From assembly GCA_022711405.1 (NCBI GenBank), contig JAKLFC010000001.1:310001-374000 (forward strand): 64,000 bases of DNA, written 5' to 3'. The position numbers and the translations under genes are program-made. A model generated the notes under the pieces. It saw nothing but the letters and a program-made list of their open reading frames with translations. It made no database searches and was not told where the DNA came from. Numbering within the stretch: position 1 is the first letter of the stretch; each line of letters opens with the position of its first letter. This DNA comes from Bacteroidota bacterium. Its GTDB lineage: Bacteria > Bacteroidota > Bacteroidia > Bacteroidales > JAGONC01. Below are positions 1 to 64,000 of the stretch, piece after piece.

Positions 1-1595
1 CAATGGATAATTTAAAGGTCAAACCCATCGGCCAATTCCTCAAAGGGATCTTCAGCGACTTTGGCGGCTACGCCACAGGTAATCTTTACCTGAAGGGAAA
101 AAAGGAACATCCCTTTTTCACGGGCCAGATAAATGTACGCCGCGGGCAGCTTCGTGTCAATTTTCTCAATACCCGATACACGTTTTCTGACAACATCTAT
201 TTTGAACCCGACCTGATTGGATTCAGGTCCATGACCTTCAATGATACGCTTGGAAATTCAGGCATACTCAGCGGAGGGATATCACATCGTTTTTTCAAGG
301 ATTTCGCGCTCGATCTTGAGATCCAGACCTCTGACCTGCTCGGAATCAACACGACGGTCTTACAAAGCCCCTATTTTTATGGCACGGGCGTGGCGACGGG
401 AAAAGTCACCATAAAAGGTCCGGCAAACAACCTGGCGTTTGATATTGTGGCAACCACCGAGCAGGGTACGGCCATGTATCTGCCGATCAGCTACACAGCT
501 GATGTTTCGGATCATCCTTATATTGCATTTGTGAGTCAGATGGATACGGTTGAAAGCACTGAAGTCCAAACGCGTCAGCAAACCGGCGGAATAGATCTGA
601 GCCTGGCCGTTCAGGTCACAGATGAAGCCACCATGCAAATTTTTCTTCCCACCCAGATGGGAAACATAAAGGTCAGGGGCAACGGGCTCATCCGTCTGAA
701 TATGGTCCCCTCCGGTGAATTGGGACTGAGCGGTACCTATGTGATGGAAAGCGGCACATTTTATTTTACGCTCAAAAACCTGATCAGCCGTACGTTCCAT
801 ATACAATCAGGCAGCACCATCTCCTGGAGTGGCGATATGTACGATGCAGACATCAGCCTGAAAGCCATTTACCAGGTGAAACCTTCTCTGAGCACACTTC
901 CGGCAACAGCCCTTTCAGATTCTTCTTTTTACAACCAGAGAATACCAGTCAACTGCGTGATCGGCTTGACAGGCGACCTGTTCAATCCTACCATTCGGTT
1001 TGGACTGGAAATGCCGGATGTCCGCGAAGAAGCCATCCGGACATTTGTATACAACTCCATCGATACTACCAATGAAGCCCAGCTCAACCAACAGATGCTG
1101 TCGTTGCTCGTGCTCAACAGCTTCAGTCTGAATACAGGCTCCAGTATCGCTGGCAGCGTGGGTATCAGCTCTTATGACCTGCTGGCTAATCAGTTGAACA
1201 GCTGGCTGTCACAGATCAGCGATGACTTTGATATCGGCGTGAATTACGAGAAAGGGGATGCCATGACTCCCGAACAAATGGAAGTGGCCCTTTCCACTCA
1301 GCTTTTCAATGATAGGGTGAATGTGAGCGGAAACTTTGGCGTGGGAAATTATAACAATTCCGAAAAAACCAGCAATATTGTAGGTGACGTTCTTGTAGAG
1401 GCCAAGATCACCAAAGATGGCCGGCTCAAGCTCAGGGCATACAACAAGACCAATACGTACGACCTGTTCAACGATAATGCTCCCTACACCCAGGGCGTGG
1501 GATTATCCTACCGAAATGAGTTCAACAAGATAAAGGAGATTTTCCAGAGTAAGCGTAAAAAAAAGAACAAGGATGAGAAGAACAACCAACCATGA
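1..1595 (+). CDS. tamB: TamB-family translocation/assembly module, C-terminal part (5' end outside window)
   Basis: This is the C-terminal part of a TamB (DUF490) protein, an envelope-spanning periplasmic protein linked to outer-membrane assembly and lipid transport. The frame is open at the window edge, so the first ATG at base 3 is almost certainly internal. The visible 530 residues are rich in short alternating beta-strand segments, as in the TamB beta-taco. The final ~250 residues carry the conserved family end: NPTIRFGLEMPDVREEAIR, a glutamine/leucine/serine-rich stretch, an LLANQLNSWLSQ segment and a closing strand ending YTQGVGLSYRNEF, followed by a lysine-rich tail. Its stop codon lies one base before the next start. 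Full-length homologs are usually well over 1,000 residues. Confidence 0.85.
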   Translation, partial: MDNLKVKPIGQFLKGIFSDFGGYATGNLYLKGKKEHPFFTGQINVRRGQLRVNFLNTRYTFSDNIYFEPDLIGFRSMTFNDTLGNSGILSGGISHRFFKDFALDLEIQTSDLLGINTTVLQSPYFYGTGVATGKVTIKGPANNLAFDIVATTEQGTAMYLPISYTADVSDHPYIAFVSQMDTVESTEVQTRQQTGGIDLSLAVQVTDEATMQIFLPTQMGNIKVRGNGLIRLNMVPSGELGLSGTYVMESGTFYFTLKNLISRTFHIQSGSTISWSGDMYDADISLKAIYQVKPSLSTLPATALSDSSFYNQRIPVNCVIGLTGDLFNPTIRFGLEMPDVREEAIRTFVYNSIDTTNEAQLNQQMLSLLVLNSFSLNTGSSIAGSVGISSYDLLANQLNSWLSQISDDFDIGVNYEKGDAMTPEQMEVALSTQLFNDRVNVSGNFGVGNYNNSEKTSNIVGDVLVEAKITKDGRLKLRAYNKTNTYDLFNDNAPYTQGVGLSYRNEFNKIKEIFQSKRKKKNKDEKNNQP

Positions 1596-1596
1596 A

Positions 1597-2679
1597 ATGA
1601 AACTCACTGCCGCTCTCATAATAGCTTTTCTGGCCTGCTGGCATGCAGCTTTCTCCCAGATCATCATAATCCGTGAAGATATGCCTGATGTGGGGGATAC
1701 CATACGGCTAAGTTCGACCATCACGACGGGTGATATCGATTACTCGCTGACGGGCGAAGACTATCTGTGGGACTTTTCGACCCTGGTACCGGTTACGCAG
1801 CAGATCGATACTTTTGTGAGTGTTTCATCCACTCCATTCATTTACAGGCTGATATTCACTTCCTCCGTTGCCACCATTGCCAGGTCTGAGCCCGACGTGG
1901 ATTTCATTCCGGATTATCCTGTGACAGATGTGTTTACCTATTTCAAAGAAACGGATAACGAATTTCATGAGGCGGGAGTGGCCCTCACCCTGTCAGGTAT
2001 ACCGCTACCGGTGAAATACGATGAGCCTGATGTATTGTACAGATTTCCAATGGTATACGGCAATATCGACTCGTGTGAATCGAGCGTCGAACTGCAGTTT
2101 CCCGACCTTTTTTATTTCAGTATGGATAAAAAAAGAAAAAATACAGTGGACGGCTGGGGCACACTGCTGACTCCGTATGGGTCGTTTCCGGTACTCCGGG
2201 TAAAATCAGAGGTAACTGAAATCGACAGCGTATATATTGACAGCCTTAACACAGGTTACAGGATCCCCAGGAATTACCTTCAGTACAAATGGCTTGGCGC
2301 TGACCATGGCCTGCCACTGCTTCAGGTGGATGAGGAAGGCTTGGTGCTGACCGTGAACTATATTGATTCATTGAGGATCATCACTTCCGTGGAGGAAGCC
2401 TCTGCATGGCAGGAAAACCTGCGGATTTACCCCAATCCTGCAAACGCAGCGCTGACCCTGGAATGGAATCATCCGGGTTCAGGAAAAGTATCTGTATGGA
2501 TCTGCACCCTGGACGGCAGGGAGGTCTTCAGGACCGAGCGGTACCTCACAGGAACGGGGCTGCACAGGGAAATAATACCGCTGGAAGGGATGAGCCTGGC
2601 CCCGGGAGTGTACATACTCTTTGCTGCTATCGACGGAGCGCCACCGGCCACTCAGAAATTTGTTTATCGGCACCTATGA
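1597..2679 (+). CDS. Secreted protein with T9SS type A C-terminal sorting domain
   Basis: This 360-residue exported protein has no enzymatic domain that I recognise. I chose the ATG at 1597 over the one at 1573 because it directly gives a Sec signal peptide (MKLTAALIIAFLACWHAAFSQ) and avoids overlapping tamB. Residues ~20-260 are beta-rich and of unknown function. The last ~80 residues are a typical Por-secretion (type IX) sorting domain: IYPNPAN, a WICTLDGREVF strand, and the closing APGVYILFA motif. The protein should therefore cross the outer membrane by T9SS and be surface-attached or released after CTD cleavage. The stop overlaps the next start (ATGA), so the genes are probably co-transcribed. 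Confidence 0.85.
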   Translation: MKLTAALIIAFLACWHAAFSQIIIIREDMPDVGDTIRLSSTITTGDIDYSLTGEDYLWDFSTLVPVTQQIDTFVSVSSTPFIYRLIFTSSVATIARSEPDVDFIPDYPVTDVFTYFKETDNEFHEAGVALTLSGIPLPVKYDEPDVLYRFPMVYGNIDSCESSVELQFPDLFYFSMDKKRKNTVDGWGTLLTPYGSFPVLRVKSEVTEIDSVYIDSLNTGYRIPRNYLQYKWLGADHGLPLLQVDEEGLVLTVNYIDSLRIITSVEEASAWQENLRIYPNPANAALTLEWNHPGSGKVSVWICTLDGREVFRTERYLTGTGLHREIIPLEGMSLAPGVYILFAAIDGAPPATQKFVYRHL

Positions 2680-5600
2680 GTTTTGAAGTATTCAGTTCAT
2701 CAGCTGGCTCAGGTAAGACCTTTGCACTGGTCAGGGAATACCTGAAGATCGTTCTGGAAGACCCGTCCCGCTTCAGGAATATCCTGGCTGTTACCTTTAC
2801 CAATAAGGCGGCTAACGAGATGAAATCGAGGATCATCGGTAGCCTGACATTGCTGGCTGCACCTGATGATCCCAGGAACGGGCTTCACAAAGAACCCCTG
2901 GTTTCCATTCTCGGCAGAGAAATGTCCCTCTCGCCAGCGCAAATCACCCTTCAGTCACAGAAAGTCCTGACACTCATTTTACATCATTATTCGGACTTTG
3001 CCGTTACCACCATCGACAGTTTTGTCTACAGGATCCTGAGGACCTTTGCCTTTGACATGCAATTACCGGTTGACTTTGATGTGGAACTGGACACTGACCG
3101 CCTCGTTGCAAAGGCTGTCGATCTGCTCATCAGCAAGGCCGGCACCGATGACCAGATTACCCGCCTGCTGGTGGGATTTACCGAGTATAAAGCATCCGAA
3201 GAGTACCACTGGCAGATTGAGGAGGACCTGAAGAAATTTTCTGTGAACCTGATCACGGAGGATGGGTATGAAAAATTATCCCATCTGAGAAACCTGACCC
3301 TCACTGATTTCTATACACTTCGGAATAAACTGTTCCAGATGATCAGGCGATTCGAAGAAACTCTTTCGGGCAAGGCCGGATCAATGATGACCCTGATAGA
3401 AGGCCAGTCTGTCTCTTCCGGGGCCTTTTATTACCACGACAAGGGATTTTATGGATTTATCAGCAGGATAGCTCAGGGTGAGTTTGACAAGTTGGTCCCG
3501 GGTACCTACGTGATGCAATCGGTTGAACAGGATAAGTGGTTCTCACCCTCGGCATCTGATTCAGACCGGAAAGCCATTCAATCCATCCGATCCAAACTCA
3601 TTCGGCGTTTCAGGGACCTGATCGTTTATACGGAAGGAAACAAGCAACGCTACGTGTTGTGCAAGATCCTGTTTCAACATATTTACCCGCTGGCACTTTT
3701 ACATGAAATTGAAAAGGTCATCTCGGAAATGAGGCTGCAGAGCGGCGCCATTCACATCTCAGAATTCAATAAGCGCATCGCCGCTATCGTTCTCAATGAG
3801 CCTGTACCCTTTATCTATGAACGGCTGGGTGAAAAATTCAAACATTATCTTGTCGATGAGTTTCAGGACACTTCCGTATTGCAATGGCAGAATTTACTGC
3901 CATTGATTGAGAATTCACTGGCATCAGGAAATTTCAACATGGTGGTGGGTGATCCCAAGCAATCCATATACCGCTGGCGGAATGGTGAGGTGGAACAATT
4001 CATACGCCTGCCCAGAATTTACCGCAGGCGTGATTCTGCCGCTGATCTGGAGCGCGAGATGGCTCTGGAGCGTCATTATCACAAGAACGTCCTCAGAACT
4101 AATTACCGGTCCAGGGAAGAGATCGTACAGTTCAATAATTCCTTTTTCCGGCACATCAGGAATCTGATACCGGAAAACCTGACAGGGATCTATGATGATG
4201 TCGAACAGCAAGCCGTTCCGGAAAGCCAGGGCGGATATGTTCATATCGAATTTTACAATCCCCAGGCACTGGATGAAGATTTCGGACAGTTTAATGCTCG
4301 CCGTGTTGCGGAAATCATTGATGAGGTGACGGCAGATGGCTATCCACTGGCTCAGGTAGCCATTTTGTGCAGGAGTAATGATGATGCCAGCAGCCTGGCC
4401 AGATACCTTCTTGAGAACGGCATACAAGTCATTTCCTCCGAGTCGCTTCTGCTCAGAAATTCACCTGAGATCGTATTCCTCACTTCCCTTCTGACCTACC
4501 TCTGCGATCCGGATCCGGTGCTCGAACTTGCGGTCGTCCGGTATCTCGTTCAAACCGGTAAGATTACCGAAGAAGAATGGATTTCAAGCCTGGTAAGAAA
4601 TGCCAAAAGAAAAGAATATAATCCGTTTGATTTTTTCGACATGCTTCGGCAGAACCGGTTTGACTTCGATCCGGATGCGCTGATCCGCTTACCCATCTAT
4701 GAACTCCTTGAGAATCTCATTCGTATCTTTTCACTGTCGGACAGGGGGACTACTTTTATTCAATTTTTTTTGGATGCAGTCTTGGATTTTACCTGCAAAA
4801 CTGGCAATGACCTGGAGGAATTCCTTGAATGGTGGGAAGACAAAAAGAAAACACTCTCGATCATAGCTCCAGCGGGCTCCAATGGTGTTCAGATCATGAC
4901 CATTCACAAGGCAAAGGGACTGCAGTTCCCGGTGGTCATTTATCCTTTTGCCGGAGAGTCACTCAGGATGACCAAACGTTATGTATGGGTGGACATCCAT
5001 GATCCTGAGATCAGTGAACTGAGGACAGCAGTGCTGAAAATGTCACAGAAACTGGCTGAGTCCGGTTATCAGGATCTTTATGATGAGGAGAACAGCAAGT
5101 CGTTTCTCGATATGGTCAATATTCTTTATGTTGTCCTGACCCGGGCTTCGGAGAGACTCTACGTTATTACCCGCAAGCCTGGGAAAACGACTGATCAGTC
5201 TGCTTCCATCCCGGCTTTCTTTTATCAGTACCTGGTGTCCGGTGGCCTTCTCACAGGTGAAGAGCTGGTGTATGAAGCCGGGAAAAAGATGCCTGGTTCA
5301 CCTGAAGGACAATTTTTACGGGAGAAGGATGAACAGGCAGACAAAGGCTGGAAGAAGTCGCTGGGTGACTGGAGGCAGATAGCCCGGCTCAGGTTCAGGG
5401 CCCCAGAGCAATGGGATACTGAACATGGTGACAGGAACAGGGAATGGGGCAACCTGGTTCATCTGGCACTTTCAAACATCATAACCCTCAACGATATACC
5501 CTTGGTCACCACCGAAATGTACCTATCGGGCAAGGTCACACAGGAACAAAAAAAAGACCTGGATCGGGTGATCAGTAATATCATCCATCATCCCTTACTC

Positions 5601-5861
5601 AAGCCTTATTTTGATGAAGCATTGACAGTCAAAACCGAATCCGAGATACTGCTTCCTTCCGGGCAATCCTACCGGCCGGATCGCATGGTACTGATGGGTG
5701 ACAGAGCGGTCGTGATGGACTACAAGACCGGATCTCCATCTCCGGAGCATCACCGTCAGCTGCAAATTTATGGACGGCTGTTACACGATATGGGTTATGA
5801 GCATATCGAACAATATCTTATTTATCTTGACGACGAAGTGAACCTGGTGAAAGTGAATTGA
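2676..5861 (+). CDS. UvrD/AddA-like helicase with C-terminal RecB-type nuclease
   Basis: This 1,061-residue superfamily 1A helicase-nuclease probably acts in double-strand-break end processing. The start at 2676 is chosen from the ATGA overlap and because the Walker A motif then sits at residues 8-15 (SSAGSGKT), as in AddA/RecB. Other helicase motifs follow: VTFTNKAANEMKSR (Ia), YLVDEFQDTS (Walker B), VVGDPKQSIYRWR (III), NYRS (IV), IMTIHKAKGLQFPVV (V) and NILYVVLTRAS (VI). The C-terminus has a PD-(D/E)XK nuclease with all expected elements: GNLVH, YRPDRMV, VVMDYKTG and a Q-x3-Y helix. Orphan AddA-type proteins of this size are common in Bacteroidota. No AddB partner lies in the window. Confidence 0.9.
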   Translation: MSFEVFSSSAGSGKTFALVREYLKIVLEDPSRFRNILAVTFTNKAANEMKSRIIGSLTLLAAPDDPRNGLHKEPLVSILGREMSLSPAQITLQSQKVLTLILHHYSDFAVTTIDSFVYRILRTFAFDMQLPVDFDVELDTDRLVAKAVDLLISKAGTDDQITRLLVGFTEYKASEEYHWQIEEDLKKFSVNLITEDGYEKLSHLRNLTLTDFYTLRNKLFQMIRRFEETLSGKAGSMMTLIEGQSVSSGAFYYHDKGFYGFISRIAQGEFDKLVPGTYVMQSVEQDKWFSPSASDSDRKAIQSIRSKLIRRFRDLIVYTEGNKQRYVLCKILFQHIYPLALLHEIEKVISEMRLQSGAIHISEFNKRIAAIVLNEPVPFIYERLGEKFKHYLVDEFQDTSVLQWQNLLPLIENSLASGNFNMVVGDPKQSIYRWRNGEVEQFIRLPRIYRRRDSAADLEREMALERHYHKNVLRTNYRSREEIVQFNNSFFRHIRNLIPENLTGIYDDVEQQAVPESQGGYVHIEFYNPQALDEDFGQFNARRVAEIIDEVTADGYPLAQVAILCRSNDDASSLARYLLENGIQVISSESLLLRNSPEIVFLTSLLTYLCDPDPVLELAVVRYLVQTGKITEEEWISSLVRNAKRKEYNPFDFFDMLRQNRFDFDPDALIRLPIYELLENLIRIFSLSDRGTTFIQFFLDAVLDFTCKTGNDLEEFLEWWEDKKKTLSIIAPAGSNGVQIMTIHKAKGLQFPVVIYPFAGESLRMTKRYVWVDIHDPEISELRTAVLKMSQKLAESGYQDLYDEENSKSFLDMVNILYVVLTRASERLYVITRKPGKTTDQSASIPAFFYQYLVSGGLLTGEELVYEAGKKMPGSPEGQFLREKDEQADKGWKKSLGDWRQIARLRFRAPEQWDTEHGDRNREWGNLVHLALSNIITLNDIPLVTTEMYLSGKVTQEQKKDLDRVISNIIHHPLLKPYFDEALTVKTESEILLPSGQSYRPDRMVLMGDRAVVMDYKTGSPSPEHHRQLQIYGRLLHDMGYEHIEQYLIYLDDEVNLVKVN

Positions 5862-5886
5862 TTTACATTTGGCTGGCATTTCCGGA

Positions 5887-6912
5887 ATGATAAAGTACAT
5901 TGATATTCGCGAATTTTCCCGTCTGTGGAACATATATCCCGTGGTGGATGTCAGGTCACCGCAGGAATATCAAAAGGGTCATATCCCCGGAGCGCATCAT
6001 CTACCGCTTTTAGAGGATGAAGAAAGAGCGCTCGTTGGAACAAAGTATGTGAAGTCGGGCAGGTTTGCTTCTGTACAGCTGGGTCTGGAACTGGTTGGGC
6101 CAAAACTCTCAGGCTGGCTCAGGACTGCCAGCGATCTTTCAGGGGGAGGGCCAATCCTGTTACATTGCTGGCGCGGAGGACTGAGAAGTTCCAGCATGGC
6201 CTGGCTGCTGGATTTGGCAGGTATGGATGTGTACACACTGCAGGGAGGATATAAAGCCTACCGGCATTACATCCGTCAGGAATTCAGTACCCCATTCAGG
6301 CTCATCGTACTGGCTGGAAGGACCGGATCCGGAAAAACGGAGATTCTTCAGGCTATTGGCCGGATGGGTCATCAGGTGATCGACCTGGAACAGATCGCAC
6401 ATCACAGGGGATCGGTTTTCGGAGGCCTGGGTATGCAGTCGCAGCCCACGAATGAACAGTACGAAAATGACCTCTATCAGCAATGGCAGGCGCTGGATCC
6501 AGCCAAGCCTGTATGGATTGAGGATGAGAGCCTTTCTGTCGGAAAGGTCAGCATACCTCAGCCACTTTTCGATCAGATGATGACCAGCCAGCTTATTGAG
6601 GTCGAAATGGATATCGGGCTGCGGGTGGCTCGACTGGTAAGAGAATATTCATCCTATCCTGCCGAAGAACTTGTGTCATGCCTGATGAGGATCGAAAAGA
6701 GGCTGGGCACCGACACGGCCAGAAAGGCAGCCAACGCCATCCGCATTGGAGAGTTCGAAGCCGCATCATCGATGCTGCTGGAATATTATGATAAAGCCTA
6801 TGATCTGAGTATACAGAAAAGAACTGGGCAAGTTTCAGGGACACACCTTCACCTGTCGTGTGACGATCCGGAAAAAAATGCACATACTGTCTTGAATAGC
6901 ATTTATTTATAA
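5887..6912 (+). CDS. mnmH: tRNA 2-selenouridine synthase (MnmH/SelU)
   Basis: This enzyme replaces sulfur with selenium in 2-thiouridine at the wobble position of Lys, Glu and Gln tRNAs, using selenophosphate and passing through a geranylated intermediate. Residues ~1-125 form a rhodanese domain (VVDVRSPQEYQKGHIPGAHHLP) with the catalytic cysteine at C94 in HCWRGGLRS. A P-loop, GRTGSGKT, occupies residues 144-151. The length (341 aa) fits the family. The open frame extends upstream to a TTG at 5869; I prefer the ATG at 5887 because homologs begin just before the rhodanese strand. It lies 25 nt after the helicase gene and 16 nt before the SelD fusion that should supply its selenophosphate, so the two are probably one operon. 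Confidence 0.93.
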   Translation: MIKYIDIREFSRLWNIYPVVDVRSPQEYQKGHIPGAHHLPLLEDEERALVGTKYVKSGRFASVQLGLELVGPKLSGWLRTASDLSGGGPILLHCWRGGLRSSSMAWLLDLAGMDVYTLQGGYKAYRHYIRQEFSTPFRLIVLAGRTGSGKTEILQAIGRMGHQVIDLEQIAHHRGSVFGGLGMQSQPTNEQYENDLYQQWQALDPAKPVWIEDESLSVGKVSIPQPLFDQMMTSQLIEVEMDIGLRVARLVREYSSYPAEELVSCLMRIEKRLGTDTARKAANAIRIGEFEAASSMLLEYYDKAYDLSIQKRTGQVSGTHLHLSCDDPEKNAHTVLNSIYL

Positions 6913-6928
6913 CACGTAACCAAAGAAA

Positions 6929-9139
6929 ATGGAATATCCGGTCTATCTTGATTATAATGCAACAACCCCCATCGACAGAGAAGTGGCGGCTGCCATGCGG
7001 CCCTTTCTGGATGAAAAGTTCGGCAATCCCTCCAGTATGCACCGCTTCGGGATCGAAGCAAGAAGAGCTGTGGAAACGGCCAGGAAGCAGGTGGCTTCAC
7101 TGATTGGGTGCAAGCCGGAAGAGATCATCTTCACCAGTGGCGGTACCGAGTCGAACAACATGGCCATAAAGGGGGTTGCAAGTGCACGGCAGCAAAGGGG
7201 TAACCATATTATCACCAGTGCCATTGAGCACCCTGCTGTCCTGGAAGTATGCCGCTATCTCTCCGGAAATGGATTCAGCATCACCTATCTTCCTGTTGAT
7301 GGCTCGGGTATGGTTGATCCTGACGACCTGAGAAGATCCATTACCCCGCAGACCATCCTGGTTTCGGTCATGCATGCCAATAACGAGGTGGGTACCCTTC
7401 AGCCGATCCATGATCTGGCAGAAGTCTGTAAATCCTTTGGAGTAGTTTTTCATACCGATGCCGCACAATCCGTTGGCAAGATCCCGGTACGGGTCGATGA
7501 ACTTGGCGTGGACCTGCTGAGCATAGCAGGCCATAAGTTCTATGCACCAAAGGGGATCGGTGCACTCTATATCCGTTCGGGGGTACCGTGTGACAAGCTT
7601 ATCCATGGTGCGGATCATGAGCAGAATCGCCGTGCAGGCACAGAAAATCTGCTTGAAATTGTCGGTTTGGGAAAAGCCTGTGAGATTGCTGAACGTGACC
7701 GAGAAAAAATCACTGCCCATCTTCAAAGAATGCGCAACCGGCTTTTTAATGGTTTGATGGATCAACTGCCCGACGTGAGGCTGAATGGTCATTCTTCACG
7801 CTGTCTGCCGAATACGCTCAGTGTGGGATTCCCGGGTATTGATATAAATACTCTTTTAAGCAATCTGACTGAAGTAGCTGCTTCTGCCGGTGCTGCATGC
7901 CACGTTGGCAAGGAACCTGTGTCGCACGTCCTCAGTGCGATGCACGTACCCAATGAATATATGCTGGGTACGCTTCGGCTTTCAGTGGGAAAGCATACCA
8001 CCGAAGAAGAAATCGACACGGCTATCCGGCTTATTGCGGAGCAAATCCGTCTATTGACCTCCTCTCATGAAGAAAATGCTGTTGATTATGTACCTTCAGA
8101 AGGCATAAAACTTACACGATATACACATGGTATGGGTTGCGCCTGCAAATTAAGACCGCAGCAACTTGAGGAAGTATTGCAATCCTTACCTGTACCGCTT
8201 GATAAGAACGTGATGGTAGATACCCGGACACATGATGATGCAGCTGTTTACAGGATCACTGATGAAATCGCCATTGTTCAGACCATTGATTTTTTCACTC
8301 CTGTCGTGGATGATCCCTATAGTTTCGGTGCCATTGCTGCAGCCAATGCACTGAGTGATGTGTATGCCATGGGGGCCGAACCAAGGTTTGCCCTGAATGT
8401 GGTGGGATTCCCCAGCAACAGGCTGCCTCTTGAGGTTCTGGGCCAAATCCTGAAGGGAGCTCAGGATAAGGCCACCGAAGCAGGAGTAAGCATTCTTGGA
8501 GGTCATTCGGTGGAAGATACCGAACCGAAATTTGGCATGGCGGTCACCGGTTTTGTGCATCCCAGCCGTATACTGACCAATGCCAGAGCCTGTGAAGGAG
8601 ATCGTCTGATCCTGACCAAACCGATCGGTACGGGAATCCTTGCTACTGCACTTAAACGTGAGATGGCATCCGTAGAAGTCGCAAAAAAGATCATCGACCT
8701 GATGAGTGAGCTTAATCTAAAGGCTTACAGGGTAATGATGAACTATCCTGTGAATGCCTGTACGGATATCACGGGATTCGGGCTCCTGGGGCATCTCAGG
8801 GAAATGACGGAAGGCAGCGGCAATGATGCCGAGATCATTGCATCCTCGGTGCCGGTTGTAGAAGAGACCTGGGCCATGGTCCGTGCCAACATGATCCCGG
8901 GAGGTACCTTGTCCAACCTGGATTATGTCGGCCCTGTAACGGACTGGGATCCGTCCATCGGAAGAGAGACCAGGCTGGTGCTCTGCGATGCACAGACTTC
9001 GGGCGGACTGTTGATCTCAGTGCCTGAAGCCAATGCCGAAGATCTTCTTCATGATCTGCATTCCGAAGGACTTCTCTATTCATCCGCCATTGGCAGGATA
9101 ACCCGCAAAGGAAATGGCAGGATATCGGTCATACCCTGA
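6929..9139 (+). CDS. selD: Cysteine desulfurase - selenophosphate synthetase (SelD) fusion
   Basis: This is a two-enzyme fusion of 736 residues. Residues 1-~385 are a class V PLP cysteine desulfurase (NifS/IscS type): LDYNATTP at the start, TDAAQSVGK, the PLP lysine K203 in AGHKFYAPKG, and the persulfide cysteine C324 in SAGAACHVG. Residues ~392-736 are selenide, water dikinase: LTRYTHGMGCACK, with the catalytic position a normal cysteine (C404) and not selenocysteine, followed by HDDAAVY, QTIDFFTPVVDDPYSFG and ANALSDVYAMG. The linker is only about 10 residues. The enzyme could release selenium from selenocysteine and hand it directly to ATP-dependent selenophosphate synthesis. With mnmH it makes a compact tRNA-selenation locus. 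No selA or selB is present in this window. Confidence 0.94.
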   Translation: MEYPVYLDYNATTPIDREVAAAMRPFLDEKFGNPSSMHRFGIEARRAVETARKQVASLIGCKPEEIIFTSGGTESNNMAIKGVASARQQRGNHIITSAIEHPAVLEVCRYLSGNGFSITYLPVDGSGMVDPDDLRRSITPQTILVSVMHANNEVGTLQPIHDLAEVCKSFGVVFHTDAAQSVGKIPVRVDELGVDLLSIAGHKFYAPKGIGALYIRSGVPCDKLIHGADHEQNRRAGTENLLEIVGLGKACEIAERDREKITAHLQRMRNRLFNGLMDQLPDVRLNGHSSRCLPNTLSVGFPGIDINTLLSNLTEVAASAGAACHVGKEPVSHVLSAMHVPNEYMLGTLRLSVGKHTTEEEIDTAIRLIAEQIRLLTSSHEENAVDYVPSEGIKLTRYTHGMGCACKLRPQQLEEVLQSLPVPLDKNVMVDTRTHDDAAVYRITDEIAIVQTIDFFTPVVDDPYSFGAIAAANALSDVYAMGAEPRFALNVVGFPSNRLPLEVLGQILKGAQDKATEAGVSILGGHSVEDTEPKFGMAVTGFVHPSRILTNARACEGDRLILTKPIGTGILATALKREMASVEVAKKIIDLMSELNLKAYRVMMNYPVNACTDITGFGLLGHLREMTEGSGNDAEIIASSVPVVEETWAMVRANMIPGGTLSNLDYVGPVTDWDPSIGRETRLVLCDAQTSGGLLISVPEANAEDLLHDLHSEGLLYSSAIGRITRKGNGRISVIP

Positions 9140-11477
9140 TAACTATCCACCTGTGGATCCGGTCCGTTATAACAAGGGATTGATAAAGAGAACGATAAGA
9201 TGGTCGGCAGGTTCTGTTATTCTTGCTGTCCTTGTTTTTTTACTGTTGGATCATCTGTTGCCGTTTTCTCCCCCCTCTGATGATTCCCAGATCATTACAG
9301 CACATGACGGGACGATTCTTCATGCTTTTCTGAACAGACAGGACAAATGGAGGATCAGGGCAGAACTGGGAGATATCAGTCCCGAACTGAAAAGGACCAT
9401 CCTTCAGAAAGAGGATAAGTATTTTTATTTTCATTTCGGCATCAATCCGGTAGCCATTATCAGGGCCATGATCCAGAATGCGGTTTCGGGAGAAAGGATA
9501 TCGGGTGCTTCCACCGTTACCATGCAGCTGGCAAGGCTTACCGATCTAAAACCCAGGACCTATCCCAGCAAGCTGAAAGAGATGTTCAGGGCTGTCCAGC
9601 TGGAATGGCACTTCAGCAAGAATGAGATCCTGCAGATGTACCTGAACCGTCTGCCCTATGGCGGAAATATTGAAGGGGTCAAAACTGCTTCCCTGATCTA
9701 CTATGATCAGCTTCCCCAGGCGCTCAGCCTTGCTCAGATCGTGACCCTGAGCATCATACCAAACAATCCGGCAGCCTATCTCTATGCTTCAGGTGATGAG
9801 GAGCTTCTGGTTGCCAGGAATCACTGGCTGGAGCTTTTCGACAGGAAGGGCTTGTTCGATGAACGGCTGATCAGGGATGCGAAGGAAGAACCGCTGGGCC
9901 TCGAAAGGAACATGCTGCCAAGAAGGATACCTCACCTGGCCTGCCGGCTTCACAATGAACATCCGGAGCAGGCCGTAATAAAAACATATATCGATACCGA
10001 ACTGCAGAGCCGAATTGAAACCATTACCTGGAACCATGTTAAAACCATTCGAGGAAAAGGAGTCCGCAACGCTTCTGTGATCGTCATTGACAACCGTACA
10101 GGCGGAGTCGTCAGCTACCTGGGATCGTCTGATTTCAATGATGACGGATCCTACGGCCAGGTTGACGGTGTCAGATCGGTACGGTCACCGGGCAGCACCC
10201 TCAAGCCCTATCTGTACGCGCTGGCTATGGATAAAGGACTCATTACGCCCGCTGCCGTTCTTTCTGACGTGCCGGGCAATTTTGGCGGATACGAACCCGA
10301 GAATTACGATGGCGGATACCGTGGATTGATATCCGCCCGGAATGCGCTTGCCCTCTCGCTGAACGTACCGGCAGTGAAGCTCATGGATGACCTGGGCAAG
10401 GATCTTTTCATTCAGATGCTGGTGCGTGCAAATTTTAAAACCATCAGCACAAAAAAAAAGGAGCTGGGATTGTCGCTGATCCTGGGTGGATGTGGCGTGA
10501 CCCTGGAAGAATTGTCCAGCCTGTTCATGGCATTTGCCAGGCAGGGGGTTTACTTCCCTGCGCAATATTATGAAGGACAACCGTCGCGTCCCTATGATTC
10601 GTTGATTAGCGCCCCGGCGGCATACCTGGTGACAGAAATGATGACATCCCTGAAAAGACCCGATTTTCCTGTCAAAGCCGAACAGATCATTGACCTTCCC
10701 AGACTGGCATGGAAAACCGGAACATCTTACGGAAGAAGGGATGCATGGAGCATTGGTTATGATCCTTATTTTACGGTGGGAGTCTGGGTGGGGAATTTTG
10801 ACGGCACAGGGGTGCCGGAACTGAACGGGAGCGACTATGCTGCTCCGCTTCTTTTCAGGATCTTCCGGATTCTGAATAAAGGGAATGAACGTACATGGTT
10901 TCCCGTTCCACAGGATATCAGTACAAGAAGGGTATGCGCCCGGTCTGGACTGCCCCCTTCAGGATTTTGTACGGATATCATCGAAGACGAGTATCTCCCG
11001 AAGATTTCACCGTCATCCGCCTGCCAGCACCTGCGCCCGGTGTTCGTTAGCGCTGACAGCTCTGTTTCCTTTTGCAGGTCATGCCTTCCGGAAAGCGGTT
11101 ATAAGAAAAAGCTGTATCCGAACTATCCGCCGGAGGTCATTGCCTATATGAATGATCAGAAGATACCGTATGAAACAATCCCCCCCCATAATCCTTCCTG
11201 TGAACGGATATTCTATGAGAATGCCCCGCATATCACCTCCCTTACCGATAATGCAGAATACATACTCTTCCGTAACGAGCATCAGAAGCTCAAGCTTGCC
11301 TGTCAGGCTGAAAATGATGTGGGGAGAGTTTTCTGGTATGTCAATAATAAATTTCTTGCAGCAACGGGCATTCATGAAGCACTTTTTTTTGAACCACCGC
11401 AGGGAGAAGTGAAAATCTCCTGTCTGGATGATAAAGGCAGAAACACCGATATTTGGATTCAGGTAAAATTCATTTAA
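9114..11477 (+). CDS. pbpC: Penicillin-binding protein 1C (bifunctional peptidoglycan synthase)
   Basis: This 787-residue class A penicillin-binding protein is anchored by one N-terminal membrane helix (residues ~30-50). The GT51 transglycosylase carries QKEDKYFYFHFG (catalytic Glu near residue 100), GASTVTMQLARL and KNEILQMYLNRLPYGG. The transpeptidase has SPGSTLK, with nucleophile S361, and later WKTGTSYGRRDAW. The C-terminal ~110 residues match the extra domain typical of PBP1C. Length is close to E. coli PbpC (770). The ATG at 9114 overlaps the preceding gene by 26 nt; GTG at 9153 or TTG at 9180 are possible shorter starts that would still keep the membrane helix. Confidence 0.92.
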   Translation: MAGYRSYPDNYPPVDPVRYNKGLIKRTIRWSAGSVILAVLVFLLLDHLLPFSPPSDDSQIITAHDGTILHAFLNRQDKWRIRAELGDISPELKRTILQKEDKYFYFHFGINPVAIIRAMIQNAVSGERISGASTVTMQLARLTDLKPRTYPSKLKEMFRAVQLEWHFSKNEILQMYLNRLPYGGNIEGVKTASLIYYDQLPQALSLAQIVTLSIIPNNPAAYLYASGDEELLVARNHWLELFDRKGLFDERLIRDAKEEPLGLERNMLPRRIPHLACRLHNEHPEQAVIKTYIDTELQSRIETITWNHVKTIRGKGVRNASVIVIDNRTGGVVSYLGSSDFNDDGSYGQVDGVRSVRSPGSTLKPYLYALAMDKGLITPAAVLSDVPGNFGGYEPENYDGGYRGLISARNALALSLNVPAVKLMDDLGKDLFIQMLVRANFKTISTKKKELGLSLILGGCGVTLEELSSLFMAFARQGVYFPAQYYEGQPSRPYDSLISAPAAYLVTEMMTSLKRPDFPVKAEQIIDLPRLAWKTGTSYGRRDAWSIGYDPYFTVGVWVGNFDGTGVPELNGSDYAAPLLFRIFRILNKGNERTWFPVPQDISTRRVCARSGLPPSGFCTDIIEDEYLPKISPSSACQHLRPVFVSADSSVSFCRSCLPESGYKKKLYPNYPPEVIAYMNDQKIPYETIPPHNPSCERIFYENAPHITSLTDNAEYILFRNEHQKLKLACQAENDVGRVFWYVNNKFLAATGIHEALFFEPPQGEVKISCLDDKGRNTDIWIQVKFI

Positions 11478-11496
11478 AAATTCAGGGAATCTGCCG

Positions 11497-11504
11497 TATA
11501 TTTG
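11497..11504 (+). promoter_or_regulatory. Bacteroidota -7 box upstream of ychF
   Basis: TATATTTG matches the Bacteroidota -7 consensus TAnnTTTG exactly and lies 25 nt before the ychF start. No convincing TTTG -33 box is seen at the usual distance, so this rests on the -7 element alone. Confidence 0.4.
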
Positions 11505-11529
11505 TTTTTTCATCCCAAACTTCATTCGT

Positions 11530-12627
11530 ATGTCACTCAAATGCGGAATCGTGGGTTTGACCAACTCCGGCAAAACGACCATCTTCAACTGCATGTCTTC
11601 TTCCAAGGCAGAGGCTTCCAGAGCGGCGTTCACTTCTTCAAAATCCAATATCGGGATCATCCCTGTGCCTGATGACCGGCTTTACAGGCTGGATGCACTG
11701 ATCAAGTCCCAGAAGATCATTCCGGCCACTGTCGAGATCGTGGATATTCCTGGTCTGGCAAAAGGATCCAGTCACGGGGAGGGGATCGGCAATAAGTTTC
11801 TGGCCGACATACAGAAAACTGATGCCCTGATCCATGTGTTGCGCTGCTTTGATGATGAGATGCTGCCTCATATTGAGGGATCGGTGGATCCAGTCAGGGA
11901 TATTGAAATCCTGGAGCTGGAACTGCAGGTTAAGGATCTTGAAATGATCGAGCGCAAAATCCAGAAATATGAGAAACTGACAAAGATCGGTGAGAAGGAT
12001 GCGAGGAGAGGCCTGGAGGTGCTGCAGCACATCAAGGAGAACCTGGATAATTTTAATTCTATCCGGAATCTTAAGCTGACCGATGAGGAACGAAAGTACC
12101 TGACCGATCTTTTTTTGCTCACTGACATACCGGTGCTGTATGTCTGCAACGTGGACGACGCATCAGCTGTCGGTGGAAATGCATATGTCGACAGGGTAAA
12201 AGAAGCTGTGAAACACGAGGATACGGAAGTGATCATCATAGCTGGCAAACTGGAGGCCGAGATTGCCGAACTGGACAATCAGGATGACAGAATGGCATTT
12301 CTTGCCGATGCTGGCCTGAAAGAACCAGGTGTGAACAAACTGATCCGGTCCGCATATAAACTCCTGAACCTTGAGTCGTTTTTTACGGCAGGACCCAAAG
12401 AGGTCAGGGCATGGACCATACACAGGGGGATGACGGCTCCTCAGGCTTCCGGAGTGATCCATAGCGACCTGGAACGCGGCTTTATCCGTGCAGAAGTTAT
12501 GAAATACGACGACTTTATACGGTATGGATCAGAACATGCATGCAAGGAAGCCGGCAAGTTCTATGTGGAGGGGAAAAGCTATATCGTCCAGGAAGGAGAT
12601 ATCATTCACATCCGGTTTAATGTATAG
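11530..12627 (+). CDS. ychF: Ribosome-binding ATPase YchF (Obg family)
   Basis: YchF is a universally conserved P-loop ATPase of the Obg/translation-factor class that binds ribosomes and has been linked to oxidative-stress responses. The 365 residues match the E. coli length (363). The G1 motif is GLTNSGKTTIFN near residues 9-20 and G3 is DIPGLAKGSSHGEGIGN. The G4 region reads CNVDD, consistent with the family's altered NKxD motif and ATP preference. A coiled-coil insert (about residues 130-190) and a C-terminal TGS domain (AWTIHRGMTAPQASGVIHSD onward) follow. It is convergent with mltG, with only 16 nt between the stops. Confidence 0.96.
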   Translation: MSLKCGIVGLTNSGKTTIFNCMSSSKAEASRAAFTSSKSNIGIIPVPDDRLYRLDALIKSQKIIPATVEIVDIPGLAKGSSHGEGIGNKFLADIQKTDALIHVLRCFDDEMLPHIEGSVDPVRDIEILELELQVKDLEMIERKIQKYEKLTKIGEKDARRGLEVLQHIKENLDNFNSIRNLKLTDEERKYLTDLFLLTDIPVLYVCNVDDASAVGGNAYVDRVKEAVKHEDTEVIIIAGKLEAEIAELDNQDDRMAFLADAGLKEPGVNKLIRSAYKLLNLESFFTAGPKEVRAWTIHRGMTAPQASGVIHSDLERGFIRAEVMKYDDFIRYGSEHACKEAGKFYVEGKSYIVQEGDIIHIRFNV

Positions 12628-12643
12628 GAAATACCGCTAACTG

Positions 12644-13714
12644 TTAACTGCCAGTTGACTTACCCTCAGCCCGTTTCCTTTGCTGATAGGCACGCTGGTA
12701 CTTGCCCGCATTGACAAGGTGCTGATTATAGGTCCGCGCATAGTTATGATAACCTGAAAAATCTTCACGGGCGCAGAAATAATAGTAATCATGCTCTTCA
12801 TAATTCAGCACTGCGTCTATCGAAGCGATGGAAGGAACGCAGATTGGACCGGGAGGAAGACCCTCATACAGGTATGTGTTATACGGTGAATCAATGCGTG
12901 TATGACGGGTCAGTACACGTGTCATCTTGAAATCCCCAACCACAAAAACGACGGTCGGATCGGCCTGCAGCTTCCACGCATCTCTTAAACGGTTCATGTA
13001 AACCCCTGCCATTCTTGCCTTTTCATCGTTTTTCAGTGTTTCCTTCTCGATGATGGAGGCCAGTATACTCACCTGCTGCCGTGTCATCCCCGTACGGATC
13101 CTTTTTTTCTCCCTCTCCATATCCCAGAATTTACCGTACTCCTTATTCATCCGCTCAAAAAAATCCTTTGCGTCGGTATTCCAGTAGAATTCATAGGTAT
13201 TCGGGATGAACATCGTCAGGCTGGTCTCAGTATCCAATCCATATTCCGACAGATATACAGAGTCCGACAGCAGTTGCAGGAGGGTGAGGGAATCAGTTTC
13301 AAGCTGCCGGGATACTTTACCTGCCAGATCTTTTTTCAGACGGATGTTGTTCACTATTACCTGGACAGGTGTTTGTAGCCCTGCCCTCAGCATGTTGATC
13401 AGGTCATTGTTGTTCATGCCGCTTCGCAGAATGTACCGGCCTGGTTCGACCTGCTGAGGGTACTGCTTTTTCCCTGCAAGCCATTCAAAGGTACGGTGAT
13501 GAAGGATGAATCCATGCGAATAGAGGCTGTCCTTTACCTGGTCAAAGGTGGCGTTCGTCCGTATGTATAGAGATGTTTCGGGCTGACCGTGTACGATGAC
13601 ATTGGGTTTGAACCAGATCTGATAAACCATCAGGACAACGAAGGTAAAAACAGTGACCAGGCCAAGAAAAATAAATAAAAGGATTTTTATCAGCCTGGTT
13701 TTAAGCGCTTTCAT
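12644..13714 (-). CDS. mltG: Endolytic transglycosylase MltG
   Basis: MltG is an inner-membrane lytic transglycosylase thought to end nascent glycan strands. The start at 13714 (MKALKTRLIKILL) is preferred over the ATG 30 nt upstream, since it directly gives a signal-anchor helix (residues ~5-30). A LysM-like region is followed by the YceG catalytic domain: ASIIEKET with the catalytic glutamate, MAGVYMNRL, LQADPTVVF, SPYNTYLYEGLPPGPICVPS and a final DYYYF.A...GYHNYARTYNQHL block. The protein is 356 residues, normal for the family. It overlaps the 3' end of the upstream GNAT gene by about 14 nt and is likely co-transcribed with it and dapF. Confidence 0.93.
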   Translation of the reverse strand: MKALKTRLIKILLFIFLGLVTVFTFVVLMVYQIWFKPNVIVHGQPETSLYIRTNATFDQVKDSLYSHGFILHHRTFEWLAGKKQYPQQVEPGRYILRSGMNNNDLINMLRAGLQTPVQVIVNNIRLKKDLAGKVSRQLETDSLTLLQLLSDSVYLSEYGLDTETSLTMFIPNTYEFYWNTDAKDFFERMNKEYGKFWDMEREKKRIRTGMTRQQVSILASIIEKETLKNDEKARMAGVYMNRLRDAWKLQADPTVVFVVGDFKMTRVLTRHTRIDSPYNTYLYEGLPPGPICVPSIASIDAVLNYEEHDYYYFCAREDFSGYHNYARTYNQHLVNAGKYQRAYQQRKRAEGKSTGS

Positions 13715-14237
13715 GTGTATTGATTCGTTGCAGGATGTATTCATCCACCCATTTGTTATCGATCAGTAGCCATTCTTTTTTTAGTCCGATGATCTCAAAG
13801 TCATGCCTGGCAAACAGGTTCAGACTGACAACGTTGGAAGATGAGATGTGGTTAAAGAGCTGGTGCAGGTTCAATGTATTGAACGCATAATCGGTCAGGA
13901 GTTCCAGCGCCTCGGAGGCATATCCCTTACCCCGTTCCTCCCTGATGATGAGCACACCCACCCCGGCCCTCCGGTGAGCTGGCTCAAAGTCATACAGGTC
14001 GATTGTCCCAACGGTGATATTCTGATCCGAGGGATCCAGTTTATCGATCATGAAGCGCAACTGGCGGGTGGAATATATATCCAGTTGTGCATTCATTACA
14101 TACTGCTCAATGGCAAACCGCGAATAAGGCGCATTGGTGTTGCTAGCCCGCCAGACCGACCGGTCGTTTTCCCATTCATAGAGAAACTCAATATCAGAAG
14201 GTTCAGGAGCACGTAAGATTACGTTTTTACCGATCAT
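13701..14237 (-). CDS. GNAT-family N-acetyltransferase (RimJ/RimL-like)
   Basis: This 178-residue protein is of the Acetyltransf_3 type. It starts MIGKNVILRAPEPSDIEFLYEWEND, the usual N-terminus of RimJ/RimL/SpeG-like enzymes. The acetyl-CoA-binding strand-loop-helix is visible as VGVLIIREERGKGYASEAL (about residues 92-110), followed by LHQLFNHISSSNVVSLNLFARHDFE, the conserved beta5/alpha4 region. It probably transfers acetyl from acetyl-CoA to an amine; the substrate cannot be told. It lies 12 nt after dapF and overlaps mltG, so it belongs to that minus-strand operon. Confidence 0.88.
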   Translation of the reverse strand: MIGKNVILRAPEPSDIEFLYEWENDRSVWRASNTNAPYSRFAIEQYVMNAQLDIYSTRQLRFMIDKLDPSDQNITVGTIDLYDFEPAHRRAGVGVLIIREERGKGYASEALELLTDYAFNTLNLHQLFNHISSSNVVSLNLFARHDFEIIGLKKEWLLIDNKWVDEYILQRINTHESA

Positions 14238-14249
14238 ACAGGATTTGCT

Positions 14250-15038
14250 TTAAATTTCGAATTCACCCTTGAATACAAAAGTTGCAGGTCCTTCCAGCCA
14301 TATGTCATGGAAGCTGTTGCCTGATCTTTTAAAATGTACTGCCAGTTCGCCTCCGCAGGTCTGAAAAGCGATATGATCCCTGATCTCCGGATGAGCCAGC
14401 GCCATGAACAGGGCTGATGCGACTGTGCCTGTCCCGCACGATAATGTCTCATCTTCCACCCCTCTTTCATAAGTACGTATAAAATTCTTACTGCCACATG
14501 TCTCCACAAAATTCACATTAACTCCAGGTTCTTTGAAAGGAACGCTGTAGCGGACTTCCTTACCCATTTTTTTAATGTCCAGTGAGTGAATGTTTTCTGC
14601 AGGGATCACCACGTGAGGGGAACCGGTATCGATGACCGTTTCTTCTGCCCATGGCTCAGGAATCGTCACATCTTTCATTTTCAGTCTGACGATACACGTG
14701 TTCTCTTCCTCTTTTAAAACGATGGCCTGGTGCTCCCCATCCATTGCAAGAAAGTGGAAGGATCTCGCCGTAAATCCTGTTTTCCTGGCAAAAGCGGCAA
14801 TGCACCGGCCTCCATTTCCGCACATGGTCGATTCCTTCCCGTCGGAGTTGTAATAAATCATGCTGAAATCATAGTTTTCCGCATGATTCATAAGGATCAG
14901 CCCATCTGCACCGATACCGAATTTTCTGTCACAGAGTGACCTGACAAGATGACCCGTCAAAGGAAAAATGCTCCGGCGATTGTCAATGAAGATGAAATCA
15001 TTGCCAGTTCCCTGGTATTTCAGAAATGGTATCCCCAT
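14250..15038 (-). CDS. dapF: Diaminopimelate epimerase
   Basis: DapF converts LL- to meso-diaminopimelate, the last-but-one step of lysine synthesis and a peptidoglycan precursor step. The two catalytic cysteines are present: C73 in MCGNGGRC and C201 in SCGTGTVASAL. GTGNDFIFID, RKFGIGADGLI and NFVE are also intact. Length (262 aa) is normal. It is the first gene of a dapF-GNAT-mltG unit and is divergent from the DegP-type protease across 301 nt. Confidence 0.95.
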   Translation of the reverse strand: MGIPFLKYQGTGNDFIFIDNRRSIFPLTGHLVRSLCDRKFGIGADGLILMNHAENYDFSMIYYNSDGKESTMCGNGGRCIAAFARKTGFTARSFHFLAMDGEHQAIVLKEEENTCIVRLKMKDVTIPEPWAEETVIDTGSPHVVIPAENIHSLDIKKMGKEVRYSVPFKEPGVNVNFVETCGSKNFIRTYERGVEDETLSCGTGTVASALFMALAHPEIRDHIAFQTCGGELAVHFKRSGNSFHDIWLEGPATFVFKGEFEI

Positions 15039-15101
15039 ATTTTATTGATTATCACTATTGTCATAGTTTGAACAAACGTGTGACGTATGTTGTTTAACGT
15101 A

Positions 15102-15109
15102 CAAAAATA
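15102..15109 (-). promoter_or_regulatory. Candidate -7 box for the dapF operon
   Basis: On the minus strand this reads TATTTTTG, an exact TAnnTTTG match, 64 nt upstream of the dapF start. No good -33 box is visible at the expected distance. The 301-nt divergent gap (15039-15339) holds this box and the one at 15238; I see no small gene in it. Confidence 0.35.
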
Positions 15110-15237
15110 CAAAATGGTGTATCTGGTTAGCACTGGAGATGTTTGATTAGATGAACAAGACCGACATTTTATCGCCGGATTAACATATTTTAACAATCCC
15201 GATATAATGGAGGAAAATGCCCTGCGTTCATGGTTTG

Positions 15238-15245
15238 TATCTTTG
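15238..15245 (+). promoter_or_regulatory. Candidate -7 box for the DegP-type protease gene
   Basis: TATCTTTG is an exact match to the Bacteroidota -7 consensus, 95 nt upstream of the start codon. A TTTG -33 element is not obvious. The leader would be about 85-90 nt long. Confidence 0.4.
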
Positions 15246-15339
15246 AGCAGCATTGGATGAGCTGACAAATGAACATAACAGGTATAGTTCTTGATCAGCG
15301 GAACCCCATTCACTAACATTTAAAAAACCGGAGGAATCT

Positions 15340-16809
15340 ATGAAGAAGTTTTTAGGCCTGGTACTGGCAGCCATTCTTGGGGCTGCGCTGACATGGGCAA
15401 TCGTTGGCTTTCAGGGTAAACATAAGGACAGGGAAATCCCGCCTTCCAGTTCGCTGGAAAAGATCCCTGTTTCGCTCACATCCGATGTGAAGGTGTATGC
15501 ACCTCAGGTACTTCCTGATTTTACAGAGGCGGCAGGCAGATCGATCAATACTGTGGTTCATATCATGACACAGTATCAGCGCCAGACAAGCATGTACGAT
15601 TATTTCTTCGACTGGCGTGATTTCTTTGGTGAGCCTGACAACCGTGACAGTGGCCCGTCTTATATGGGATCGGGTTCAGGCGTGATCATCGCTGAGGATG
15701 GTTATATCGTCACCAATAACCATGTTGTGGAAGGGGCAGATAAAATTCAGGTCGTACTGAATGACAAACGTACCTATGATGCCACCATTATTGGTACCGA
15801 TCCTTCGACTGACCTGGCTTTAATCCGGATCAATGAGAGCGGGCTGCCATCTATTGGCTTTGGTGATTCTGATGAGCTGAGGATCGGTGAATGGGTGCTG
15901 GCTGTTGGTAATCCGTTCAATCTGACATCTACGGTAACGGCTGGTATAGTCAGTGCCAAAGCACGTAATATCAATATTTTGCAGACGCCTGACGGGACTT
16001 CGGCGATTGAATCCTTCATCCAGACGGATGCAGCCGTGAACCGGGGTAACAGCGGTGGCGCGCTTGTCAATACCAGGGGTGAACTGGTGGGGATCAATGC
16101 TGCCATTGCATCGGGAACAGGATATTATTCAGGGTATTCATTTGCCATTCCTGCCAACCTGGTCAAAAAAGTGGTCATGGATCTGAAGGAATATGGCCAG
16201 GTTCAGCGTGCACTGCTGGGTGTATCCATCCGGGATATGGACAGTGAACTGGCTTCCGATCTTGGAATGAAAGAGATCAAAGGAGTTTATGTGGCCGGTG
16301 TTTCCGATAATGGCTCTGCCCGAGCAGCCGGAGTTGAAACCGGCGATGTCATCGTTCGAATAGATGACAAGGCAGTGAACAGCACTTCCGAACTGCTCGA
16401 ACAGGTGGGACAGAAACGGCCGGGAGAACAGGTAGATCTGGTAGTCAACCGTAAGAACCAGGAGAAATCCTTCAGGCTTACGCTGAAGAACAAGGCCGGA
16501 ACATTGGATATTGTACAGAAACAATCAGAGGCTGATGCGGATATCCTGCTTGGTGCCACCCTGGAACCCGTAAAAAATACGGATAAAGAACGCCTCGGAC
16601 TCTCCTACGGCATGCAGGTCACAAAGCTGCAGAATGGAAAACTCAGTGAAGCAGGGGTAAGGGAAGGATTCATTATTCTCAGGATCGATAAACAGCCTAT
16701 CCATTCTTCCACCGATTTACAGAACGCGCTGGACGATGCTTCCAACGGAATTCTGATCGAGGGTGTCTATCCAAATGGGCTCCGGGCTTATTATGGTGTG
16801 GGCTGGTGA
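15340..16809 (+). CDS. degP: DegP/DegQ-family periplasmic serine protease with two PDZ domains
   Basis: This 489-residue envelope quality-control protease/chaperone of the HtrA family has an N-terminal hydrophobic segment (residues 5-23) for export or anchoring. The trypsin-like domain has an intact triad: H128 in TNNHVVEG, D158 in STDLALI and S238 in NRGNSGGAL. The first PDZ domain (about 280-370) contains GVYVAGVSDNGSARAAGVETGDVI. The second (about 400-485) ends with the short DASNGILIEGVYPNG strand region. HtrA proteases degrade misfolded periplasmic proteins and assemble into trimers or larger cages. It is probably transcribed alone; rpoD follows after 121 nt with its own promoter-like sequence. 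Confidence 0.94.
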   Translation: MKKFLGLVLAAILGAALTWAIVGFQGKHKDREIPPSSSLEKIPVSLTSDVKVYAPQVLPDFTEAAGRSINTVVHIMTQYQRQTSMYDYFFDWRDFFGEPDNRDSGPSYMGSGSGVIIAEDGYIVTNNHVVEGADKIQVVLNDKRTYDATIIGTDPSTDLALIRINESGLPSIGFGDSDELRIGEWVLAVGNPFNLTSTVTAGIVSAKARNINILQTPDGTSAIESFIQTDAAVNRGNSGGALVNTRGELVGINAAIASGTGYYSGYSFAIPANLVKKVVMDLKEYGQVQRALLGVSIRDMDSELASDLGMKEIKGVYVAGVSDNGSARAAGVETGDVIVRIDDKAVNSTSELLEQVGQKRPGEQVDLVVNRKNQEKSFRLTLKNKAGTLDIVQKQSEADADILLGATLEPVKNTDKERLGLSYGMQVTKLQNGKLSEAGVREGFIILRIDKQPIHSSTDLQNALDDASNGILIEGVYPNGLRAYYGVGW

Positions 16810-16841
16810 TGATTTTGGACAGGAATAATTTGTTAAATAGT

Positions 16842-16873
16842 TTTGAAAATTTGCAAATATGGAATAATTTTTG
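16842..16873 (+). promoter_or_regulatory. Candidate rpoD promoter
   Basis: A TTTG at 16842-16845 is followed after 19 nt by TAATTTTTG (16865-16873), which fits TAnnTTTG with one extra base. The region 16810-16930 is AT-rich and otherwise empty. The start codon is 58 nt further down. Confidence 0.35.
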
Positions 16874-16930
16874 TAAATTGCGAGAGCCGTTTAAAAATAA
16901 ATCAAATAGAAAAGAGAGCAGAGGCTGTCC

Positions 16931-17797
16931 ATGAGACAATTAAAAATATCCAGATCCATTACAAACCGGGAAACAGCTTCTCTTGATAAGTATCTTCAGG
17001 ATATCGGTAAAGAGGAAATGGTCACGGCAGAGGAGGAGGTTGAATTAGCCCGCCGGATTAAGAATGGGGATCAGAAGGCCCTTGAGAAACTGACCAGGGC
17101 AAACCTGCGTTTTGTCGTATCTGTTGCCAAGCAATATCAGAATCAGGGGTTGAGTCTGCCGGATCTTATCAATGAAGGGAACCTTGGGCTGATCAAGGCA
17201 GCCAGGAGATTTGACGAAACCCGGGGCTTCAAATTCATTTCCTACGCGGTCTGGTGGATCCGACAGTCCATTTTGCAAGCTCTTGCAGAGCAATCACGCA
17301 TCGTCCGTCTGCCGCTCAATCAGGTGGGATCATTGAATAAGATCAAGAAGGAATCTTCCAAGCTGGAACAAAAATTTGAACGTACTCCCAGTGCTGATGA
17401 AATCGCTGAATCCCTTGAAATACCTGAATATAAGATCGATGCTGCCATGCGGATCGGAACACGCACGGTTTCCATGGACGCGCCCCTTGCTCAGGATGAT
17501 GAGATCAAATTTCTTGATGTATACGTTCACGAAGAAGCGCCGAACACGGATGCAGGTCTTATGCGCGAATCCCTCATGAAGGAGATCGAACGTTCCCTTG
17601 CCACGTTATCCGAAAAGGAAAGGGATGTGGTGAGTCTTTATTACGGTCTCGGTATGCCTCACGGTCTGACCCTTGAAGAGATCGGAGCCAGGTTCGATCT
17701 GACCAGGGAACGGGTGCGCCAGATCAAGGAAAAAGCGATCCGTAGGCTCAAGCATCATTCGCGCAGCAGGTTGCTGAAAGCCTACCTGGGACAGTAA
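16931..17797 (+). CDS. rpoD: Primary sigma factor RpoD/SigA
   Basis: This is the housekeeping sigma-70 factor in its short Bacteroidota form: 288 residues with no region 1.1. Region 1.2 is [25 protein letters not shown]. Region 2 contains [44 protein letters not shown] and [11 protein letters not shown]. Region 3 includes [10 protein letters not shown]. Region 4 has [28 protein letters not shown], the helix-turn-helix that reads the -33 element. This factor should recognise the TTTG/TAnnTTTG promoters found across the window. It appears monocistronic. Confidence 0.97.
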
Positions 17798-17920
17798 TCA
17801 TCCACCGGGCTGTTAAAAAATTGTTCATAATATAAAAGGGCTAAGTATCAGATTATTTTGGTGCCTTTCCCTTTTGTTTTATATTTATCCGTTCAATTCC
17901 GGATAATCAAACTTCATTTT

Positions 17921-21036
<3,116 letters not shown>

Positions 21037-21075
21037 AATACTCCCCTGAACAGATGGCTTGTTGAGCATATCTAT

Positions 21076-21083
21076 TATCTTTG
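21076..21083 (+). promoter_or_regulatory. Candidate -7 box for yidC
   Basis: TATCTTTG matches TAnnTTTG exactly, 31 nt before the yidC start. TTG repeats lie just upstream (21059-21064), but closer than the usual -33 spacing. Confidence 0.42.
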
Positions 21084-21114
21084 CGGGACTAAAATCCAGG
21101 ACTAAAACAGACGA

Positions 21115-23061
21115 ATGAACAGGAATACCATCATCGGACTGGTTATGATCTTTGCGATCATGATCGGCTACAGTCTGTTGACACGGCCATCCAAGGAAGA
21201 ACTTGCCCGGCGCCAGAGGATTCAGGACTCCTTGATGATTGTTCAGCAGAGCAGACTTGACTCCCTTGCCCTTGCAGATTCTTTGCGGAAATCAACGGCC
21301 ATTCCCCTGCAGGTGAATGATACCGCGCTGCCTGCCGGGCAACCTGCCGTTTCCGCCCTGGAACAGTCGGCTTTGCACGATGCACTTGGTATCTTCTCTG
21401 CCGCCGCTACCGGCACACAGAAGATTTATTTCATAGAGAATGAACTCATCAGACTGGGCATTTCAAGCAAAGGAGGAAAGGTCGTCTACGCTGAACTCAA
21501 AGACTATAAGACCTATGACACGCTTCCACTTGTTTTGTATGATAGTTCCTCGGTGACATTCGGACTTACCTTTTTCGCCAACAACCGTCTCATCAATACG
21601 GATGAACTCTATTTCCAGCCATATTGGTCCGATGCGGGAACCAGCGGGAACGAAACGATGTCTGTGTCAGGTTCCGGATCCCTTACATTCGCTATGAGGC
21701 TTTATACCAACGGAACTGATTCGTTGTCGTCATTCTCTCCTTCCAATTATGTTGAATATGTCTATACGCTGAGCGGTAAGGATTATATGGTCGATTTTGC
21801 GGTGCATTTCACCGGACTGAAAGGCGTCCTGGCATCCAATACAGAATACCTCGACCTCACCTGGAACGCTGACCTCATGCAGCAGGAAAGGAGCATTGAC
21901 CGCTACAACGGCCCCACTATTTATTACAAGCATTCCGACGGAGAAGTCAATTATTTATCCGAGACAAAAGACGACCAGGAGGAGGTTCCCACCCGACTGC
22001 AGTGGATCTCTTTCAAGCAGCGATTCTTCTGTTCTACCATCATATCCGACGATAATTTTGTGAGCGGAATTGTCAATACCTATACCGACAAACAACCCAG
22101 AGAACGCTATGAGCGTTCGATGGAATCCAGGTTTGGGGTTCCCTTTTCCGACAAGGAAAGGACTTCCATGGATATGAAGATATACTATGGTCCGCTTAAA
22201 TATTCAATCCTCCGGGATTATAAGCTGGATCTGGAAAGGCAGATCCCCATGGGCTGGAGTTTTTTCCTGATGCAATGGATCAACCGTTTTGCCGTCATTC
22301 CCGTTTTCAACTTTTTAAGCGGATTTGGATGGAATTACGGGATCATCATTCTTGTGCTGACCATCCTGCTGAAGATCGTCCTGCTTCCCATCGCCTACAA
22401 GACGTATATGTCGACCGCTAAAATGCGGGTGCTCCGGCCGGATGTGGAAGAGATCAATAAGAAGTATCCCAAGAAGGAAGATGCCATGAAAAAGCAGCAG
22501 GCCACCATGGACCTGTATAAAAGGGCAGGGGTCAATCCTATGGCGGGATGCGTGCCCATGCTGCTTCAGTTTCCGATCCTTATCGCCTTGTTCCGGTTCT
22601 TTCCCTCATCCATCGAATTGCGGCAACAACCCTTCCTGTGGGCGCATGATCTTAGCTCGTATGACTCTATCCTGAACCTGCCCTTTACGATACCGTTCTA
22701 TGGAGACCATGTCAGCTTGTTCTGCCTGCTGATGACTATTTCCACCATTGTCTATACAAAGATCAATAACGACATGATGTCGACCGGACAGCAGCAGATC
22801 GCCGGCATGAAGACGATATCCTACATCATGCCCATCATGTTCCTTGGGTTCTTCAACGCGTATGCCTCGGCCCTGAGCTATTATTATTTACTGGCCAACC
22901 TGCTCACCTTCCTGCAAATGTATTTGTTCCGCAGGCTTGTTGACGAAAAAAAGATCCATGCCCGAATCGAGGAGAACAAAAAGAGACCTGTTAAAAAGAG
23001 TGGATTTCAAAAACGTCTGGAGGATATGGCTAAACAGAGAGGGTATCCCGTAAAGCGTTGA
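21115..23061 (+). CDS. yidC: Membrane protein insertase YidC
   Basis: YidC inserts and folds inner-membrane proteins, alone or with SecYEG. The protein has 648 residues. An N-terminal membrane helix (residues ~4-20) is followed by a large periplasmic beta-domain (about 100-360) as in Gram-negative YidC. The conserved five-helix core starts at GWSFFLMQWINRFAVIPVFNFL and includes YGIIILVLTILLKIVLLPIAYKTYMSTAKMRVL, the cytoplasmic hairpin with KKYPKKEDAMKKQQATMDLYKRAGVNPMAGCVPMLLQFPI, and GFFNAYASALSYYYLLAN. The tail is lysine/arginine-rich. It appears to have its own promoter. Confidence 0.95.
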   Translation: MNRNTIIGLVMIFAIMIGYSLLTRPSKEELARRQRIQDSLMIVQQSRLDSLALADSLRKSTAIPLQVNDTALPAGQPAVSALEQSALHDALGIFSAAATGTQKIYFIENELIRLGISSKGGKVVYAELKDYKTYDTLPLVLYDSSSVTFGLTFFANNRLINTDELYFQPYWSDAGTSGNETMSVSGSGSLTFAMRLYTNGTDSLSSFSPSNYVEYVYTLSGKDYMVDFAVHFTGLKGVLASNTEYLDLTWNADLMQQERSIDRYNGPTIYYKHSDGEVNYLSETKDDQEEVPTRLQWISFKQRFFCSTIISDDNFVSGIVNTYTDKQPRERYERSMESRFGVPFSDKERTSMDMKIYYGPLKYSILRDYKLDLERQIPMGWSFFLMQWINRFAVIPVFNFLSGFGWNYGIIILVLTILLKIVLLPIAYKTYMSTAKMRVLRPDVEEINKKYPKKEDAMKKQQATMDLYKRAGVNPMAGCVPMLLQFPILIALFRFFPSSIELRQQPFLWAHDLSSYDSILNLPFTIPFYGDHVSLFCLLMTISTIVYTKINNDMMSTGQQQIAGMKTISYIMPIMFLGFFNAYASALSYYYLLANLLTFLQMYLFRRLVDEKKIHARIEENKKRPVKKSGFQKRLEDMAKQRGYPVKR

Positions 23062-23102
23062 ATAAATAATATCTGCAGCTGTCGTTTCTCGATTTATTTT
23101 CC

Positions 23103-23164
23103 TACTTTTGCAGCCCGAAATCCGTGGACGATGGGATTTCGTTTGTATCAGGCAGTTGCCTGAT
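23103..23164 (+). promoter_or_regulatory. rpsA promoter -7 box and structured leader
   Basis: TACTTTTG (23103-23110) is an exact -7 box. The leader after it contains two simple hairpins: GAAATCC (23117-23123) with GGATTTC (23134-23140), and ATCAGGCA (23147-23154) with TGCCTGAT (23157-23164). The start codon is about 100 nt from the -7 box. S1 mRNA leaders in other bacteria are structured and used for autoregulation; a similar role here is an inference. Confidence 0.45.
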
Positions 23165-23212
23165 GTTTGAGAATTAACGGAAGTTTAACCCGTTCCGGCG
23201 TCCAGGAACACA

Positions 23213-25435
23213 ATGAAATCAATAATGACGCAAGAAGACGATTTTAAAAATGACCAGTTAGAACAACCTGATGCGGAGGAGATCCGGGAAGAACTGCAAA
23301 GTGAGCTGGTGGAGAAGACAGAAGGTGAGGCTCATAAGGAATCAGCAGAGATGAAGGAAGAATCAGAGGTTTTTGACCATCAGCCGGAACTGGCGGGTGA
23401 AAATGAAGCTGAGGAGAGCACTCAGGCCATTGAAGAAATTCCTGAAGTATCGGGAACAGAACCTGAGATCACGATGCCGGAAGAACCTGCCCTGGGTTCG
23501 GTCCCGGAACCGGAAGAACAGCCCGTGGAAATTCCTGTGCCGCCACTGGTCCCCATCGCCGATACCGGCACTGAACAGCCCAAAGCAGAGGAGAAGCCAG
23601 CTGCCAGGCCCTTTCACCGGGTGCACAGAGCTGAAGATTTTGACTGGTCACTGGCCGGGAAGAAGCAGGAAAACTATTCTGTGGATGAACGGCACAAACT
23701 GGAAGAACTGTACGATCATACACTTAACCAGATCGTTGAACATGAAGTGATCGAAGGACAGGTTGTGGCTATGAATAACCGTGAAGTCGTGGTGAACATC
23801 GGCTTTAAATCGGACGGTGTGATCCCGATCTCTGAACTGCGCTACAATCCGAACCTGAAGATAGGTGAGAAGATAGAAGTTTATGTTGAAAATCAGGAAG
23901 ATCCTGATGGCCAGCTGATCCTGTCACATAAAAAGGCACGCATTCTTCGTTCCTGGGAACGGGTGAATTCAGTCTATGAAAATGAAGAGATCATCAATGG
24001 ATATGTCAAATGCCGCACCAAGGGCGGATTGATCGTCGATGTCTTTGGCATCGAAGCCTTCCTTCCCGGATCTCAGATCGATGTCAAACCCATCCGTGAT
24101 TATGATGTTTTTGTTGGTAAAACAATGGAATTCAAAGTTGTCAAGATCAACCAGGAATACAAGAACGTGGTGGTATCCCATAAAGCCCTGATCGAGGACG
24201 AACTTGAGCAGCAAAAGGCCGAAATCATCGCCAAACTGGAGAAAGGGCAGATTTTGGAAGGTACGGTAAAGAATATCACTTCCTACGGTGTTTTCATTGA
24301 CCTGGGCGGAGTTGACGGGCTCATCCACATCACCGATCTGAGCTGGGGCAGGATCAACCACCCGGAAGAGATCGTGGAACTCGACCAGAAAATCAAGGTG
24401 GTCATTCTTGATTTTGACGAAAATAAAAAACGGATAGCCCTTGGGCTCAAGCAGCTTACGCCACATCCCTGGGATGCACTTGATCAGAATCTGAAGATTG
24501 GCGATAAAGTGAAGGGGAAGGTCGTGGTCATTGCCGATTACGGTGCGTTTGTCGAGATTGCCCCAGGTGTTGAAGGCCTGATCCATGTTTCAGAAATGTC
24601 ATGGTCTCAGCATCTTCGCACCGCGCATGATTTTCTGAAGGTCGGAAATGAGGTGGAAGCAGTGATCCTTACCCTGGACAGGGAGGAGCGGAAGATGTCG
24701 CTGGGGATCAAGCAACTCATACCGGATCCCTGGGCCAACATCATGGAGAAATACCCCGTCAATTCGAAGCATAAGGCCATTGTCAGGAATTTCACCAATT
24801 TTGGGATTTTTGTTGAGCTCGAAGAGGGCGTCGACGGATTGATCCACATTTCGGATCTTTCCTGGTCAAAGAAGATCAAACATCCGGCTGAATTCACCAA
24901 GATCGGAGAGGAGATTGAAGTGGTAGTACTGGATGTGGATGTGGATAACCGCCGCCTGAGTCTTGGCCATAAACAGCTGGAAGAGAATCCATGGGATGTG
25001 TTTGAATCGGTCTTCCAGGTGGGCAGTATTCATAAGGGAACCATCATCAGCGCCTCTGACAAGGGATTTCTGGTTTCACTGCCCTATGGTGTAGAAGGTT
25101 TCTGCCCGATGCGGCACTCCACCAAGGAGGATGGTACCGGGTTGCGAATGGATGAATCTCTGGAGTTCAAGGTCATCGAGTTTTCAAAAGAGAACAAGAA
25201 GATCATTCTCTCTCATGCGAAAGTTTACCAGGAAGCACAGACCGCAGAGAAGGTGAAAGCGTCGGATCAGGTGAAATCTGAGGTAAGGTCTGCCAAGCGC
25301 GTGGTGAAGAAGCTGCAGGACACGCTTGAAAAAACCACCCTTGGAGATATCGAAGCGCTGGCTACCCTTAAATCGAACCTGGAAGAAACCGAGAAGAAGG
25401 AAAAGGTAAAGAAGGAAAAGCCAAAGGAAGAGTAG
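23213..25435 (+). CDS. rpsA: 30S ribosomal protein S1
   Basis: S1 binds mRNA on the small subunit and helps initiation, which matters in Bacteroidota where Shine-Dalgarno sequences are weak. The 740 residues begin with an unusually acidic Glu/Pro-rich extension (about residues 1-145). Six S1/OB-fold repeats follow. Clear ones include ILEGTVKNITSYGVFIDLGG, KVKGKVVVIADYGAFVEIAPG and HKAIVRNFTNFGIFVELEEG, each followed by the VDGLIHISDLSW-type strand. A Lys-rich tail ends the protein. The first two in-frame ATGs (23213, 23225) are both usable. A strong terminator follows. Confidence 0.95.
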   Translation: MKSIMTQEDDFKNDQLEQPDAEEIREELQSELVEKTEGEAHKESAEMKEESEVFDHQPELAGENEAEESTQAIEEIPEVSGTEPEITMPEEPALGSVPEPEEQPVEIPVPPLVPIADTGTEQPKAEEKPAARPFHRVHRAEDFDWSLAGKKQENYSVDERHKLEELYDHTLNQIVEHEVIEGQVVAMNNREVVVNIGFKSDGVIPISELRYNPNLKIGEKIEVYVENQEDPDGQLILSHKKARILRSWERVNSVYENEEIINGYVKCRTKGGLIVDVFGIEAFLPGSQIDVKPIRDYDVFVGKTMEFKVVKINQEYKNVVVSHKALIEDELEQQKAEIIAKLEKGQILEGTVKNITSYGVFIDLGGVDGLIHITDLSWGRINHPEEIVELDQKIKVVILDFDENKKRIALGLKQLTPHPWDALDQNLKIGDKVKGKVVVIADYGAFVEIAPGVEGLIHVSEMSWSQHLRTAHDFLKVGNEVEAVILTLDREERKMSLGIKQLIPDPWANIMEKYPVNSKHKAIVRNFTNFGIFVELEEGVDGLIHISDLSWSKKIKHPAEFTKIGEEIEVVVLDVDVDNRRLSLGHKQLEENPWDVFESVFQVGSIHKGTIISASDKGFLVSLPYGVEGFCPMRHSTKEDGTGLRMDESLEFKVIEFSKENKKIILSHAKVYQEAQTAEKVKASDQVKSEVRSAKRVVKKLQDTLEKTTLGDIEALATLKSNLEETEKKEKVKKEKPKEE

Positions 25436-25453
25436 AATTTCTTTTAAATAGTC

Positions 25454-25486
25454 AAGAGTCCCGCCCGCAAAGCGGGACTCTTTATT
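25454..25486. terminator. Bidirectional intrinsic terminator between rpsA and the FAD/FeS oxidase gene
   Basis: AAGAGTCCCGC (25454-25464) pairs perfectly with GCGGGACTCTT (25472-25482), with a 7-nt loop and a T-rich flank. Because the genes converge, it can end both transcripts. It touches the stop codon of the minus-strand gene. Confidence 0.85.
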
Positions 25487-28421
25487 TGAGGGCGTCGTAA
25501 AGGATTTCAATGGGGTGGTAGGCTCGTCTTCCCGTTCCTTCAAGGATCTGATGCCGGCAGCTGGTACCCGGGGCTACGATCAGCTCCTCGGGCGCAGATG
25601 CCCTGATGGCGGGAAAAAGTACCAGCTCGCCTATACGCATCGACAGCTCGTAATGCTCTTTTTCATAGCCAAACGAACCGGCCATGCCACAACATCCGGA
25701 TGGAATCTCCTCAACGGAATAGTTGATGGGCAGCGACAGCATCGTTCTGGTAGCTGCTGTGGAAGCCAGCGCTTTCTGGTGACAGTGCCCGTGCAATCTG
25801 ATCTTTCGTTTCTCAAGGGTAAATGCTTCCCGCGGAATGTTACCTTTTTGGATCTCCCGGTGGATAAATTCCTCAAAAAGCATCGTGTTCTTCGCCAGAT
25901 GCAGGGCGTCTGTCCTGAAGGATTCCCTTACCAGCCTGGGATATTCATCCCTGAAGGTCAGGATGCAGGAAGGCTCGATCCCAATAAGGGGAACTTCTGA
26001 GTTGACTTTATCCTTCAGCAGGGAGACATTCTTTTCCGCTATTTTCCGTGCTTTTCGCAGCAGTCCTTTCGACAGCATCGCACGCCCGCTTTCCGTGTGA
26101 GGAGGTATCATAACATTGTATCCCAGAGAATTCAGCAGCTTGATGGCCTTGATGCCGGTTTCCGTGTCGTTGTATTCCGTGAATTCATCCGCAAAAAGAT
26201 AAACCTGTCCCTTTGCAGGGGAAGCGATCTGGATCTGCTGGCGGTGCTTCCTGTACCAGCGGGTCAGGGTTGTACTGTGCAACAACGGAATAGATCGCTG
26301 CTGTGCAAATCCCATCATCCTTTTTAACAGCGAAGAGGTGAACAGGTTTTTCACTACGGCGTTGTAAATCCATGGAACCCATGATGCCATCCGGTTGATC
26401 CTGTTAATGGCGGCGATCATGGCAGTTTTAAGCGGAACACCGTTGGCCTCATAATAATGCTGAAGGAACTCGGCTTTGTACTTTGACATATCTACGCTGG
26501 AAGGGCATTCTGACTGGCAGCCCTTGCAGGAAAGACAGAGATCCATGATATCCCGGATCTCTTTATGGTCGAAAGGATTTTTTTTTGCCGAGTGGGTGAG
26601 GAATTCCCGGAGGATGTTGGCCCGGGCCCGCGTTGTGGTGTTTTCATCGCAGGTGGCCATATAGCTTGGACACATGACACCGCCGATTCGTTCCGACTTC
26701 CTGCAGTCACCCGATCCATTGCATTGTTCTACCGCGCGCAGTAAACCCATGGTCGCTGAGAAGTCGAAGAACGTGTCGAATTCCCTTGTGACCTGCCCGG
26801 GCTTATAACGCAATCCCGACGTCATGGAGGGAGTGTCTGTAATCTTACCCGGATTAAAGATCCCGTCGGGATCCCAGGTCTTTTTTATGGAACGAAGCAG
26901 CTCATAATTCTTTTCACCGATGATCAGGGGTATGAATTCTCCCCTGACCCTGCCATCCCCATGCTCGCCGCTCAGGGATCCTCTGAACCGCTTGACCAGC
27001 AGTGCTGTATCATGGGCAATCGCATGGAAAAGCCGGACATCTTTCTCTTTTTTAAGATTCAGGACAGGCCTCAGGTGAAGTTCTCCGGTAGCTATATGTG
27101 CATGGTAAACACACGTTGTCCCGTGACGGTCCATCAGCTTCCGGAATTCACTGAGATAATCAGGGAGATCGGTGGGTCTTACGGCCGTATCTTCGACGAC
27201 CGAAACAGGTTTTGCATCACCGGGAATATTGGTCAGTAATCCGAGGCCCGCCTTTCTGAGTGCCCAAACTTTCGCAATGTCACCTCCGAAAAGAAGCGGA
27301 AAGTGATATCCAAAGCCTTTTTGCAGCATTTCAGCCTGAATGGCCCGGGCAAGGGAAATGATCTCTTCCCGGGTTTCTCTGGCAAACTCAATGATCAGGA
27401 TAGCAGCCGGTTCACCCTCGACAAAGAACCGGTTCTTCCTTTGTTCTATGTTCTGTTTTGTCTGATCCAGTATATGGTGATCGATCAGTTCGATGGCACC
27501 GGGATGATACTCCAGGGCGATGAGGTTGGCATGGAATGCCTCCTCCAGTGAATGAAAGTGAACGCAAAGCAGGCCTTTGGTCCTGGGAGGGAGTGGAACC
27601 AGGTTGAGCTTGATCTCCGTGATGAATGCCAGGGTGCCTTCAGAGCCTGCCAGTAAACGGCAAAAATTGAAAGGAGGACTGTTCCTGGTGAATGGCTCTG
27701 ATTCCAGAAGAAGATCAATGGCATAGCCGGTGTTTCTGCGTTTGATGGAAGGATCGGGAAATTGTTCACGTATCTCTTTCTGATGATCCGGATTTTCAAG
27801 GATATCGCGGATATTCCGGTAGATACGGTTTTCAAGCGTTTCCCCACTGCATTTATTCGTGAACGCTTCAGGACTGAGCTGACCGAAAGCAGCTTCACTT
27901 CCGTCGCTGAGCAGTGTTTGCAGTTCCAGGGTGTGATCCCTTGTGCTTCCATAGATCAGGGAATGTGCTCCGCAGGCATTATTGCCCACCATGCCGCCGA
28001 TCATGCAACGATTGGATGTTGAGGTTTCGGGACCGAAAAACAATCCGTGCGGTTCAAGGAATTTGTTCAGTTCGTCGAGAACTACGCCTGGTTCAACGCG
28101 GACCCATCTTTCAGCCGTATTCAGTTCCAGGATCCTGGTCATGTAGCGGGAAACATCCACGACTATTCCCCCTCCGACCACCTGGCCGGCCAGGGAGGTG
28201 CCTGCAGTCCTGGGTATCAGTGACGTACCGTGTTTTCTGGCAAAATGGATCAACCGGCGGATATCATCCTTGTTTTTTGGGCGGGCCACGGCGAGCGGCA
28301 CTTGCCTGTAAGCGGATGCATCCGTCGAATACAGCAGCCGGTATGCTTCTTCCACAAAAAGATCCCCTGCAAGCGACTGTTTGAGCTGTGTCAGTGTAAC
28401 TATCTGTTCTTCCTGAGCCAT
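25482..28421 (-). CDS. FAD-linked oxidase with Fe-S domain (D-2-hydroxyglutarate/D-lactate dehydrogenase type, YdiJ-like)
   Basis: This 979-residue fused flavin/iron-sulfur dehydrogenase oxidises a D-2-hydroxyacid. Residues ~35-260 are the FAD-binding domain (IPRTAGTSLAGQ, MVGNNACGAHS). About 265-515 is the FAD-oxidase C-terminal domain, with HIATGELHLRP and LSGEHGDGRVRGEF. About 560-660 holds cysteine clusters for Fe-S binding, including CLSCKGCQSECPSSVDM. The C-terminal third has the CCG-type motifs GHCHQKALA and GCCGMAGSFGYEKEHY. Length and order resemble E. coli YdiJ (about 1,018 aa), a D-2-hydroxyglutarate dehydrogenase; D-lactate is the alternative. It starts 50 nt after the DUF1338 gene, and DUF1338 enzymes make D-2-hydroxyglutarate, which supports the first choice. 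Confidence 0.88.
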   Translation of the reverse strand: MAQEEQIVTLTQLKQSLAGDLFVEEAYRLLYSTDASAYRQVPLAVARPKNKDDIRRLIHFARKHGTSLIPRTAGTSLAGQVVGGGIVVDVSRYMTRILELNTAERWVRVEPGVVLDELNKFLEPHGLFFGPETSTSNRCMIGGMVGNNACGAHSLIYGSTRDHTLELQTLLSDGSEAAFGQLSPEAFTNKCSGETLENRIYRNIRDILENPDHQKEIREQFPDPSIKRRNTGYAIDLLLESEPFTRNSPPFNFCRLLAGSEGTLAFITEIKLNLVPLPPRTKGLLCVHFHSLEEAFHANLIALEYHPGAIELIDHHILDQTKQNIEQRKNRFFVEGEPAAILIIEFARETREEIISLARAIQAEMLQKGFGYHFPLLFGGDIAKVWALRKAGLGLLTNIPGDAKPVSVVEDTAVRPTDLPDYLSEFRKLMDRHGTTCVYHAHIATGELHLRPVLNLKKEKDVRLFHAIAHDTALLVKRFRGSLSGEHGDGRVRGEFIPLIIGEKNYELLRSIKKTWDPDGIFNPGKITDTPSMTSGLRYKPGQVTREFDTFFDFSATMGLLRAVEQCNGSGDCRKSERIGGVMCPSYMATCDENTTTRARANILREFLTHSAKKNPFDHKEIRDIMDLCLSCKGCQSECPSSVDMSKYKAEFLQHYYEANGVPLKTAMIAAINRINRMASWVPWIYNAVVKNLFTSSLLKRMMGFAQQRSIPLLHSTTLTRWYRKHRQQIQIASPAKGQVYLFADEFTEYNDTETGIKAIKLLNSLGYNVMIPPHTESGRAMLSKGLLRKARKIAEKNVSLLKDKVNSEVPLIGIEPSCILTFRDEYPRLVRESFRTDALHLAKNTMLFEEFIHREIQKGNIPREAFTLEKRKIRLHGHCHQKALASTAATRTMLSLPINYSVEEIPSGCCGMAGSFGYEKEHYELSMRIGELVLFPAIRASAPEELIVAPGTSCRHQILEGTGRRAYHPIEILYDALK

Positions 28422-28471
28422 GAAAGATTTAATACGATGATCCTAAAGAAAAACCGAATATCCGGTAAGGA

Positions 28472-29290
28472 CTACTTCCTGTAAAAATCAGTGCTCTCGA
28501 AAATCTTATCCGCCGATTTGGCAATGAAACCAGAATACAGCCTGCCGTCCCTGTCAGGGTACCTCCTGGCAAATTCATAATAACAGGAGGGTATGCTGAA
28601 CCTGCCCTCTGAAAATTCCACCTCAATGATCCCAGCCCTGGTGCTTGACTGCTCCAGCAGCTCCTGAGGAGTTCCCTTGATCTCGCCCTCTGCGGTATTT
28701 AAAAGAAATCCCTTTGCTTTCAGGAAATCATTCACCTTTTCGAGGGTGTTCAGATTTTTGAGTCCATTGACACTGACAGTGAAATGGTTGGCACAGAATC
28801 CATATACGTAAACCCAGGCTGCATATTCCGATTCAGTACGAAGCTTCTCATATATTTCAAAGGAGGGTTTGCCCCATACATTACCGGAATAGATGAGTTC
28901 ATCCGACGTCAGCAAATCCCGGGGTATTTGATCGATGACCTGTTTTGCCGTTTTTTGCGTGAATTCACTGAACTCTTCCAGGATCAGTTCGCTGATGAAG
29001 ACGCGGGGCGCATCCACACTGGATTCATCTTCAAAGTGCCTGGCAAAGAGGTGTTTCTTCTCAAAGGTGTAAGTGCCTTTCAGAACGTATCCCGACCGGA
29101 TGAAGGGTCGGGAGAGCACATCAATATTCACCCTCGGATCGTTGAAGGTACGAAATGCAATGTGGTCGTTGATCACCTTTTCTCCTGTTTCCGTAAAGGA
29201 GTCATAAATGCGTTTGACCTCTGGATTGTAAAGTGTATAATCATGCCAGAGGCGATCAAAGATGCGCTGGGAAGGAGATGGAGAAGTCAT
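28472..29290 (-). CDS. DUF1338 protein, probable 2-oxoadipate dioxygenase/decarboxylase-like enzyme
   Basis: DUF1338 enzymes (HglS/YdcJ) are Fe(II) vicinal-oxygen-chelate-like proteins. The characterised member turns 2-oxoadipate into D-2-hydroxyglutarate in Pseudomonas lysine catabolism. The metal triad pattern is present in order: H43 in NDHIAFRTF, H169 in ANHFTVSV and E239 in SCYYEFARRYP. At 272 residues it is shorter than the Pseudomonas enzyme (about 460) but resembles the compact form common in Bacteroidota. The downstream FAD/FeS oxidase could convert the product to 2-oxoglutarate. An 8-bp repeat array lies 12 nt upstream of its start codon. Confidence 0.82.
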   Translation of the reverse strand: MTSPSPSQRIFDRLWHDYTLYNPEVKRIYDSFTETGEKVINDHIAFRTFNDPRVNIDVLSRPFIRSGYVLKGTYTFEKKHLFARHFEDESSVDAPRVFISELILEEFSEFTQKTAKQVIDQIPRDLLTSDELIYSGNVWGKPSFEIYEKLRTESEYAAWVYVYGFCANHFTVSVNGLKNLNTLEKVNDFLKAKGFLLNTAEGEIKGTPQELLEQSSTRAGIIEVEFSEGRFSIPSCYYEFARRYPDRDGRLYSGFIAKSADKIFESTDFYRK

Positions 29291-29301
29291 AGGATTATCT
29301 T

Positions 29302-29349
29302 TTAAATTGTCAAATGGTTAAATTGTCAAATGGTCAAATGGTTAAACTG
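29302..29349. repeat. 8-bp tandem repeat array, 6 units, upstream of the DUF1338 gene
   Basis: Six contiguous 8-bp units of the form T(T/C)AAA(T/C)(T/G)G run from 29302 to 29349 (TTAAATTG, TCAAATGG, TTAAATTG, TCAAATGG, TCAAATGG, TTAAACTG). On the coding strand of the downstream gene they sit 12 nt before the ATG. Related arrays occur at five other places in the window. The rest of the gap to lplA (29350-29384) is empty. Confidence 0.85.
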
Positions 29350-29384
29350 TTTAAACGAGATAATGTTCATTCATCTTAAATACC

Positions 29385-30365
29385 TTAGAACAATGCTTTC
29401 ACAAAATCCTGATGTGTCATTTCCAGGTTTGATGTCAGCTCCGGATGGGCATCAAGGTACTGCAGGATCGATTGTTCCTCATGTTTGAGCCCTTCCATCT
29501 GTTTGAAAAGTTCTGACCACCTGGTTGCCGGGGCAGGTTCAAAGATATGGATTTTTTGTACAATGCCGTTTCGGACCGGGATCACTGCTTTAATTTGATT
29601 TCCCTGCGCTGTAAATTCAACCTTGACCTGGTAGGATGGCGAATACCCGAAATTCCATTCCCATGTCTGATATTTTTGTGCTGAAAGGGCATGGATGGCT
29701 TTCTCATCGGAAGCACGTAACGGGACCCGGAGGATAGGGGAGAAGCTGCGGATGATCTCTTCTGCCAGCCGTTGCTGGAATGTTTCCACAGAGGGCGGGT
29801 CTACCAGGAATTTGCTAATGTTGGCAACGGGAACCGGATTGGAGCGAATGGATTTATCCGTGTACCTGGAACTGTTGTTCACCAGCGCATGGTGAAGGTT
29901 CTGCAGGTCAGTGGAGTAGAGTAGCGTTCCATGGTGCAGTACCCTGTTCCTGAACAAATGCTGCGAGTTGCCTGATATTTTACGCTGATGAACGGTAAGG
30001 TCGCTTTTACCTGAACGTTCGCAAGGGATCTGCAACCGGTTCAGGATTGTCATCACAGGCTGCAGGAACTTATCGTAATCGATCGTGTAAGGGGCAGTGA
30101 GCGAACGAATGAACGTAAAATTTATGTTGCCCGGATCGTGATACACAGTTCCCCCGCCGGTTATCCTTCGGATGACAGGTAAATTGTTTTCTTTTACATA
30201 GCTAAAATTGATTTCCCGGTAGGGGTTCTGGTGTTTTCCGATGATCACTGAGGGCATGTTTCGCCATAGCATGATCACATCATCTTCCTTATAGTTACGG
30301 AAGAAATATTCTTCGGCGGCCAGGTTGAAATAGGGATCGGTGCCGGACCGTTCAATGAAAAGCAT
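29385..30365 (-). CDS. lplA: Lipoate--protein ligase
   Basis: LplA activates free lipoate with ATP and attaches it to lysines of 2-oxoacid dehydrogenase E2 subunits or GcvH. The 326 residues contain the BPL/LplA fold motifs: DPYFNLAAEEYFF, LWRNMPSVIIGKHQNPYREIN, VIRRITGGGTVYHDPGNINFTFI, and the lysine-containing GKSDLTVHQRKISGNSQ. The C-terminal accessory domain (about 240-326) is present. Its ATG is one base past the nrfA stop, so it is almost surely co-transcribed with the nitrite reductase genes. Confidence 0.92.
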   Translation of the reverse strand: MLFIERSGTDPYFNLAAEEYFFRNYKEDDVIMLWRNMPSVIIGKHQNPYREINFSYVKENNLPVIRRITGGGTVYHDPGNINFTFIRSLTAPYTIDYDKFLQPVMTILNRLQIPCERSGKSDLTVHQRKISGNSQHLFRNRVLHHGTLLYSTDLQNLHHALVNNSSRYTDKSIRSNPVPVANISKFLVDPPSVETFQQRLAEEIIRSFSPILRVPLRASDEKAIHALSAQKYQTWEWNFGYSPSYQVKVEFTAQGNQIKAVIPVRNGIVQKIHIFEPAPATRWSELFKQMEGLKHEEQSILQYLDAHPELTSNLEMTHQDFVKALF

Positions 30366-30366
30366 C

Positions 30367-31845
30367 TCAGAACTGTTTGCTGTATTCTTCTTTCCATCTG
30401 GGGACGACCTGGTCCAGGAATTTCTGCTTTTCTTCCTTAAGATTTTTCATTTCCAGCCCAATGACCTGCTGTACCCTTTCTTTCGTGGATATGTCGGGCA
30501 GGTCAATGGCATTAGTGACACCATGTGTGAACAGGATCCTTGAGAGAAGCACACGGGCTTCCTGTGCTTTATCCATGGCCGTTCCGAGCAGGCGGAGGCT
30601 TTCCACGGGAGAGTGAAATGATCCCCCATGGCTGGCAGCTACATAGTCCCACCTCCACTGTGCATGGCGGATTAAAAGGAGGGCGGGTTTCATCTCTTCT
30701 TCGGTGGCGCCGGCGTCCCATGCTGCTTTGGCTTCAAAATGCGCCCTGCAGATGTTCTCTTCTACTTTATCACGGATCTCCAAAGTTTTTTTCTGTCTTT
30801 CATACACATTTTCATAGAGCGTTTCTTCGCTTTCCCTATGGCACACCTGGCATGAAGCCGCCAGGTTGTTCAATGGACTCTGAATATGGTGGTCGGTGAA
30901 TTTCTGTCCACCTTCGTTCTGGTAAGGCATGTGGCAGTCTGCGCAGGAAACTCCTCTTTCATAGTGGATTCCCGTTGTAAATAATTCAAAATCAGGATGC
31001 TGTGCCTTGAGCATCGGAGTCCGGCTGATGGCGTGCTGCCAGTCGGTGAATTCATAGGAATCATAGTAGCCTTCTATCTCATCGGCTGTCATTCCCTGAT
31101 CCCAGGGAAAGGTGAGGTATTTTTCATCTCCTTTGAAATAGTACTCCACATGGCACTGGGCGCACACCAGGCTGCGCATCTCCTGGTGACTGACAGCCGT
31201 TATATCCCTACCCATCCTTTGAAATGCCTCGATGAGCCCTGGGCGGCTGATGCGGAGGTTCTGAGTGACCGCATCATGGCAGTCGGCGCATCCGATCGGG
31301 TTGATGATCTGGTTACCGCGGGAGGCCCATTTACCCTTGTAGAATTCGGCCACTCCCACCTTGTGCATCACCCTGGGCACATCCGGGCTTTTACATGCCC
31401 AGCAGGTGTTTGGCTGTGGGCCTTGATCAGGTCCCATGGGAGCACCTGTCCGAAGGGTATTGTGGATATCGGTCACCGCATAATAATGTCCCCTTCCCTG
31501 GTTATAATCCTTTGCGAACGCATAGCCGGCCCACAGGATCACCAGTTTGGGATCGTGTTGCAGCATATCGATCATGGAGCTGCCGCCAAATGCACTCCGG
31601 AAGCTTGTATCTCTTGTCTTCAGCCAGCTCTGGTACTCGCGCGGATAGTTTTGTCCCCAGATTTCATTTCTGGCCTCCCACTGGCTTACTTCTATCTTTG
31701 GCTTATCCATCAGCCGGGCCTCTGATCGCCTTTCAATGATGGAAGAGGCCAGCAGGCCCAGGATAAAGACAATGGCCATCGTAAGGAAGAAAATAATCCA
31801 GCCTAACCAGGGTTTGCGATTGATCTTTTCACGGATGGAATTCAT
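30367..31845 (-). CDS. nrfA: Ammonia-forming cytochrome c nitrite reductase, catalytic subunit NrfA
   Basis: NrfA reduces nitrite to ammonium with six electrons at the periplasmic face; it also reduces NO. The 492 residues start with a signal/anchor helix (about 14-36). Five haem sites are present: the catalytic CWACK (C148, lysine-ligated) and CxxCH sites at C186, C228, C301 and C332. LRTGAPMGP near residue 131 holds the conserved active-site arginine. Length agrees with E. coli NrfA (478). nrfH precedes it by 24 nt, and lplA follows after one base. Confidence 0.96.
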   Translation of the reverse strand: MNSIREKINRKPWLGWIIFFLTMAIVFILGLLASSIIERRSEARLMDKPKIEVSQWEARNEIWGQNYPREYQSWLKTRDTSFRSAFGGSSMIDMLQHDPKLVILWAGYAFAKDYNQGRGHYYAVTDIHNTLRTGAPMGPDQGPQPNTCWACKSPDVPRVMHKVGVAEFYKGKWASRGNQIINPIGCADCHDAVTQNLRISRPGLIEAFQRMGRDITAVSHQEMRSLVCAQCHVEYYFKGDEKYLTFPWDQGMTADEIEGYYDSYEFTDWQHAISRTPMLKAQHPDFELFTTGIHYERGVSCADCHMPYQNEGGQKFTDHHIQSPLNNLAASCQVCHRESEETLYENVYERQKKTLEIRDKVEENICRAHFEAKAAWDAGATEEEMKPALLLIRHAQWRWDYVAASHGGSFHSPVESLRLLGTAMDKAQEARVLLSRILFTHGVTNAIDLPDISTKERVQQVIGLEMKNLKEEKQKFLDQVVPRWKEEYSKQF

Positions 31846-31869
31846 GGGATTGCATATAAGTAAATGGAA

Positions 31870-32445
31870 TTACGGATTGTTTGCATGGTTTTCGAGCCAC
31901 GAAGGAACGGGTGAAGTGGGGCGGGGGACAGGTGCAAAAGGGACACTGGAGAGGCTGTTCACTCTTCCGTGAGGTACCTCCCTGTGGCATTCCCAGCACA
32001 ATCGTTCCGGTTCGCAGAATGTAGTAGTTCCCCGGCACTCAATCCCGGTAAGCAGGTGCTCGTGGCACCTCTCACAATTTCCACGAACAGCCTCCTTGCC
32101 GGGCTCCCTGATGAAGATGACCTGGGGTTCCCTTCTCAGCGTAAATATGGTAGCATGGCGCAGACCATCCTTGGCCTTGAAATAATATGCATTCAGGATA
32201 TTATTGTGAGGAACATGGCAATCATTACAGGTGGCCGTTTCCCTGTGGGAGCTGTGGGCCCAGGTTGCATAATAGGGTGACATGATATGGCAGTTGACGC
32301 ATGCCGATGGCTCATTGGTGAGATAAGAATCCGCCCTGGAAATATGGATAAGTAACAGGATACAACCTGCCATGATCCCCAACAGGATAATCACAGGCAC
32401 TTTCCAGGATTCTGGAGGAAGAAGCCATCGGATGAGTTTCTTCAT
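31870..32445 (-). CDS. nrfH: Cytochrome c nitrite reductase small subunit NrfH (tetrahaem quinol dehydrogenase)
   Basis: NrfH anchors NrfA to the membrane and passes electrons from menaquinol. The 191 residues have one N-terminal membrane helix (about 16-35) and four CxxCH sites (starting at 49, 73, 124 and 150), as in the NapC/NirT family. It is the first gene of nrfHA. The 95-nt region upstream holds two inverted repeats and a near-consensus -7 box. Confidence 0.94.
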   Translation of the reverse strand: MKKLIRWLLPPESWKVPVIILLGIMAGCILLLIHISRADSYLTNEPSACVNCHIMSPYYATWAHSSHRETATCNDCHVPHNNILNAYYFKAKDGLRHATIFTLRREPQVIFIREPGKEAVRGNCERCHEHLLTGIECRGTTTFCEPERLCWECHREVPHGRVNSLSSVPFAPVPRPTSPVPSWLENHANNP

Positions 32446-32468
32446 GGGTCCGGAAATGGTTGTTGCTT

Positions 32469-32544
32469 TTCCGCTCTAAGTTAGAACGGAATTTTTACGT
32501 AACAAAGATTCCCGGAAATTTAGATTTGTTCTGAATAATTTCAG
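32469..32544 (-). promoter_or_regulatory. nrfH upstream region with two inverted repeats
   Basis: Three elements are seen. The minus strand reads AATCTTTG at 32504-32511, one mismatch from the -7 consensus. An imperfect palindrome at 32469-32491 has arms TTCCG/CGGAA and TCTAA/TTAGA, placing it in the short leader. CTGAA-TAAT-TTCAG at 32531-32544 would centre about 40 nt upstream of the inferred transcription start, a common activator position, although its edge overlaps the stop codon of the neighbouring gene. These are candidate operator sites, not proven. Confidence 0.35.
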
Positions 32545-34043
32545 CCCTTATGAAAATAGTTGTAAAATATTCCTTGATCCTCTTTTGTCCAGCATTCGAA
32601 TCCTCTGGCTCCCATTTTTTCGATCAACGGCGCTGGCAAGAAAGGAGTGATCAGTTCGAGCATCTCTCCGGGTCCCAGGTTTTCTGATTCCCTGAAAACC
32701 TGCTCAAGCGGATGTCCGCCGGATTGCAGGAGTGGCCTTGCGTCGATGGTGATACTGACCGAACCCTTACTGTACCATACCGGACTTATCATCTTCTGTT
32801 CCATGGTATTATTCTCTGATGTGTACGTGAGTAATCGTTGTTCTCCCTGGAGTTCTCTTTTAGCAGTAAGGTCCTGCGAAACTTCAAGGGTGCCCAGGAA
32901 TTCCCCTTTGTCATTTTTCAGCGCGAAATACTCAATATGGATGAATCTGTCCTGCATCTGGATCCAGAATGGGGCACTCTGTTCTTTCCCTTCCTTAAAG
33001 TCACTGAGGATCTTTTCGACAACATGCATACTCGCCGGGGGATGGCACATTTTAACGTCACGGTTCAGAATGGCCCTGTTCCGATGAAAGATACGCTCCC
33101 TTCCCTGACTGAAGTACTTCACTTTCTCGTCCCTGTTGACAAACGTAATATCGATGGGCAGGGTATTCAGGATTGCCTGCAGTTCCTCCCTTGTAAAACT
33201 TCCGGACGGCAGGTTGATCAGGTTTTCCGCTTCCTTCTTTTCCAGTTCCAGCAGATCTGCTCCCGCGGGTTTCCAGGGTATCACCGGGTCGAACAGGCAA
33301 AAACCGATTTCCGGTGTCTGCTGGTAGATTTCATACCATTCTGCATCGGTGAGTTTATCCATTGCCATCGGAAAAAGGATCTCTTCTTCTTTCATGATCA
33401 TATCCTCCACAGCCTCTACAGCAGACTGTAAGACCAATTCCGTGCTCATGCCGGAGTCCTCCGGTATAATGTTCCCCAGCACATCAAGGACTTCCAGGGC
33501 AGCCTTGAGCTTGCCCCGGATCTCGTCGTGCTTGCCCCACATGACCTTTGGCGGGCCTGTGATGCCCTTTTTCTCCAGGAATGGGAACAGAAGGTTTTCC
33601 TTCCTTAGGTAATGTTTGTCCACATCCATCAGCTGATGAAATGCAGATTTGAGTTCCACGACCTTCGGGCTGATCTCCTCTGCCTTATCCGTCCCTGACA
33701 GCAATCCTTCCACGCCTGTGATGACTTTTTTCAGCTCCAGGTTCTCTCTTTTGAACGTATCCACCGGATGCCCCCATGGTATGGGTTTAGCATGAGAAAG
33801 GTCTATCTGACCTTCCAACGCTTTGGAATGAAGGTCGCAAAATTTCAGGATCTCACTGTCATCCAGGATGTTTTCCGAGATGAGTTCCTGTTCCACTTCC
33901 ACCACCTCCCCGTAAGGGATCTTTTTCAGTAGGTTGACCAGCTGATTGCGCACCTCTTCCGGAGCATGACCTTCATGAAGCTGAAGGATCATGTGCTTCA
34001 GCAGTTCCTTCCTTTTCTTTGAGTTATCCAATAATTCGCTCAT
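32541..34043 (-). CDS. DUF438 / hemerythrin / PAS / DUF2249-like protein
   Basis: This 500-residue cytoplasmic protein has several sensor-type domains. Residues ~5-90 match DUF438 (EEVRNQLVNLLKKIPYGEVVEVEQELI). About 90-230 look like a hemerythrin HHE bundle: HQLMDVDKHYLRKENLLFPFLE, KHDEIRGKL and EEEILFPMAMDKL supply the His/Glu di-iron ligands. About 285-400 is a PAS domain (LNTLPIDITFVNRDEKVKYFS). The last ~80 residues resemble DUF2249 (IDARPLL then GEMLELITPFLPAPLIEKMGARGF). Such proteins are associated with NO or oxygen sensing or di-iron repair. Its position between nrfH and an Rrf2 regulator fits nitrosative stress. Confidence 0.85.
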   Translation of the reverse strand: MSELLDNSKKRKELLKHMILQLHEGHAPEEVRNQLVNLLKKIPYGEVVEVEQELISENILDDSEILKFCDLHSKALEGQIDLSHAKPIPWGHPVDTFKRENLELKKVITGVEGLLSGTDKAEEISPKVVELKSAFHQLMDVDKHYLRKENLLFPFLEKKGITGPPKVMWGKHDEIRGKLKAALEVLDVLGNIIPEDSGMSTELVLQSAVEAVEDMIMKEEEILFPMAMDKLTDAEWYEIYQQTPEIGFCLFDPVIPWKPAGADLLELEKKEAENLINLPSGSFTREELQAILNTLPIDITFVNRDEKVKYFSQGRERIFHRNRAILNRDVKMCHPPASMHVVEKILSDFKEGKEQSAPFWIQMQDRFIHIEYFALKNDKGEFLGTLEVSQDLTAKRELQGEQRLLTYTSENNTMEQKMISPVWYSKGSVSITIDARPLLQSGGHPLEQVFRESENLGPGEMLELITPFLPAPLIEKMGARGFECWTKEDQGIFYNYFHKG

Positions 34044-34045
34044 TA

Positions 34046-34077
34046 CTAAATTGTTAAATTGTTAAATTGTTAAATGT
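34046..34077. repeat. 8-bp tandem repeat array, 4 units, abutting the DUF438 gene start
   Basis: CTAAATTG, TTAAATTG, TTAAATTG and TTAAATGT run head to tail, beginning 3 nt upstream of the ATG of the minus-strand gene. On the mRNA the unit reads CAATTTAA. Confidence 0.85.
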
Positions 34078-34101
34078 CTCTCTCCTTTCTCCTCTCTCCT
34101 C

Positions 34102-34431
34102 TCATTGTTTGATCATCACCAGCATCATTTTAAAGTCCTCAGTCGCTTTTACGGCATGCGGCACGTCGGCCGGCATGATGATCATCTCTCCTTTGCTGAG
34201 CACGTAGGGAACCTTATTGATCAGGATTTCCGCTTGTCCGTCGAATACATAGACCATGGCATCGAATGGTGCCGTATGTTCGCTGAGTCCTTCGTTTTTG
34301 GCAAAGGCGAACAGTGAAATGTTGCCTGCATTCTTTTTGATCACTGTTTTACTTACAATACTGGCATCGGCGTACACAACTGATTCAGATAGTCTGAAAA
34401 CGGTGGATGCCGGGAATTGATTTTCGTTCAT
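34102..34431 (-). CDS. Small cupin-domain protein
   Basis: This 109-residue single cupin barrel has HTAPFDAMVYVFDGQAEILI followed by GEMIIMPADVPHAVKA, matching cupin motifs 1 and 2 with metal-binding histidines. Function is unknown. Small cupins next to Rrf2 regulators and DUF438/hemerythrin genes recur in anaerobes, so a role in redox or nitrosative stress is an inference from context. Confidence 0.85.
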   Translation of the reverse strand: MNENQFPASTVFRLSESVVYADASIVSKTVIKKNAGNISLFAFAKNEGLSEHTAPFDAMVYVFDGQAEILINKVPYVLSKGEMIIMPADVPHAVKATEDFKMMLVMIKQ

Positions 34432-34490
34432 GACATGTTGATATTAAAGGTTATTCAATAAAATATTCATAAGAATGATCTGCCATAGCT

Positions 34491-34907
34491 TTAGGATGGT
34501 TTGATTGCCGGTATGATATCGCTGATTTTCCGTTGCCTGAAAAAGGCGACGAACTCCTCTGTCAGCTTCTCGCGAATGTTACCGTAGACACAGCCGGAGA
34601 ATGGACATTCATTCCCGTGTGCCATGCAGTATTCAATTTCCGGTTTGCCTTCCATCAGTTCATAGATCTCGTAGAGGGTGATCTCGCCCGGAGCTTTTCT
34701 CATGGTAAATCCTCCGCCGGGACCCCGGGTTGATGAGAGGAAGTTGTGCTTGACCAGTTGCTGAAGAACCTTGGCAAGATGGTTCCTTGAAGCACCCAGG
34801 TGCCTGGCCATGGTGGAAGCGTTCAGTGATTTTTCGCTTACCGACACCAGTGCCAGACAGTGAATGGCCAGTGAGACTGCTTCCGAGAGGTGGATCAATT
34901 GTCCCAT
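34491..34907 (-). CDS. Rrf2-family transcriptional regulator (NsrR-like)
   Basis: This 138-residue winged-helix regulator starts LSEAVSLAIHCLALVS and has the recognition region TMARHLGASRNHLAKVLQQLVKHNFLSSTRGPGGGF, typical of Rrf2/NsrR/IscR. Three cysteines (C94, C101, C106) lie in the usual loop and could bind an Fe-S cluster. Their spacing (6 and 4 residues between) differs slightly from E. coli NsrR and IscR. It probably senses NO or redox state and controls the cupin-DUF438-nrfHA set. An inverted repeat overlaps its own promoter, suggesting autoregulation. Confidence 0.9.
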   Translation of the reverse strand: MGQLIHLSEAVSLAIHCLALVSVSEKSLNASTMARHLGASRNHLAKVLQQLVKHNFLSSTRGPGGGFTMRKAPGEITLYEIYELMEGKPEIEYCMAHGNECPFSGCVYGNIREKLTEEFVAFFRQRKISDIIPAIKPS

Positions 34908-34925
34908 TTATTATATGTATTTAGG

Positions 34926-34967
34926 TATTTGAATGCGCAAATATACAAAATAATTAAATCATACAAA
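34926..34967 (-). promoter_or_regulatory. Rrf2 gene promoter with overlapping inverted repeat
   Basis: On the minus strand, TTTG (34964-34967), an 18-nt spacer and TATATTTG (34938-34945) form the best full Bacteroidota promoter in the window. A perfect inverted repeat, TATTTG-N6-CAAATA (34926-34943), overlaps the -7 box. That position suits an autorepressor site for the Rrf2 protein. Confidence 0.55.
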
Positions 34968-34995
34968 AGAAATAATTTTTTTATTCAGCCAACGC

Positions 34996-35028
34996 TTGAT
35001 CTTCAGGTTGGGTAAAATGCTAATTTTG
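34996..35028 (+). promoter_or_regulatory. Candidate promoter for the LEA-like lipoprotein gene
   Basis: TTG at 34996-34998, a 22-nt spacer and TAATTTTG (35021-35028, exact -7 match) lie just before the start at 35047. The leader would be very short. Confidence 0.4.
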
Positions 35029-35046
35029 TCGTCAGTAAATCAATTC

Positions 35047-35694
35047 ATGATGAAAATCAACAGATTAAAAAAGTGCTTCCCCTACACCTTGCTGGGCTTG
35101 ACCTTATTGTTAAGTTCCTGCGGGTTGTTTGAACAGGTGGGGCAGATGGCTACCCTTGCCAAATGTGAGTTCAAGCTGAAGTCCGTTCAGCAGCTGACCC
35201 TAGCGGGTGTAAATATTCAATCGATCAAATCGATATCTGATCTGGGGCTTATTGATGCCGGTGTGATTACCGCATCCATGGCAGGGGGAAAGTTACCGCT
35301 GAGTTTCACGCTGAACATCGAAGCTAAGAATCCAAATGACCAGCTTGCGGCCATGAACCGGCTGGACTGGATCCTGTTCATTGATGACATTGAGATGATA
35401 CAGGGAGTACTGGAGGAGAGAATTCAGATCCCTGCCGGCGGAGGTACAACGGTGATTCCGTTGAATATGAACATGGATCTTAAGAAAGTCCTCTCGGGCA
35501 AGTCTGCCGAAACGATCATCAATTTTGGATTCAATCTTGCCGGACTGGGAGGGGAGCCCACGCGCATCACTGTAAAAGCCAAACCCACGATTATGGTTGG
35601 CACTCGTGAGATCGTATACCCTGGGTATATTTCCATCACCACAAAATATGGCAACGAGTCTGACAGTAAAAGCGGGAATATAAAACTGAACTAA
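35047..35694 (+). CDS. Lipoprotein with LEA type 2-like domain
   Basis: The start at 35047 gives a 215-residue protein with a lipoprotein signal peptide ending in LLLSSCG, so it is probably anchored in the inner or outer membrane by its cysteine. The mature part resembles LEA14/WHy-type beta-sandwich domains, with FTLNIEAKNPNDQLAAMNRLDWILFIDD as the typical NP-containing strand pair, and IPAGGGTTVIPLNMNMDL. Such proteins are often placed near desiccation or envelope-stress genes, but the role is unknown. It is divergent from the Rrf2 gene and convergent with the aconitase-family gene, whose stop overlaps its own by a few bases. Confidence 0.75.
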   Translation: MMKINRLKKCFPYTLLGLTLLLSSCGLFEQVGQMATLAKCEFKLKSVQQLTLAGVNIQSIKSISDLGLIDAGVITASMAGGKLPLSFTLNIEAKNPNDQLAAMNRLDWILFIDDIEMIQGVLEERIQIPAGGGTTVIPLNMNMDLKKVLSGKSAETIINFGFNLAGLGGEPTRITVKAKPTIMVGTREIVYPGYISITTKYGNESDSKSGNIKLN

Positions 35695-37496
35695 AACAGG
35701 CCGCCGTTCTGATAGATCTCCAGCTGTACTTCCGAGAATTTGTCCGCCATCATTGATTTACCTTTTGTGACGTTCGTCACTTCCCCGGTTTCAAAGTTAA
35801 GCCGGATGTTATCGCCGTCTTCCAGGTCAATGGGCTGAACGGATCCGTACGTCATGATCGGCAGAGCTGCATTGATGGCGTTGCGTTCATAGATGGCTCC
35901 GAATGATTCTGCGAGGATGGCCTGAACACCCAGTGACGTGAAGCAGTCCACAGCCTGTTGGCGCGACGAGCCGCTGCCAAAATTCTTCTGTACCACCACA
36001 ATATCTCCGGCTCTTGCTTTTTTGGCAAAATCCTCATATCCTTTCAGGTTATCGAATGTGTACTGCCCCATCTCATTGATGTTGGTGATGGTCAGATAAC
36101 GGTTGTGGAAGATCATATCTGTATCGATATCATCTTTTTTGATAAACCAAGCCCTGCCTTCGACAGTGGTGGGTTTCTGTTCGGGGATCGGCGCTTTTAC
36201 TCCGGCGGCTTGCTGTGGCGCTGCTTTTTCTTTAAACGTGTAAACCATGGGCTCTTCAGGGATATCGCCAGGTGTGGTGATATATCCTGCTATTGCCGAT
36301 GCAGCCACGACTTCAGGGGAGGCAAGGTACACCTCGCCTTTGCCCTGTTTGCCAGGGAAATTACGATTCCCTGTGCTGAGGGTAATTTCTCCAGGACCAT
36401 TTTGTCCGACCTGTCCTGCAGCACATCCAGCGCAGCCGGCATTGGAAACCAGGGCTCCAGATTCCTTGAAGATCTCGATGATGCCTTCATTCAGACACTC
36501 CTGCCAGATTTCATCCGTAGCAGGTACGATTTTCAGCACAACCCCTGGCGCCACTTTCTTGCCCTGCAGGATGGAAGCTGCTTTCTTCAGATCTTCCATT
36601 CGTCCGTTTGTGCAGCTGCCGATAAAGGCCGAATCGATTCGCGTGCCTTTCACATCTTGAATATCAACGGTATCATGAGGTTTTCCAGGTCTGGAAACGC
36701 GCGGTACGAAACGGCTCAGGTCGAGATCGAAGGTTTGTTCGTACCTGGCATCGAAATCGGCTTTAAGCAGGGTGATCTTCTTACCGGCTCTTTGTGAGCT
36801 GTACTCAAGTATTTCGGGTGATGGTGTGAACAGGATGATGATGGCTCCCATCTCTGTTGCCATAGAAGCGATGGTGATGCGTTCATCCAGCGTCAGCCTG
36901 TCGACTTCATCACCGTAGATTTCGATGGAGTATCCCAGCAACTTGTTGGCACCGAATGTATGGAGCAAATTCAGCACGATGTCTTTGGCGCTCAGCCCTT
37001 CGGGCCTTTTCCCGTTGAGGTTGATCCTGACCGAAGGCGGTACTTTGAACCACACTTTTCCTTTGGCCCAGGCAGCAGCGATATCCTGGTCCCCCATTCC
37101 CTGCCCGAAGGCTCCGACAGCCCCGAGAATATTGGCGTGAGAATCGGTGGTAACCACCGTGGATCCTGAATGTGCCAGTCCCTCGTGGATGAGGATGTGG
37201 GTTCCGATCCCTTTGTCGATGTCGTACACCCTGATCCCATGCTCCCGCGCGAACATACGGCAGATCTGCTGATTCTGTGCGTACTTCTGATCCGAGCCGG
37301 TGGGATTACAATCAAAGGTAAAAAATGTCCTGTCGGGATCATGAACAGATAGGCCGTGATCGATGATGTTCCTGACGACGTTGGCTCCGCCAAAGTCCCT
37401 GGCAGCTCTGACATCCAGTTCAATATCAACAATATCTCCGGGTTTTACAGATTCATACTTCGAATGAGCAGCAATTATTTTTTCAATAAGGTTCAT
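35691..37496 (-). CDS. Aconitase-family hydratase with fused large and small domains (aconitase / isopropylmalate isomerase type)
   Basis: This 601-residue [4Fe-4S] hydro-lyase joins LeuC-like (residues 1-~420) and LeuD-like (about 455-601) parts. The substrate motif TDSHANILGAVGAFGQGMGDQD is present. The Fe-S cysteines are in GSCTNGRMED and SNAGCAGCAAG. The swivel domain has NFGSGSSRQQAVD. It lacks the extra length of E. coli AcnA/AcnB (about 890 aa). With the isocitrate/isopropylmalate dehydrogenase at 38313-39509 it could form a citrate to 2-oxoglutarate arm, leucine synthesis or a homologous route. No leuA or citrate synthase is in the window to decide. An 8-bp repeat array lies 5 nt upstream of the start. 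Confidence 0.88.
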   Translation of the reverse strand: MNLIEKIIAAHSKYESVKPGDIVDIELDVRAARDFGGANVVRNIIDHGLSVHDPDRTFFTFDCNPTGSDQKYAQNQQICRMFAREHGIRVYDIDKGIGTHILIHEGLAHSGSTVVTTDSHANILGAVGAFGQGMGDQDIAAAWAKGKVWFKVPPSVRINLNGKRPEGLSAKDIVLNLLHTFGANKLLGYSIEIYGDEVDRLTLDERITIASMATEMGAIIILFTPSPEILEYSSQRAGKKITLLKADFDARYEQTFDLDLSRFVPRVSRPGKPHDTVDIQDVKGTRIDSAFIGSCTNGRMEDLKKAASILQGKKVAPGVVLKIVPATDEIWQECLNEGIIEIFKESGALVSNAGCAGCAAGQVGQNGPGEITLSTGNRNFPGKQGKGEVYLASPEVVAASAIAGYITTPGDIPEEPMVYTFKEKAAPQQAAGVKAPIPEQKPTTVEGRAWFIKKDDIDTDMIFHNRYLTITNINEMGQYTFDNLKGYEDFAKKARAGDIVVVQKNFGSGSSRQQAVDCFTSLGVQAILAESFGAIYERNAINAALPIMTYGSVQPIDLEDGDNIRLNFETGEVTNVTKGKSMMADKFSEVQLEIYQNGGLF

Positions 37497-37500
37497 TATA

Positions 37501-37532
37501 ATAAACTGTTAAATTGTCAAATTGTCAAATTG
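37501..37532. repeat. 8-bp tandem repeat array, 4 units, upstream of the aconitase-family gene
   Basis: ATAAACTG, TTAAATTG, TCAAATTG and TCAAATTG run contiguously, starting 5 nt upstream of the ATG of the minus-strand gene. Confidence 0.85.
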
Positions 37533-37552
37533 TTATTTAGCTAATAGGGGAT

Positions 37553-37610
37553 TGGTACTGGAATTTGTGATTTGGAATTTGTTTGGATCCTGGATTTTGG
37601 GATTTGGAAC
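37553..37610. repeat. Intergenic word repeat built from GGATTTGG/GGAATTTG
   Basis: A run of closely related words (GGAATTTG, TGATTTGG, GGATCCTGG, GGGATTTGG) fills the gap after the HD gene. Its complement appears at 39563-39620, before cca. No coding or hairpin role is evident. Confidence 0.6.
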
Positions 37611-38156
37611 TTAGATCTTCAGCCTTTCCTTAAAAGGCAGAAATGTCATAAAATCAGCATGATGCACGACATAAGCCTCGGTTGACCGTTTCACAAGGTC
37701 TCCTTCATGGGCATGGGCGGCGATGATATGACAGACTTCGGCCGGAACGCCGCACTGTTCAGCCAGTGAGACTCCGGAAAAGGGATGCCTGAGGTATTTT
37801 CCATAATTGCCCTGTACGGCGACTCCATTTTTATCCAGTGTGTATTCAAGCAGTTTACCGACGTCTGCCAGGATAGCTCCCGCAATAAGGACATCCATAT
37901 CGACGGGGAGGTCGGCTTTGTAGAATTGATTCATGATTTCACCTGCAGCCCTGGCAATGTGTACAACTGACCGTTTGTGGTCCATGAAGGTCACCTTCAG
38001 GTCGGGGCCGCATAACAGGGTGAAAGGGATCCTGTTCAGATCCTCGGGCGTTAGCACACTTTTTTCGAGAGCCATTTCCCATGTCCGTGCGGTTTTCTCC
38101 CGTAGATCCTTATCCTTGATCCAGTGGAGTTCAGGCCATAATTCGTAGATGTTCAT
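37611..38156 (-). CDS. HD-domain-like protein with altered metal site
   Basis: This 181-residue protein resembles HD phosphohydrolases: KRSVVHIARAAGEIMNQF, then DVLIAGAILADVGKLLEY, and later HPFSGVSLAEQCGVPAEVCHIIAAHAHEGD. The defining His-Asp pair is changed: where a canonical protein has LLHDIGK, this reads ILADVGK (A97-D98). Other histidines (60, 66, and the HAHEGD cluster) remain, so metal binding may be altered and not lost. The function is unknown. It sits between the dehydrogenase and the aconitase-family gene on the same strand. Confidence 0.72.
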   Translation of the reverse strand: MNIYELWPELHWIKDKDLREKTARTWEMALEKSVLTPEDLNRIPFTLLCGPDLKVTFMDHKRSVVHIARAAGEIMNQFYKADLPVDMDVLIAGAILADVGKLLEYTLDKNGVAVQGNYGKYLRHPFSGVSLAEQCGVPAEVCHIIAAHAHEGDLVKRSTEAYVVHHADFMTFLPFKERLKI

Positions 38157-38158
38157 TG

Positions 38159-38198
38159 TTAAATTGTTAAATTGTTAAATTGTTAAATTGTTAAAATG
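38159..38198. repeat. 8-bp tandem repeat array, 5 units, abutting the HD gene start
   Basis: Four perfect TTAAATTG units and one TTAAAATG begin 3 nt upstream of the ATG of the minus-strand HD gene. This is the most perfect of the six arrays. It runs directly into a TGCTGAC/TGCTGAT 7-bp repeat. Confidence 0.9.
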
Positions 38199-38233
38199 CT
38201 GACTGCTGATCCTGATTTCGTTCCACTCATCAG

Positions 38234-38275
38234 GACTGACTGCTGACCGCTGACCGCTGACCGCTGACTGTTGAT
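38234..38275. repeat. 7-bp tandem repeat (CGCTGAC) array
   Basis: Units TGCTGAC, three CGCTGAC and TGTTGAT repeat head to tail. A related CGCAGAC array is at 39628-39651, and two AGTCAGC units (the complement) are at 57013-57026. The 156-nt gap 38157-38312 holds only these repeats. Confidence 0.8.
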
Positions 38276-38312
38276 CCTTCGTCTCTGCGTTCCTCGGGAC
38301 CATGCTGCGAAT

Positions 38313-39509
38313 TTACCTCAGCTTCGCGATCACAGCATCTGTCATCTGTGAGGTGGAAGCGGCGCCATGGTTGATCACCTCGGGGCTGCCCTTCATCTTC
38401 AGCATATCATACGCTTTTACATGGCCTTCTTCGACAACGGCAGCAACAGCGTTTCTGATACGGGTTGCAGTTTCCCCTTCGCCGATATGATCCAGCATCA
38501 TGCAGGAAGAAAGGATCATGGCGATCGGGTTGACGATGGATGTTTCGTATCCGGCATATTTGGGAGCAGAGCCATGGGTGGGTTCGAAGACCGCTACAGA
38601 GGGACCAATGTTTGCGCTGCAGGCAAACCCCAGGCCTCCCACCAGTCCGGCGAATCCATCGGACACGATGTCGCCGAACATATTACCGGCAATGATCACA
38701 TTAAAATCCTCAGGATTTTTGGTGAGCCACATCATCTGTGCATCAATGTTTACATCCTGAACGCGGATGTCGGGATATTCATTTTTGGCCATTTCCTGCG
38801 CAATTTTCAGCATCATCCCGGATGTTTCCCGTATCACGTTGGGCTTTTCGCAGACAGTCACCGTCTTGAATCCCTTCGATTTTGCATATTCAAAACCGGC
38901 TTTTACGATCCTGGTCGTGTATTTTCTGGTAAAGATACGCGTGGAGACCGCCAGATCGGGACGGGGACACCAGGCGAAATTTTCCCTGAACTTGGGATGG
39001 GTCATCAGAGCGTCATAGACTGTGTCGGGTGGATTGGTCCATTCCACTCCACCGTACAATCCTTCCGTGTTCTGCCTGAAGATCATGGTATCAATGAAGG
39101 GTTCCTCAACCGTATTTCCTGGTCCTCTCCGGATGAAATTCAGCGGATTTCCCTTGAAGGTGCGGCAGGGACGCATGCAGATATCCAGATCAAAATGCTG
39201 GCGCATGGAAACGATCGGACTGTAATACTGAAAGCCCTTTCCCTGCAGATCAGGAGATAATTCGGCGGCTGCCTTGTCTTTTGGTTTGGATGTGATGGCC
39301 CCGAACAGGGCTATCTTATGCTGTTCCAGCAATTTCAGCGTTCTGTCGGGCAGGGGATTCCCTTCGTTGCACCAGAATTCCCATCCGATATCACCGTATT
39401 CATAGTTGGCTTTGAAGCCGGACGCTTCCAGAACCCTGATCGCTTCCTTCAGAACGATCTTTCCAATCCCATCTCCGGGTAAGGCTACGATAGTGCGTGT
39501 TGATGTCAT
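38313..39509 (-). CDS. Isocitrate/isopropylmalate dehydrogenase family protein
   Basis: This ~398-residue NAD(P)-dependent beta-decarboxylating dehydrogenase begins RTIVALPGDGIGKIVLKEAIRVL. The substrate arginine region is DICMRPCRTF, with RQNTEGLYGGVEW following. The metal aspartates are in IDAQMMWL and NMFGDIVSDGFAGLVGGLG. The cofactor loop reads EPTHGSAPKYAG. The frame also opens at an ATG 9 nt upstream (39518). Isocitrate is favoured if the neighbouring aconitase-family enzyme makes isocitrate, but 3-isopropylmalate or homoisocitrate cannot be excluded from sequence alone. Confidence 0.87.
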   Translation of the reverse strand: MTSTRTIVALPGDGIGKIVLKEAIRVLEASGFKANYEYGDIGWEFWCNEGNPLPDRTLKLLEQHKIALFGAITSKPKDKAAAELSPDLQGKGFQYYSPIVSMRQHFDLDICMRPCRTFKGNPLNFIRRGPGNTVEEPFIDTMIFRQNTEGLYGGVEWTNPPDTVYDALMTHPKFRENFAWCPRPDLAVSTRIFTRKYTTRIVKAGFEYAKSKGFKTVTVCEKPNVIRETSGMMLKIAQEMAKNEYPDIRVQDVNIDAQMMWLTKNPEDFNVIIAGNMFGDIVSDGFAGLVGGLGFACSANIGPSVAVFEPTHGSAPKYAGYETSIVNPIAMILSSCMMLDHIGEGETATRIRNAVAAVVEEGHVKAYDMLKMKGSPEVINHGAASTSQMTDAVIAKLR

Positions 39510-39562
39510 ATTGTTCATGTTATGGGTTACAGTTATACGAATTACTCATTATTGACTTCGTC

Positions 39563-39651
39563 AAAATCCAAATCCCATGGTCCAAATTCCAAACAAATTC
39601 CAGGATCCAAATCCCAATCCTTCTTCTGACCGCAGACCGCAGACCGCAGAC
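39563..39651. repeat. Intergenic word repeats upstream of cca (CCAAATCC words, then CGCAGAC x3)
   Basis: The stretch 39563-39620 is made of CCAAATCC, CCAAATTCC and CCAGGATCC words, complementary to the run at 37553-37610. Three CGCAGAC units follow at 39631-39651. The open frame of cca runs through this, but the translated residues look like repeat-encoded filler. Confidence 0.7.
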
Positions 39652-41160
39652 AAAAATCCACTGCAAAATTACAACTCCTCGACCACATGGCCAAAGGTTC
39701 GCTTTCAAATTGTTACCTTTGTCGAAAATTCAATAGTCCTGAAACAGTATCTGACACATCCGGTTTTTGAGACCATCGCACGGGCATCGCAGGAGCTCAA
39801 TCTCAATGTCTTCGTGATTGGAGGCTTTGTCAGGGATATCCTCCTGAACCGCCCATCAAAGGATGTGGATATTGTTGTACTGGGTAGCGGGATCGAATTG
39901 GCTGAAAGGATTACCCGTATGCTGGGAGGCAAGGTTCAGCTGAGTGTATACAGGAACTTTGGCACTGCCCTGATTACCTGGAGGGAGAATGGTGAGAGCT
40001 GGCAGATCGAGTTTGTGGGCGCCAGGAAAGAGTCGTACCGGCTGGATTCCAGAAAACCGCTGGTAGAGAATGGTACGCTGGAGGATGATCAAAACCGGAG
40101 GGACTTTACTGTCAACGCGCTTTCGATCAGCCTGAACCAGCAGGATTATGGCAGGCTGATCGATCCGTTTGGCGGGTTGAAGGATCTGGACAGGAAAATT
40201 CTCAGAACTCCTCTCGATCCGGATGTGACTTTTTCTGACGATCCACTTCGCATGATGCGGGCGATCCGCTTTGCCTCGCAGCTGGATTTTACCATTGACC
40301 CGGAGACCTACAGTGCGATCCCCAGGAACAAGGACCGGTTGCACATTGTGTCGATGGAGCGTATCATGGATGAGTTCAACAAGATCATCATGGTCAGGAA
40401 GCCATCCGGAGGACTTTTTCAGCTGTTTGAAACAGGACTGCTGGAGATCTTCTTTCCCCAGCTTGCAGCTCTCAAAGGCACTGAAATGGTGGATGGAAAA
40501 GGTCACAAGGATAATTTGCTGCATACATTACAGGTGCTGGATAACCTTGCCAGTAAGACGGATGATCTGTGGCTTCGCTGGGCTGCCCTTCTTCATGACA
40601 TAGCCAAGCCCCTTACCAGGAAATATGACCCGGAACTTGGCTGGACTTTTTACGGTCATGATTTTCTGGGTTCCAAAATGGTACCCCAGATCTTCTCCAG
40701 GCTAAAGCTCCCGTTGAATGAGAAGATGAAGTACGTTAAAAAGATGGTGCTGCTTCATCTGCGTCCCCAGGTTCTGTCCGACACCGAAGTGACGGATTCG
40801 GCCATTCGGAGATTGCTTTTTGATGCAGGAGAAGATATTGACGATCTGATGCTGCTTTGTGAAGCAGATATAACCTCTAAAAACCAGGAAAAAGTTAAAA
40901 AGTTCCTCGCTAATTTCCAGCTGGTCAGGGAGAAATTAAAAGAGGTGGAAGAAAAGGACCGCATCCGCAACTGGCAGCCTCCCATATCCGGTGAACTTAT
41001 CATGGAAACCTTTGGAATTGGTCCCTGTCGGGAGGTGGGAATGATCAAGAATTCCATTCGGGAAGCAATCCTCGATGGGGTCATTCCAAATGAATATGAA
41101 GCTGCGTTCAGCTTAATGATGGCAGAAGCGAAAAAAATTGGCTTGTCACCCCGAACTTAG
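39577..41160 (+). CDS. cca: CCA tRNA nucleotidyltransferase with HD domain
   Basis: This enzyme adds or repairs the 3' CCA of tRNAs, needed here because the tRNA-Gly at 50961 has no encoded CCA. The head domain has [20 protein letters not shown] (nucleotidyltransferase motif with catalytic aspartates) and [28 protein letters not shown] marks the neck, and LLHDIAKP the C-terminal HD domain. The start is a problem: the only standard start codon in frame is the ATG at 39577, yet the first ~45 residues come from repeats, and homologs begin close to [16 protein letters not shown] (about 39732). A -7 box at 39714-39721 also points to a later, non-standard start. Confidence 0.93.
39714..39721 (+). 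promoter_or_regulatory. Candidate -7 box inside the cca open frame
   Basis: TACCTTTG matches TAnnTTTG exactly. If used, transcription would begin near 39728, after the ATG at 39577, and translation would need a non-standard codon such as ATA (39735) or CTG (39741). Confidence 0.4.
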
Positions 41161-41187
41161 TTTGTAATCAGATTATGGTTATTTTTG
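41161..41187 (+). promoter_or_regulatory. Candidate promoter for the pRiA4b-like gene
   Basis: TTTG (41161-41164), 15 nt, then TATTTTTG (41180-41187, exact -7 match). The spacer is shorter than usual. The start codon is 29 nt after the -7 box. Confidence 0.4.
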
Positions 41188-41215
41188 TACCGGTATTTTC
41201 AAACTAAAAAGAGCT

Positions 41216-41782
41216 ATGCACGCTTACCGGTTTCGACTTTTAAGTGATGAAAATGATAAGTTCGTGAGGGATATTGAGATCAAGGCCACACAGACCTTTA
41301 AGGAGTTCCATGAAGTGATCCGCCAGAGTGTCCAGATGGATGGCAATGAACTGGCCTCTTTTTTCATTTGTGACCGTCGGTGGAACCGTGTGAAGGAGAT
41401 CACCTTGATTGATATGGAAGACCGGATCGATGATAACTCCGAGGAAGATGAAAGTGAATCGTATAGCATTCCCATGTCTGTGATGGAAGAATCGGTATTG
41501 AAGGATTTCATTGATGATCCCCATCAGCGGATGCTTTATGAATATGATATTCTGAAACAGGGATCCCTTTTCATCGAATTGATGAAGATCGTCCCTGCGG
41601 ATGAAAAGGCTACCTACCCTGTTTGTGTCAAAAGCGAAGGGATGCTGATCCCCAAAAAGGTCGTTGATGAGGATTTTATCCCCCCTGACGTGGATGAGGA
41701 TGAACTCCTGAAGGAATTTGAAGAGATGATGAACGATGATGAGACCACAGGGGAGGGATTTGAAACATTTTTCGAAGAGTGA
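41216..41782 (+). CDS. Plasmid pRiA4b ORF-3-family-like protein
   Basis: This 188-residue cytoplasmic protein is of unknown function. MHAYRFRLLSDENDKFVRDIEIKATQTFKEFHEVI and ASFFICDRRW resemble the pRiA4b ORF-3 family (a small beta/alpha fold). The last third is very acidic (PPDVDEDELLKEFEEMMNDDE). Family members occur widely on chromosomes, so the name does not imply a plasmid. It overlaps miaA by one base and is probably translated with it. Confidence 0.75.
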   Translation: MHAYRFRLLSDENDKFVRDIEIKATQTFKEFHEVIRQSVQMDGNELASFFICDRRWNRVKEITLIDMEDRIDDNSEEDESESYSIPMSVMEESVLKDFIDDPHQRMLYEYDILKQGSLFIELMKIVPADEKATYPVCVKSEGMLIPKKVVDEDFIPPDVDEDELLKEFEEMMNDDETTGEGFETFFEE

Positions 41783-42738
41783 TGCAATCCCCGCCCGATT
41801 CCACTCGATCTCCATCATCCAACCTGCTTCTTGTCATAACCGGTCCGACAGCTGTCGGGAAAACTGCTGTAGCATCAGCCCTTGCCAAGTATTTAAGGAC
41901 AGAGATCATTTCTGCCGACTCACGTCAGTTTTACAGGGAGATGACCATTGGAACGGCTGTCCCTTCCCCGGAGGTATTATCCCTGGTACCGCACCATTTT
42001 ATCGGACATTTATCCATAACCGAGACCTATAATATCTACAGGTACGAAAATGATGTGCTGAACTTGTTGAAGGAACTTTTTACACACCATTCTGTCATTC
42101 TTCTGACAGGGGGCTCAGGATTGTACATCCGTGCCGTACTGTATGGTATCGATGACCTGCCGGATCCGGATCCGGTCCTCCGGGAAGAGCTTCACGGCAA
42201 GCTATTGAAGGAAGGCTTAGGATCATTACAGGAAATGCTCGCAGGACTGGATCCGGAATATTACGCTGAAGTGGACCGAAACAATCCTAAACGGTTGATG
42301 CGGGCCATTGAGGTTTGCATGGCTACAGGAAGTAAATATTCGCTACTCCGGAGAAAAACACCGGCTGCGCGTGATTTTACTTTTCTTCAGATCGGTTTGG
42401 AGATCCCCCGTGATTTATTGTATGCAAAGATCAATGAAAGGATCGACGGGATGATGGAGGCAGGGCTGCTGGAAGAAGCCCGTGCACTCTATCCGTGCCG
42501 GCACCTGAATGCGCTGAATACCGTCGGCTATAAGGAATTGTTTGAATTCTTCGACGGCAGGATCACCCTGGAACAGGCGGTGAAGGATATCAAGACCCAT
42601 ACGAGAAAGTATGCCAAGCGGCAGCTTACCTGGTTCCGGCACGACCCTTCCATCATCTGGATGCACCCTGACAGGCTGACAGAGATGATCAGCCTTGTTG
42701 AGCCGAGGATCAAAGGTCGCTCCCCGTCAGACAGTTAA
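41782..42738 (+). CDS. miaA: tRNA dimethylallyltransferase
   Basis: MiaA adds an isopentenyl group to A37 of tRNAs reading UNN codons. The protein is 318 residues. The P-loop is ITGPTAVGKT (near residues 19-28), followed by SADSRQFYREMTIGTA, LTGGSGLYIRAVLYG, NPKRLMRAIEV and TRKYAKRQLTWFR, all family signatures. I chose the ATG at 41782, which overlaps the preceding stop (TGATG); the GTG at 41779 is the alternative. Confidence 0.95.
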   Translation: MQSPPDSTRSPSSNLLLVITGPTAVGKTAVASALAKYLRTEIISADSRQFYREMTIGTAVPSPEVLSLVPHHFIGHLSITETYNIYRYENDVLNLLKELFTHHSVILLTGGSGLYIRAVLYGIDDLPDPDPVLREELHGKLLKEGLGSLQEMLAGLDPEYYAEVDRNNPKRLMRAIEVCMATGSKYSLLRRKTPAARDFTFLQIGLEIPRDLLYAKINERIDGMMEAGLLEEARALYPCRHLNALNTVGYKELFEFFDGRITLEQAVKDIKTHTRKYAKRQLTWFRHDPSIIWMHPDRLTEMISLVEPRIKGRSPSDS

Positions 42739-42740
42739 CG

Positions 42741-43580
42741 TTAGGATTTGTGAAACTCGATGAGTCCATCCATCGGATTCGGCAGTATCCTATCGATGCT
42801 AATACCGAATTCGAGTGCTGCTTCGGAAAGGAAATCCCGGTAGATCCAGGCCACCGAACCCAGAGCCCTGACAGGCAGATCCTTATACCCTTTGTATTTT
42901 GTCACCTGATGAACAAAAAATGCCCTGAATGCAGTGCGGATCAGGTTCCGGATATGTTCGTGGTGTAAATTGGCTGCCAGAAAATAGGAAAATGAGGCCA
43001 GAAACCGGTTGGGAGAGGGCCTGTTATACACCGCATTCAGGATGTTCTCGAGGCTGTAGTTATATTTTTTATCAAATGCTTCTTTTAAATCAGCCGGGAG
43101 TTCGTCCAGGTAAAAATCCCGTATCAGCTGCTTGCCAAGATAGGCACCGCTGCCTTCATCTGCCAGCACATACCCCAGAGAACTGACATTCTGGGTGATG
43201 AAAATACCGTTATAACTGCAGGAATTGGAACCAGTGCCCAGGATACAGGCGATGCCTTTTTCCCTTCCCAGCAGTGCCCTGGCGGCTCCCAGAAGGTCAT
43301 GCTCCACACTGATATCCGCATTGAAAAAAAAGTCTTCAAGGGCATTCCCGACGATATCGCAATTGGTGGGTGTGGAACAGCCAGCGCCATAGAAATAGAC
43401 TTCCTTCACCAGCTGGTTATTGACAAAAGGAAAAAGGTTTTTATCAAGTTCTTCTTTAATGCCATCGGTCTTTATAAAATAGGGATTGAATCCAATGGTC
43501 TGTGCCTTTGATATTTCACCATTCCTGCCGATGAACACCCAGTCGGTCTTGGTGGCTCCACTGTCTGCGATGGCAATCAT
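42741..43580 (-). CDS. BadF/BadG/BcrA-type ATPase, probable N-acetylglucosamine kinase-like
   Basis: This 279-residue ASKHA-fold kinase starts IADSGATKTDWVFI, the phosphate-1 motif. GKEKGIACILGTGSNSC-type sequence (phosphate-2) and YVLADEGSGAYLGKQLI are typical of N-acetylglucosamine kinases in Bacteroidota, which may act in cell-wall sugar recycling. The substrate is inferred from family resemblance. It converges with miaA with a 2-nt gap. Confidence 0.85.
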   Translation of the reverse strand: MIAIADSGATKTDWVFIGRNGEISKAQTIGFNPYFIKTDGIKEELDKNLFPFVNNQLVKEVYFYGAGCSTPTNCDIVGNALEDFFFNADISVEHDLLGAARALLGREKGIACILGTGSNSCSYNGIFITQNVSSLGYVLADEGSGAYLGKQLIRDFYLDELPADLKEAFDKKYNYSLENILNAVYNRPSPNRFLASFSYFLAANLHHEHIRNLIRTAFRAFFVHQVTKYKGYKDLPVRALGSVAWIYRDFLSEAALEFGISIDRILPNPMDGLIEFHKS

Positions 43581-43747
43581 TACCAGAATACTTTTAGATT
43601 ATAGAAAAAAGCGTGTAAAGATATAGAATCCTGTCTATCATCATACAATCGGGAATATAAAGTGGAAACTGTCGGATGGTTATAGGGTGTATCAGGGAAT
43701 GGGGGCAAATATTTTGCCTTTTACTTGCAAAAAGTTTCCAGTTTATG

Positions 43748-43755
43748 TATTTTTA
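43748..43755 (+). promoter_or_regulatory. Weak -7 box for the first Fib_succ_major gene
   Basis: TATTTTTA is one base from TAnnTTTG and has a TTG 20 nt upstream (43725-43727). It lies 26 nt before the start codon at 43782. The gap 43581-43781 holds nothing else that I recognise. Confidence 0.3.
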
Positions 43756-43781
43756 GTCCATTAAACTCAAAAATATATAGT

Positions 43782-45635
43782 ATGAACAAGATGAATTCTA
43801 TTTATGCATTACTAGCTGTTTCATTGCTGTTATTTTCAACCAGTTCAGGGATAACTGCCAGTACGATACCGGAAACAGAGACCCTTTCTGAATCCAATCT
43901 CAACATACCGGACGTACCTGCTCTTACAGAGGATAATGGCTTTCATTGCGCAGATGTAAATGAAGATGGATTTATCAATGTGCTGGATATCATTTCCATG
44001 GTAAATTACATCATGGGAGGGAATCCGAGTCCTTTTAACCTGGAGGCTGCTGACATCAATGCGGATGCTACCATCAACATCCTGGATGTCATTGCTATCG
44101 TAAACATCATTATGCAATTACCGGGCATGCCGTGCGGATGCGTTGCCCCGGTGGTTTACGAAGAGCAAACCTATACCACTGTACAGATAGGCGACCAGTG
44201 CTGGTTCAAAGAGAACCTTAATGTCGGGACGATGATCAACAGCAGCCAGGGAGGACAATTGCAGACAGATAATGCCATTATCGAAAAATATTGTTACGGC
44301 AACAATCCTGAAAACTGTGCAGAATATGGTGGATTGTACGAATGGCAGGAGGCAATGCAGTATGTGACCGAAGAAGGTGCCCAGGGTATTTGCCCTCCGG
44401 GATGGCATATACCAAAAGATGGTGAATTTGGTGTGCTTGTCAGCCTTTACGGAGGCTATCCAAATGCTGCAGGCGATTTGAAAGAGGCTGGCTATGCACA
44501 CTGGAATCCTCCCAATACCAATGCCACGAATGCAAGCGGATTTACCGGCCTTCCGGGCGGACTGCGCAGCAGGTGGGTTGGCAGTTTTACATCACTGCAC
44601 GAAGTCGGGTACCAATGGTCTTCAACGCAAAACCTTTCGGCCTGTGCATGGACTAACGATCTGTGGTATAACTATCCCCTGGTCGAACGGGCCTGCCTGG
44701 AATCAGATTTTGGTCTGTCGATCCGTTGCGTGAAAGGTTGCTGGCCTGAGCCCGACCAGGCCAATGCCGGACCGGATCAGCTGAACGTTCCCGGCACATC
44801 CACCACCATGGCTGGCAATACTCCCATGTATGGCGCAGGAGTATGGGGAATTGTAAGCGGAACCGGAGGAACGTTTGTGGATCCATGGAGTCCGACGGCG
44901 GAATTCCAGGGTGTGGCAGGGAATGAATATTTACTTTCATGGACCATCAGCACTGATTGCGGAAGCACAGCAGATACTGTGGTAGTCAGCTTTGCTGCTG
45001 CTTCATTTACCTGTGGCGATCCTCTGATCGATGAGCGTAACTGGACATCCTACAATACTGTGCTGATAGGTTCACAATGCTGGATAGTTCAGAATCTGAA
45101 CATTGGAGAACCAATCGCGAGTAACTCAGGAGGCCAGCTGCAGACAGACAATGGAATTATTGAAAAATATTGCTACGAAAATAGTCCCTCCTATTGCAGC
45201 GGTTATGGAGGACTTTATGAATGGAATGAAGCCATGCAATATGAAACCATTGAGGGAGCACAGGGCATCTGTCCCGCAGGCTGGCATATTCCGTCAGATG
45301 GAGAATGGACAATCTTATCGGACTTCCTGGGGGGCGAATATGTCGCAGGTGGCAAGATGAAATCCACAGGTACCATTGAGGATGGAACAGGCCTATGGTA
45401 CGCTCCGAATGAAGGTGCAACCAATGAAAGTGGTTTTACGGGTGACCCGGGCGGCGTAAGGGGCTACTACTACAGGGACTTTTACAACGTTAATGCTCAG
45501 GGCAGTTTCTGGTCTTCAACACAGTCCAATGAGATTAAAGCATGGAACCGGGAATTGGATTTCGGCTGGAGCGACGTGACCAGGGGTAACAGCTACAAAG
45601 ACTACGGCTTATCCGTCCGCTGCCTCCAGGATTGA
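43782..45635 (+). CDS. Secreted dockerin-like protein with two Fib_succ_major domains
   Basis: This 617-residue exported protein starts at ATG 43782, which directly gives a signal peptide (MNKMNSIYALLAVSLLLFS). Residues ~56-108 are a type I dockerin-like pair of calcium loops: DVNEDGFINVLD and DINADATINILD. Next comes a Fibrobacter succinogenes major paralogous domain (about 123-336), with GDQCWFKENLNVGT, YGGLYEWQEAMQY, GICPPGWHIP and GLSIRC. An Ig/PKD-like linker (NAGPDQLNVPGTSTTMAGN, to ~425) and a second Fib_succ domain (about 428-617) follow. There is no T9SS sorting domain. Two paralogs lie at 51080 and 54128. The biological role is unknown. Confidence 0.88.
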   Translation: MNKMNSIYALLAVSLLLFSTSSGITASTIPETETLSESNLNIPDVPALTEDNGFHCADVNEDGFINVLDIISMVNYIMGGNPSPFNLEAADINADATINILDVIAIVNIIMQLPGMPCGCVAPVVYEEQTYTTVQIGDQCWFKENLNVGTMINSSQGGQLQTDNAIIEKYCYGNNPENCAEYGGLYEWQEAMQYVTEEGAQGICPPGWHIPKDGEFGVLVSLYGGYPNAAGDLKEAGYAHWNPPNTNATNASGFTGLPGGLRSRWVGSFTSLHEVGYQWSSTQNLSACAWTNDLWYNYPLVERACLESDFGLSIRCVKGCWPEPDQANAGPDQLNVPGTSTTMAGNTPMYGAGVWGIVSGTGGTFVDPWSPTAEFQGVAGNEYLLSWTISTDCGSTADTVVVSFAAASFTCGDPLIDERNWTSYNTVLIGSQCWIVQNLNIGEPIASNSGGQLQTDNGIIEKYCYENSPSYCSGYGGLYEWNEAMQYETIEGAQGICPAGWHIPSDGEWTILSDFLGGEYVAGGKMKSTGTIEDGTGLWYAPNEGATNESGFTGDPGGVRGYYYRDFYNVNAQGSFWSSTQSNEIKAWNRELDFGWSDVTRGNSYKDYGLSVRCLQD

Positions 45636-45715
45636 CCCCCTGCCTTCGCAGGGGTCATCCCTGCGTAAGCAGGGATCTGGATTAATTGATTAATTGAATT
45701 CCGCCGAAAGCGGAA
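45634..45715. repeat. Cluster of three short hairpins after the first Fib_succ_major gene
   Basis: Three hairpins follow one another: one at 45634-45656 with a GACCCC/GGGGTC outer stem and TGC/GCA inner stem; ATCCCTGC/GCAGGGAT at 45657-45676; and TTCCGC/GCGGAA at 45699-45715. The first starts in the stop codon and may terminate transcription. Confidence 0.6.
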
Positions 45716-45797
45716 GAGGCACGCCGTGAGCACCGAACGCGAGGGGCGCATGGATTCCACGTCACGCTCGGGATGACGGTGCAGGTAGTGCAAAATC

Positions 45798-45849
45798 GAA
45801 GCGGCGCGGCACACCATTGTAAACTTTCAAATGAGTGCCGCGCCGCTTC
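45798..45849. repeat. 15-bp perfect inverted repeat with 22-nt loop
   Basis: GAAGCGGCGCGGCAC (45798-45812) pairs fully with the complement at 45835-45849. It is far more GC-rich than its surroundings. It resembles a MITE-like or structural element; no transposase is near. Confidence 0.75.
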
Positions 45850-45864
45850 CTTTACTCTCCCGCA

Positions 45865-45943
45865 CCCGTCATCCCGAACGAAGTGAGGGACCCGTTTGCC
45901 CTTATCACTGCCCGTCATCCCGAACGAAGTGAGGAACCCGTTT
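45865..45943. repeat. Two 33-nt direct repeats beginning CCCGTCATCCCGAACG
   Basis: Copies at 45865-45897 and 45911-45943 differ at one position. A related, inverted and diverged copy is at 46364-46392. This word (GTCATCCCGAACGAAGTGAGG) belongs to a kind of intergenic repeat seen in many bacteria. The 370-nt gap 45636-46005 contains repeats only and no gene. Confidence 0.8.
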
Positions 45944-46005
45944 ATAAAATAATTACAACAAACCCGGTACAAAAAACCATCTTTCCGGATTAATAGATAA
46001 AAACC

Positions 46006-46299
46006 ATGAAAGAAAGCTACATCTATATCCTGAGCAACAAGAATCGGTCGGTCTTTTATACTGGAGTTACGGCTGATTTTTCCACCAGAATGAGATCACA
46101 CCTTGAAGGCAATGGATCTATTTTCTGCAAAAAATACAATGTAAATGAGTTGATTTATTATGAGTTATTTATGAACATTACCGATGCCATCCAGAGGGAG
46201 AAGGAGATAAAAGGCTGGCGCAGGGAGAAGAAACTGGATCTCATCAAACGACGGAATCCGGAGTTGAAAAATTTACTAAAAAGAGGGGATAAATTCTGA
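46006..46299 (+). CDS. GIY-YIG domain protein (YhbQ-like)
   Basis: This 97-residue single GIY-YIG nuclease domain has YIYILSNKNRSVFYTGVTADFSTRMRSHLEG, the GIY-YIG pair with the following arginine, and a conserved IQREKEIKGWRREKKLDLI helix with the catalytic glutamate region. Stand-alone proteins of this length are common on Bacteroidota chromosomes; the cellular role is unclear. It is surrounded by repeat sequence on both sides. Confidence 0.9.
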   Translation: MKESYIYILSNKNRSVFYTGVTADFSTRMRSHLEGNGSIFCKKYNVNELIYYELFMNITDAIQREKEIKGWRREKKLDLIKRRNPELKNLLKRGDKF

Positions 46300-46363
46300 T
46301 TTATGGCATATTCTGACAGATCCCTGCGCAGAGCTTGGGATAGGTAAGAAGATTAATTCAACA

Positions 46364-46392
46364 GGTCCCTCGCTGGCGCTCGGGATGACGGG
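46364..46392. repeat. Diverged inverted copy of the GTCATCCCGA repeat
   Basis: GGTCCCTC and CGGGATGACGGG flank a different 9-nt centre compared with the complement of the copies at 45865 and 45911. The gap 46300-46489 has no other feature. Confidence 0.6.
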
Positions 46393-46489
46393 TGCGAGAG
46401 GGATCTTTTCCTGAACGCATTAGCTTGTTTGCTGGATAAAGAAAGATATGATTCGATGGAAAGAAGTAATTTTGAGGATATTTTATCAC

Positions 46490-47209
46490 ATGAAGGCTTT
46501 CGCTGACTCGATCATCCTCTTCTTCAAATCGCTTGAAATCGATACACAGCTTCCTGACGGAATTTCCATTTTGAATCCTTATCACGATGCTGAGGTCATG
46601 ACCCTGGTGGAAGCGTATTTCAGAAAATATTATGATGACACATCACCCCGGATACCTGTGATGGGTATCAATCCGGGACGATTTGGAGGCGGGCTTACGG
46701 GGATTTCGTTTACTGATCCGGTGAACCTGGAAGCAAAATGCGGCATTCCCAATCCTATCGAAAAACGTCCGGAATTGTCATCAACCTTCATATTCAGCGT
46801 TATTGACCGATTCGGCGGAGTGGATGCCTTTTTTCACCGTTTTTTCCTTACGGCGATTTGCCCACTGGGATTTGTAAAAGAGGGAAAGAACTATAATTAC
46901 TACGACGACAAGGCGTTGAAAAGAGCTGTAACACCTTTCATCACCTACACAATGGAACGGCAACATGCCATTTGCGGATATCCTGAGGATTGCATCTGCG
47001 TTGGAGAAGGAGAGAACCTAAAGTTCCTTACGGACCTAAATCACAAGCTTGGTTTATTCCAGCGTGTCCATCCGCTGCCACATCCGAGGTTCATCATGCA
47101 GTACCGGAGGAAAAAGATGCAGGATTACACTGAATTTTATATTCATATTTTTAATAAGCTTTCTAAAATATCCAACATACGAACATACGAAGTAGAAGTA
47201 GAAGTATAA
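46490..47209 (+). CDS. Uracil-DNA-glycosylase-fold protein (SMUG2 / DUF4918)
   Basis: This 239-residue protein starts at ATG 46490 (MKAFADSIILFFKSL), where DUF4918 homologs start; the frame opens 42 nt earlier. Motif 1 is VMGINPGRFGGGLTGISF and motif 2 is HPLPHPRFIMQYRRKK, as in SMUG2-type glycosylases that remove uracil from DNA. The final ~13 residues (NIRTYEVEVEV) are encoded by one arm of a 27-bp inverted repeat whose other arm is at 47294-47320, so the C-terminus has probably been extended by the repeat. Confidence 0.85.
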   Translation: MKAFADSIILFFKSLEIDTQLPDGISILNPYHDAEVMTLVEAYFRKYYDDTSPRIPVMGINPGRFGGGLTGISFTDPVNLEAKCGIPNPIEKRPELSSTFIFSVIDRFGGVDAFFHRFFLTAICPLGFVKEGKNYNYYDDKALKRAVTPFITYTMERQHAICGYPEDCICVGEGENLKFLTDLNHKLGLFQRVHPLPHPRFIMQYRRKKMQDYTEFYIHIFNKLSKISNIRTYEVEVEV

Positions 47210-47320
47210 GGTGAAGTAGATTTTAGATTAGAATTAGAAAACTGAATTCCGCCTTCTAATCATAAATCCCCTTCTACTTTCGCTTTGCCTTCCACTTCGT
47301 ATGTTCGTATGTTGGATATT
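47167..47320. repeat. 27-bp perfect inverted repeat flanking a 100-nt spacer
   Basis: The left arm 47167-47193 (begins AATATCCAACATACGAAC) and right arm 47294-47320 (ends GTATGTTGGATATT) are exact complements. The left arm lies within the end of the SMUG2-like gene and the right arm 26 nt from the stop of the convergent tricorn gene. It could act as a bidirectional terminator. Confidence 0.8.
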
Positions 47321-47345
47321 CAATAGAACCGATTCCTCCCTCAAT

Positions 47346-50300
47346 CTACCTGTCAATCGGAAACGCCTCATGTTTCGGCCAGGGACGCGGATCTTCCTTT
47401 ATTTTTTTCAGCAGCACTTCCACGCCTTTCATGAGCTGTGCGTCGTATCCCTTTGCGACTTCGGCCGGATGCAGGTCAACGATGATGTCCGGTGTCACCC
47501 CAGTATTTTCCACGACCCATTTGCCTTCGGGAGAGTAGATGCGGTAATCCGGAGCCGTCATTCCGCCCCCGTCGATCAGCGGGATGAACATGGAGACACC
47601 CACCAGTCCGCCCCAGGTGCGGGTGCCGATGACGGGACCCATGTTAAACTGCTGGAACTCAAAGGGAAGTTCATCGCCGCCGGAGCCTGCCTGCCGGTTG
47701 GTCAGGCAGACCATGTGGGCACGCGTACTGTAAGCCGGACTGGTCTGGTCGTAAGAGTATCTGCGGGTCCAGTAGGAGTGAGGCTCAGCCTTAAGCCGCT
47801 TCAGGAATATATCCGGGTCAAGTCCGCCACCGTTGAAGCGGCCGTCGATGATCAAACCTTTTTTCTTTGTCTGGGAATAAAAATAAGCAGGGAATTGAAC
47901 GGCTGTACCGGTATAGGTATCCGGAAAATGCATGTACCCGATCTGCCCTCCGGAAACCTCATTGACAATCCTGCGGTTGTTTTCCACCCATGCCATATAG
48001 CGAAGATCATTTTCAGAAGCGACAGGCTTGACGACATACGTCCTGGCCCCATCCATGACCGGTCTGTCATTCACGGTTATGGTCACCTGTTTGTTCGCCA
48101 GGTCCTGAAAATAACTGTAAATATTCTTATTGGTATAGACATCAACACCGTTGACCTGCAGCAGGTAATCGCCCTCCTTCACATGAATCCCTGGGCGGTC
48201 AAGGGGCGGATATGCCTCTGATAACCAGTTTTCATTACGCAGGATACGTTTGAACCGGTATCTTCCGGCAGTGTTGTCCGCTTCGTAATCTGCTCCAAGC
48301 AGCCCAACGCTGATGCGGTCAGCTTTTCGCTGTAAATCACCGCCGTAGACATACGTGTGGGATGTGTTCAGCTCGCCGATCAGCTCGCCGATGATGAAGA
48401 CCACATCCTGGCGGCAGGTGGCGTTGTCGAGCATTTTGCCGTACCGTGCCTTCATCAGGTTCCAGTCGATGCCATGCATGTTGGGCTCGTAATAGTAATC
48501 CCTTTCGTACCGCCATGCCTCATTGAAGATCTGTTTCCACTCCGATTTGGGATCCAGCCACATCTTCAGATCCCCCATTGCAAGCGGCTGTCCCTTGGAA
48601 TCGGATACGCTGACCGGCAGGATGCCCACCTTGTTGCCCTGCTGGTAGACGATCTTCTTCCCGTCGGCCGACAGCCTGTACCGGTTGATCTCTTTTATGA
48701 CCACTGATTCTTCCTTGTTAGAAAAACTGAACCGGTAAAGGTCCATGGTCTCAGGGACGCGGAACTCAAATTCATTGAAATCACCTTTATCGCTGTTAAG
48801 ATAGAATAATCCCTCCTCGCTCAGTGCGAGATGCCTGTAATTGCCTGCAGGTAAGGGGAGTGCCTCAATGCGGTCATAGAGCCCTTCGAAATCAATGACC
48901 GTTTGCTGGTTTGCAGCTACCTCTTCCTTTTTGGCAGCCGGTTGATCCTCTGATCTGGCTTCATCGCTTTTATGGGGAAACAGTGGTTCGCCATCCTGTG
49001 CCAGCGTCAGGCAGTAGATCCCGGCGACATTTTTATACACCATCTGCCATTCAAAATCACAATAGGTCGGATCAAACCGCCGGTTGGAAATAAAAAACAA
49101 ATACGCACCGCAGGGTGAGAAGACCGGATTGAAATCATTGTACATGGTGCTCAGACAATGTATTTCCTTGTTTTCCAATGCATAGATATAGATCTTATTG
49201 ATCAGGTCGGCATCTCGTTTAGTGTACGTGATGTACCTTGAATCGGGTGACCAGGAAAAATCATAGATGGGTTTCACGTCGATGCTGACGTCAATATTCT
49301 CATAGTCGGCCTTATCAACCGTGGTGACCTGTTTTGAGGCAACATCAAGGACGTAAAGTGTTAGCGTCTGATCGGTAAAACCAATCTTTTTGCTGTCGGG
49401 TGACCATTTTAATGTATGCCTGTAACCATTTTTACTTGTTGTCATTTGGACAGCTTCCTTCTCACCTTTCGGATCAGCGATATAGATCTCGTATTCCCCC
49501 GTTTTATCTGACAGATAGGCAACCTGTTTCCCGTCGGGTGACCACACGGCATCTTTATCTCTGGCTCCACTACTTTGCGTCAGGTTCCGAACCGGGCCTT
49601 CCTTTTCGGGCACCGTGAACACATCGCCCCTGGCGACCACAAGCGCCCTTTCACCCTTAGGAGAGATATCGATATCTGTGATGAAATCTCTGACATCCTT
49701 CAGGTACGGACGCACTTCTGGCAGATCGGTCAGGATCCGGACAGGGACCTCGTTTGTTTTTTCTGAATCCAGGTTCAGCACCATGAGTTTGCCACCGAGT
49801 TCATACACAATTTTATTACTCCCTTCGCCTGGCCTGCGCACCTCATAGTCTGTATGGAATGTCAGTTGTTTCATTTCGAGTGTCTCGGGATCGACTCTCC
49901 AGATGTTCGACACCCGTGAGCGGTCTGAATTAAAATAGATCTTATCGCCAATCCACATGGGCAGGCCGTCGGTTCCGTCGAAATTCGATATATTCCTGTC
50001 TTCGTTGGTCTTGAAGTCATAGATGTACAGATCGGGTGCCAGTCCGCCGCGGTATCGTTTCCATGTCCGGTGTTCGGTCGACACTTTTGTATAGACGATC
50101 CTGCTGCCATCCGGAGAAAAGCATCCGTTGCCGGATTCGTGAAGGATCAACTCTTCGGTGCCGCTGCCATCCGGGGATACCAGGAAGAGTTTGGTGAATC
50201 CGGGATAGTCACCGTTAGCGGTCAGATAAATGATCTTATTTTTTGTCGGATGCCATCCTACAACCTGTTCGTTTCCAGGATGATAGGTAACACGAGTGAT

Positions 50301-50600
50301 ATTCCCGCCGTATGGATTCATGACGTATACATCCGGATTGCCGTCGTAATAACCTGTAAAAGCGATCAGGGAGCCATCGGGGGAGAATCTCGGGTAGCGT
50401 TCTTCACCATCGTGGAAGGTGAGGCGTTGTGCGATGCCGCCTGTGGCAGGGACCGTCCAGATGTCTTCGCCCGAAACAAAGACGATATTGTCCTGATGGA
50501 TGTCCGGAAAGCGCATCAGGGGTGTCTGGGCATATAAATTCACAGAGCACAGAGCAAAGAGCAAAAATGAAAGAGAAGAAAGGATTTTTTTGGTTTTCAT
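47346..50600 (-). CDS. Tricorn-type protease (S41 peptidase with beta-propeller and PDZ)
   Basis: This 1,084-residue exported protease has a signal peptide (MKTKKILSSLSFLLFALCSVNLYA). The N-terminal half is TolB/WD40-like propeller sequence with repeated FSPDGS, WSPDGK and WSPDSK motifs. After a Glu/Ala/Lys-rich linker (about residue 560) come the tricorn core (W.QIFNEAWRYERDYYYEPNMHGIDW), a PDZ domain (LDRPGIHVKEGDYLLQVNGV) and the C-terminal S41 domain with GQIGYMHFPD and the nucleophile loop TNRQAGSGGDELPFE. It probably degrades oligopeptides in the periplasm. It converges with the SMUG2-like gene. Confidence 0.93.
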   Translation of the reverse strand: MKTKKILSSLSFLLFALCSVNLYAQTPLMRFPDIHQDNIVFVSGEDIWTVPATGGIAQRLTFHDGEERYPRFSPDGSLIAFTGYYDGNPDVYVMNPYGGNITRVTYHPGNEQVVGWHPTKNKIIYLTANGDYPGFTKLFLVSPDGSGTEELILHESGNGCFSPDGSRIVYTKVSTEHRTWKRYRGGLAPDLYIYDFKTNEDRNISNFDGTDGLPMWIGDKIYFNSDRSRVSNIWRVDPETLEMKQLTFHTDYEVRRPGEGSNKIVYELGGKLMVLNLDSEKTNEVPVRILTDLPEVRPYLKDVRDFITDIDISPKGERALVVARGDVFTVPEKEGPVRNLTQSSGARDKDAVWSPDGKQVAYLSDKTGEYEIYIADPKGEKEAVQMTTSKNGYRHTLKWSPDSKKIGFTDQTLTLYVLDVASKQVTTVDKADYENIDVSIDVKPIYDFSWSPDSRYITYTKRDADLINKIYIYALENKEIHCLSTMYNDFNPVFSPCGAYLFFISNRRFDPTYCDFEWQMVYKNVAGIYCLTLAQDGEPLFPHKSDEARSEDQPAAKKEEVAANQQTVIDFEGLYDRIEALPLPAGNYRHLALSEEGLFYLNSDKGDFNEFEFRVPETMDLYRFSFSNKEESVVIKEINRYRLSADGKKIVYQQGNKVGILPVSVSDSKGQPLAMGDLKMWLDPKSEWKQIFNEAWRYERDYYYEPNMHGIDWNLMKARYGKMLDNATCRQDVVFIIGELIGELNTSHTYVYGGDLQRKADRISVGLLGADYEADNTAGRYRFKRILRNENWLSEAYPPLDRPGIHVKEGDYLLQVNGVDVYTNKNIYSYFQDLANKQVTITVNDRPVMDGARTYVVKPVASENDLRYMAWVENNRRIVNEVSGGQIGYMHFPDTYTGTAVQFPAYFYSQTKKKGLIIDGRFNGGGLDPDIFLKRLKAEPHSYWTRRYSYDQTSPAYSTRAHMVCLTNRQAGSGGDELPFEFQQFNMGPVIGTRTWGGLVGVSMFIPLIDGGGMTAPDYRIYSPEGKWVVENTGVTPDIIVDLHPAEVAKGYDAQLMKGVEVLLKKIKEDPRPWPKHEAFPIDR

Positions 50601-50661
50601 AGCAAGGACTTTGATGATGATTTTAAAAATTATAAAATCGTATGATGATTCAGTTTCGGGT

Positions 50662-50669
50662 CAAAATTA
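50662..50669 (-). promoter_or_regulatory. Candidate -7 box for the tricorn gene
   Basis: The minus strand reads TAATTTTG, an exact TAnnTTTG match, 62 nt upstream of the start codon. No clear -33 box is seen. Confidence 0.35.
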
Positions 50670-50756
50670 GAGATTATTAGGGTATGCGAGGTAGGTATGT
50701 TTGTATTAAAATAATTTAGACTGGCTTGTTTTTTTGCTCCACGGCCGCAGGGCCGC

Positions 50757-50864
50757 ACCATCGCAACGCGACTGCGCCTGGTGCTATCTCGCTTCGTTCG
50801 ATTGCCCCGGCCAGGTTCCGGCTGGCCGGGGCACCGCACCAGCCAAGGTCGCTGATGCGATGGT
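50757..50864. repeat. Nested three-stem GC-rich inverted repeat
   Basis: Three nested perfect stems are found: ACCATCGCA (50757-50765) with TGCGATGGT (50856-50864); CTGGTGC (50778-50784) with GCACCAG (50836-50842); and TGCCCCGGCCAG (50803-50814) with CTGGCCGGGGCA (50822-50833) around a 7-nt loop. The element is GC-rich in an AT-rich gap (50601-50960), which has no gene. It may be a structured RNA, a REP/MITE-like element or a terminator. Confidence 0.7.
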
Positions 50865-50916
50865 TGAATAATTTTTTTTGGGTTGCGTTTACAATGACGA
50901 ACTAACTTCTGAAAAA

Positions 50917-50948
50917 TTTACCACTCTACTAAAAAATCCTTATTTTTG
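50917..50948 (+). promoter_or_regulatory. tRNA-Gly promoter
   Basis: TTTA (50917-50920), a 20-nt spacer and TATTTTTG (50941-50948, exact -7 match) lie 12 nt before the tRNA. Confidence 0.5.
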
Positions 50949-50960
50949 TACGCTCAATAC

Positions 50961-51033
50961 GCGGAAGTAGCTCAGTTGGCAGAGCATCAGCTTCCCAAGC
51001 TGAGGGTCGCGGGTTCGAATCCCGTTTTCCGCT
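50961..51033 (+). tRNA. tRNA-Gly (anticodon CCC)
   Basis: A full cloverleaf can be drawn: acceptor GCGGAAG/TTTCCGC with one G-U pair, D stem GCTC/GAGC, anticodon stem TCAGC/GCTGA with loop TTCCCAA (anticodon CCC, reads GGG), and T stem GCGGG/CCCGT around TTCGAAT. The discriminator is T and the CCA is not encoded. A strong terminator follows after 10 nt. Confidence 0.95.
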
Positions 51034-51043
51034 CGGGCGTCAA

Positions 51044-51078
51044 ATAAAAGCGGGTGATCTTAAGTCACCCGCTTTTAT
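51044..51078. terminator. Bidirectional terminator after tRNA-Gly
   Basis: ATAAAAGCGGGTGA (51044-51057) pairs perfectly over 14 bp with 51065-51078, with a 7-nt loop. The A-tract and T-tract let it work in both directions, ending the tRNA and the convergent Fib_succ_major gene that stops at 51080. Confidence 0.9.
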
Positions 51079-51079
51079 A

Positions 51080-53899
51080 TCAATCGACCTCGAGGCAGCG
51101 GACGGAGAATCCATAGGCTTTACTGTAGTAACCCCGGCCAACCCAGGTATAGTTGTGGTACAGGAGACGAAACCATGCAAAGGAAGTATATTCTGAGGAA
51201 GACCAGAAGTATCCGTTAAAACCAAGGCGGTCGAAGGTTCCATCGTTATAGTAGCGATACCCACTCGGCAGACCTGTGAATCCACTTTCGTTGGTACCCG
51301 TATTGGGTGTGTGCCAAAGACCGGTGCTTCCTTCAATGGTACCGGTGGATTTCATTTTTCCACCGGCAATTGTTGCTCCCCCAAAAAAGTCTGCCCAAAT
51401 CCACCATTCATCATCCGTGGGAATGTGCCAACCAATCGGGCAAATGCCCTGTGCCCCCTCATCAGTCACATATTGCATCATCTCCGGCCATTCATATAAT
51501 CCACCATAGGTATCGCAATTGGCTTCATCGTTGAGATAACAGTACTTTTCAATGATTCCGTCATCCTGTTGCAGGAAGTCTCCTGATGTGCTGTTGATCT
51601 TTGTACCCACATTCAGGTTCTCCGCCATCCAGCACTGGGTGCCAATGAGCACAGTGGAATAGGATTGCCCGTCGCGGTCATCCATTAACAGATCACCGCA
51701 GGTGAAATCTTCTGCGAAGCTTATCGTGACGGCATCTCCCGAGCTGCCGCATTCAGTGCTGATTACCCAGGCCAGGACATACTCATTCCCTTCGAGACCA
51801 TGGAATCCGCTTACGGGACTTAATGAATCATCAAGAATACCTCCTGTTCCGCTGATGATATACCACAATCCGCTTCCGGATAAGGGTGAGTTCCCTTGCA
51901 GGACTGTCGATGTATCCGGGAGATTCAGCTGATCCGGACCGGCATCGGCCTGTGTGGGTAGCTCATCACAGCCCTTGATGCAGCGGACGGAAAATCCATA
52001 ATCGTTTCCAAACCATGGATAACGCCCGATATAGGCATGGCCATAGTAAAGTACCCGCTCATAACCATAGGGTTCCCCTTGTGTTGATGTCCAGAAATGG
52101 GCATTCTCGCTCAGGTAAAGGAAATGACCATTGAGGTTATAGCGGTAACCTCCCGGAAGAGCTGTAAAACCACTGGAATTCGTGGCGCCTGTATTAGGCG
52201 TCTTCCAGTGTGTCGTTCCTGTCTCTTTGAGGTTGCCGCCAGCATCCAGTCCACGATCATGACTGATCCGGTTCCACTCAGGATCTCCCACTGGGTACTG
52301 AGAATCTACGGTTCCTTCCAGTATCTTCCACTGGTTATCCGTAGGCATGAGCCAACCTAATGGACAGATTCCCTGAGCCCCTTCCGTTGTATCATAAAAC
52401 ATGGCTTCTGTCCATTCGTAAAGGCCTCCGTAGACCTCGCACTGAGCGGGGTCATTATTGTAACAGTACTTTTCAATGATCCAGTTATCGGACTGCTGAA
52501 ATCCACCTGTCGTGCTGCCGATCATCTCACCCACATTCAGGTTCTCTGCCATCCAGCACTGATCTCCGATAAGGACAGTGGCATAGGATTGCCCGTCACG
52601 GGTGTCAACCAATGCTTCTCCACAGGTAAATCCAGCTGCAAAACTGATCACCACTGTATCTGCGGAGTTCCCGCAGGCAGTGGTGATCGTCCAGGTAAGT
52701 GAATAGTCATTGCCTGCCAGTCCTGTAAAAGCACTGACCGGGTTGGCAGTATCAGCTATTGTTCCGTTTGCACCGTCGATAATAAGCCATACACCTGTGC
52801 CAGATGTGGGTGTGTTGCCTGCCAGTGTCGTGGATGTCCCCGGAATGTTTACCTGATCCGGTCCTGCATTGGCTGGCGTTGGCTCAGGCCAGCATCCTTT
52901 TACACACCGGACAGAATAACCGTAGATTATATCATACGCATTTCGATAAATATCAGCATGATTCGTGCTTAATTCATGTGTCCATGCATCCGTTGACGTA
53001 TTGGGACTGGATGTCCAGAAAGTCCCGTACATTCCAAGGTTGTCAAAGTTTCCGCCCCAGTAGTCACGGTATCCGGCCGGAAGTGCCGTGAATCCACTTT
53101 CATTGGTTGCTCCGGTATTGGGGGCGATCCAATGAGTAAATCCTGTCTCTTTTAAATTCCCCCCTGCATCAAGGCCACGCCAGTTTGTTGTTTCCCATAC
53201 AGGATCTCCAACGGGGTATTGGCTGTCAACAGTCCCTTCCAGAATCTGCCATTCACCATCCGAGGGTATATGCCATCCCACCGGACATATACCCTGGCAG
53301 CCTTCCAGGACATTGTATTGCATGGCTTCACCCCATTCATACAGACCTCCATAAATGTCGCATCGTGACGGGTCATTATTAAAACAATATTTCTCAATAA
53401 TTCCATTATCCATTTGTTGTTGATTACCAGGTGCGGTACTGTTCACCATCGTGCCAATATTCAAATTTTCCTTAAACCAGCATTGATTCCCAACCTGGAC
53501 CGTTGAATAGGTTTGCCCTCCGTGGATGACTGGCGCCACACATCCGCAGGGAATGCCCTGTAGCTGCATGATGATATTCACCATGGAAATGACATCCAGG
53601 ATGTTAATGGTACCATCCGCATTGATGTCTGCTGCTTCCAGGTTAAAAGGTACCGGATTTCCTCCCATGATGTAATTGACCATGGAGATGATGTCCAGTA
53701 CGTTGACCAGGCCGTCCTCGTTCACATCAGCACAAAGGAAGTCATCCTCCTGTGGTAAATCAGGAAAGGATGGGATTGAACATGCATATTCGACCTCATT
53801 GAATGGATATACGCTGCTTTCGTTATTAGTAAAAGCAATATTCGTGTAAAATGACAATAAGGCTGTCATTACACCGAAAAGGAGAAATGAGGCTTTCAT
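51080..53899 (-). CDS. Secreted dockerin-like protein with three Fib_succ_major domains
   Basis: This 939-residue paralog of the proteins at 43782 and 54128 has a signal peptide at residues 1-~23. The dockerin-like pair (about 56-112) reads DVNEDGLVNVLD and DINADGTINILD; both loops keep the D-x-N-x-D ligands. Three Fib_succ_major domains begin near residues 125, 422 and 733. Each starts with QSY.TV.IG.QCW..ENLN-type sequence and ends in G(F/Y)SVRC. They are separated by Ig/PKD-like linkers with AGPDQ(V/L)N and (L/V)(A/Q)GN(T/S)P. No sorting domain follows the last one. Many cysteine pairs suggest disulfides outside the cytoplasm. Function is unknown. Confidence 0.87.
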   Translation of the reverse strand: MKASFLLFGVMTALLSFYTNIAFTNNESSVYPFNEVEYACSIPSFPDLPQEDDFLCADVNEDGLVNVLDIISMVNYIMGGNPVPFNLEAADINADGTINILDVISMVNIIMQLQGIPCGCVAPVIHGGQTYSTVQVGNQCWFKENLNIGTMVNSTAPGNQQQMDNGIIEKYCFNNDPSRCDIYGGLYEWGEAMQYNVLEGCQGICPVGWHIPSDGEWQILEGTVDSQYPVGDPVWETTNWRGLDAGGNLKETGFTHWIAPNTGATNESGFTALPAGYRDYWGGNFDNLGMYGTFWTSSPNTSTDAWTHELSTNHADIYRNAYDIIYGYSVRCVKGCWPEPTPANAGPDQVNIPGTSTTLAGNTPTSGTGVWLIIDGANGTIADTANPVSAFTGLAGNDYSLTWTITTACGNSADTVVISFAAGFTCGEALVDTRDGQSYATVLIGDQCWMAENLNVGEMIGSTTGGFQQSDNWIIEKYCYNNDPAQCEVYGGLYEWTEAMFYDTTEGAQGICPLGWLMPTDNQWKILEGTVDSQYPVGDPEWNRISHDRGLDAGGNLKETGTTHWKTPNTGATNSSGFTALPGGYRYNLNGHFLYLSENAHFWTSTQGEPYGYERVLYYGHAYIGRYPWFGNDYGFSVRCIKGCDELPTQADAGPDQLNLPDTSTVLQGNSPLSGSGLWYIISGTGGILDDSLSPVSGFHGLEGNEYVLAWVISTECGSSGDAVTISFAEDFTCGDLLMDDRDGQSYSTVLIGTQCWMAENLNVGTKINSTSGDFLQQDDGIIEKYCYLNDEANCDTYGGLYEWPEMMQYVTDEGAQGICPIGWHIPTDDEWWIWADFFGGATIAGGKMKSTGTIEGSTGLWHTPNTGTNESGFTGLPSGYRYYNDGTFDRLGFNGYFWSSSEYTSFAWFRLLYHNYTWVGRGYYSKAYGFSVRCLEVD

Positions 53900-54127
53900 T
53901 GAATTTATGGAATTGCGTAAAAACTTAAAATAGTGCCGGAAATATAAGGAATAATTCGGGATAAGGCAAGAGAAATCTTTTATGATTCAGCATTCAGAAT
54001 TTGTGATTTCGGATTTATTTCTCATTTGGGATATCCGAAAGGATCAAATAAATTTCCAAATACTGAATCATAAATACTGAATAAGAAATTTCAGGTGTCA
54101 TTCCCGCGAACGCATGATCTGTATCTC

Positions 54128-56917
54128 TCAATTATCCCTGATGCAGCGGACGGAGAATCCGTCATCCCCGAAAGTGCTATCGGAACGTTCGATTGCGGCA
54201 CTGTTGAAGATCAGCCTACGGAACCACACAAAGTCCGTATAGTGTCTGGACGATGACCAGAAGGAACCATCAGCGTGAATACCCAGGAAGAGGGATCCGG
54301 TACTGCTCCGCGAGCCACCGGGAAGCCCGGTGAATCCACTTTCGTTGGTCGCACCGGTATTCGGCGCATACCACAATCCTGTAGCCTCCTCAAGAGTGCC
54401 GGTGGATTTCATCTTACCACCGGCGACAGAGTTGCCTCCCAGATAGGTCGTTAATACTGTCCATTCCCCGTCGGTCGGGATATGCCAGCCATAAGGGCAG
54501 ATACCCCGTACTCCCTCGGCAGTCTCATACTCCATTGCCTCGTGCCATTGATATAAACCACCGTATGTATCACAATTTCCGGATTCGTTTTCATAACAGT
54601 TCTTTTCAACTGTTCCATTGTCCGATTGTTCGATTGTTCCGACAACCATGGTCCCGGTGTTCAGGTTTTTGGCCATCCAGCATTGATCACCGATCTGGAC
54701 GGTGGCGTAGGATTGCCCGTCACGGCAATCTTCCAGAATATCACCGCACGTGAAGGAGACGACGGGGGCAAAGCTGATCAGCACCGTATCTGATGTGCAC
54801 CCGCATGACGTGCAGATTTGCCAGGAAAGTGCATAGGTAGTGCAGGCCAGACCCTGGAAATCGCTGGTCGGACTGGCAGGATCTGTGATCGTACCTCCGG
54901 TGCCGCTTAGGATTGTCCATGCTCCGGTACCTGTTGAAGGCGTATTCCCCGCCAGGGTGGTGGATGTGCCGTATATGGTTTGATCCGGCCCTGCTTCGGC
55001 CTGTGAAGGCAGTGGCTCGCATGCGTATATGCACCGAACGGAGCGGCCATCCTCTTTACCGGCATAGGACCGGTACAATTCAGCATTGATGTAATGCAGC
55101 CTGTAGTTCCAGGAATAAATGGGTATAGCGGTATACGTAGTGGAAGACCAGAAGTAACCCCGCTGGGTAAGCGTTTTGAAAGTTCCGCTGATGGCCTCCC
55201 TGTAACCTCCCGGCAAGCCGGTAAAGCCGCTTTCGTTTGTGGCGCCAGTATTCGGTGGATACCAGAGACCCGTTCCATTACCGGTGTTGCCCGTCGATTT
55301 CATCTTGCCTCCTGCCACGGTGGAACCTCCCAGAAAGTCGTTCAGAACCGACCATTGCTCATCCGTGGGAAGATGCCAGTCTGCCGGACAAATTCCCTGG
55401 ACGCCTTCTGTGGTACTATATTGCATCGCTTCATCCCAAGAATACAATCCACCGTACGTATTGCAATTACCCTCATCGTTGTTATAGCAGTATTTTTCCA
55501 TGGTTCCATTGTTCGATTGTTCGATTGTTCCTGAAACCATGGTCCCGATGTTCAGGTTCTGTGCCATCCAGCACTGGTATCCGATCTGTACCGTTTCGTA
55601 GGACTGACCGTCACGGACATCCATCAGCATATCGCCACACTCAAACGTACCGTCACTGGCAAAACTGATCGTTACCATATCTGATGAGCTTCCGCAAATC
55701 GTACTGACGGTCCAGCTGAGGACATATTCCTGATCGGCCACACCCTGGAACTGGCTGGTCGGATTCGATGGGCTGACAATGGTCGCGCCCGTTCCGCTCA
55801 CGATAGCCCAAAGACCATCACCCTCAATGGGTGTATTGCCTGCCAGTGTGGTGGATGTTCCTGCAATATTTAACTGGTCCGGACCGGCATGGGCCTGTGT
55901 CGGTTCAGGCCAGCAGCCTTTGAGGCAGCGGATTGAAAATCCGTTTGCTTTATCATAATCGAGCCGGTGGACAGTGGGGTATTCGTAGTAGAGTTCCCTG
56001 CTCCAGGTGTAGCCTGCACTGCACTCTGATGAAGACCAGAATTGACCGAAGTTACCAAGACCCATAAAGTAATAACCATAGCCGTCCCGATACCCTCCCG
56101 GGAGGCCTGTAAATCCGCTTTCATTGTTTGCACCCGAGTTTGGCGGAGTCCAATTGATAGTTCCAATTTCCTTCAGGGAACCACCTGCATCCTGGCCTCT
56201 CCATCCGGTATAATCCCACTCAGGATCTCCAATTGGAAACTGACTATCAAGAGTTCCCTCAAGTACTTTCCATTCATTGTCTGTTGGTATATGCCACTCG
56301 ACAGGGCAAATCCCCTGAGCTCCTTCTGTTGTTACATATTGCATCGCCTCAGGCCATTCATATAAACCAGCATAGAGTTCGCATTGTGCAGGGTCATTAT
56401 TGTAGCAGTACTTTTCAATAATTCCGTTATCTGTTTGCTGATAACGCCCTGGGTAATCACTGAAGATCATTGCCCCCACATTCAGGTTTTCCCTGAACCA
56501 GCACTGATCTCCAATCTGTACCGTAGTGTAGGTCTGCCCGCCATAGACCACCGGGGCGACACAGCCGCACGGTATCCCCTGGACCTGCATAATGATGTTC
56601 ACCAGGGCGATGATATCCAGTATGTTGATTCCTGCATCCGCATTGATGTCGGCCGCCTCCAGGTCAAAGGGACTTGGATTTCCACCCATGATGTGGTTTA
56701 CCAGGGAAATGATGTCCAGCACGTTGACCATTCCATCCTCATTGACATCACCACACAGGAAGTCATTCTCCTGGCATACATGCGGTAATGATGGGAAAGA
56801 GATTTCCAGTTCCACGAAGTCAGATAGTACAGACCTTTCAGAAACTGGAATAAATGCCGAATATCCTGTGCCTGAATAAAGCAGAGAAGCCAACATAAAG
56901 ACGATCATCTTTTTCAT
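54128..56917 (-). CDS. Secreted dockerin-like protein with three Fib_succ_major domains (second large paralog)
   Basis: The start at 56917 (MKKMIVFMLASLLYSG) gives a signal peptide; the frame opens 36 nt earlier without one. The protein has 929 residues. The dockerin-like pair (about 55-112) reads DVNEDGMVNVLD and DINADAGINILD. Fib_succ_major domains begin near residues 125, 426 and 722, separated by the same Ig-like linkers as in the gene at 51080. The two genes are in tandem on the minus strand, 228 nt apart (53900-54127; AT-rich, nothing recognised), which suggests duplication. Domain number and linker wording vary between the copies. Confidence 0.87.
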   Translation of the reverse strand: MKKMIVFMLASLLYSGTGYSAFIPVSERSVLSDFVELEISFPSLPHVCQENDFLCGDVNEDGMVNVLDIISLVNHIMGGNPSPFDLEAADINADAGINILDIIALVNIIMQVQGIPCGCVAPVVYGGQTYTTVQIGDQCWFRENLNVGAMIFSDYPGRYQQTDNGIIEKYCYNNDPAQCELYAGLYEWPEAMQYVTTEGAQGICPVEWHIPTDNEWKVLEGTLDSQFPIGDPEWDYTGWRGQDAGGSLKEIGTINWTPPNSGANNESGFTGLPGGYRDGYGYYFMGLGNFGQFWSSSECSAGYTWSRELYYEYPTVHRLDYDKANGFSIRCLKGCWPEPTQAHAGPDQLNIAGTSTTLAGNTPIEGDGLWAIVSGTGATIVSPSNPTSQFQGVADQEYVLSWTVSTICGSSSDMVTISFASDGTFECGDMLMDVRDGQSYETVQIGYQCWMAQNLNIGTMVSGTIEQSNNGTMEKYCYNNDEGNCNTYGGLYSWDEAMQYSTTEGVQGICPADWHLPTDEQWSVLNDFLGGSTVAGGKMKSTGNTGNGTGLWYPPNTGATNESGFTGLPGGYREAISGTFKTLTQRGYFWSSTTYTAIPIYSWNYRLHYINAELYRSYAGKEDGRSVRCIYACEPLPSQAEAGPDQTIYGTSTTLAGNTPSTGTGAWTILSGTGGTITDPASPTSDFQGLACTTYALSWQICTSCGCTSDTVLISFAPVVSFTCGDILEDCRDGQSYATVQIGDQCWMAKNLNTGTMVVGTIEQSDNGTVEKNCYENESGNCDTYGGLYQWHEAMEYETAEGVRGICPYGWHIPTDGEWTVLTTYLGGNSVAGGKMKSTGTLEEATGLWYAPNTGATNESGFTGLPGGSRSSTGSLFLGIHADGSFWSSSRHYTDFVWFRRLIFNSAAIERSDSTFGDDGFSVRCIRDN

Positions 56918-57012
56918 AGGAGAAGGAATATAATGAAGAATGAAGAGTATCATTTAATGCTCTAAATATAGGAAATTATCTTTGGGAAAAGCAAGTGCAT
57001 TGATTAAAAAAT

Positions 57013-57118
57013 AGTCAGCAGTCAGCACTTGGCAAGAGCCCCTCTCCAATCCCTCCCCAATTGGGGAGGGGCCAGGGGTGGGGTAACAATTTAACAATTT
57101 AACAATTTGACAATTTGA
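57013..57118. repeat. Composite intergenic repeat: 7-bp units, 20-bp palindrome, 8-bp units
   Basis: Two AGTCAGC units (57013-57026) are followed by a perfect palindrome, CCCTCCCCAATTGGGGAGGG (57051-57070), and by four 8-bp units CAATTTAA, CAATTTAA, CAATTTGA, CAATTTGA (57087-57118). The 8-bp units are in the opposite orientation to the other five arrays. The 224-nt gap 56918-57141 contains nothing else. Confidence 0.85.
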
Positions 57119-57141
57119 CGATTATGATGAATAATTGTCCA

Positions 57142-59619
57142 CTATAAACCACTTTGCTGAGTGTGCTGTTTTTTCTTAAAATACTGTGAATCAATATAAT
57201 ATAGAATTCTCAACGATAAACTGTTGGTGGCCGGAGAAGATAGGGTATGGTCAAGGTTCTGAAAATAGGATTCGTTGACATCATCAGCATCGAAAAGATC
57301 AATGGCATTTTTCCAGACGATCGCGATTTCGCTTCCGGGTGAGAATTCCCACTTGTAGGCCATATCGATGGTGAACGCATTATAACTGAAATCCTCGTCG
57401 GAAGAATAATTGTTTGGGGTCAGGTGACCATCGGACTGGAGGTCATAAAAATTTTCGTAGATTCCGAGAAGCCAGTAATGACGAACTTTGAGGGAGAGCG
57501 ACATTTTATTGTTGAAGATATATCGCGATGTTAGGCTATTGGTGACATTGGTCACATCCCGTTTTCCGAAGATGATGACCTCCTGGTTTTCCGGGGTCAA
57601 ACTATCAGCGACATAGCCTTTATCGTTCAGCGCGACAGAGTAACCCATTGAAAGGGTGATAAACAACTTGTCATTGATCCTTAACCGCGGCGAAACAGTC
57701 AGCGAGTATCCCCGCTGGTGATCCTCGTTTGTCAGGTAATATTCTCCTCCCACATCAGCGATGAACCGTTTGCGATAGTCAGGGGAAACGAAACCTGAAA
57801 TGGCCCAGACGGGAGGAATGGCATAATACCAGCCGTCGACACGGGGTTCATAATAATCGTGTTCCTCAATGGGACGATAATAGTTCTCAAAGGACAGGCT
57901 CAGGTAATTCCGGAAGGTTGTGTAGGTGTGCTGTCCGAACCCAAAGTCAGTATATTTCAATGGTTTATAAAGGGAGGAATATTCAAGGTACAGACTGTTT
58001 TGCATTTCAATGAATATTCCAAACGGATCATAGATGTTGTACTCAAATTCCAGTTCGTTTTCGATTTCGTTGTTGTGCTGAAGGTACCCCATGTCGTTTG
58101 GATCATAGGTATCGGTTTTCAGGTTATTTGTAAGTGCAAAAGTGAAATTTCCACTGGTTTTACCTGCTGCAATGTAATGGCTATATCCATATACGGGAGC
58201 AGATCCTTCTGAATATTTCTGGCTGACGATGGCCTGCCCTTCCATGCCATAGGTGTTGGGCTTGTTGATAAGACGAAATTCGCCCCCCGTCACGTTAGCG
58301 CAATACTTGTTTTCAGGCTGATATACATTGGTATTGAACAGGCTCACATAGGAGTTATTTTTCAGCGATTGCTCAAAAACCAGCATATTATAATTCGAGA
58401 AGGGCTCCGTGAGAATATTTCTTTTTTCTCCGGTCACCGTATCTGTCACGGTGGCATAGGTATTGGCCGTCATCCCGTTGAAAAATCCGATGGCAAGTCC
58501 TTTTGGATTTTTGCCCGTGATCTTTGTCGCATTCAGCATTTGAGCCTCTTCAGGATTTTTAGTGATCTTTTCGTTCTCCCTGAGGTTCTGGTCCACTTCA
58601 GCATAGCCATCCGGAGTACCACCAACCCGCCTGGAGTAGAAGACGTCCCCTTTGTCGAAGAGTTCTGTTCCTTCCGTAAAGAAGGGCCTTTTCTCTTCAT
58701 AGTACACTTCAAAGGGTGAAAGATTATAGATCTCTTCATCGGACTCCACCTGCCCAAAGTCGGGGATCAGGATCATGTCGAGGGTATAACTGTCATTGAT
58801 TCCGTAGATCAGGTCCATCCCGCCCCTGTACGAAAACCCCCATTCTTCATTGTAGGGTGTTCTTTTTACATAACCCGATACATAAGGGATGAGTGCAAGC
58901 CGTAAGGGAGACTGTATGTTGGTTACTCCGGAAAGCTCACCGGCCTGGTTGTTCACGCCCATGACTTTCCGGTCCACCGGATTCCAGGAGGATATCTCCC
59001 GGTACCGGCGGATTTCCCTGAAACAGTTTATCCCCCAGGCATTACCCGCTTTTTCAGGGAATCGTAAAGCCGAATAGGGGATCTTCATCTCAGCCACCCA
59101 ACCGTTCTGATGGATTTTTGTACTGGAGTACCAGACGGCATCCCAGGAACGATCCTTATCAAAGGAATTCTGATCTTCCATGCCCAGGCTTTTTGAATCC
59201 ACCTGGACGCCTGCCACCGTCACATTGAATTCATAGGAAACAAGTGCATCGTTAAAAGGGTCAATGCTGACACCAAAATAATCTGTATTTGAGATTTCGT
59301 CCCGGACGCTCAGCTCTTTGAGGATGCTGTCGGGTGAAGGATCGAACATCATGGCTCCGATATACAGCGCATGATCGTCGTAGATGAAGCGTACTTCCGT
59401 GCGAAAGGAAGCAGCCTGCCCGAAAACCGGCTCTACCTGGATGAATTCGCCGGCAGGCGCTGCCTGCAGCCATGAGGAATCGTTCAGTATCCCATCGATT
59501 TTAGGTGGTTTTACTATGCGAACTGCCTCTGTACGCTTCCTGGGAATGTCAGCCTGCGGATATGCCTCAGCGTTGGCAACCAGCAGAATGATCATCACCC
59601 AAAGAAATCCTCTCTTCAT
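57142..59619 (-). CDS. DUF5916 protein with N-terminal CBM9-like domain
   Basis: This 825-residue envelope protein has a signal peptide (MKRGFLWVMIILLVANAEAYPQA). Residues ~35-220 look like a family 9 carbohydrate-binding-like domain: KIDGILNDSSWLQA, TEVRFIYDDHALYIGAMMFD, and GWVAEMKIPYSALRFPEKAGNAWGIN. The DUF5916 part follows, with NPVDRKVMGVNNQAGELSG and PFFTEGTELFDKGDVFYSRRVGG. The C-terminal ~500 residues are alternating strands like an outer-membrane beta-barrel. The ligand is unknown. NfeD lies 21 nt upstream on the same strand. Confidence 0.87.
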   Translation of the reverse strand: MKRGFLWVMIILLVANAEAYPQADIPRKRTEAVRIVKPPKIDGILNDSSWLQAAPAGEFIQVEPVFGQAASFRTEVRFIYDDHALYIGAMMFDPSPDSILKELSVRDEISNTDYFGVSIDPFNDALVSYEFNVTVAGVQVDSKSLGMEDQNSFDKDRSWDAVWYSSTKIHQNGWVAEMKIPYSALRFPEKAGNAWGINCFREIRRYREISSWNPVDRKVMGVNNQAGELSGVTNIQSPLRLALIPYVSGYVKRTPYNEEWGFSYRGGMDLIYGINDSYTLDMILIPDFGQVESDEEIYNLSPFEVYYEEKRPFFTEGTELFDKGDVFYSRRVGGTPDGYAEVDQNLRENEKITKNPEEAQMLNATKITGKNPKGLAIGFFNGMTANTYATVTDTVTGEKRNILTEPFSNYNMLVFEQSLKNNSYVSLFNTNVYQPENKYCANVTGGEFRLINKPNTYGMEGQAIVSQKYSEGSAPVYGYSHYIAAGKTSGNFTFALTNNLKTDTYDPNDMGYLQHNNEIENELEFEYNIYDPFGIFIEMQNSLYLEYSSLYKPLKYTDFGFGQHTYTTFRNYLSLSFENYYRPIEEHDYYEPRVDGWYYAIPPVWAISGFVSPDYRKRFIADVGGEYYLTNEDHQRGYSLTVSPRLRINDKLFITLSMGYSVALNDKGYVADSLTPENQEVIIFGKRDVTNVTNSLTSRYIFNNKMSLSLKVRHYWLLGIYENFYDLQSDGHLTPNNYSSDEDFSYNAFTIDMAYKWEFSPGSEIAIVWKNAIDLFDADDVNESYFQNLDHTLSSPATNSLSLRILYYIDSQYFKKKQHTQQSGL

Positions 59620-59640
59620 AGTAAATAGTAATGGGGTGAG

Positions 59641-61044
59641 TTATGTTGATATCTTCCTTACAAATAGTTGTGACGTTTCATATTTCACCACTTCAACAGC
59701 CTCGTCTTTTTCAATATATCCTGTGATGGCCGTGGCATCATAAACTTCATCCCCGATGATCACTTTTCCCGCTGGCCGCAGGATGGTCAGGGCTTTTCCT
59801 GTTTTCCCTGACATGTTCATATAGTGGATATCTGCAGAGGTATATCCCTCTGCTTTTTCCTGCACCGTATCCAGCGCCAAACGACCGAAGATGGTGGTTG
59901 TCAGGATCTTTCTTCCCAGGTAAAAAGAGATCACCAGTGACATGAATGAAGCAATGATCACCAGGAAAATGGAACTGATCAGTGCTTTGAATGCACCTTC
60001 CGGGAAATGGAATCCAATGTTTCCGACCATGCTGAGGGCCAGCCCTGCAACAATAAGGATGATACCGGATATCCCCAGCACTCCAAATCCAGGAATGGCA
60101 AACAGCTCAATGGCCAGTAGGACGACACCCACGATGAAAATCAAGATTTCCCAGTGTGCGGCCAGTCCTTCCAGATAGAGCGGAGCGAAGTAAAAAAGGG
60201 CAGCGGTGACGGCTGCAGCCAGTGGAAAGCCGATACCCGGGGCCTGCAGTTCAAAATAGATCCCACCGATGATGATCATGATCAACAGAGCACTGATGAT
60301 GGGATTGATCAGGAAGGCGATGATCTTATCCACAGGCCTGAGTTCCTGCTGGACCAGCTCATAGTCGTCCACCTGCAGGAAATCCAATACATCTTCGATA
60401 TCCTTTGCCTCGCCCTCGCAAAAACCGTATTTAATGGCTTCTGATGATGTAAAGGTCAGAACCTGGCCGGTATCTGTTATTCCGGGTACGGCCATCCTTG
60501 GATCGACCATCGCCTGCGCGATCAGCGGATCCCGTCCCTGAGCCTCCGCCGTGGAGCGCATCATCGAACGCATGTAGGACTGGTACTTGTCGGGCAGCGG
60601 TTTCCCCTGCTGGTCTACCACCGTCGCCGCACCGATATTGGCTCCGGGACTCATGTAGATGCTGTCGCAAGCCAATGAGATCAATGCACCTGCCGATGCG
60701 GCGTTGTTATCGATAAAAACATGGATGGGATAAGGGGCGTTGAGGATCCTGGTGCGCAGCGAGTCAGCCGTTTCCAGCACACCTCCGTATGTGTTCATGT
60801 GGATGATGACCATATCCGCCGGCAGGGCTTCAGCCTGCTGAAAGGCTTTTTTGGCTTTGTGCCAGATAGGAGGGGCGATCTCTTCCTTGACGTCAAAGAC
60901 AAATATTTTCAGCTCTTTTGAAGGACTCTGGTTCTCCTGGCAGAGGCCATACACGGGCAATGATATGACCATAAAGGCTATGAAGATCCTGACAATGTGC
61001 ACGCACCGGTGTCTGGATGGGATCATGCTGGAAGATATTTTCAT
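59641..61044 (-). CDS. NfeD-family membrane serine protease (long form)
   Basis: This 467-residue protein has an N-terminal signal region (about 15-35). A ClpP/SppA-like domain follows (about 45-230), with the serine nucleophile S117 in NNAASAGALISLACD and a following lysine region KPLPDKYQSYMRSMMRS. Four to five membrane helices span about 245-390, and a C-terminal OB-fold (GKTGKALTILRPAGKVIIGDEVYDA) ends it. Long NfeD proteins are thought to pair with stomatin/flotillin-type proteins in membrane quality control; no such partner is in the window. Confidence 0.9.
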   Translation of the reverse strand: MKISSSMIPSRHRCVHIVRIFIAFMVISLPVYGLCQENQSPSKELKIFVFDVKEEIAPPIWHKAKKAFQQAEALPADMVIIHMNTYGGVLETADSLRTRILNAPYPIHVFIDNNAASAGALISLACDSIYMSPGANIGAATVVDQQGKPLPDKYQSYMRSMMRSTAEAQGRDPLIAQAMVDPRMAVPGITDTGQVLTFTSSEAIKYGFCEGEAKDIEDVLDFLQVDDYELVQQELRPVDKIIAFLINPIISALLIMIIIGGIYFELQAPGIGFPLAAAVTAALFYFAPLYLEGLAAHWEILIFIVGVVLLAIELFAIPGFGVLGISGIILIVAGLALSMVGNIGFHFPEGAFKALISSIFLVIIASFMSLVISFYLGRKILTTTIFGRLALDTVQEKAEGYTSADIHYMNMSGKTGKALTILRPAGKVIIGDEVYDATAITGYIEKDEAVEVVKYETSQLFVRKIST

Positions 61045-61101
61045 AGGTACGTAGTTAAGATATGAGGGACTGAAAAGTTCAGGTTCTGTAACAATACATC
61101 T

Positions 61102-61917
61102 TTATTCTTTCACGATGAAATATTTTCGGAATATATCCATCAAATGAATATGGATGTGAGGATTAGAAGCTATGATCTCCTTTCCGTGGATGAAGTTCCT
61201 TCCTCCCCTGAAATCACTCACCTTACCGCCAGCCTGTTGCACGATCAGTGACCCGGCCGCCACATCCCATGGATTCAATCCATATTCATAAAAGGCATCG
61301 AAACGGCCGCAGGCGACGTAGGCCAGGTCGACGGCTGCGGATCCGAATCTCCTCAAACCCCGTGAATTTTGCAACAGATATCCCAGTAGCCTGAGATTTT
61401 GTTCCATGTATCCAGGATCTGAATAAGGGAAACCGGTAGCCAGCAGTGAATCATCGAGCATCGTTGAGCACGAGCACTGGATTGGTTGTCCGTTCAGAAA
61501 AGCCGGACTGCCCTTCCATGCAGCAAAACACTCTTTCTGGTTCACTTCATAGACCACTCCCAGCACGATTTCTTCCTGATCCATCAATGCGATGCTGATC
61601 GAGTAGATGGGCAGGGCATGGATGAAATTGGTAGTACCGTCCAGTGGATCGATCACCCACTGAAACCTGCCTCCCGTTCTGGCACGGGTTCCTTCTTCGG
61701 CAATGAATCCCGCATCGGGCAATAAAAGTGACAATTCCTTGACCAGGAAAGCTTCCGACATCTTGTCCACATAGGTCACGTAATTATGACGCCCTTTCAA
61801 CTCAATATCTTGCTGCTTGATCTTGTGTATGTCCCGCCGGATGATCCCTCCGGTGGTCCGTGCCAGATCACAGACCTGCAGGCAAAGTGTTTCGAGGTTG
61901 AGTGTTACAGGTTGCAT
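61102..61917 (-). CDS. Inositol monophosphatase-family phosphatase
   Basis: This 271-residue Mg/Li-sensitive phosphatase of the FIG superfamily has all metal motifs: IAEEGTRARTG, WVIDPLDGTTNFIHALP and NPWDVAAGSLIVQQAGGKVSDF. Likely substrates are inositol-1-phosphate or another sugar/nucleotide phosphate; the exact one cannot be read. It follows lgt after 54 nt and precedes nfeD by 57 nt on the same strand. Confidence 0.92.
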   Translation of the reverse strand: MQPVTLNLETLCLQVCDLARTTGGIIRRDIHKIKQQDIELKGRHNYVTYVDKMSEAFLVKELSLLLPDAGFIAEEGTRARTGGRFQWVIDPLDGTTNFIHALPIYSISIALMDQEEIVLGVVYEVNQKECFAAWKGSPAFLNGQPIQCSCSTMLDDSLLATGFPYSDPGYMEQNLRLLGYLLQNSRGLRRFGSAAVDLAYVACGRFDAFYEYGLNPWDVAAGSLIVQQAGGKVSDFRGGRNFIHGKEIIASNPHIHIHLMDIFRKYFIVKE

Positions 61918-61971
61918 GTTGCAGGTTACAGGTTAAAGGTCTCCGTTTTCGGTGCCTGTATTAACTTTTGA

Positions 61972-63129
61972 TTATTGATTTTTGCTCTTTGATTTTCTTT
62001 TGAAGAACCAGAATCCTGCAGCCCCCAATAAAACCAGGCCGATCGCGATCCATTGTGCCTGAGACAATTCCAGACCCAGGAAATGATAGCGCCTGTTGAC
62101 CCGGATAAATTCGATGAGAAATCGTTCTATTCCATTCAGGATCAAATAGAAACTAAATAAATAGCCAGGGATTGCCCATCTTTTCCGGGTGAACCATAAA
62201 ATAAGAAATATGACCGTTCCCAGGAGTGTTTCATAATAGGATGTGGGAAAGACTGGTACTGCCAGTGCAAAGCAGTGGTCGCCGGAACAGTTGCTGATGC
62301 GGATGCCTTCACTGATCACATTGTGCGGGAAGTCAAAGGCCCACATCCAGTCGGGCAGAAATCCCATCCATCCGGGTTTTGGATTCGGATTTTCGATTCC
62401 CCAGCAGCCATCACCTGACAGCTGGCAACCAATGCGTCCGATGGCATAGGCAAGGATTAGGGCAGGTGCGACGATATCAGCAATATGAGGCCAGGGGATT
62501 TTATTTCTTTCTGCGAAGATGGCAACTGCAAATGCGGCGACGATCAGCCCGCCATAAAAGCTCAACCCGCTGAAAGAAAACAGTGTCCCCACCGGATCCT
62601 GAAATAGATCGTCGAGATGCTCAAAAATGTCAAATATTTTCGAGCCGATGATGCCGAAGATGGCAGCCACCAGCACGATGCTCGCTGTCAGCTGGTAGGG
62701 GTGAACCGTTTCCTGGATCTTTACCGGTTTTTCCAGCCTGTTTTTTTGTTTTTTACGATAAGCCAAATAGACAGCGATTGCACACAGTATGATGCCTCCT
62801 GGCCAGCTACCCTGGCCGGAGAGGATAAATTCCTGGGGATTATCTGCAAAGTAAGAGTAACGCAGGATCATTCCTATGATCTTGAATCCGACAATGAATC
62901 CAAGAATCGCGGTGCTGACCAGCTCGCCCGCCGAGGCGGGCTTTCCCTTCCAGATCTGTTTTGTCTGCGCCGCGATGAGGCCTTCTTTTTCCTTTCTTTT
63001 CAGTTCAAGCCATACGATCCAGGCTGCCACCAGAAAGGCAATGGCCATAAAGAATCCATACGTCTGGATGGGAAGGTTGATCCTTACTCCAAAGATATAT
63101 TCCAGTAAGTTGCTGAGTTTTGGAAACAC
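61972..63129 (-). CDS. lgt: Prolipoprotein diacylglyceryl transferase
   Basis: Lgt moves diacylglycerol from phosphatidylglycerol to the lipobox cysteine, as needed for the lipoprotein at 35047. The 385 residues hold seven or so membrane helices. Family signatures seen are SFYGGLIVAA, YAIGRIGCQLSGDGCWG (Bacteroidota version of the Lgt signature with its arginine) and a C-terminal PTSYYETLLG. It is about 90 residues longer than E. coli Lgt (291), with an additional segment near residues 45-150 containing charged, Lys-rich loops. An 8-bp repeat array lies 13 nt upstream of the start. Confidence 0.9.
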   Translation of the reverse strand: MFPKLSNLLEYIFGVRINLPIQTYGFFMAIAFLVAAWIVWLELKRKEKEGLIAAQTKQIWKGKPASAGELVSTAILGFIVGFKIIGMILRYSYFADNPQEFILSGQGSWPGGIILCAIAVYLAYRKKQKNRLEKPVKIQETVHPYQLTASIVLVAAIFGIIGSKIFDIFEHLDDLFQDPVGTLFSFSGLSFYGGLIVAAFAVAIFAERNKIPWPHIADIVAPALILAYAIGRIGCQLSGDGCWGIENPNPKPGWMGFLPDWMWAFDFPHNVISEGIRISNCSGDHCFALAVPVFPTSYYETLLGTVIFLILWFTRKRWAIPGYLFSFYLILNGIERFLIEFIRVNRRYHFLGLELSQAQWIAIGLVLLGAAGFWFFKRKSKSKNQ

Positions 63130-63141
63130 CGTTATCGATTG

Positions 63142-63173
63142 TTAAATGGTCAAATTGTTAAACTGTCAAATTG
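63142..63173. repeat. 8-bp tandem repeat array, 4 units, upstream of lgt
   Basis: TTAAATGG, TCAAATTG, TTAAACTG and TCAAATTG run contiguously in the 62-nt gap between mtaB and lgt. The unit and orientation are the same as in the other arrays at minus-strand gene starts. Confidence 0.85.
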
Positions 63174-63191
63174 TTGATAATATTTCATCTT

Positions 63192-64000
63192 TCATTCTTC
63201 ATTCTTCATAATAAAATAGGATCCCTGATCATCCTGTTTATTAAGCTTTACAAGAACGATCTCATTGACAAGGGCATGGTCAAAGTCAGCCTTTACATGG
63301 ATGTAATTCTCTGTGAAACCAAAGAGCTCTGTTTTGTTTGGATCAGACTCGAAAAGCACATTAAAGTTCCTTCCGGCATTCTGATCATAAAAATGCCGTT
63401 TCTTGATTTCTGATAATGCATGAAGCCGTTTGCTCCTTCCTTTTTTGATTTCAGCCGGGACTTTCCCTTCCATGAGCACTGCTTTCGTACCCGGGCGTTC
63501 TGAATAGGTAAAGACATGCATATACGATATATCCAGATCTTCAACGAAGGTAAACGTTTCATCGAAATCATCCTCTGTCTCTCCCGGAAAACCGACAATC
63601 ACATCTGCTGCGATGCATGCATGAGGCATGACCTTCTTTATTTTCTCCAGGCGACCGGCAAAGTGTTCCCCGCGGTATTTTCTTTTCATCAGAGTCAGTA
63701 TCCTGTCAGAACCGGATTGAAGCGGAATATGGAAATGCGGCATCAGTTTTCCGGAAGACGATATAAGGTCAATGATGGAATCTGTCAGCAGGTCGGGTTC
63801 AATGGAAGAGATCCTGATCCTGGGAATGGGCAGGATCTTGTCCATTTTCCAAAGCAGGTCGTACAGGGTTTCATGATCAGGTTTACCAAAATCGCCTATG
63901 TTGACCCCGGTCAGGACGATCTCCTTTATTCCTTCATCGCAGATCCTGCCGGCGGTCTCAAGGAGGGATTCAATGGTGGGGCTTCGGCTCCTTCCCCGGG
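63192..64000 (-). CDS. mtaB: tRNA threonylcarbamoyladenosine methylthiotransferase MtaB, C-terminal part (5' end outside window)
   Basis: This radical-SAM methylthiotransferase makes ms2t6A at position 37 of tRNAs reading ANN codons. The frame runs off the window: beyond the ATG at 63845, codons up to 64000 translate as GRSRSPTIESLLETA and EIVLTGVNIGDFG, both MiaB/MtaB signatures, so the ATG is internal. Downstream are RIRISSIEPDLLTD, PHFHIPLQSGSDRILTLMKRKY and ADVIVGFPGETEDDFDET, then a C-terminal TRAM-like domain. The Fe-S cysteines should be in the missing N-terminus. The choice of MtaB over MiaB or RimO is based on overall wording. Confidence 0.9.
   Translation of the reverse strand, partial: RGRSRSPTIESLLETAGRICDEGIKEIVLTGVNIGDFGKPDHETLYDLLWKMDKILPIPRIRISSIEPDLLTDSIIDLISSSGKLMPHFHIPLQSGSDRILTLMKRKYRGEHFAGRLEKIKKVMPHACIAADVIVGFPGETEDDFDETFTFVEDLDISYMHVFTYSERPGTKAVLMEGKVPAEIKKGRSKRLHALSEIKKRHFYDQNAGRNFNVLFESDPNKTELFGFTENYIHVKADFDHALVNEIVLVKLNKQDDQGSYFIMKNEE

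Follow-up and report, generated by a model that had tools for sequence, protein, structure and literature searches.

What do two neighbouring genes, one encoding a DUF1338 protein and the other a YdiJ-like flavoprotein, do together in a member of the Bacteroidales? An earlier note had read them as a possible module from 2-oxoadipate to 2-oxoglutarate, encoded by two genes lying 50 nt apart on one strand, and we reproduced their coordinates exactly in the window, i.e. the whole analysed stretch of 64,000 nt (contig JAKLFC010000001.1, positions 310,001-374,000, assembly GCA_022711405.1, Bacteroidales JAGONC01). On the evidence of sequence, predicted structure and genomic context, the pair is likely to represent the terminal module of a lysine catabolism that follows the saccharopine route under aerobic or microaerobic conditions. 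The features of the window on which the analysis draws are the following.

25482-28421, minus strand: YdiJ-like predicted D-2-hydroxyglutarate dehydrogenase, 979 aa (Pfam, NCBIfam, active-site columns)
28422-28471, minus strand: gap of 50 nt between hglS and ydiJ (ORF coordinates)
28472-29290, minus strand: hglS-like gene, 272 aa, putative 2-oxoadipate dioxygenase/decarboxylase (PF07063, phmmer, residues, fold)
29385-30365, minus strand: lplA, lipoate-protein ligase, directly upstream of hglS (TIGR00545, 314.8 bits, cut-off 280)
30367-31845, minus strand: nrfA, ammonia-forming cytochrome c nitrite reductase (NF008339, 691.5 bits, cut-off 595)
31870-32445, minus strand: nrfH-like membrane cytochrome that opens the gene run (position, CxxCH motifs in the translation)
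14250-15038, minus strand: dapF, diaminopimelate epimerase (TIGR00652, 210 bits, cut-off 114.65)
35691-39518: aconitase-like and homoisocitrate-dehydrogenase-like (401 aa) genes (family models)

The association of the two genes was followed across 198 genomes of the order, 45 of which carry HglS and 153 of which do not. All 45 HglS genomes encode a YdiJ-like protein, compared to 85 of the 153 others (p 2e-10, without correction for shared ancestry), and the two genes are located side by side in 19 of the 45 (hand count from coordinates). Among public loci, a YdiJ-like gene lies at a distance of up to 2.5 kb from HglS in 35 of 79, many of which end early. These three counts rule out a chance adjacency of hglS and ydiJ, and they bear out the conservation of the pair across relatives that the earlier note had proposed to check. 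The gammaproteobacterial loci use a different YdiJ, which is 32% identical to the protein of the window and 42% identical to that of E. coli; a different YdiJ has been recruited beside HglS in two unrelated bacterial groups.

Further genes point to lysine as the source of the substrate. In Arcticibacter and gammaproteobacterial MAGs, the pair is clustered with a saccharopine dehydrogenase and AASADH (NF050084, over the cut-off). HglS is grouped with an Lrp/AsnC regulator and AASADH in Flavobacterium, and G166, a genome of the order under study, has HglS directly beside AASADH. AASADH was detected in 27 of the 45 HglS genomes versus 27 of the 153 others (p 1e-7, without correction for shared ancestry), which leaves 18 HglS genomes without a detected AASADH.

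In the genome of the window no lysine gene adjoins hglS-ydiJ, and LKR and SDH are encoded in tandem on a separate contig (G000:C7), LKR matching the LKR of human AASS (5e-66) and SDH matching yeast Lys9 (2e-87). The tandem resembles the saccharopine pathway of plants, animals and some bacteria, from which it differs in that LKR and SDH are two separate genes and in that no AASADH was found. A role of LKR-SDH in lysine biosynthesis is unlikely, since DapF is present and lysine is therefore made via the DAP route. No match to lysine 6-aminotransferase (LAT, TIGR03251) was obtained in the 198 genomes, and the control genome was silent as well. Entry is probably through the saccharopine route and not through lysine 6-aminotransferase.

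For AASADH or L-piperidine-6-carboxylate dehydrogenase this assembly (95% complete) gave no match over the cut-off; the highest-scoring aldehyde dehydrogenase reached 200 bits (vs 730) and resembles the lactaldehyde/succinate-semialdehyde type more. AASADH is present in the congener G002. The gene next to it there, which we sought in order to find the empty site, is missing from our assembly as well, which is compatible both with a loss of AASADH and with an assembly gap. The proposed 2-oxoadipate to 2-oxoglutarate module is well supported by the residues and fold described below, by co-occurrence, by the independent re-pairing and by the LKR-SDH tandem.

The two reactions could also be a housekeeping function that detoxifies stray 2-oxoadipate and D-2-hydroxyglutarate instead of degrading lysine, with YdiJ mainly recycling D-2-hydroxyglutarate made by SerA, a reading which we consider rather unlikely. 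It would be in line with the AASADH result in this assembly, with the occurrence of the YdiJ-like gene in 130 of the 198 genomes, including those where HglS is absent, with four Flavobacterium loci in which a SerB-SerA fusion separates HglS from YdiJ, and with E. coli, where SerA makes D-2-hydroxyglutarate and YdiJ removes it (PMC9504171). However, the LKR-SDH tandem of this genome, the clustering of HglS elsewhere with AASADH, saccharopine dehydrogenase and Lrp/AsnC, and its co-occurrence with AASADH argue for lysine catabolism. Since the YdiJ-like gene is more widespread than HglS and outlasts its absence, the enzyme is expected to have a further function, and it probably also works without HglS, clearing D-2-hydroxyglutarate made by SerA.

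The assignment of the flavoprotein itself is based on architecture and active-site columns. A single chain combines FAD_binding_4, FAD-oxidase_C, a 4Fe-4S dicluster and a GlpC-like C-terminal half (Pfam, NCBIfam). The best NCBIfam model is the D-2-hydroxyglutarate dehydrogenase YdiJ (NF049975), which was matched with 671.5 bits, far short of the equivalog cut-off of 1350, and we therefore call the protein YdiJ-like and not YdiJ. The gammaproteobacterial YdiJ that adjoins HglS in locus L064 likewise stays under this cut-off (1221 bits). Compared to E. coli and Pantoea YdiJ, the protein has the same full-length architecture and active-site set, although it is only 31% identical to E. coli YdiJ (across 951 columns), fails the equivalog cut-off and adjoins HglS. 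The active-site positions R389, K404, H442, H449, R451, E486 and H487 fall into conserved columns. Among the positions that bind the C5-carboxylate, K404 corresponds to Lys401 of human D-2-HGDH, whereas the Thr390 column holds Leu in the window protein and Val in E. coli YdiJ. Asn443 of the human enzyme is a ligand of the C5-carboxylate and is replaced by hydrophobic residues in D-LDH/GlcD (PMC7801405); its column, R451 in the window protein, is Arg in 43 of 43 YdiJ-like sequences, that of E. coli included. E. coli YdiJ is strictly specific for D-2-hydroxyglutarate (PMC9504171).

That the protein is instead a D-lactate or glycolate dehydrogenase standing beside HglS by chance is improbable. 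Its best PDB matches by sequence are indeed glycolate oxidase and D-lactate dehydrogenases, and the missed equivalog cut-off points the same way, but the Arg at the C5-carboxylate column is shared with E. coli YdiJ and unlike D-LDH/GlcD, the YdiJ architecture is matched over its full length, a YdiJ-like gene is present in every HglS genome, and a second YdiJ lineage was independently paired with HglS.

The 272-aa HglS-like protein matches PF07063 HGLS (E 1.9e-29, 103.6 bits, cut-off 25; Pfam), and phmmer searches retrieved 3LHO (1.3e-78) and FLO7 6W1K (3e-29). The H-H-E metal pattern H43/H169/E239 described in the earlier note is present and, together with R47, invariant in 80 of 80 aligned sequences. 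R47, the arginine that determines substrate specificity, is part of an HxxxR motif and aligns with the substrate arginine of FLO7, i.e. it is the equivalent of HglS Arg74 and FLO7 Arg64. R74 of P. putida HglS, to which FLO7 Arg64 is equivalent, is essential, and 2-oxoadipate activity was predicted for every DUF1338 protein bearing the arginine (PMC7286885). The AlphaFold2 model (pLDDT 89.8) displays the VOC-like fold of hydroxyglutarate synthases, with its best Foldseek matches to 3LHO (TM 0.88/0.94) and 6W1K (TM 0.88/0.78) and further ones to 3IUZ, 2RJB and 6W1G.

Shewanella frigidimarina 3LHO, a putative hydrolase that is uncharacterised (PMC7286885), belongs to the same short subfamily (48% identity over nearly the whole length). 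Rice FLO7 is a proven 2-oxoadipate dioxygenase/decarboxylase, and 6W1K is the 2-oxoadipate-bound structure. FLO7 (6W1K) and Arabidopsis AT1G07040 share PF07063, the fold (TM 0.88 by query), the H/H/E ligands and the substrate arginine with the window protein, but they are plastid enzymes of 31-32% identity, whereas the window protein has about 270 aa and is encoded beside its follow-on enzyme. P. putida HglS (6W1G) and E. coli YdcJ (Shigella 2RJB) belong to the same DUF1338 family and are expected to share the reaction, but are much longer, about 15-18% identical, and were reached by fold only and missed by phmmer.

The members that have been assayed (FLO7, AT1G07040, HglS and YdcJ; PMC7286885) are all distant from the short clade, which might accordingly work on some other 2-oxo acid; we regard this as quite improbable, because R47 and the whole HHE triad are invariant and HglS was active with 2-oxoadipate only among the acids tried (PMC7286885). 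An origin of 2-oxoadipate from homocitrate-type chain elongation via the genes at 35691-39518, rather than from lysine, is hardly credible. In its favour, AksF-type models are the top matches of the dehydrogenase and the hydratase scores over the threshold of a HacA-family subfamily model, although each stays below the specific equivalog cut-off; both genes also occur near HglS in L028 and L042 (an aconitase-like gene in L046 too). However, the genome yielded just two HMGL-family matches (ORFs of 342 and 289-310 aa), neither of which could be assigned as a homocitrate synthase, and it is simpler to read the two genes as aconitase and isocitrate dehydrogenase.

In the saccharopine pathway that we propose, LKR, with a function assigned by homology, would convert lysine and 2-oxoglutarate into saccharopine, and the adjoining SDH would release aminoadipate semialdehyde and glutamate. 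The semialdehyde would be oxidized to 2-aminoadipate by AASADH, for which we assume here either that another aldehyde dehydrogenase takes its place or that the assembly has a gap, and an aminotransferase would be needed to form 2-oxoadipate. The HglS of the window would then convert 2-oxoadipate and O2 into D-2-hydroxyglutarate and CO2, with Fe(II) held by H43/H169/E239 and R47 gripping the distal carboxylate, and the YdiJ-like flavoprotein would yield 2-oxoglutarate and pass the electrons on via its 4Fe-4S clusters. The proposed end through HglS-YdiJ is as in plants, whereas mammals go through glutaryl-CoA.

The enzymes themselves are known; their context is new. A literature search of partial coverage returned nothing relevant on this pathway in Bacteroidota, into which the gene order would extend the final steps of lysine catabolism of the plant/Pseudomonas type (HglS followed by a D-2-hydroxyglutarate dehydrogenase), often with the follow-on enzyme encoded beside HglS. 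D-2-hydroxyglutarate is harmful in other settings, and the enzymes that would make and remove it seem to be retained as a pair here. The predicted function of many unassayed short DUF1338 proteins becomes testable in cultured organisms, e.g. Flavobacterium.

The earlier note had seen a tension between an O2-dependent step and the presence of NrfA. This supposed tension is removed by a cbb3 oxidase operon, with a CcoN-CcoO fusion, in the same genome. Across the order, HglS tracks terminal oxidases: a heme-copper oxidase is encoded in 34 of the 45 HglS genomes versus 51 of the 153 others (p 5e-7, without correction for shared ancestry), and some terminal oxidase in 44 of the 45, which rules out that the step is impossible in an organism with NrfA.

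In two congeners the gene order is kept and exactly HglS is absent, as is the heme-copper oxidase. The HglS of the window lies among Bacteroidales sequences in a weakly resolved tree, and the order nrfHA-lplA-hglS-ydiJ recurs in other loci; a recent horizontal gain of HglS is therefore not favoured, and its loss in the two congeners is the simpler explanation. Tentatively, the place of HglS, with lplA on one side and ydiJ on the other, may serve in this order as an oxygen-linked switch at the last stage of a lysine pathway that is otherwise retained. Lineages with a heme-copper oxidase would then retain HglS and oxidize 2-oxoadipate to 2-oxoglutarate, while those losing the oxidase would lose exactly HglS, keep YdiJ and, in at least one congener, LKR-SDH, and would have to dispose of 2-oxoadipate in some other way.

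Within the gene run of the window (nrfH-nrfA-lplA-hglS-ydiJ), nrfA lies 1 nt upstream of lplA. The nrfH-like gene is kept upstream of nrfA in loci carrying the hglS-ydiJ pair, and lplA neighbours HglS in 27 of the 79 public loci. A weak terminator-like hairpin was called at 28466-28453, in the 50-nt gap, at a regional call rate no commoner than in shuffled sequence.

The two genes that the earlier note had read as a possible 2-oxoadipate to 2-oxoglutarate module do adjoin on one strand, as confirmed by their coordinates and Pfam matches:

28472-29290, minus strand: hglS-like gene, 272 aa, PF07063 (HGLS, 2-oxoadipate dioxygenase/decarboxylase), 103.6 bits
25482-28421, minus strand: YdiJ-like gene, 979 aa, with FAD_binding_4, FAD-oxidase_C and a 4Fe-4S dicluster domain

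The genes, 50 nt apart, end a same-strand run, nrfH-nrfA-lplA-hglS-ydiJ (gaps of 24, 1, 94 and 50 nt), around which promoter and terminator scans gave no usable signal. The proposed H-H-E metal pattern of HglS (H43, H169, E239) is present and, together with R47, invariant across 80/80 aligned sequences. The closest solved relatives are 3LHO from Shewanella (1.3e-78) and the rice hydroxyglutarate synthase FLO7 (6W1K, 3e-29), which were also the top structure matches of an AlphaFold2 model (pLDDT 89.8; rmsd 1.7 to 3LHO), followed by 3IUZ, YdcJ (2RJB), P. putida HglS (6W1G) and then the HPPD/hydroxymandelate synthase group. Thompson et al. showed conversion of 2-oxoadipate to D-2-hydroxyglutarate for HglS, FLO7, AT1G07040 and YdcJ, found R74 of HglS to be essential and predicted the same activity for DUF1338 proteins with this arginine (PMC7286885).

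The 979-aa protein is best named YdiJ-like, since its best NCBIfam model, YdiJ, scored 671 bits, well below the cut-off of 1350; aligned over 951 columns, it shares 31% identity with E. coli YdiJ, an enzyme reported to be strictly specific for D-2-hydroxyglutarate (PMC9504171). By comparison with human D-2-HGDH (PMC7801405), based on motifs and spacing rather than structure superposition, the lactate-moiety and catalytic residues are present (R389, H442, H449, E486, H487), and, among the C5-carboxylate positions, the Lys401 column holds K404, the Thr390 column Leu (Val in E. coli YdiJ) and the Asn443 column R451, the last common to 43/43 compared sequences including E. coli YdiJ. The Asn443 column is hydrophobic in D-lactate and glycolate enzymes (PMC7801405), and in most of them in our alignments. 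Judged from sequence, the R451/K404 pattern favours a dicarboxylic substrate, short of proof.

The pair also recurs in relatives. Among 198 genomes of the order, HglS was found in 45, YdiJ-like in 130, AASADH (the 2-aminoadipate-forming enzyme) in 54, heme-copper oxidase in 85 and cytochrome bd in 138. With shared ancestry ignored, genomes with HglS were enriched in YdiJ (45/45 vs 85/153 others, p 2e-10), AASADH (27/45 vs 27/153, p 1e-7) and heme-copper oxidase (34/45 vs 51/153, p 5e-7); 44/45 had some terminal oxidase, and in 19/45 hglS and the YdiJ-like gene adjoined on one strand by coordinates.

A scan of 84,980 species yielded 80 loci, 79 of which were used for neighbour counts. A YdiJ-like gene lies within 2.5 kb of HglS in 35 (immediate neighbour in 24), and lplA lies upstream in 27. 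LplA, a lipoate-protein ligase (window 29385-30365, minus strand), is the most constant upstream neighbour in Bacteroidales. The usual Flavobacterium order is Lrp/AsnC - HglS - AASADH (NF050084, 825 bits vs cut-off 730), and that of Arcticibacter is YdiJ - HglS - saccharopine dehydrogenase - Lrp - AASADH. One gammaproteobacterial MAG has saccharopine dehydrogenase - AASADH - YdiJ - HglS, and Coxiellaceae MAGs carry the same four genes together in differing orientation. The gammaproteobacterial YdiJ shares 32% identity with the window's protein vs 42% with that of E. coli, so HglS has partnered with two separate YdiJ lineages. Four Flavobacterium loci (L070, L077, L080, L086) have a SerB-SerA fusion between HglS and YdiJ, which suggests that D-2-hydroxyglutarate has SerA as a second producer; recycling of the SerA product by YdiJ would fit this placement.

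The lysine end-pathway suggested earlier is partly borne out in the window's own genome. An LKR-SDH tandem (contig C7, ~81.8-84.6 kb) encodes a 472-aa LKR (human AASS LKR domain, 5e-66) and a 448-aa SDH (yeast Lys9 2e-87, human AASS 4e-83), but AASADH was not found in a family search of the assembly. The neighbour gene of AASADH in the congener G002 is likewise absent from this assembly, so that an assembly gap is a possible explanation. The window's dapF indicates that lysine is made by the DAP route. The supposed tension between an O2-dependent HglS step and NrfA is removed, since the genome encodes a cbb3 oxidase with fused CcoN-CcoO in an apparent operon, which makes an O2-consuming step plausible; cytochrome bd was not detected in this genome.

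The earlier note's proposal was a good one. Residues, fold and gene context together give good support, short of certainty, to the view that in Bacteroidota the pair completes the saccharopine pathway by an oxygen-dependent route in which HglS and the enzyme that follows it have stayed together; certainty is limited by the missing AASADH, a broader YdiJ role and enzyme functions that are predicted only. The enzymes are already known, and their Bacteroidota setting is apparently little described.

Two congeners, G001 and G002, share the window's order yidC - S1 - ydiJ - lplA - nrfA - nrfH - cupin - Rrf2 with HglS absent from between ydiJ and lplA; G001 also lacks the window's DUF438-type gene. 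As the nrfHA-lplA-hglS-ydiJ order recurs in other loci, the two congeners are more simply explained as having lost HglS. G002 retains LKR-SDH and AASADH, and both congeners encode cytochrome bd and lack heme-copper oxidase. We hypothesize that HglS presence is tied to oxygen and heme-copper oxidase, and go no further because two congeners are too few for a rule and this oxidase was not detected in 11/45 HglS genomes.

In a locus of another genome of the order (L105, ~8665-13999), AASADH and saccharopine dehydrogenase adjoin a truncated lysine 2,3-aminomutase-like ORF, with CoA-transferase-like and thiolase-like genes also present; as read from the sequence, this looks like adjoining anaerobic and aerobic lysine routes. 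Three consecutive genes (window 35691-39518, minus strand), encoding an aconitase-like LeuC/LeuD-type fusion, an HD-domain protein and an isocitrate/homoisocitrate-dehydrogenase-like protein, also occur near HglS in loci L028 and L042; the window's aconitase-like and dehydrogenase-like proteins both score under every specific equivalog cut-off.

Three large paralogous proteins (43725-45635, 51080-53899, 54128-56953) appear from their translations to be secreted, with dockerin-like starts and 2-3 repeated modules per protein carrying a terminal 'RC' motif. Elsewhere in the window (5869-9139), selenium donor, activator and user adjoin:

5869-6912, plus strand: MnmH, tRNA 2-selenouridine synthase, adjoining the fusion
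6929-9139, plus strand: NifS/IscS-type cysteine desulfurase-SelD (selenide, water dikinase) fusion, a single 736-aa ORF
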